Source of the DNA: a virus
Length of the DNA stretch: 22,710 nucleotides
Strand: one strand, 5' to 3'
Virus record (IMG/VR): IMGVR_UViG_3300025282_000263
Span: 1 to 22,710 of that record
The position numbers were made by a program, and so were the translations under genes. A model generated the notes under the pieces. The model saw only the letters and a program-made list of their open reading frames with translations. It was not told the DNA's origin and ran no database searches. Shown here one piece after another: positions 1 to 22,710 of the stretch (positions are counted from its first letter, which is position 1; every line of letters begins with the position of its first letter).

Positions 1-1354
1 GCTTCGGAGGGTCTGGGTTAATCGCAGCCCCTCCCGCCTCCGAACCCTGCGGAGGCGTGTGCTGCCCGTACTCAGAGACGCATCCCGCCAGCCAGATGTG
101 CCTGCCCTCAAGCTCCTCGTCCAGGCACGGGTGCGGGTGCGTCAGGCCTGCATCGTAAACAAACTTCACCTCCCGCCACACATCTGCGTGTTTCGGATAC
201 TCCTTCTTCTCCCCGTCGTGCTTCAGGGGAGCGTCAAACTCAGGGGCATCCCCCTCGTCTCCGCTGCGACAGTAGAATGCGTCCAGGGAGATGTGCATCG
301 AGTTGATGGCCTTGCCATCGCCGTCGGTGATGAGGAAATGCTTGTCGGCCCCGTCCCCCGCTGCCTTAGTCCCTCCGACATCAAGAGGCCCGCCTGGGCC
401 GGTTCGCGGGTCGGCTGCGGACTCGCCCGCCTGGGACTTGGCAGACACATGGCCTCCGCACGGATGGTCCCAGAACACGCCACCCCAGGTAGAATTGACC
501 TGTGGGGTCTTGCCGATGTTCAGGGCCAGGGTTCCCCACTTAGTCGCAACATCGGAGTTTGTGGGAATTTCCCCATCGCAGGGGCCACCGAAATTGCCAG
601 GGACCACCCGGCACAGAGCCTGCAAGGGTGCTCGCCGTTTTGTCTCCAGGCCAACGCCCCCCTCGACCTCCCCCAGGTCACACACGAAGGTTCCAAAGTC
701 GCCAAAGAGCGAGTCCCAGTCCGATACCAGGCGTGCGTCGGTCGGCAGGAACACGGTCTCCTCGCGGTCCTCCCGGTTCAGGCCCATCGTCAGACCGGTG
801 TACCCGACGGGGAACCGCTGCCAGAGCCGGGCAGCTTGTTTTTCAGGGGAGAGTATCAACTCGTTTTTATCGTGAGGGGAGTCGCTGAACCAGATGCGGT
901 CATCAAACTGGCGGGCCTTTGAGGGGAACCGCGTGTCTCGGACCCAGGCCTCGGTGCTGCTCTTGAGTTGCCCCTCGGCCTGCTCCCGGTCGGCCTGCTC
1001 CTGTATCGTGGACAGGGTTTTGAGGGGGAGGTATTTCGAGGGCATCGCGGTCCCGAGGGAACGCTCGGATACCTGCGAGGGCCAGGAGAAACGCCACGCG
1101 GGGATGTCCCTCGAGTCGGTGGCGTGCGCGTCCACCGGCCAGAGTTGACCGCCGATGATATCCCCGATAGTTCCGGGCTGGTAAAGGTAGCCCCCCATAC
1201 CCTCGCCGGTTTCCTCCCTGTTTCTAATCTCCACGCCCAGGACGCAGCACCTCATATCCAGGCCGATGCCCTGCTCGTCAAACTCGAGGTGGCGCATCGG
1301 CAGGACACCCGGCCCCGCCCCGTCCGGTCGCCTGCTATCGCCAATTACGCCCAT
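1..1354 (-). CDS. Large virion protein of unknown function, 3' end outside the window
   Basis: The frame is open from an ATG at 1354 to the left edge: 451 codons, no stop, and the end of the gene is not seen. I checked every in-frame triplet by reading the reverse strand. The start is supported by a GGAGAGG Shine-Dalgarno 5-12 bases upstream. The protein starts MGVIGDSRRPDG and has mixed, globular-looking composition with many Trp, Asp and Gly residues, a helical stretch rich in Glu/Gln near residues 110-125, and a Gly/Asp-rich segment around residues 300-340. I do not recognise a family. It lies last in the visible tail module, after the hub-like gene, so a tail-tip, fibre or baseplate protein is the positional guess. 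No signal peptide or membrane helix is evident. Confidence 0.8.
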   Translation of the reverse strand, partial: MGVIGDSRRPDGAGPGVLPMRHLEFDEQGIGLDMRCCVLGVEIRNREETGEGMGGYLYQPGTIGDIIGGQLWPVDAHATDSRDIPAWRFSWPSQVSERSLGTAMPSKYLPLKTLSTIQEQADREQAEGQLKSSTEAWVRDTRFPSKARQFDDRIWFSDSPHDKNELILSPEKQAARLWQRFPVGYTGLTMGLNREDREETVFLPTDARLVSDWDSLFGDFGTFVCDLGEVEGGVGLETKRRAPLQALCRVVPGNFGGPCDGEIPTNSDVATKWGTLALNIGKTPQVNSTWGGVFWDHPCGGHVSAKSQAGESAADPRTGPGGPLDVGGTKAAGDGADKHFLITDGDGKAINSMHISLDAFYCRSGDEGDAPEFDAPLKHDGEKKEYPKHADVWREVKFVYDAGLTHPHPCLDEELEGRHIWLAGCVSEYGQHTPPQGSEAGGAAINPDPPK

Positions 1355-1464
1355 TTCGCCTCTCCTAAACGCCGATATTCGGTGGTAGAAAGCCTCGCAG
1401 GGCCTATCAAAAGTCGCACACAGGCGAACCTCGCGGGCCTGATAGTAAGATATTGGGCCTGCAT
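1345..1464 (-). CDS. Possible 39-aa ORF between tail genes (doubtful)
   Basis: An ATG at 1464 lies three bases after the TGA of the 823-aa gene and opens a 39-codon frame, ending with TAA inside the first codons of the next gene (10-base overlap). This tight packing fits the style of the operon. Against it: no good Shine-Dalgarno precedes the ATG, the last part of the frame is the ribosome-binding site of the next gene, and codon choice is not clearly phage-like. It may only be the spacer between two genes, or serve translational coupling. No function can be proposed. Confidence 0.2.
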   Translation of the reverse strand: MQAQYLTIRPARFACVRLLIGPARLSTTEYRRLGEAKWA

Positions 1465-1466
1465 TG

Positions 1467-3938
1467 TCACTTTTTCAGCCCCACGCTCGCCAAGCCCAAC
1501 ACGACCGCCCGCGTCCCGGAGTCCAGGAAGGAGAAGAATTGGTAGGCAGGTAGCTTTTCCGGCAGGGAGAATGAACTGGTAGCACGGCCATCAGGCGATA
1601 CCTCGAAAGAGACCGTCGAGAGGTGTCCTCGAGGCCCCACGCCATCTCGCATCATCGGGGCAGGGCCGACGCGGGTCTGGTCGTCCGGGGCCAGGCCTAC
1701 CTGCACCGGCTGCTGAAGGTCGCTCGAGGCCCGGCCCTCGATGCGGTCAATATATTCTGTCCAGGTCTGCAGGGCATAGGCCTCCGCGACCGCCTTCAGG
1801 TCCTCGCCGGTCTTGTCAAACCGGCCATCGCCAAAGTTCACCACCCTGTTTTGCAGCCTCCTCGAGAGAGACATTCGGTGGTTGAGGGCATCCATTGGGG
1901 TAAATTTCCCCAGGCCGATACCAAATATCTGCTTGGTGTCGTTCACCCCCTCCTCCGTCCAGGCGACGCGGGCCGTCGCCACGCTCGCAGGCACATGAAT
2001 TTCCATAGCAGGCCCCTGGGCATCCCATCCCGCCTCCTTAGCTGCCACCGGCAGCTTCGTGTGGATGTCCTCGAACTTCACCTCGTGAACGAAACACTGC
2101 CCCATATTATTCGGTGCGCCTGGGATGCAGGTCATCACGAACAGGGCCTTCCAATCGGCCTCGAGTTGAGGGAGGCCCCCGCCCGACCTGGCTGCGTCCC
2201 AGGTGATGGGCCGGATGTGTCGCCCCCCGTGCTTGATGTCGTTGGTGGGGTTATTATCTCGGTTCATCGTGCCGGGGATGAACTGAGCATACATTCGCCC
2301 AGGGTCTGGGAGATACTCCACGCTGAAGATGCCCTGCTCGCCATCTGAAATATTCACCATCGCAGGGATGCCACTAGACTTGTTCACATTCACGCGGTCG
2401 TCGTAGCCCTTCACATTCATCAGGAAGAGGTCGCAGTCGGGGTCCCGCATAAAAATTCGCTGGTTGGGGACGATGGAGTAGTCCGCATAGACGCTGGCCT
2501 TCGCCCTGGTCCCGGTGACGGGGTCGAGCATACAGGCCCTCCAGGGCTTAACATCTACGATGCGGTGCAGGAAGAGTTGGGGCAGGCGAAAGGACCTCCG
2601 AAAATGACCCGCGCAGGCCGAGATGCGACCCATCCAGTCAACCTCCGGTATCGCAGCACCCGAGAGAGCCACGAAGCCCCAGGCATCCATAAAGGGAACC
2701 GCCCCGCGCAGGAGGTGGATGAACTTCAACTGTCCAGGGTAGTCCATCCGGTCTGCCCTGGGGCCTCGCTGCAAGGCCCGCCCACCGCCGAGACCGCGAA
2801 CCGCCCCCCACGCCTTAAACAAGTCGTCGTTAATCTCCACCCAGGTCCCCGTCGCCACCTCTCGTTTTTTGCCTGACTCCGTATCTGTGATGGTCAGCTT
2901 ATGGTCAGAGAGGGGGAGGACATTATCTACGATGAAGCCCTCCAACTTTGCATCTGGTGTGATGATGGCGGTGGATGCGCCTGGCCCACCCAGGCCCCGG
3001 AACGAGAACTTCACCTCGGCCTCGTAGGTGAAATTGACCCGCACCGAGGAGGGCCGGGTCATATTGTTTTTCACGAAGTCCAGGTGGCCCGCATTCTCAA
3101 TCTCCATCATATTGTGAGCCGGAGGGACATCAAACTTCTCCCCCTCATCGTGGTCGTTATAGAGGACCACATTCCCCACCGCGTCCACGAACACCTGCAT
3201 TCCGGGGACCTGGGAGATGGCCCTGGCAAGGGCCTGGTCTGCCCGGTCATCAAACTCGATGTTGTCGCTGGTTATGTCTGTGGCCTCGCCCCCCGCGAAC
3301 TGCTGAAAAGACGGTGCTCGCCGGATGTCCCGTATCGCCCGGCCCCCCAGGTTTTCAGCCTCCGGCAGCATACAGTCCTGGTAGACCTCATCGACAATCT
3401 CGTCGTGGCTCCATATCTCCCCATTGTTCAGGCTGTAGTCCCGGTAGCCGTGGTGGTCCAGGGCCGGTCGCAGGTCGTTGCCATCGTCCATCACCCTCTT
3501 CGTACCCGTCCTCATCGTCATATTGAAGCGACGCAGGCACCACCCATACTGCCACCAGTATCGCCGGTCGGCCACGCGAACGGTGACCAGGTGCTTGTTG
3601 GGTCCAGGGAGGAAGTCGACTATGTAGAGCTTGTCGAACACTATCCTTTTCGGCCTGCGATGCCCTGCGACGGACTCTATCTGCAGCTTGATGGACTTCA
3701 TCCGGCCCGCCCCCCGCGTGCCTCCAGGAACAAAGCCTCCGGGGAGGCCCGCCCGCAGGCCCCGTATCCCCGCCTCGAGTATGGCCTTGTCTGCTGGCCT
3801 GATGGAGAACTCCTCGATGACAGGCTCTACGCCAGCCTGAAGCCTCCACCGCACAGACTGCGAGGCCAGGAGGTCGACGCTCGCTTCGCCCGCGATGAGC
3901 TTGCAGGTCGTGGCTGTGGCTATTTGCTCTCTGGGCAT
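1467..3938 (-). CDS. Large tail-tip or baseplate hub-like protein (823 aa)
   Basis: The ATG at 3938 directly abuts the TAA of the upstream gene (TAAATG), so the start is firm by operon logic. The 823-aa product has an N-terminal part (about 1-150) rich in Arg and beta-type segments. The middle, around residues 220-330, carries a pattern typical of hub proteins: a segment of short helices with DDRADQALARAISQ, then a strand-turn-strand FVDAVGNVVLYN. The C-terminal half has long charged stretches. This reminds me of gp27/GpD-type hub domains, but the resemblance is by eye and weak. Its position, after the tape-measure candidate and another tail gene, fits a tail-tip hub. It could equally be a different structural protein of the tip. 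Confidence 0.85.
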   Translation of the reverse strand: MPREQIATATTCKLIAGEASVDLLASQSVRWRLQAGVEPVIEEFSIRPADKAILEAGIRGLRAGLPGGFVPGGTRGAGRMKSIKLQIESVAGHRRPKRIVFDKLYIVDFLPGPNKHLVTVRVADRRYWWQYGWCLRRFNMTMRTGTKRVMDDGNDLRPALDHHGYRDYSLNNGEIWSHDEIVDEVYQDCMLPEAENLGGRAIRDIRRAPSFQQFAGGEATDITSDNIEFDDRADQALARAISQVPGMQVFVDAVGNVVLYNDHDEGEKFDVPPAHNMMEIENAGHLDFVKNNMTRPSSVRVNFTYEAEVKFSFRGLGGPGASTAIITPDAKLEGFIVDNVLPLSDHKLTITDTESGKKREVATGTWVEINDDLFKAWGAVRGLGGGRALQRGPRADRMDYPGQLKFIHLLRGAVPFMDAWGFVALSGAAIPEVDWMGRISACAGHFRRSFRLPQLFLHRIVDVKPWRACMLDPVTGTRAKASVYADYSIVPNQRIFMRDPDCDLFLMNVKGYDDRVNVNKSSGIPAMVNISDGEQGIFSVEYLPDPGRMYAQFIPGTMNRDNNPTNDIKHGGRHIRPITWDAARSGGGLPQLEADWKALFVMTCIPGAPNNMGQCFVHEVKFEDIHTKLPVAAKEAGWDAQGPAMEIHVPASVATARVAWTEEGVNDTKQIFGIGLGKFTPMDALNHRMSLSRRLQNRVVNFGDGRFDKTGEDLKAVAEAYALQTWTEYIDRIEGRASSDLQQPVQVGLAPDDQTRVGPAPMMRDGVGPRGHLSTVSFEVSPDGRATSSFSLPEKLPAYQFFSFLDSGTRAVVLGLASVGLKK

Positions 3939-5480
3939 TTAACCCCTGGGCATTCCAACTTCAAAGGCCACATTCGGAGCGAGGCCAGGTGGCGGGGCAT
4001 TCGCCCTGCCGATAGCCTCAAAGAGGATATCGAGGTTTTCCCCGACCGCACCATTGACATTGACATACTCAATCTCGAAGGTCTCCTGCCTCTGAATGTA
4101 ATAGATGGAGGTTCCCGAGCGACCGATGACCTCTCGGGTATACCGCGTATCCTGTTTTATCGTATAGCCCCCCCTCCGCGTTGGCCTGAAGCCTCCGAAG
4201 GGTAGAGGGTTTCTTCTGCCACCGGGCATCTCGTGCTCAAAATAGCGCATCGATACCACGATGTTCCGGGTCCGTTTCCCCGGCCCCTGGTACACATACT
4301 TCTCCATATTGTTCTCGGCCCAGACCGGAACGGTCGTCCAGCCGGTCCCGTAGGTGTCGGAGACGGTAACGCTGCCCTCGATAGGAAGGCCCTGGGGCTG
4401 CATCCCCTGCAAGGTGATGGACACATCTATCGTGTTGTTCGCCAGGTCGTACTTGGGGGTCTCCTCGACTATCGCCCTGGCCCCTGCGGGCAGGAAGAAG
4501 AGAGCCTCGTCCAGGAGGTACCGCCTTATTTCGGTGTCATACAGGGTTTTCATCTCCCGGCCCAGGTACGCGGAGACTGCGATACCGGCAGAGAAGTTGA
4601 TGGAGACATCCTGCAGGCGACGGATGTTGGCATCCTCTGCCCCCGACATCACCTTCGTGTGGATGGAGAACTGCTGGTCAACGATGTCCGGGTTATCCAG
4701 GACGGCAGCCCCGCCGATGATGGCCCCCGACCCAGAGGCATCGGCTGCGCCCGCCTGCTTAAAGATAATCTCCTGGTAGGTGCGGGAAAACCGGATGACA
4801 TTGCCCTTGCCCTGCTCGCTCGAGCCGTCGCGGGTGTCGTCAACCTCCGCGATAGGCTCATCCGTCAGTTCCCAACACGACGAGGACCCGCCGATAGAGG
4901 TGAGGACCGCGCTGGCCCTGGCTGCTATCTTGTCCTCGTACTGCTCCCTGGCGGTATCCGTCCCCACCGCCGTCCACTCGCCCGAAATGGTGATGGTCCT
5001 GCGCCTCGAGGGGCTATAGGCGACCCCGACGGTCGTGTTTCGCATCCCCTCTCGATGGTTGCTGGTTAGCTGGTCCTGCGGTAATTGCAGGCTAATCGTC
5101 ACGCGGTAGAGGCGGGAGATGGCGGTGTCGGCCTCGTCGCCGTTTTTCGATATGGAGGCCTCGGCATCGTATCCCAGGCTGGCATCGGTCCCGGTGCCGT
5201 CGTGGGTGAAATAGTAGATGACCGCATTGGCATTGCCATCCCCCGCCGTTATCTTTAGGTCTTGGAATGGCTTACGAAGGGCCTCCTCCACCGTCGCTAC
5301 CTCGGTGGCAAACGCCGAGGGGCTTGCTGCCGTAATGAGCAGGTTGAAGTCCAGGCGAAACCCATCCGTGCTTCGCTCCATTGTTATTTTGCCGGCACGG
5401 GAGTCGATACGCCTCCCGCTGGTGTTGCCGAAGGCCACCCCGCCGTACTCAATCTTCAGGTCTCTTAGGCTTTCTGTCAT
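3939..5480 (-). CDS. Tail structural protein, distal-tail position (513 aa)
   Basis: The start at 5480 overlaps the TGA of the upstream gene as ATGA. The 513-aa product is rich in Thr, Ile, Val and Arg and reads as mostly beta strand, with alternating polar/apolar segments such as YGGVAFGNTSGRRI near the N-terminus and SIYYIQRQETFEIEY near the C-terminus. No catalytic motif, signal peptide or membrane helix is visible. It sits right after the tape-measure candidate and right before the hub-like gene, the slot normally taken by a distal tail protein. It is long for a plain distal tail protein, so it may contain extra domains. The assignment is by synteny only. Confidence 0.85.
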   Translation of the reverse strand: MTESLRDLKIEYGGVAFGNTSGRRIDSRAGKITMERSTDGFRLDFNLLITAASPSAFATEVATVEEALRKPFQDLKITAGDGNANAVIYYFTHDGTGTDASLGYDAEASISKNGDEADTAISRLYRVTISLQLPQDQLTSNHREGMRNTTVGVAYSPSRRRTITISGEWTAVGTDTAREQYEDKIAARASAVLTSIGGSSSCWELTDEPIAEVDDTRDGSSEQGKGNVIRFSRTYQEIIFKQAGAADASGSGAIIGGAAVLDNPDIVDQQFSIHTKVMSGAEDANIRRLQDVSINFSAGIAVSAYLGREMKTLYDTEIRRYLLDEALFFLPAGARAIVEETPKYDLANNTIDVSITLQGMQPQGLPIEGSVTVSDTYGTGWTTVPVWAENNMEKYVYQGPGKRTRNIVVSMRYFEHEMPGGRRNPLPFGGFRPTRRGGYTIKQDTRYTREVIGRSGTSIYYIQRQETFEIEYVNVNGAVGENLDILFEAIGRANAPPPGLAPNVAFEVGMPRG

Positions 5481-6187
5481 CTCGGTCCTGTTCCACCCAT
5501 TCCGGTCTTAGCCAATTTCATAAGGGCTGCGCCAAACTGCTCCCCGGCCTTCCGCGTACCGAAGTGCTGCATCCTTAGCAGGTGCTCGTTCCAGGCCTTG
5601 ACCCCGAAGAAGTAATCCTTCACCTCCGAGATGTCCATCGTCTCGCCCGTCAGCAGAGCAGCCTTCTTCGCGTAGTCCAGGGCCGTCATTGACGAGGTGG
5701 CCGTGGCAGCGACCTGCACGGTCAACTCGCCCACCGTGTTCTCCAGGTTCTTGATGGTCTCCTCAACGATGGCCATTATCTTTTTCTCCAGGTATCCCTT
5801 CTCTCTGGGTTTCCCGGTCTCCGGGTCCCTTTCAGGCCCGAAGGACTCCTGTATCATTCCCTGTATGGCCGGGAAAACCAGCCTCTGAATGAAAATGGCG
5901 AGGGCTGCGTATCCCGCAACAGCACCCAGGCTACCCATCCCGACCCCACCTCCAATTTGACCGTGCCGATGGGCGAAGGCCCGCATCCGCGCCTTACCGC
6001 CGACCGCCATCCTGCCCAACATCCCCTCTTTCTTCTGCGCGGTCTTTTTCTTCTTATCGCCCTTCTCACCCTCCTTGCGCTCCGTCTTGAGGTCGCCGTG
6101 CGCCTTCATCATCTCCTTGACCTGCTTTTTCGCATCGGTGGTATCCACGGTCACTCGGATAACAGCATCATCCATTCGCACAGTCAT
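5477..6187 (-). CDS. Short tape-measure-like protein candidate (236 aa)
   Basis: The ATG at 6187 shares one base with the TAA of the upstream gene (TAATG), and the stop overlaps the next start (ATGA). The N-terminus, with VIRVTVDTTDAKKQVKEM, looks like the start of many tape-measure or minor tail proteins. A very basic Lys-rich stretch follows (about 35-70), then a Gly/Ala-rich hydrophobic segment (about 80-115, GAVAGYAALAIFIQRLVFPA) that could be a membrane-active helix, then an amphipathic helical region to the end. If this is the tape measure it is very short; the usual rule of about 0.15 nm of tail per residue gives a tail of only about 35 nm. It could instead be a different helical tail protein, with the real tape measure elsewhere. 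Confidence 0.85.
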   Translation of the reverse strand: MTVRMDDAVIRVTVDTTDAKKQVKEMMKAHGDLKTERKEGEKGDKKKKTAQKKEGMLGRMAVGGKARMRAFAHRHGQIGGGVGMGSLGAVAGYAALAIFIQRLVFPAIQGMIQESFGPERDPETGKPREKGYLEKKIMAIVEETIKNLENTVGELTVQVAATATSSMTALDYAKKAALLTGETMDISEVKDYFFGVKAWNEHLLRMQHFGTRKAGEQFGAALMKLAKTGMGGTGPR

Positions 6188-7008
6188 TATGGAACCACCA
6201 CGGTCAGGGTTACGGGGTCAGAGACATCAGTCTGGGTCGTCGGGGAACCGCCGGTCCCCTGGGGAGTTCGCTCATCGTAGGTTTGGAACAGGGAATAGCT
6301 ATGGCTCCCCGAGGAAAGGCCGGTATCGCTCTTGCTGGTGTCGGTCGCCCCCACGCTCACGCTGGACCCGTCGGTCGAGGTCGCGGGAGCCGTCGTGCCT
6401 GATGCCCGCCGGAGAATGAGGGCCAGGCGGTCAAACCGGGCCGGTGCGAGTTTCCAGGACAGAGCCACGCTGCCCCCCGTCGAGGCGGTGGCGTTAAAGG
6501 AGGTCGGCGCGGGATAGTACCGGTCCACGCTGGCGAGGAACTCAAAGTTATAGTCCCGGTAGGCTGCGTAGCCATATTGGGGAACCTGGTCTGCTGCCAC
6601 CACGCCCCGGCCACGGTTTTGAATGATGACCCCGTTTTGGATATTAAGGAGCTTCAGTTCACTGTAGAGGCGGTCTTGAATTTCCAGGAGGCCCATCCCC
6701 CCCGACGCGGTTTCGCTCGGCCTGCTGCCTCCGACCAGGGGTATCTCCCCAAGGACATCCTGGGGTAGCGCGGTGACCAGTTGCACCACGAACTCGACGC
6801 TCAGGACAATTTCATCCTCGAACTCAGGGTCGGCCTGCGCGGAGCCAGGCCGGATAAGGGCGAATGGTGGCGGGAGTTGAGGCACAGCATCCTCGGTCGG
6901 CCCCGCCGTGATATACACCTGGTTCCCCCAGACCTTAGTAGAACTTCCGGGCCATACCGCCGAGCGCAGGAGATGGCGTGCTTGTAGGTAGAATTGCCAT
7001 TCATTCAT
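6187..7008 (-). CDS. Tail-terminator-like protein with C-terminal FN3-like domain (273 aa)
   Basis: The start at 7008 overlaps the upstream TGA (ATGA). Two parts can be seen. Residues 1 to about 165 have the layout of a tail terminator/tail completion protein: an N-terminal helix, then VWGNQVYITAG, a Pro-rich stretch with PFALIRPG, then EIVLSVEFVVQLV and a C-terminal YNFEFLASVDRYY strand. Residues from about 168 to the end read as a fibronectin type III-like beta sandwich, PTSFNATASTGGSVALSWKL followed by Ser/Thr-rich strands and SYSLFQTYDE. FN3-like domains are common on phage virions and may bind cell-surface sugar. Both calls are by eye from sequence pattern. The gene lies between a small ORF and the tape-measure candidate, consistent with a tail role. 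Confidence 0.85.
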   Translation of the reverse strand: MNEWQFYLQARHLLRSAVWPGSSTKVWGNQVYITAGPTEDAVPQLPPPFALIRPGSAQADPEFEDEIVLSVEFVVQLVTALPQDVLGEIPLVGGSRPSETASGGMGLLEIQDRLYSELKLLNIQNGVIIQNRGRGVVAADQVPQYGYAAYRDYNFEFLASVDRYYPAPTSFNATASTGGSVALSWKLAPARFDRLALILRRASGTTAPATSTDGSSVSVGATDTSKSDTGLSSGSHSYSLFQTYDERTPQGTGGSPTTQTDVSDPVTLTVVVP

Positions 7009-7319
7009 AGGTTGTTCAGGGCCTCCTCTGCAGCCTGCTTGATGGCCGTGTCCAGGCCCCCCTCGCCTCCCGCGCCGGATGCCTCCAATACTCCCTCCGC
7101 GAGCCGTGTAAGGCGTTCCACGAAGACCTCATCGCCTGCTGTGGCAAGGGCCACGCGGGTCTCGTCGTCCAGGGAAAGCCAATCGTCCAGGTCGACCGTC
7201 CCGCCCCCGCGAAGGAACATTTTAAGCATATCGACAAGGACGCTGGCCGTCTCCTTCTCCATCTTTCCGCTGACGGAGAGGAGGCCCAGGCGATTGGCGA
7301 TACCGTCGCTGAAACTCAT
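7005..7319 (-). CDS. Small helical protein in the tail module (104 aa)
   Basis: Both ends overlap neighbours as ATGA, the strongest evidence that this frame is translated. The 104-aa product is acidic and largely helical, with MEKETASVLVDMLKMFLRG early and a Glu/Ala/Gly-rich C-terminus. It follows the tail-tube-like gene, the place where tail assembly chaperones often sit, but it has no visible slippery heptamer or frameshifted partner. I do not recognise a family. Confidence 0.8.
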   Translation of the reverse strand: MSFSDGIANRLGLLSVSGKMEKETASVLVDMLKMFLRGGGTVDLDDWLSLDDETRVALATAGDEVFVERLTRLAEGVLEASGAGGEGGLDTAIKQAAEEALNNL

Positions 7320-7882
7320 AGCGTCATATCCTCCAGGAGGCCCATATGGTACAGCTTGCCCTCGTCGTCAGGCGCAGCGTGAAAGGCTATCGCCAAACCG
7401 CCCTCGACCGCCGGGGAACTCGAGAGCCTCATCTGGGTGTCGATGAGGGGGATGGCGTTAAAAATGAGCAGGGATGGGTTGTAGTCGGGAGCGTCCGAAC
7501 TGATAAGCAGAGGGAACGAACCGGCAGAGGCCAATTTTCCAGGCTTCGTCATTCCCGCCCCCGCCACCTGCGACTTAATTAGCTGCCGATTAGAGGACCC
7601 GGTATTTGAGGTGTTGGGGAATATGGCACTGATGGCCTCGTCATCCCAGGTACGAAGCACGCCTGTAATAACCGCCTTCTCCGAGGTCCTCAAATAATCA
7701 CAAACACAGTCCCCATATTCTTCTGCACGAACCTCTACATTATTTGGCTCCGAGGTAAAAACGAAGTCCCCGATAATTCCGAGCGCATCCCCGCCGTGCG
7801 GGAACGCGGTCGCCAGGTTGGTAGGCGACTTGCAGATGGCTGCGGTGAACCGCCAGAGGTTACGGGTGTTGGCGAGGGTCAT
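7316..7882 (-). CDS. Tail tube-like protein (188 aa, tentative)
   Basis: The ATG at 7882 overlaps the stop of the gpG-like gene (ATGA). The 188-aa product is a single beta-rich domain: ALGIIGDFVFTSEPNNVEV, then YLRTSEKAVITGVLRTW, then a long loop and a final FNAIPLIDTQMRL. Length, strand pattern and place right after the neck genes fit a tail tube monomer, and no other gene in the window fits better. There is no sheath-like gene beside it, which points to a non-contractile tail. The family call is inference from pattern and order. Confidence 0.85.
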   Translation of the reverse strand: MTLANTRNLWRFTAAICKSPTNLATAFPHGGDALGIIGDFVFTSEPNNVEVRAEEYGDCVCDYLRTSEKAVITGVLRTWDDEAISAIFPNTSNTGSSNRQLIKSQVAGAGMTKPGKLASAGSFPLLISSDAPDYNPSLLIFNAIPLIDTQMRLSSSPAVEGGLAIAFHAAPDDEGKLYHMGLLEDMTL

Positions 7883-8562
7883 TTATCTTCTACTCCTGGG
7901 ACGGGGACGCGCCCCTCGACATAGTCTACGAGGAACTCCCGTATCTCCTCCTTGGTTTCCGGTATTATGCCGAGCATAGGACGGCGATGCACCTTTGTGA
8001 CCAGGACATCCTGGGTGAAAACGAAGCCCATCCGTCCCAGGGCCTCTTTCTTCTGCCCCTTGGCCTTCTTAATCTCCTGTGTGAGCTTGCGCCCCGCAGC
8101 CTCGGTTATCCGCTGGCGACTCTTTCCCCCCATCTGGTGCAGGGCAGCGTATTGTCTCGGAGGCCCCGACCCCCATCCGACCTCGACCGTGTTGGTCTTT
8201 GCCATTCGGCTGAACCGCGTGCTCCCTGGCGACACCGCGTCCAGGAGAAACCCGGTGGTCCCGCGCAGGACAGGCGTGCGGTTAAAGAGGCTCGGCACGA
8301 CACCCAGGCCCCGGTTCAGCCGGTCAAGAGCACCCGCCTTGTTGATAAAGGGCGACTGCATCTTCGGATACCGAACAGGCCATTTTTCCCCGCCGAGGCC
8401 CCCCTCGACAAACGCCATCTGCGTCTGGGAAATGAGTATCCAATCAATGCCGACATTGGCATCAGACCTCATCGCCTTGGGCATCTCCTCCAGGCGGTTC
8501 AGTATCTTGCGGAGACTAAGCCAGAGAGGGTCGTCCCTGGTAGGCTCTGGTATAGATGGCAT
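7879..8562 (-). CDS. Mu gpG-like virion morphogenesis / tail completion protein (227 aa)
   Basis: The start at 8562 has a full AAGGAGGTG Shine-Dalgarno, formed partly by the stop codon of the gene before (TAAGGAGG). The 227-aa protein shows the order typical of the phage virion morphogenesis family (Mu gpG; also related to HK97 gp10): an N-terminal helix LSLRKILNRLEEM, a W-containing middle with RTPVLRGTTGFLLDAV, then VEVGWGSGPPRQYAALHQMGG, where the pattern of small residues followed by YAALHQ-G is characteristic. A basic region follows (about 155-175). Proteins of this group act at the head-tail neck. Placement between the gp36-like gene and the tail tube candidate agrees with this. Confidence 0.88.
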   Translation of the reverse strand: MPSIPEPTRDDPLWLSLRKILNRLEEMPKAMRSDANVGIDWILISQTQMAFVEGGLGGEKWPVRYPKMQSPFINKAGALDRLNRGLGVVPSLFNRTPVLRGTTGFLLDAVSPGSTRFSRMAKTNTVEVGWGSGPPRQYAALHQMGGKSRQRITEAAGRKLTQEIKKAKGQKKEALGRMGFVFTQDVLVTKVHRRPMLGIIPETKEEIREFLVDYVEGRVPVPGVEDK

Positions 8563-8573
8563 GAAGCACCTCC

Positions 8574-9017
8574 TTAGCGGTCATTGGCTCGGGGATGCCC
8601 TGGTACGAACTTGTCGAACTTCGCCCGGTCGAAGAGGGGACGGACGGTCTGCCCTGTATCCCGGTCCTCGGCTGTCGGGGTAAGCATCGAGGTCGACTTC
8701 GGCACGACCCTCTTGCGGAGGTTTTTCAGCTTCTCGAGGTAGTCCTCGTGGGCCATCCGGGAGGACTCGCCCCCACTAGCCCGCATCATCAATTTCGATA
8801 TCACGCCCTCCACGGCCACATTTATATCCTGGGCTGCGGTGGAGGCGTTTTCGTCATAGGCCCGTCCGACGACACTCAAAAACTCACTCTCGACATCGTC
8901 GCAAGCGTAGCCCAACCTGGCAGAGTCGACCGATGTCGCGGTCGGCAGGTCCGGGTTGGTGAGGTTGATGAGCCTCTGCGAGCTGTATCGATTGGTGGTG
9001 TTTGTTGAGAGGGCCAT
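8574..9017 (-). CDS. Head-tail connector, Mu gp36/DUF1320-like (147 aa)
   Basis: The ATG at 9017 shares one base with the upstream TAA (TAATG). The 147-aa product begins with RYSSQRLINLTNPD and goes on with SARLGYACDDVESEFLSVVG, the helical pattern seen in DUF1320/Mu gp36 connectors: an N-terminal RY motif, an aspartate-led helix and a packed second helix. The C-terminal third is more basic and less ordered. It sits directly before the gpG-like gene, as in Mu-type morphogenesis clusters. The family call is from pattern and synteny; another gp6-type adaptor is possible. Confidence 0.85.
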   Translation of the reverse strand: MALSTNTTNRYSSQRLINLTNPDLPTATSVDSARLGYACDDVESEFLSVVGRAYDENASTAAQDINVAVEGVISKLMMRASGGESSRMAHEDYLEKLKNLRKRVVPKSTSMLTPTAEDRDTGQTVRPLFDRAKFDKFVPGHPRANDR

Positions 9018-10381
9018 TAGGTTGGGTCAGGGAATGTCACTGCCGTAGTCGAAGTGGTCGAGGGGAGATAGGCTCCGAAGTACCGCCACAGCATTTTTTG
9101 AATAATCGCCGTGTCAGTTGCGGTGTCACTCCAGGAGAACTCATCATCGCGCAAAAACATATCCCCCGCTGTCGCACCGTTTCCCCCGCCGACCGCTGCG
9201 TACCAGCCACCGGACCAGGGCGTGTAAGACCCCATCACGATATCGTCAAAGAGGACATAGTCGCCCGAAGAGGCCGAGGACCATTCTACGGAGATGTCCA
9301 TATCGGACTCGTTATAATTGGCGAACCAGTTATTCTCGTTCCCGCCCCCGTCAAAACCATTCTGGGCTGCGGTGGTGGTCGAGTTGCCCGCCAGCCTGAG
9401 AACATTCCAATTGGTAGCCAGGTAGTTCACGCCGACGGATTTTTCTTTACCGCCTACGGCGAATTTGACCGTCCCCCCCGTGCCGGAGGTCGGTTTGTAA
9501 ACCGCGACCTGGGCGTAGAGGGGCACTCCAGGGTCGAAGGTCGCGGAGCGAACCGTGAACGCCTGGGTGAGTTTCACGCTGCCGGTGTACTTCAGGGCTG
9601 CAGGCGTGCCGTCGCCCTCGAAGTCTCTGTAATAATTTGTCGTCTCAATCTCGCAGTCGTTGATGCTGCCGGTCGAAACCGTCCAATCGCTGATGGCGGT
9701 CGGGACAGAGGTGGTCCCGGAGTAGTCGCTGAAGGACGCATTCGAGATGTATCGCAGGGAGTCCCTGGCCGATAGCGCACGCAGGGAGCCGGTCGACCCG
9801 CTGCCGATTATCTTCAGGCCGTCCCTCTCCGCGTCCTGGCCCCGCAGCTCAAAGACCTCCTCGTGCTTCGCAGCACCCGAATGGACATCATTGGTGCAGA
9901 TGGCCCTTTTCGTCTCAGGGGTCTGGGCCTCCATCGAGTAGGCATTCTCGTCGGTGTTCAGGCGCAGTATCTGCCCGTCGCCCGTATTAAATGTGGCCCC
10001 CGTCGGAGTTCCAAAGGTGAAATTCCGCGACAGGACCCGATGCCCGTCGTCGTTCATATGGAGGTAGAGGCGACCGAGGATACCCTCTGCGGAGGTCTCG
10101 GGAACATTGAGCACCTTGCCCATCTCCAGGATGGCCGGGGTCAGCAGGCTACGGCCCAGGGCGACCGTGCTGGCAAGGCTGGACCTGAAGCTCTCGACGG
10201 AGTCGACCATCCCCTGAATGTTGCTGTACTCGCTCTGAAGGTTGCCGATGAACTCAGCCTCGTGGCTGGTCGAGGCACCGGTGAACTTTTCAGAATTCTC
10301 GGAGGCGTATTTTATTAGCTCATTAATTATCCTGCAGCAATCTGCCACAGTCGTTTCTACCTGGTCCTGTGTAATGGCCAT
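9017..10381 (-). CDS. Virion protein with helical N-terminus and beta-sandwich-like C-terminus (454 aa)
   Basis: The start at 10381 follows a GAGAGGAAG Shine-Dalgarno and lies 3 bases after the upstream TAG. Residues 1 to about 110 are helical and polar (QDQVETTVADCCRIINELIK and onward). From about 195 the protein is rich in Gly, Ser, Thr, Asn and aromatic residues, with a segment KLTQAFTVRSATFDPGVPLY, an Asn/Gly stretch, and VLFDDIVMGSY, which reads like a jelly-roll carbohydrate-binding domain. Such a layout suits a surface-exposed head or neck appendage, with the helical part as the virion anchor. It is encoded between the capsid gene and the neck genes. No recognised family and no signal peptide. 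Confidence 0.85.
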   Translation of the reverse strand: MAITQDQVETTVADCCRIINELIKYASENSEKFTGASTSHEAEFIGNLQSEYSNIQGMVDSVESFRSSLASTVALGRSLLTPAILEMGKVLNVPETSAEGILGRLYLHMNDDGHRVLSRNFTFGTPTGATFNTGDGQILRLNTDENAYSMEAQTPETKRAICTNDVHSGAAKHEEVFELRGQDAERDGLKIIGSGSTGSLRALSARDSLRYISNASFSDYSGTTSVPTAISDWTVSTGSINDCEIETTNYYRDFEGDGTPAALKYTGSVKLTQAFTVRSATFDPGVPLYAQVAVYKPTSGTGGTVKFAVGGKEKSVGVNYLATNWNVLRLAGNSTTTAAQNGFDGGGNENNWFANYNESDMDISVEWSSASSGDYVLFDDIVMGSYTPWSGGWYAAVGGGNGATAGDMFLRDDEFSWSDTATDTAIIQKMLWRYFGAYLPSTTSTTAVTFPDPT

Positions 10382-10384
10382 CGA

Positions 10385-11029
10385 CTACTTCCTCTCAGGC
10401 TCTTCGCCCATTTTCGGATACAGGGCCTCCAGGTTCGGCAGCGTGTCGAGGTCCTCGCGGGAGCCATACTCGTGCAGGCGGTCGGCGGGCAGGAGCACCA
10501 GGTGTCTTGCCATTGGCTCATCGCCCTCCTCGACATCCCACCGATACCCGACCTGCTTAAAGGCCCCAGGATTATCAGGGTCCTTCGTCATCACCCCCTC
10601 GTTGATATTGAACACCTCGGCACGCCGGACGACGAGGTCGCCGGACTCCGCATCGGGAGACTTGTACCACCGGACCCAATAGTGCGGGATGTTTTCCAGG
10701 ACGGCAGACATCGTAGCGTGGGTCATCTCCAGGAAGTCCCCGGCCTCGCCGTCGCTCAGGGTCAGCCACATCGACCCGTCATTCTTCGGAGCTTTCCGGC
10801 CCCGGATGTTCTCCGAGGTTCCAGGCTGCTGCGTGAACACCTGAAACACGACCCCCGCGATACTGAGGTTGTGAATGGGGACATCGCCATCCTTGGTCAC
10901 CTGTATGCCGAGGAAGAACCTCTTTTTCCCCTTAAACTTCTCGTCCAGGGGACCCTTAGCCTTTGGCTCCTCCTTCTTCGCGGGAGGGGTCGTCGTCGTG
11001 GTCGTGGTCGTCGTCTCGGTCTCTGGCAT
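10385..11029 (-). CDS. Protein of unknown function with poly-Thr N-terminus (214 aa)
   Basis: I choose the ATG at 11029, preceded by AAAGGACAGCAGG. An earlier in-frame ATG at 11083 lies inside the intrinsic terminator and would translate its stem and T-run. The 214-aa product starts with a run of nine threonines after PETE, encoded by alternating ACG/ACC, then a Lys/Pro/Glu-rich linker, and then a globular part with DKFKGKKRFFLGIQVTK-type strands and MWLTLSDGEAGDFLEM. It is the first gene after the capsid terminator and has no promoter of its own in the 17 bases between. The family is not recognised; the place suggests a virion or head-completion role. Confidence 0.85.
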   Translation of the reverse strand: MPETETTTTTTTTTPPAKKEEPKAKGPLDEKFKGKKRFFLGIQVTKDGDVPIHNLSIAGVVFQVFTQQPGTSENIRGRKAPKNDGSMWLTLSDGEAGDFLEMTHATMSAVLENIPHYWVRWYKSPDAESGDLVVRRAEVFNINEGVMTKDPDNPGAFKQVGYRWDVEEGDEPMARHLVLLPADRLHEYGSREDLDTLPNLEALYPKMGEEPERK

Positions 11030-11045
11030 CCTGCTGTCCTTTCTA

Positions 11046-11087
11046 AAAAGAAAAAAAAGGGCGTGTCCTGTGCTGCCGGACACGCCC
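11046..11087 (-). terminator. Strong intrinsic terminator after the major capsid gene
   Basis: Read on the minus strand, a perfect 10-bp stem GGGCGTGTCC/GGACACGCCC with a 9-base loop (plus-strand arms 11059-11068 and 11078-11087) is followed by eight T, a C and five T. It starts 18 bases after the capsid stop codon and ends 16 bases before the next start codon. It is the clearest terminator in the window. Confidence 0.95.
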
Positions 11088-11105
11088 CTATCTCATGGCT
11101 CCTAA

Positions 11106-12122
11106 TTAGGTTCCAGGAGCGTTATTTACCTGGCAAGTGGTATAGGGAACAAAGACGAAGAATCCACGGCGACATTCGAAGCGAATCGATTCCTGGCCAG
11201 TCTCCCTCGATAAATCACTGTTTTCCCATGTGGCAGTAACAGTCCTAATCCCTTCCCGGTTCTGAACTCCAAGACTTCTATGCTCGGAGCCGGTGAGGAA
11301 AACGAACCAGTCATTGCCCGTCAGCCTCTGGGTAGTCCAGAGCGTCGGAGCAAGGCCCGCCTCCTGCACGACATTCGTGGGCGTAGAGCTGCCCTCCACG
11401 ACGCGCTCGCGGATGAAGGCCTCTTGGAAGGCCTGTATCTTCGCTGCGGGGTAAATGACCAGGGCCTCACCGTCGGTGACGGAGGGGTTAAACAGGGGCT
11501 GGCCCTCGGTGTCCTGCATCCTGGTGAACCGCGACCGGACATCGTAATAGTCCGTCGTGATAGCAGCCGAGGTCGCCGTGCCACCGGCTGCGCCAGCCGT
11601 GGTCGAACCGTCACCTTCCATATTGCCACCGCTGACACCGAACCGGTTACCCGATGCGACATCGTTCGCGTGGTAGATAGCGCGACCGTCGGGAGCATTC
11701 GGAATGCTCGCCAGGAGGTCGTTATCTGACCCTGCGGTGATAATTTGGAAAGCGATGCGCTCGTTCAAGAGGCCGATGCTGTCACCAAGGTCCCGCGCTC
11801 TCTCGACCAGGGACGAGGTAAGGTCGTCCTCCCGGTCAATCCTGCGCCAGTCGATGGCTCTTCCGAATTCGAAGTTTTCCACTGAGAACTGAATTCCACC
11901 GAAGGCCTTGTGACGGTAGGCCTCACCGCGAGGAAGGCGCACAGCGTGAGGTGCCGAATTCCAGAAAAAGTACTTTTCGATTCTCTTGTCGGAGGGTACT
12001 TCCTTCAGAATTTTGCCTACAAATTCCTGTCTGGCGTCATACTGCCTGCGATACGAATTCAGAGCCTCGCTCCTCAGGCCCGCAGAAAAACTTGCTCCGC
12101 TAGCCACTAACGAACCAGCCAT
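11106..12122 (-). CDS. Major capsid protein, Mu gpT-like (338 aa)
   Basis: The start at 12122 has a GAGAGGAG Shine-Dalgarno. The 338-aa length, the layout and the place (after protease/scaffold and decoration genes, before a strong terminator) fit the Mu gpT family of HK97-fold capsid proteins. Landmarks: EKYFFWNSAPHAVRLPRGEA near residue 50, then FSVENFEFGRAIDWRRIDRE (the N-arm/E-loop side, with the D/E-rich turn REDDLTSS), LNERIAFQII, DGRAIYHAND, a Gly/Ser/Thr-rich insertion at about 168-190, and a C-terminal domain with EALVIYPAAKIQAFQEAFI. Codon use is less GC-rich at third positions than in the neighbours, as expected for a highly expressed gene. About 1.2 kb here carries almost none of the TCCAGG motif that fills the rest of the window. 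Confidence 0.92.
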   Translation of the reverse strand: MAGSLVASGASFSAGLRSEALNSYRRQYDARQEFVGKILKEVPSDKRIEKYFFWNSAPHAVRLPRGEAYRHKAFGGIQFSVENFEFGRAIDWRRIDREDDLTSSLVERARDLGDSIGLLNERIAFQIITAGSDNDLLASIPNAPDGRAIYHANDVASGNRFGVSGGNMEGDGSTTAGAAGGTATSAAITTDYYDVRSRFTRMQDTEGQPLFNPSVTDGEALVIYPAAKIQAFQEAFIRERVVEGSSTPTNVVQEAGLAPTLWTTQRLTGNDWFVFLTGSEHRSLGVQNREGIRTVTATWENSDLSRETGQESIRFECRRGFFVFVPYTTCQVNNAPGT

Positions 12123-12139
12123 CTCAATCTCCTCTCAAA

Positions 12140-12637
12140 TTACCCAATTAATGAGCCAGCGTGCGTGATGAAGGGGAACAGGTGGACATCGCCGGTGCCG
12201 GAAGTCCCGGAGTACCTGGTGACGATACCAATCTCTGTCGACCCTGTGGTCGCCGTCAGCGTCAAAGTGTTGTCATCGGATGCGTACACGACATCGCAGA
12301 CATCGTTGATGTTATCCAGGCCCGCGACGGTCGCGTTCTTGATAATCGGCCCAGAGATGTCGACCTCAATTTCCAGGGTCCCGTCGCCGGTGACCTTGTC
12401 ATCGGTTCCATCGCCTGAGTTCTGGTCGGTGATGCGAGCCATCCCGACAAATATCATCTCGCCGGTAACGTCCGGTCCCCAGTTCTGGGCATAGCCGTCC
12501 GTGCTCAAACTACCACCACCAGCCTTGGTCACGCCGACTAAGGCTCCGTCAAAAATGACCTCTCCCGACAGCACGACGAGGGCAATCTTTAACCCGCCCG
12601 GCTGAAATTCGTATGAGGCTCTTGCTGCAAGTGCCAT
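12140..12637 (-). CDS. Head decoration-like protein (165 aa)
   Basis: The ATG at 12637 is preceded by GGAG, and the TAA of the protease gene lies in the same few bases. The 165-aa protein is beta-rich with Gly/Thr/Asp loops: LKIALVVLSGEVIFDGALV, then GEMIFVGMARIT, an acidic loop (about 72-90) and DNTLTLTATTGSTEIGIV. Small beta proteins between the protease/scaffold and the capsid gene are usually capsid cement or decoration proteins (for example DUF2190-type), and this one fits in size and order. The exact family is not certain. Confidence 0.85.
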   Translation of the reverse strand: MALAARASYEFQPGGLKIALVVLSGEVIFDGALVGVTKAGGGSLSTDGYAQNWGPDVTGEMIFVGMARITDQNSGDGTDDKVTGDGTLEIEVDISGPIIKNATVAGLDNINDVCDVVYASDDNTLTLTATTGSTEIGIVTRYSGTSGTGDVHLFPFITHAGSLIG

Positions 12638-12640
12638 TAT

Positions 12641-13477
12641 TTACTCCTTAACACTCAGGTTTTCCCGGATGTGGTCTTCACGCGATACCCGGAAGTCGAA
12701 GCCGGTAGCCTTCAGGCTATCGTATTCGTGGGCCAGTTTCCTGGCTTTCTCCAGGGTCCCAGGACCCATCTCCGCAAATTTCATAACATCGGACTCGGCC
12801 TCGCTCTTCGCGCTGCCCTCCAGGGACTCAAAGGTCGAGGCGGGGTCACGCGGTGCGTGCTGCTTGTAGCTCTCGGTGAACTTCAGCACGGATGCCTGGG
12901 GGTTTTTCGCCCCTGTAGCAATCTCCCTCATCGCTGCCACGGCAGAGGTGGGGACGGACCAGCCTGAGTCTCTCAGGCTCTGCGTCGCACCCCGGATGAG
13001 GGCATTCATACTGTCGGTGTCTTGGCGGGCTTTCTGCTCCGTCTCCAGGGCAGCGACCCGTCCAGCGAGTTCTGCTAACATCGCGGTTTTCCCTCCTCTG
13101 TAGTGCTTGTTGCCCATCAATGGAATGGGCAGGTCCTCTTCCTCGTCCTCATTGTCTTCCTCTTGAAGCTCAATGGGGAGAGGCTCTTCTTCCTCCAAGG
13201 GCGCGTCCAGGGCCTCCTCGATACCTCCCCCTTCGGCGGGGATGAGGCCGTCCAAATATGACCCGATGAGGTCCGGTAGCTGGCCCTGAAACTCAGCTAT
13301 GAGTTCAGCGACCTGCTGTGCGATGGCATCCGTACCCTCTTGCAGTTTGATGGAATCGTCGTCCGAATCATCGTCGTCCTTCTTTTTTCCGTTTCCGTTA
13401 TCGTCGCCATTGCCATTGGCAAACTTCTGCCTACGGCCTCGGCGGGTGGCGAGTTCGGTCTTGGTATCCCTCGGCAT
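12641..13477 (-). CDS. Nested scaffold protein from an internal start (278 aa)
   Basis: The internal ATG at 13477 (codon 197 of the protease gene, protein start MPRDTKTELATRRG) has an excellent Shine-Dalgarno, CAGGAGAAAAAG, nearly the same as the one before the 654-aa gene. The full-length start at 14065 has none. Translation from here gives a 278-aa protein with basic start, acidic middle and helical C-terminus, without the protease domain. In lambda (C/Nu3) and related phages the same arrangement makes the free scaffold in excess over the protease. The role is by analogy; the start signal is seen directly. Confidence 0.78.
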   Translation of the reverse strand: MPRDTKTELATRRGRRQKFANGNGDDNGNGKKKDDDDSDDDSIKLQEGTDAIAQQVAELIAEFQGQLPDLIGSYLDGLIPAEGGGIEEALDAPLEEEEPLPIELQEEDNEDEEEDLPIPLMGNKHYRGGKTAMLAELAGRVAALETEQKARQDTDSMNALIRGATQSLRDSGWSVPTSAVAAMREIATGAKNPQASVLKFTESYKQHAPRDPASTFESLEGSAKSEAESDVMKFAEMGPGTLEKARKLAHEYDSLKATGFDFRVSREDHIRENLSVKE

Positions 13478-14065
13478 CTTTTTCTCCTGAAACCTAAACA
13501 AGAGAGCCGACTCACCTCGCATTGCTACGAGAGGCGACATCTCATCTTCAAAAGTACAAGCTCCCACTTCTTCAAATGGGGCTGGTCTTATTTCACTTAC
13601 ATTAAGTAGCGGTAATTTATACCACGGGGCCTCGTCACTTAACAGGGCGAGACTTGAAATTTCTGGTGGCCGGTCCCAGGAGGATATCTCCACGCTGCGA
13701 TAGGCGAGGTCGTTGTTTTGAATTGCCTCCAGGTGCTCTTCCTTCAGACCGACGATGTCAGCCAGGAGCGCGGGGACTTGGAGGCCGTCCTGCATCACGC
13801 TGCCGACCTCGGTGGGACGGAGGAAACCGATGCGCGGGGTCTCGCGCCCGAGGTCGTGGTGGTTCAAGTGACAAGGAGCCAAATACCCCTGGTCCTTCTC
13901 GAGCATAGCGTGCCTGCGAAGGCAGGAGCGAAACCACTCGGTCGAAATTATCTCGTCATTCTCCCGCGAGCCTTCAGGCAGCTCGGCCATAATCGGCACG
14001 CCCTTAATGGTGAAGGTGCCGTCGTGGTTCTGCTCTGCGATGTAGTTGCCACCGGGAATTGTCAT
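12641..14065 (-). CDS. Prohead protease fused to scaffold (474 aa)
   Basis: Residues 1 to about 165 look like a phage prohead protease of the Mu/U35 or S78 type: FTIKGVPIMAELPEGS, a histidine-rich motif YLAPCHLNHHDLG (His66, His69, His70), IGFLRPTEVG, then AYRSVEIS with Ser124 as the likely nucleophile. Residues 197-474 are the scaffold: a basic start, an Asp/Lys run, acidic blocks (about 280-320) and long helices with LAELAGRVAALETEQKA. Protease-scaffold fusion with a nested scaffold start is classic for this head type. The ATG at 14065 has no Shine-Dalgarno; the promoter at 14075-14102 would start transcription only a few bases before it, suggesting a leaderless mRNA. The gene for MuF, which normally stands just upstream, is separated from it here by a 2-kb plus-strand island. 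Confidence 0.9.
   Translation of the reverse strand: MTIPGGNYIAEQNHDGTFTIKGVPIMAELPEGSRENDEIISTEWFRSCLRRHAMLEKDQGYLAPCHLNHHDLGRETPRIGFLRPTEVGSVMQDGLQVPALLADIVGLKEEHLEAIQNNDLAYRSVEISSWDRPPEISSLALLSDEAPWYKLPLLNVSEIRPAPFEEVGACTFEDEMSPLVAMRGESALLFRFQEKKMPRDTKTELATRRGRRQKFANGNGDDNGNGKKKDDDDSDDDSIKLQEGTDAIAQQVAELIAEFQGQLPDLIGSYLDGLIPAEGGGIEEALDAPLEEEEPLPIELQEEDNEDEEEDLPIPLMGNKHYRGGKTAMLAELAGRVAALETEQKARQDTDSMNALIRGATQSLRDSGWSVPTSAVAAMREIATGAKNPQASVLKFTESYKQHAPRDPASTFESLEGSAKSEAESDVMKFAEMGPGTLEKARKLAHEYDSLKATGFDFRVSREDHIRENLSVKE
13484..13488 (-). promoter_or_regulatory. Internal ribosome-binding site for the scaffold
   Basis: AGGAG on the minus strand, six bases before the internal ATG at 13477. 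It lies inside the protease reading frame and is stronger than any signal at the start of the full-length gene, so it decides for an internal start. Confidence 0.75.
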
Positions 14066-14074
14066 CGTGAGGAA

Positions 14075-14102
14075 ATTCTACGCTCCATCGAGCAGTTGTC
14101 AA
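14075..14102 (-). promoter_or_regulatory. Minus-strand sigma70-type promoter for protease/scaffold and capsid genes
   Basis: On the minus strand: TTGACA (14097-14102, perfect -35), 16-base spacer, TAGAAT (14075-14080, 5 of 6 matches to TATAAT). The start point would fall at about 14066-14069, one to four bases before the ATG at 14065. This would restart transcription of the capsid block after the plus-strand island. Confidence 0.72.
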
Positions 14103-14124
14103 TTGGCGAGTTTACGAGTAATAT
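14096..14124 (+). promoter_or_regulatory. Plus-strand promoter of the island, sharing the -35 box
   Basis: On the plus strand: TTGTCA (14096-14101), 17-base spacer, TAATAT (14119-14124). The -35 is the other strand of the minus-strand promoter's TTGACA, shifted by one base, so two RNA polymerases would compete for the same hexamer. The start would be near 14131, leaving a leader of about 74 bases with two hairpins. Confidence 0.6.
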
Positions 14125-14158
14125 TTCCTGCGGATGGGTTTTCGCCCGTCTGTCCTTT

Positions 14159-14190
14159 GCGGGTCACCTCTTCGGAGGTGGCCCGTTTTA
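14159..14190 (+). terminator. Attenuator-like hairpin in the leader of the first island gene
   Basis: Stem GGGTCACCTC/GAGGTGGCCC (one G-T pair) closed by a TTCG tetraloop, followed by GTTTTA. It has intrinsic-terminator form but lies between the plus-strand promoter and the start codon at 14205, eight bases before the Shine-Dalgarno. A weaker hairpin (GATGGG/CCCGTC) lies just upstream at about 14133-14150. This could be a transcription attenuator, or it could end a short RNA of about 60 bases. The T-run is short, so leakage is likely. Confidence 0.6.
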
Positions 14191-14204
14191 ATCCAGGAGC
14201 AAAG

Positions 14205-14717
14205 ATGAAGCAGAGAATTGTCGACCTCGACAATATGAAGGTAGACCCCGCCAGGCGTATCGCCCTGACCGACCGGGAGCTTTGTCGGCAGTGCGGTATC
14301 GAGTCGGACCTGATGCGTGCGCTGGTTCGTGCGCGGGCTATGCACAAGGCCGGTCCCTGCGAGACGGCCATTTTCGGTGGCCTCTGCTCTGAGGAGGTCG
14401 CTGCCCTGGCTATCTCCTCCTACCTAATTCAGCGCGAAGGGATGCCCATCGATGTCGCCTCCCATCTGGTGAGCCAATTGAGCCACGCCCTCCTCGAGGC
14501 CACCAAGGGTCTCCGGGTCGTAGCGATTATCATCGAGCAGAACAAAGGGTCGCAGGTCGCGGTCCAGGGCGGGCGCGGGGATATCGAAATTCCCAAGGCC
14601 CTCGCTCCCTACACCACGCTCATCGATGCGACCGTCCTGCGCGACCGCTATGAAGAGGCACTTGGCGACTCCACGCTCAAGTTCCCGAAACCCAAAGAGG
14701 CCATCGTCAAGCGATAG
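14205..14717 (+). CDS. Island protein 1, unknown function, possible HTH (170 aa)
   Basis: I choose the ATG at 14205 with the Shine-Dalgarno AGGAGC; a longer frame from 14046 would have to read through the promoter and the hairpin. The 170-aa product has a segment at about 24-50, LTDRELCRQCGIESDLMRAL, that looks like a helix-turn-helix of MerR-like pattern, then hydrophobic helices (EEVAALAISSYLIQREGM, LVSQLSHALLEATKGL) and a C-terminal part with mixed charge. If the HTH is real the protein could control the divergent promoter pair just upstream; this is inference. It reads opposite to all head genes around it. No close family recognised. Confidence 0.85.
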   Translation: MKQRIVDLDNMKVDPARRIALTDRELCRQCGIESDLMRALVRARAMHKAGPCETAIFGGLCSEEVAALAISSYLIQREGMPIDVASHLVSQLSHALLEATKGLRVVAIIIEQNKGSQVAVQGGRGDIEIPKALAPYTTLIDATVLRDRYEEALGDSTLKFPKPKEAIVKR

Positions 14718-14756
14718 CCGTCCAGGGGCAGCGTCGGGGCCACACACCGCAGGATA

Positions 14757-14786
14757 AAATACCTGAAGTTAAAGGGTATTTGTTTT
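14757..14786 (+). terminator. Weak terminator-like hairpin after island gene 1
   Basis: AAATACC/GGTATTT forms a 7-bp A/T-rich stem with an 11-base loop, followed by GTTTT. The stem is weak, so termination would be partial. Confidence 0.4.
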
Positions 14787-14812
14787 GCAATAAAAGCCCC
14801 AAGAGGCATAAT
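14785..14812 (+). promoter_or_regulatory. Possible second island promoter
   Basis: TTGCAA (14785-14790), 16-base spacer, CATAAT (14807-14812). It starts right at the T-run of the weak hairpin and would drive the five small genes that follow. The -10 box overlaps an ATG at 14811, which speaks against using that ATG as the start of the next gene. A small GGGGC-AAA-GCCCC hairpin follows at 14837-14849. Confidence 0.42.
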
Positions 14813-14864
14813 GACGGCAGTTGAACAACACCACGCGGGGCAAAGCCCCAGAAAGGACAGACGG

Positions 14865-15194
14865 ATGAAAGACGAGAGAGACCTTTTTAACGCCCGGATG
14901 GGAAAAAGGCTGGCCGAGGACATTAATGCGAAGGTCGCGGAGCTTCGCAGCCTGGTCGAGAGCGCAGACCTTACCTTCAGAAACCGAGAGACCAGAGACT
15001 GCAAGCCCCAGGCCATTGGCCTCGAGGCATTTCTCGAACAGTACAACCTCGGCAGGCTCGACACGGAGCTCTCGGCCCTCGCCAGCCGGAACACCCGGAC
15101 GGCTGAAGAGCGACGCATCGCTCGGAACGAGACAGGGCTTGAGGACTGGCATTGCGAGGAGGTCGCAGACTCCTTGAGTAAGCTGACTCGCTAA
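14865..15194 (+). CDS. Island protein 2, unknown, helical (109 aa)
   Basis: The ATG at 14865 is preferred over the in-frame ATG at 14811 because it carries GGACAGACGG directly before it, the same start context as the next gene, and because the earlier ATG lies in a possible -10 box. The 109-aa product is charged and mostly helical (GKRLAEDINAKVAELRSLVE, then AFLEQYNLGRLDTELSAL), with one Cys in each half and no membrane segment. No family recognised. It is the first of five closely packed plus-strand genes. Confidence 0.75.
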   Translation: MKDERDLFNARMGKRLAEDINAKVAELRSLVESADLTFRNRETRDCKPQAIGLEAFLEQYNLGRLDTELSALASRNTRTAEERRIARNETGLEDWHCEEVADSLSKLTR

Positions 15195-15207
15195 CGCGGA
15201 AACCAAT

Positions 15208-15228
15208 GGGGGTCCAGGACGGACCCCC
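15208..15228 (+). other. Perfect hairpin between island genes 2 and 3
   Basis: GGGGGTCC, loop AGGAC, GGACCCCC: an 8-bp perfect stem nine bases before the GGAGGACAG ribosome-binding region of the next gene. There is no T-run, so it is not an intrinsic terminator. It may stabilise or process the mRNA, or control translation. A similar short hairpin lies before gene 2. Confidence 0.7.
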
Positions 15229-15248
15229 ACAACCCGGAGGACAGACGG

Positions 15249-15446
15249 ATGACCATTTTCAAACTTGCGACGCTGATGAAGCTGAAGCCCTCGGAGGCCA
15301 TTGCCCTGCCCGCAGTCTTAGACAAGGCTGCTGCGGTCGCGGAAACCTCCAGGCAGGCCGTCATTGACAAGGCCATATGCCTTCCGGCCCTGCGAGACTA
15401 CCTTGGCAAGGTCTGCAAGACCGTAATGGAAAGGATGAACGGATGA
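15249..15446 (+). CDS. Island protein 3, unknown (65 aa)
   Basis: The start at 15249 has the context CGGAGGACAGACGG. The 65-aa product is Ala-, Leu- and Lys-rich and helical (MTIFKLATLMKLKPSEAIAL, then VAETSRQAVIDKAICL). Its stop overlaps the next start as ATGA, which supports translation. Its first three codons, ATGACCATT, are the same as those of the next gene. No family recognised. Confidence 0.72.
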   Translation: MTIFKLATLMKLKPSEAIALPAVLDKAAAVAETSRQAVIDKAICLPALRDYLGKVCKTVMERMNG

Positions 15447-15721
15447 CCATTAGCAATGCGATGCAGAGCGACGCGGAGCGCAGGATGCAACAATTGAAGA
15501 GGAACGGCGGTCAGGCCAGAGCGAACCGCATCAACCAGGCAGCGAAAGAACTCCTCTCGCTCCTGGGGGAGGCGAACCGCATCCTCGACAACGAGCCGGA
15601 CGGACCACACGCCAGAGGCATTAATGGCTGGCTGGACATCAAGGTGCTCTCTGAGGTGGAGAGCAAGGCCGAGGCACTCAGGGCCTACCATAACCAGACC
15701 AAAGAAAGGACGGACGGATGA
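15443..15721 (+). CDS. Island protein 4, unknown, helical (92 aa)
   Basis: The ATG at 15443 overlaps the previous TGA (ATGA) and follows AAAGGATGAACGG. The 92-aa product is basic at the start (DAERRMQQLKRNGGQARANR), then helical with LLSLLGEANRIL and a charged C-terminus. It could be a small nucleic-acid-binding or coiled-coil protein; nothing more specific can be seen. The stop overlaps the next start (ATGA). Confidence 0.78.
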   Translation: MTISNAMQSDAERRMQQLKRNGGQARANRINQAAKELLSLLGEANRILDNEPDGPHARGINGWLDIKVLSEVESKAEALRAYHNQTKERTDG

Positions 15722-15942
15722 GCGACGAGAAACGGAAACTCTTTAGTGTTCACGACATATTAATAATGCGATGCCCCCACCTCGAGGGGACGGAGCATTA
15801 CGAGAGCCGGGTAAACTTCCGGGGCTACACCACGAACCGGTCGGATGCGGGAACCGCGAAGTGTGTGGTTTTCCCCGTAGATGGATGCCTGCAGATAGAG
15901 GTCGATGCCGAATGGCTGTCCAGGGAGGGCGACGATGCCTGA
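15718..15942 (+). CDS. Island protein 5, unknown (74 aa)
   Basis: The start at 15718 overlaps the previous TGA (ATGA) and has the context AAAGGACGGACGG. The 74-aa product looks globular: a polar N-terminus, HDILIMRCPHLEGTEHY, and a strand-rich second half with KCVVFPVDGCLQIEVDAEW. Three cysteines and three histidines are spread out and do not form a clear zinc site. No family recognised. Confidence 0.75.
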   Translation: MSDEKRKLFSVHDILIMRCPHLEGTEHYESRVNFRGYTTNRSDAGTAKCVVFPVDGCLQIEVDAEWLSREGDDA

Positions 15943-16270
15943 CGAGAGATGGGCCTCCACCAAAGGCGGGTGTCGCGGGTTCGCAAGTTACTACGGGCCG
16001 TGCGGGGACCCGTTTTGCAGTAGTTGTTTTCCAGGCGGGCAGGTCTGTCGCCAATGCGGAGAGCTTCGCGGGGACTGCGAATGTGACAATTGCGAGTCGT
16101 GCGGGTGCGCCTGGCAGACGGAGTTCGAGGGGCAGGGATACGAGGTCTGCCCCTATTGCCATTGCGAGGACTGCGGGGACACCGAAAAGGGCTGCGAATG
16201 TAAAACCGGGTTCAACAACGGCGACCCCAAGACCAACGACGAGAAGAGGAAGGAGAAAGGCTCGCCCTAA
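15935..16270 (+). CDS. Island protein 6, cysteine-rich, likely zinc-binding (111 aa)
   Basis: I choose the ATG at 15935 with GGGAGGGC before it; it overlaps the previous stop by eight bases. The 111-aa product has 17 cysteines, all between residues 13 and 89, many as CxxC or CxC pairs: CSSC (28-31), CRQC (38-41), CEC (48-50), CESC (53-56), CPYC (72-75), CEDC (77-80), CEC (87-89). This suggests several zinc-ribbon or rubredoxin-like knuckles; a strongly reducing cytoplasmic fold is also possible. The C-terminal 20 residues are Lys/Asp/Glu-rich and disordered-looking. The TAA at 16268-16270 overlaps the TAG of MuF on the other strand (shared CTAA). No close family recognised. Confidence 0.82.
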   Translation: MPDERWASTKGGCRGFASYYGPCGDPFCSSCFPGGQVCRQCGELRGDCECDNCESCGCAWQTEFEGQGYEVCPYCHCEDCGDTEKGCECKTGFNNGDPKTNDEKRKEKGSP

Positions 16271-17370
16271 CCGCCGAGCCGGTCGGCCACGCCCTGCCAC
16301 GCCTCCGAAGGAGCCTGTGGTCCAGGCGGGCCGGAGTAGGGTTGAGGTCCAGGCCCCGAACCGAAACCGGGGTCTGGGCCTCCTTTCATCGTTTTGCCGG
16401 TCGCCGGGTCCCGCACGCCTGAGTAGAACTTCTGCGGGATGAGGGTTTTCACGATGCTTGTTTTCTCGTCCAGGAGGCCCTTCCTCTTTAACTGCCCCCG
16501 CGACATCGAGATGAAGGAGCACCGGCAGTTATGCCCCAAGGGTATCGACAGGCTCTTCCATATCGGTGCGTCGTGCGGAGCCACGATGCCGTCGCACGCC
16601 AGGTGGTTCCCGCGTGCGGAGTCGTCATTGATGGCACTATACATTTTCGCCGGGATTACATAGCCCACCACCGGGTCCTCTTGGACCTGGGCATCCCGTC
16701 CCTGGGTATAGGCTCGCTTCATATTATTGCGAAATACGACTTCAGAATACGAGGCTGAAAAACCCTGCATATCGGCCATCGCCGTTTCAAACTGACTGCC
16801 CGTCAGACCCCCTTGCATAGACCTCACCAGGGCCTCCTGGGTCGTGGCCGTCATCCGCATCGCCGTTTCCAGGCGACCCGTCAGGGCGAGGTCGGCTGCG
16901 CGGGCCAGGCCGAAGGCGTGCTCGGTTTGGTACATCCGCTGGACCGCCATATACAGGGGTTCGTTTCCCCTGGGAACCGCGAGGGACGGGACCCGCGTCG
17001 CAAGGTCCTCCGCTGCCTGTTGGAAACTCACCGTCGTCAGGCCGGGAACATCGTAGGGCCTCCAGGGTAGCCGGTGCGGGGTCCTTGCAGAGGTCTGCAT
17101 CGGACGCTCGGCAAAGTACATCTTGGCCTCCGCAGACTCCCGACTCTCCACCGCCTCGGCCTCCAGGACCGACCGCCGACGACCGAGGAGGTCACCCCAC
17201 GCCATCATATCGCCAAAGAGCACCGCCAGCTTATCCAGGCTGCGGTCTCGCCTCTCCGGGTTCGCGGAGGCGATGGCCCTGATGTGCTGCGTCAAGGCAT
17301 CGGAGAAGTCCCCGATGGCCTTGCCCTCGAGCATATCAAATTCGGCATCCGGCGTTCGTAATTTCTTCAC
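16267..17370 (-). CDS. Minor head protein, MuF family (367 aa)
   Basis: The start is a GTG at 17370 behind a full GGAGGAG Shine-Dalgarno, inside the 3' end of the GT8 gene (35-base overlap). The C-terminal half shows the MuF signature: FRNNMKRAYTQGRDAQV (213-229), VVGYVIPAKMYSAINDD, then RGNHLACDG (253-261), IWKSLSIPLGHNCRCSF (270-286). The N-terminal 200 residues are helical. A Pro/Gly-rich tail (about 325-360) follows the domain; no toxin domain is attached. MuF proteins sit inside the capsid near the portal and take part in head morphogenesis. Here the gene is the last of the upstream head block before the plus-strand island. Confidence 0.93.
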   Translation of the reverse strand: MKKLRTPDAEFDMLEGKAIGDFSDALTQHIRAIASANPERRDRSLDKLAVLFGDMMAWGDLLGRRRSVLEAEAVESRESAEAKMYFAERPMQTSARTPHRLPWRPYDVPGLTTVSFQQAAEDLATRVPSLAVPRGNEPLYMAVQRMYQTEHAFGLARAADLALTGRLETAMRMTATTQEALVRSMQGGLTGSQFETAMADMQGFSASYSEVVFRNNMKRAYTQGRDAQVQEDPVVGYVIPAKMYSAINDDSARGNHLACDGIVAPHDAPIWKSLSIPLGHNCRCSFISMSRGQLKRKGLLDEKTSIVKTLIPQKFYSGVRDPATGKTMKGGPDPGFGSGPGPQPYSGPPGPQAPSEAWQGVADRLGG

Positions 17371-18127
17371 TTATCTCCTCCAGGTACGCAGGCTGGCATC
17401 GGGCCAGGCACTCACGAATGTTAACATAGAATGGCGAGGCTACGAGGTCCGATGGTTTCACCGCGCCCGCCTTGCACGCTGCCACCAACTCGTCCACCCA
17501 TATCTTCTCCAGGGGATGAACCTGCGTTACCCTCCAGGGCTGCGTCTTGAGCATAGTGTAGTGCAGGTTTTTCGTTACGCCCTCCTCGTAGTGGTCGCGG
17601 TGGTTCCACTCTTCGGGCAATTCGCCCAGGCCCTCGAGAGGCATAAAGTTAGTGCTGCCCCACATCTCGTGGTATCGCATCTCTCCGCTATCCACCTTAT
17701 CGCGGATATCCCAGGCGTTCCAATTCTGCGTGAATTCGTGACCGCAGTCGATGAGCATTACGCTCGGGTCCGGGGTCCGCAGGACGGCCCGACTCTCATT
17801 GGGATGGGCCTGAAAGTCTATCGTCGGGATGTTGTAGAGCTTCGCAATGTTATCCAGGATAACCATATCGGAGTCGAGGTAGATGGCCTTTCCCTGGTAT
17901 CCGCACAGTTCCGGTATCCACCACCGCACCAGGCTGAACTGCGTCGGGTTACGATGCACCTCGAACATCGGCCTCTCCAGGTCGTGCGTGTGGATGATGA
18001 CGACCTCCTTATCCCAGGTCCGCTGGCGAATGGAAAACTCCGTCACCAGGGCCGGGACCTTATCATCCGCGCCCCCGCCGATTACGATACGCGGGATGAG
18101 CTCTTTGTCCTTTGCTCGTTTAAACAT
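17336..18127 (-). CDS. Glycosyltransferase, GT8-like (263 aa)
   Basis: The start at 18127 has GGAGG and AGAGGA upstream and overlaps the GT9 gene by 46 bases. The key motif is FSLVRWWIPELCGYQGKAIY followed by LDSDMVIL: the DxD at Asp85-Asp87 would hold the metal and nucleotide-sugar, and the hydrophobic strand before it is typical of GT-A fold family 8 (glycogenin/LgtC type). The N-terminal strand RIVIGGGADD and the later EGVTKNLHYT region are consistent. Its donor and acceptor cannot be read from the sequence. It is one of four sugar-related genes placed between the portal-side genes and MuF; capsid or host-surface glycosylation are the obvious options. Confidence 0.85.
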   Translation of the reverse strand: MFKRAKDKELIPRIVIGGGADDKVPALVTEFSIRQRTWDKEVVIIHTHDLERPMFEVHRNPTQFSLVRWWIPELCGYQGKAIYLDSDMVILDNIAKLYNIPTIDFQAHPNESRAVLRTPDPSVMLIDCGHEFTQNWNAWDIRDKVDSGEMRYHEMWGSTNFMPLEGLGELPEEWNHRDHYEEGVTKNLHYTMLKTQPWRVTQVHPLEKIWVDELVAACKAGAVKPSDLVASPFYVNIRECLARCQPAYLEEISEEITNAGCRI

Positions 18128-18900
18128 TCCTCTAAACAGCCTCCTACGATAAAGGGTTTAATTGACTCCATCTTCGCCCGGCAATGCTCGCAGTCCTTCC
18201 TGCTCCCGCAGGGCGTATCGTCGTCCTCGACATAGATGTTCTCGTGGATATCATACCCCACATTCTTCGGAGATGAAAAGCCCCCCCAGATAACCACGCC
18301 CGGTACGCCCAGGGCAGCAGCAGCGTGATGCAGACCCCCGTCGGTCGTTACGATAGCTGCAGCGTGCCGGAGGACCGCGCAGGCGATACGGAAATTCGGG
18401 GTCGCCACCCTGACTGCGCCCTCGAGGATGGGTTTGCCATAATCGCATTGAGCGACCTCCAGGTCGTAGAGGACACTCATCAGGGCCACCCAGTTATGCC
18501 AGCCCCAGTCTTTATTGGTGGCTGCAAAGCCCCCCTTGATGTGAGGCTCCACGACGATGAATTGCTTACGCTCGAGGCCCGCGTCTTTCATCGCTTTCGC
18601 GGAGGCCACCTCCTCGATGTGGTTAAAGAACAACTCTCCAGGCTCGGCCCGCCAATCGGTGAAGGCGCAGCGTCCATTGACGCTGTTGGGGTAGTCGATG
18701 TAGGGCCGGTGGCCCGTGTAGTTTTTGACCCAGATGTCTCCGGGCCGAGGACTCCCGACCCGGCAGAGGTGAGGGGAATGGTCAAACACCGGAGACCACA
18801 TCGCGGTCGTCCCGTCGCCTACCCAGATACGCTTGTCGGGGTTTTCCAGGCGGGCCTGCCGTATCTGGGCCGTCGCCATAATGTCGTCGCCGTATCCCAT
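18082..18900 (-). CDS. Glycosyltransferase, GT9/heptosyltransferase-like (272 aa)
   Basis: The ATG at 18900 overlaps the previous TGA by two bases (TGATG). Landmarks of family 9: GYGDDIMATAQIRQAR at the very N-terminus (the GxGD loop), FIVVEPH and NKDWGWHNWVALM in the middle (114-140), and VTTDGGLHHAAAALGVPGVV (184-203) followed by IWGG, the donor-binding signature. The C-terminal CGSRKDCEHC (231-240) resembles the cysteine cluster of heptosyltransferases. At 272 aa it is shorter than the usual 330-350, mainly through a short N-terminal domain. GT9 enzymes transfer heptose or related sugars; the acceptor here is unknown. Together with the neighbouring GT8 and DUF115-like genes it forms a cassette. 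Confidence 0.88.
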   Translation of the reverse strand: MGYGDDIMATAQIRQARLENPDKRIWVGDGTTAMWSPVFDHSPHLCRVGSPRPGDIWVKNYTGHRPYIDYPNSVNGRCAFTDWRAEPGELFFNHIEEVASAKAMKDAGLERKQFIVVEPHIKGGFAATNKDWGWHNWVALMSVLYDLEVAQCDYGKPILEGAVRVATPNFRIACAVLRHAAAIVTTDGGLHHAAAALGVPGVVIWGGFSSPKNVGYDIHENIYVEDDDTPCGSRKDCEHCRAKMESIKPFIVGGCLEECLNEQRTKSSSRVS

Positions 18901-19676
18901 CAGCTAAACTTTCCCAGGTCAGGCCTGGTGTAGGGAGAGATGTCCTCTGGCTCCGGTAGAGCCTCCAGGCCCCTCTCGTTTTTCTGTCTCTGGTAGTCCT
19001 CCTCCGCGTGACCGCAGCCGAGGAATGGCGTGAGGGTCAGGACGGAGACCCCGACGCTCCGCAGGCGTTTCCTGGTGTCGGATGCGTCGTCCCGATACTC
19101 TTTATAGGCATCCTCGGGCGAGGCCCCGCACCACCGGATGTGCTGCTCGTGCGCGTGATGCTCCCCGTCCAGGTCGGTCATATCGCAGCCGACGACGATG
19201 ACGGTTTTCGCGCCCATCCGGGCTGCGAGCCACATCGCGGAGTTGTGAACTCCGTGCGCCTGGTAGAGCCTGTTGTCGGAGCCACCGGTCGAGAGCAGCG
19301 CAGGCTCGTCCAGGGCCTGCGCCCCTTGCACCGGGTCGAAAACATAGTGCTCACAGTGCTGCGCGGAAAACCAGATGTCGTGTTTTCTTTTATGGCCGGT
19401 CTCCGGGTGAGTCGTGTATCGCACCGCTGACCTCTTACGCATACTCGTCACCACCCACTTCGTGGGGTTCGCTCCCTCCGCGAGGTTATGGTCCCAGAGG
19501 TGCTCCGGGTGAACGGTGATGCTGTAGGTCATCGGGGCATACCGCCACGCCTGGTTGAGGCCGATGGTCGTCTTGTCCTCCAGGAAGTCTATGGGGAAAA
19601 GCCTCTGCGAGGGGCCGGTCCCGACGATGTAAATGGTCTCTCCTGGGTGCTTACCCCACAGGTCGAATGCAAACAT
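18900..19676 (-). CDS. DUF115/MptE-like protein, second copy (258 aa)
   Basis: The ATG at 19676 lies inside the end of the previous gene (26-base overlap). The N-terminal TIYIVGTGPSQRLFPIDFL and TIGLNQAW match the pattern of the DUF115/MptE-like family (nucleotide-binding GxGxS loop, then the G-hN step), and GAKTVIVVGCDMTDLDGEHH (155-174) is the later conserved strand with a Gly-Cys-Asp. Members include Maf-type flagellin glycosyltransferases and many phage proteins next to glycosyltransferases. It is only distantly like the neighbouring copy at 19651-20400, so the pair is more likely two specialised members than a recent duplication. The reaction is unknown. Confidence 0.82.
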   Translation of the reverse strand: MFAFDLWGKHPGETIYIVGTGPSQRLFPIDFLEDKTTIGLNQAWRYAPMTYSITVHPEHLWDHNLAEGANPTKWVVTSMRKRSAVRYTTHPETGHKRKHDIWFSAQHCEHYVFDPVQGAQALDEPALLSTGGSDNRLYQAHGVHNSAMWLAARMGAKTVIVVGCDMTDLDGEHHAHEQHIRWCGASPEDAYKEYRDDASDTRKRLRSVGVSVLTLTPFLGCGHAEEDYQRQKNERGLEALPEPEDISPYTRPDLGKFS

Positions 19677-20400
19677 CGGTCGTCTTTCGTTTGTCTATCT
19701 CGTGGGGCTCCGGGGCAGGCGGTAAAACATCATCGTAGCTCAGGGAGGGGAACGCGTCCGCGCCCGACGGCGGGGCATCCGGGTCGCGGAGGTGGAAGGC
19801 TTTACCCTCTAACTGTCCCACCAGGGCATTCAAAGTGCGCCTGAACTTATTATACATACACTCCGCTGTTCCCCATTCCTCCGGGTATCGCTCGTGCCAG
19901 TTAGAGGCTATGGGTGTTTTGTAGCAGTCGAAACCGAGCAGGTAGATGGGGGAGGCTCCCAGGATGTCGGCAAGGTTGAGGCAGACGGCCCCGGAGAAAC
20001 TGAATGCAGCCACGCCCTCCTCCAGGCTGCGCCCCCACGCACGCGGTTTCCCGACGGGGAGTTTCCAGGTCGTCGCCACAGTCTCGGGCTTCAGCATCCC
20101 CGTGCTCGCCTGCTCGCTCACGACATTGTGAACCAGGCGCATCGACGGGAGCTTCAGCCAGGACCCCTCCTTCTCGACCATCTGCATAAACCGGATGTCG
20201 GCAGCGTAGGCTATCGTCGGAGGAGGCTCGAGATACATTCCGGCATTGATGCCGATGGTAAGCTCGCCCGCGAGACGGGTGAAGTCAAAGCCCTGCAGGG
20301 AGGTTCCCCCGCCGACGATAAAGGCCGAGTGTCCTCTCCAGGCCCTCTCCGGCATCGCCTCGCATATCGGCCTGATGAAGTTGCAGGTATTCGCGGGCAT
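19651..20400 (-). CDS. DUF115/MptE-like protein, first copy (249 aa)
   Basis: The start at 20400 is not strong (AAGG 14 bases upstream); an internal Met16 is possible. The family pattern is clear: HSAFIVGGGTSLQGFDFTRL (24-43), ELTIGINAG (46-54), then ADIRFM and a later strand SPIYLLGFDCY (150-160). The enzyme class includes 6-hydroxymethylpterin diphosphokinase MptE and Maf glycosyltransferases; in phages it is common beside sugar genes. As first gene of the cassette it probably works on the same sugar or acceptor as the GT9 and GT8 enzymes. Soluble, no membrane segment. Confidence 0.83.
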   Translation of the reverse strand: MPANTCNFIRPICEAMPERAWRGHSAFIVGGGTSLQGFDFTRLAGELTIGINAGMYLEPPPTIAYAADIRFMQMVEKEGSWLKLPSMRLVHNVVSEQASTGMLKPETVATTWKLPVGKPRAWGRSLEEGVAAFSFSGAVCLNLADILGASPIYLLGFDCYKTPIASNWHERYPEEWGTAECMYNKFRRTLNALVGQLEGKAFHLRDPDAPPSGADAFPSLSYDDVLPPAPEPHEIDKRKTTDVCIRPVG

Positions 20401-20409
20401 CCGGCTGCG

Positions 20410-20496
20410 CTACCTTGTGAAGGTGACCTCGTCGTCGTTTGCGGACGAGATGTCCTCTTCAATCCACTCCGTGCAATTGACTGATGGGCTTGGCAT
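20410..20496 (-). CDS. 28-aa mini-gene with a strong ribosome-binding site
   Basis: The ATG at 20496 stands seven bases after AGGAG (AAGTAGGAGAAACAATG), where the stop of the 654-aa gene forms part of the Shine-Dalgarno, the same design as at other junctions here. It encodes 28 residues, MPSPSVNCTEWIEEDISSAN and an acidic/polar end DDEVTFTR, ending in TAG ten bases before the next gene. No membrane helix and no known family. It may be a micro-protein or serve to couple translation to the sugar cassette. Confidence 0.55.
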   Translation of the reverse strand: MPSPSVNCTEWIEEDISSANDDEVTFTR

Positions 20497-20504
20497 TGTT
20501 TCTC

Positions 20505-22469
20505 CTACTTGATAATGGCTTGCAGGCGTTCGGTGAACTTCTCCTGCAGGTGATGGGCCAGGGCATCCCGCAGGAGGACGCTCGATGCATCCCTCCCGTG
20601 GTGCGGTTTGCATTGACCGGTCTTGGGGTCTTTCCGCGTGCCTTTTTCGCACCGGGAGGACTTCTTCTTAGGCTCGTCCTGGGCCTGCCCCTGCCCGCCA
20701 GCAGCCTCGTACTCGCCCAGGATGCCCCGCGCCATCTCCTGCACTGCCGGGTTCCAATCTGAGCCTACATCGTCATCGAGGACCGTCTCTAACGCCCCCA
20801 CCATCTTCTCAGGGTCGCCGGACATCAGTGCGGACGCGCCAACCTCAGCTCCGTAGCTGTCCGTATCGGGGTCTTTGACGAGGGCGAGGAGTCCTTCTGC
20901 CAAGGCTGCATCTGCAGGGTCCTGGGGAGGGGGAGGAAAGTTCGGGAGAATTTGTCCGGTGTCGGGGTCAAGTCCCACGGCCCCTAACGCATCAGAAACC
21001 ACCCCCTCTTCGTGTGGCTCATTGATAAAGTCCTCGATGGGTCCGCGACGCGGGTCATCCGCGTCCAGGCCCTCCAGGGCCGACTCCAATGCCTTCTCTG
21101 TTGCCGACCCGTCTATCTGGACTTCAGCGTGAGGCTTATCTATTTCCTCGCTGGCAAACTCTGCGTGCGCTTGGATTAAAGTTACGAGGTCGAAGTTATC
21201 TGCCAGGCTAAACTTATGCGTCACCAAGTTTTTTTTTACCATTTCCGCGAACCGCATCTGAATGCCGTGGGTGATGTACTCCCGCAGGCCTTGGATAGGT
21301 TTGCACTGGCCGGTCTTGGGGTCCTTGTGGGTCCCCGTCTCGCAGCGTTTGCGTTTGCCGGAGGGCTGGTCCTCTGCCTGCCCCTTACCGCCTGCGGGGG
21401 TTCGGTCGCCTGGCTCGCCCTCGGGGTCCAGCCCGGCCTGCTGGCGCGTGGCCTTATAGTCTTCCACCTGCGTGGCATAGTCTTCGCGGTCTTCGGGCTG
21501 GTCGCTGGTCGCCATATCCTTGTCTCGCTCCAGCTCCATCTCTGCCCTCTCTAAATAGGCCTTGGCCTCCTCGTCGCTCCACTCTGGGCCTACCGGCGAC
21601 ATCTCCAATGCCTTCTCGATATCGGCCTGGTCCTCTGCGGAGGGTGCGCCCGCCTGGGCCTCCTGGGTATACTCCTCCTCGACCGAATAATCGCCTGCGC
21701 GGTACGCTGCGACCTTAGCGTCGTGCTCCTCGACAGTATCATACGCGCCCTGGTCTCCAGGGTTCTCTGCGTAGTTCAACGCAGCCTCCAGGAGGTGTGC
21801 CTCCGGTGCGGTGGTGGGCGTAACCCCGCCTTCCGGCCCTGGCTCCAACACCAAGCCTCTCTCGTTAGCGTAGTCCTCCATCGCCTCGTATAGCTGCTGC
21901 CCCAAGGTCCCATCATCTGGGTTCTCGTGAAGTTCCACGACGGCTGATGTCAGGGCATTCTCTGCGCCCTCCGACTGCGGAGGTCCATCTGGCCTCTCCT
22001 CCTCCTGCGCGGGAGCCTGTTGCGACTCCGCGTCGTCGGCCTGCTCCGCTGCCGTACCCTGCCCGGCCTCGTACGATGCAAGCTCCTCGTCCAGATAGAC
22101 ATCGTGTTGTTCGAGAGCCTTTGTTGCGATGTCGTGTCCAGGGCCACCGGCCTCCTGAACAGCCATCAGCGCATCAAATAGTTGCATCTCCGGGTTGCCC
22201 CCCCCCGATGTGCTTTGTCCTGATTGGTGACTGTTGAGAGCATTCTGCGCCACCCGCTGCAGGCCTGGGTCGGCTGTTCCGGGAGGCATATCGACAAACT
22301 CCTGAACGGCCTCGGCCAGGTGGTCGACAGGCTCCTTTGGCTCGCCCGTGGCAAGCTGCCGTCGCCCGAACTCGCCTCGCTCCGGTTGGAACTTGTGCTG
22401 CACCAACTCCGCGAACTTCTTGGCGATACCGTTTGTGATGTATTCTCTTGCGCCTGGTGACAGTCTCAT
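20505..22469 (-). CDS. Acidic repeat protein with CxxGT-KDPKTG-C motifs (654 aa)
   Basis: The start at 22469 follows AGGAGAAAAAG. The protein has three related helices: REYITNGIAKKFAELV (8-23), REYITHGIQMRFAEMV (396-411) and a weaker copy RDALAHHLQEKFTERL (634-649). The last two are each preceded by a cysteine motif, CETGTHKDPKTGQC (376-389) and CEKGTRKDPKTGQC (607-620). In between are long acidic, Glu/Gln/Ala/Pro-rich stretches that look disordered (about 130-175, 255-370). Helix plus cysteine motif thus look like a repeated module. Family unknown. It lies right after the gene cut by the window edge and before the sugar cassette; a portal-associated, internal head or scaffold-like role is possible. 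Being long, exposed and Ser/Thr-bearing, it could also be a glycosylation target. Confidence 0.88.
   Translation of the reverse strand: MRLSPGAREYITNGIAKKFAELVQHKFQPERGEFGRRQLATGEPKEPVDHLAEAVQEFVDMPPGTADPGLQRVAQNALNSHQSGQSTSGGGNPEMQLFDALMAVQEAGGPGHDIATKALEQHDVYLDEELASYEAGQGTAAEQADDAESQQAPAQEEERPDGPPQSEGAENALTSAVVELHENPDDGTLGQQLYEAMEDYANERGLVLEPGPEGGVTPTTAPEAHLLEAALNYAENPGDQGAYDTVEEHDAKVAAYRAGDYSVEEEYTQEAQAGAPSAEDQADIEKALEMSPVGPEWSDEEAKAYLERAEMELERDKDMATSDQPEDREDYATQVEDYKATRQQAGLDPEGEPGDRTPAGGKGQAEDQPSGKRKRCETGTHKDPKTGQCKPIQGLREYITHGIQMRFAEMVKKNLVTHKFSLADNFDLVTLIQAHAEFASEEIDKPHAEVQIDGSATEKALESALEGLDADDPRRGPIEDFINEPHEEGVVSDALGAVGLDPDTGQILPNFPPPPQDPADAALAEGLLALVKDPDTDSYGAEVGASALMSGDPEKMVGALETVLDDDVGSDWNPAVQEMARGILGEYEAAGGQGQAQDEPKKKSSRCEKGTRKDPKTGQCKPHHGRDASSVLLRDALAHHLQEKFTERLQAIIK
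20608..20630 (-). repeat. DNA repeat copy A, inside the 654-aa gene
   Basis: The 23 bases here match 21301-21323 at 21 positions. Both encode the DPKTGQC part of the cysteine motif in the same frame, so the repeat records a module duplication inside the gene. Confidence 0.8.
21301..21323 (-). repeat. DNA repeat copy B, inside the 654-aa gene
   Basis: Partner of 20608-20630 (21 of 23 bases equal), about 690 bases away. It is followed in the protein by the second REYI helix. Confidence 0.8.
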
Positions 22470-22478
22470 CTTTTTCTC

Positions 22479-22553
22479 CTAAACCTTAATGTTCTCATCG
22501 TCCTCGTCGTCCTCATCGTCGTCAAGCCGGTCCCCGGCTCGTTTATCTTGCGG
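22479..22553 (-). other. In-frame acidic extension behind a TGA
   Basis: After the TGA of the edge gene the same frame continues for 24 codons (PQDKRAGDRL, a run of Asp/Glu residues, NIKV) to a TAG. That TAG overlaps the Shine-Dalgarno of the next gene (TTTAGGAG), as at other junctions in this operon. The other two minus-strand frames give Thr/Arg/Met runs or stops. Stop context is CAG-TGA-C. It may be readthrough, a sequencing error or a recent mutation. Confidence 0.55.
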
Positions 22554-22710
22554 TCACTGAAACCGCTGACCCGCGCCCTCGCGGAGTTTGATGTCCCGCT
22601 GGTCGCGGAAGGGGAAACCGCCCCCGCCTCCCATCATCGCATCCTGCGCCATTCCCTCTACAATCTCGTCGCCCTTTCCAGGAGGGGTCAGGCCGAGCTT
22701 CGTATAGCAT
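22554..22710 (-). CDS. 3' end of an upstream head gene (portal is the positional guess)
   Basis: Only the last 51 codons are in the window; the gene enters from the right edge. The visible part, TKLGLTPPGKGDEIVEGMAQ, a Met/Gly-rich stretch and FPFRDQRDIKLREGAGQRFQ, ends at a TGA (22554-22556). A portal protein usually stands at this position before MuF and the scaffold, and a flexible C-terminus suits it, but the fold-defining part is missing. The frame goes on after the TGA with a coherent acidic tail to a TAG at 22479 (see separate entry). Confidence 0.65.
   Translation of the reverse strand, partial: CYTKLGLTPPGKGDEIVEGMAQDAMMGGGGGFPFRDQRDIKLREGAGQRFQ

Follow-up and report, generated by a model that had tools for sequence, protein, structure and literature searches.

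A divergent promoter region with mirror-image arms between the capsid unit and an antiparallel gene island of a phage: a possible control point for a MerR-like regulator

Introduction

A single late regulator is usually credited with switching on the late genes of a phage. The DNA analysed here is a 22,710-bp virus record in IMG/VR (hereafter the window), in which a small gene cluster running in the opposite direction lies beside a capsid unit. The late genes of the window are encoded on the minus strand and include a Mu F-like head gene (muF, 16267-17370; PF04233, E 1.5e-16) and the gene of the major capsid protein (11106-12122; a PHROG major head protein that also matches PF25209 with an E of 8e-5, below the curated cut-off). 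Between muF and the first gene of the capsid unit, an island of six small genes (i1 to i6, 14205-16270) is carried on the plus strand, antiparallel to both flanks, and the 139-bp gap that separates the capsid unit from i1 contains the predicted promoters of both directions. A sequence-only reading of this gap had proposed that the two promoters, sharing one -35 box, form a simple either/or switch operated by RNA polymerase itself, on which the first island protein could also act.

Gene Organization around the Divergent Gap

The capsid unit is composed of three minus-strand genes, the first of which (12641-14065) gave no family match and is labelled protease/scaffold-like by its position, as is the small decoration-like gene that follows it (12140-12637); the third encodes the major capsid protein. 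Directly past this last gene, and ahead of the next structural gene, stands a very strong intrinsic terminator (11087-11059, minus strand; d=61.8), which closes the unit. Only one other strong intrinsic terminator was found in the window, in the plus-strand leader, and the convergent ends of i6 and muF overlap without any terminator. On the plus strand, i1 (14205-14717) encodes a MerR-like candidate regulator whose homologues in other phages are likewise divergent at this junction, and the remaining island genes (i2 to i6, 14865-16270) are without database relatives; the product of i6 (15935-16270, plus strand) is a small cysteine-rich protein with no relatives in the libraries searched. A block of sugar-metabolism-looking genes is also found within the head module (17336-20400, minus strand), with one weak Glyco_transf_8 match (E 2.8e-4).

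An overlapping contig of the same phage (L021) adds about 5.4 kb past the right end of the window; methyltransferase/ParB-like, terminase-like and portal-like genes were recognized by eye in its positions 1-5600. No near relatives of the phage were found in phage records, by DNA or by capsid protein, or among GTDB genome contigs, and the matches in IMG/VR were confined to contigs of this same phage, either identical or overlapping. A second IMG/VR contig (L003) carries the promoter region without any difference.

Two Predicted Divergent Promoters with a Common -35 Box

The capsid-side promoter reads TTGACA-16-TAGAAT on the minus strand (-35 at 14102-14097, -10 at 14080-14075) and agrees with the sigma70-type consensus at 11/12 positions. 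On the plus strand, the island-side promoter TTGTCA-17-TAATAT (-35 at 14096-14101, -10 at 14119-14124) agrees at 9/12 positions. The two -35 hexamers have the five positions 14097-14101 in common and the joint box spans 14096-14102. A distance of 38 bp separates the -10 elements, and the starts predicted from them, near 14068 and 14131, are about 63 bp from each other.

The minus-strand site is far above chance: dinucleotide shuffling produced an 11/12 site in 2/60 versions of the whole window, and shuffling of the 139-bp intergenic region did so in 0.04% of 5000 cases. No shuffle contained a divergent pair that overlaps (0/60 for the window, 0/5000 for the intergenic region). When TTGTCA was kept fixed, an equal or better -10 at a distance of 16-18 nt was obtained in 579/5000 shuffles, so the plus-strand promoter is not significant alone and draws its support from its symmetry with the minus-strand one. 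Both promoters were thus found where the sequence-only reading had placed them, and its proposal of a divergent control region between the capsid block and the island is supported. Another promoter-like site (TTTGCA-17-CATAAT) occurs between i1 and i2 (14784-14812, plus strand).

Mirror-Image Arms and Predicted Leaderless Starts

Together the two promoters form an imperfect inverted repeat; each 19-nt arm encompasses the -10 element, a TTCCT motif and an ATG, and 14/19 positions match between the left arm (14063-14081, minus strand; GTAGAATTTCCTCACGATG) and the right arm (14118-14136, plus strand; GTAATATTTCCTGCGGATG). Such symmetry was reached in 1/20000 shuffles in that register and in 5/300 in any register. 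On both strands the ATG lies exactly 9 nt past the -10 element, with 68 nt between the two ATGs, and the starts predicted at 14068 and 14131 would therefore leave a leader of about 3 nt on each side, so that both transcripts look leaderless. Start codons adjoining -10 boxes have been reported as common in Deinococcus-Thermus (PMC12340547).

The minus-strand ATG is the start of the first capsid-unit gene, which cannot begin further upstream because the TAG within the minus -10 element is an in-frame stop. The gene starts without a proper Shine-Dalgarno sequence: its own is the third weakest among the 26 genes of the window, the two weaker ones belonging to genes that overlap or abut the upstream gene, and it is the weakest among those of the 26 that do not abut one. 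The mRNA of the capsid unit is probably leaderless, judging from these start signals.

The same start was compared in distant phages gathered via capsid and F-like alignments, the F-like set consisting of the 80 best of 233 loci; among 103 sequences (102 loci and the window), 90 had protease-like matches. Removal of 25 redundant loci left 65, of which 63 had a usable start. With starts picked to favour a Shine-Dalgarno sequence, and with lacking defined as none better than -4.5 kcal/mol, a good Shine-Dalgarno was absent from 30/63 non-redundant first capsid-unit genes versus 3/48 major capsid genes (Fisher p 1e-6), and in paired comparison it was weaker in the former in 37/47 cases (p 1e-4). 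Against the muF genes the difference was not significant (30/63 versus 15/48, p 0.12). Leaderless spacing of a -10-like hexamer was seen ahead of 4 of the 30 capsid-unit genes lacking a Shine-Dalgarno, the window being one of the four (0.4 expected), and ahead of none of the 33 that have one or of the 48 major capsid genes.

The i1 Family at the Capsid Junction

Full-length homologues of i1, 26-28% identical, are encoded in L035/L036 and L041, in each case as the single opposite-strand gene in the gap between the F-like and capsid genes. A wider scan located i1 homologues head-to-head with the capsid-unit gene at 9 loci from 5 lineages, counting the window (L103); the others are L104-L106, L107-L109, L110 and L111, the latter being the same as L041. 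The capsid-unit gene is the putative target of i1. Dyads were detected in 3/5 of the other-phage intergenic regions tested, in addition to the window, with chance levels of 0/1000 shuffles for L107, 0/1000 for L110 and 15/1000 for L111; in 2 of the 6 regions tested, the window being among the six, namely L104 and L105, no dyad was found. In L111 the capsid side carries TTGACA-15-TAGGAT-6-ATG, and on the other side TACGAT-7-ATG was recognized by eye, again in a mirror-like arrangement; the exact gene starts are uncertain for L107 and L110. In the middle of the L110 divergent gap (2926-3013) there is a perfect 18-bp palindrome, GTATGGAAATTTCCATAC, a possible operator.

Searches with i1 itself gave no match in Pfam or PHROGs, and the search for near relatives yielded just three weak matches to it (E 0.5-0.7). 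Two leads were discarded: a PDB sequence search matched nothing but a designed PPR repeat protein, whose per-domain scores were meaningless, and a profile search returned ribosomal S13 only (E 0.45 or worse). Among the homologues, MerR_1 was matched by the L111 protein over profile positions 5-68 of 69 with an E of 0.0039, below the curated cut-off, and by the L107 protein with an E of 0.17. The structure of i1 was modelled with AlphaFold2 from the homologue alignment (pLDDT 72.7; the model made without alignment, with a pLDDT of 39, was unusable). In a Foldseek search of the PDB, the MerR-type repressor CvkR ranked first (E 0.11, prob 0.80), and VIA-align superposed the model on CvkR with a Z of 7.1 (rmsd 3.8, 125/148 residues), values near 7 being middling scores, and on the CueR-DNA structure with a Z of 4.1. 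From the model and the homologues, i1 is probably MerR-like, though not proven to be so. The helix-turn-helix-like segment that the sequence-only reading had noticed in the first island protein finds support in a conserved divergent family, in the MerR_1 match of one homologue and in the predicted fold being nearest to CvkR.

The gap between F-like and capsid genes often carries a small gene, which in many phages reads as ribbon-helix-helix or HTH, labels that were initially assigned by eye. Pfam matches of 27 hand-picked junction proteins (E<=0.1, one member being able to match several families) include NikA-like 6, HTH_38 3, RHH_1 2 and MerR_1 1, and the gap gene of L014 matches MerR with an E of 1.2e-5. 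Several ORFs run on the opposite strand in the corresponding gap of L026 (4917-7465), and one of them is 254 aa long. In a more distant phage (L019), a 66-aa HTH-like peptide (1317-1514, minus strand; HTH_17, E 0.021) is divergent from a capsid-unit gene that has a GTG start without Shine-Dalgarno; a direct BLASTP comparison of i1 with the divergent region of L019 found nothing, the frame compared differing from that of the peptide.

The Plus-Strand Leader: Open Reading Frame, Predicted Terminator and Putative Antisense Element

A 24-codon leader ORF (14134-14208, plus strand) precedes i1, its TGA overlapping the i1 ATG as ATGA, and i1 also has an AGGAG of its own besides this coupling. Two hairpins are predicted inside the leader ORF (z -5.4), one at 14131-14152 and the other, with a UUCG loop followed by TTTTAAT, at 14160-14185 (both on the plus strand). 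The latter scores as an intrinsic terminator with d=22.7, a value reached in 1/20 shuffled windows, and the ORF runs through it from 14134 to 14208, as in leaders of the pyrBI type.

Located in the same leader is a putative anti-RBS element, CCGTCTGTCCTTT (14146-14158, plus strand), whose end sits between the two hairpins and whose UCCUUU part is unpaired in the predicted fold. This element is the exact 13-nt complement of the RBS/start cassette of i2, AAAGGACAGACGG (14852-14864, plus strand), is complementary over 11 exact nucleotides to the RBS cassette of i3 (15236-15248, plus strand) and over 12/13 to that of i5 (15705-15717, plus strand). The start regions of i3, i5 and i2, in this order, are the best predicted binding sites of the leader RNA (top 3 of 25 genes, with i1 left out as cis), and i6 and i4, ranking ninth and eleventh, are not favoured. 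A 13-nt antisense match arises in 1/2000 shuffled leaders; the start cassettes are repeats of each other, and the three antisense matches are consequently not independent. The repeated cassettes of i2 to i5 (AGGACAGACGGATGA and variants) extend over 14850-15731, some with a small hairpin ahead. These leader features are known from one phage, and the leader gave no match in Rfam. Among other contigs, L022 showed a single match to the start-cassette pattern, and L020, which is AT-rich and has a single cassette, was discarded as a seemingly chance match.

A Proposed Local Capsid Regulator versus Alternative Readings

The hexamers, their symmetry, the ATG spacing, the terminators, the complementarity and the homology and position of i1 can all be read directly from the sequence; from them we infer the transcription starts, the binding of i1, regulation, attenuation and antisense action. 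On this basis we give about an even chance to the view that the region is the control point of a local capsid regulator, in which the MerR-like i1 governs both directions and this phage has, as a peculiarity of its own, an attenuator in the leader. In the leftward direction, the near-consensus sigma70-type promoter would produce an mRNA that is leaderless from the first capsid gene, and transcription of the capsid unit (protease/scaffold-like gene, small gene and major capsid gene) would stop at its own terminator. In the rightward direction, the mirror-image promoter would give another leaderless mRNA, with the leader ORF crossing the terminator hairpin and being ATGA-coupled to i1. A dimer of i1 may bind the dyad between the promoters, setting the balance of both directions and limiting its own synthesis, by analogy with CvkR at cas12k. 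The island genes would be read through only if ribosomes translated the leader and blocked the terminator; otherwise a leader RNA of about 60 nt would be freed, whose exposed UCCUUU/anti-RBS segment could dampen i2, i3 and i5.

The either/or switch of the sequence-only reading needs no protein, RNA polymerase on one promoter simply shutting out the other. With a 5-bp -35 overlap and starts only 63 bp apart, two holoenzymes would indeed clash, but the promoters are of unequal strength (11/12 versus 9/12) and, with a conserved DNA-binding-like gene lying divergently at the junction, control by a protein is more likely. Moreover, in the E. coli bidirectional promoters reported in PMC12825309, polymerase competition was described only once one direction was strongly activated, all five (5/5) being too weak at basal activity for it. 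A simple either/or switch does not follow from the -35 overlap, and passive occlusion as the whole explanation is improbable, even if polymerase exclusion may add to the control that i1 would exert. It is rather unlikely, though less so, that the gap holds two ordinary independent promoters, one housekeeping the capsid unit and the other serving a moron-like accessory cluster, whose overlap would simply reflect the shortness of the gap. Transcription of two divergent genes with 139 bp between them has to begin somewhere, and since i6 and muF overlap without a terminator a separate promoter benefits the capsid unit; the mirrored arms, in which the ATG stands at equal spacing, and the recurrent position of the i1 family suggest a regulated region instead. 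The hexamers would be mere look-alikes if the host used another sigma factor and the real starts lay elsewhere, a reading left room by the lack of any relative in genome or phage collections, and yet one of low probability given an 11/12 match in the right place, a -10 at leaderless distance in three relatives besides the window and the TTGACA-15-TAGGAT-6-ATG of L111.

For the leader, a competing account, on the unlikely side, is that the hairpins merely stabilize or insulate the island mRNA and that duplication of start cassettes, with inversion of one copy, gave rise to the antisense match as a side effect. The mutual repetition of the i2 to i5 cassettes, which deprives the matches of independence, speaks for it, as does the restriction of the leader to a single case lacking covariation, whereas the hairpin followed by TTTTAAT scores as a terminator (d=22.7, 1/20 shuffled windows) and the UCCUUU part of the antisense element is unpaired. 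Two known classes were set aside: a lambda-type immunity switch, which is defined by two divergent regulators repressing each other, as the minus-strand unit is structural (major capsid protein, with a first gene that belongs to the head module of relatives), and a Grainger-type bidirectional promoter, which is defined by starts 7-25 bp apart and a common -10, the -10 elements here being 38 bp apart and the -35 common.

Comparison with Known Systems

The local regulator reading finds its closest counterpart in CvkR and cas12k of the type V-K CAST of Anabaena 7120, where, according to the report describing them, both mRNAs are leaderless, the start codons lie 82 nt apart and CvkR acts as a repressor (PMC9938897). 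In both systems a small MerR-type regulator sits beside its target with two leaderless mRNAs (regulator type, target and leaderless starts all being predicted in our case), the start codons are at comparable distances (82 nt versus 68 nt here), and the regulators reported for CAST systems are of several DNA-binding types (PMC9938897), as they are at the muF/capsid junction. The differences are that the target here would be a capsid unit and not Cas12k, that CvkR and i1 share about 10% sequence identity over the aligned folds, and that the regulator of the window stands behind a leader ORF and a terminator, its binding being predicted. The cI/cro region of the telomere phage PY54 likewise presents divergent phage promoters whose mRNAs both begin at AUG, but both products are described as immunity-switch repressors (PMC4488713), whereas one product here is structural. 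Divergent leaderless pairs are already known, from PY54 (PMC4488713) and from CAST systems.

In the pyrBI operon, a ribosome following close behind the polymerase in pyrL suppresses the terminator within the leader ORF (PMC5021804, PMC4824070). The phage leader resembles it in that an ORF is transcribed through an intrinsic terminator (PMC5021804), and differs in its leaderless initiation, its phage origin, its extra antisense segment and the lack of a known effector; attenuation here is putative. With the bidirectional promoters of E. coli and Salmonella the region shares a sequence symmetry that lets polymerase face both ways, although those reported have a common -10 and starts 7-25 bp apart (PMC12825309, PMC10268837), as opposed to a common -35 and about 63 bp here. 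In the open-licence literature, we found no published case of a capsid unit under the control of a divergent MerR-like gene, nor of a leader being at once ORF, terminator and antisense.

Significance

A broader proposal, which we put forward as speculative and hold to be unlikely as it stands, is that phages with Mu F-like/capsid modules keep an exchangeable local controller (MerR-like, ribbon-helix-helix or HTH) between the F-like gene and a leaderless capsid unit, as a feedback switch apart from the late programme; here the operon would also be gated by a leader ORF translated through a terminator, the aborted leader becoming an antisense RNA against the later genes of the same operon. In bringing together leader, terminator and antisense, the 75-nt segment offers a compact example of coupled control that lends itself to testing. 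Judging by the resemblance to CvkR/cas12k, a divergent small regulator plus a leaderless target may be a recurrent module of mobile elements. If the reading is true, the presence of a conserved DNA-binding-type gene in the head module, next to a capsid unit that has its own leaderless promoter and terminator, would point to local tuning of capsid output.
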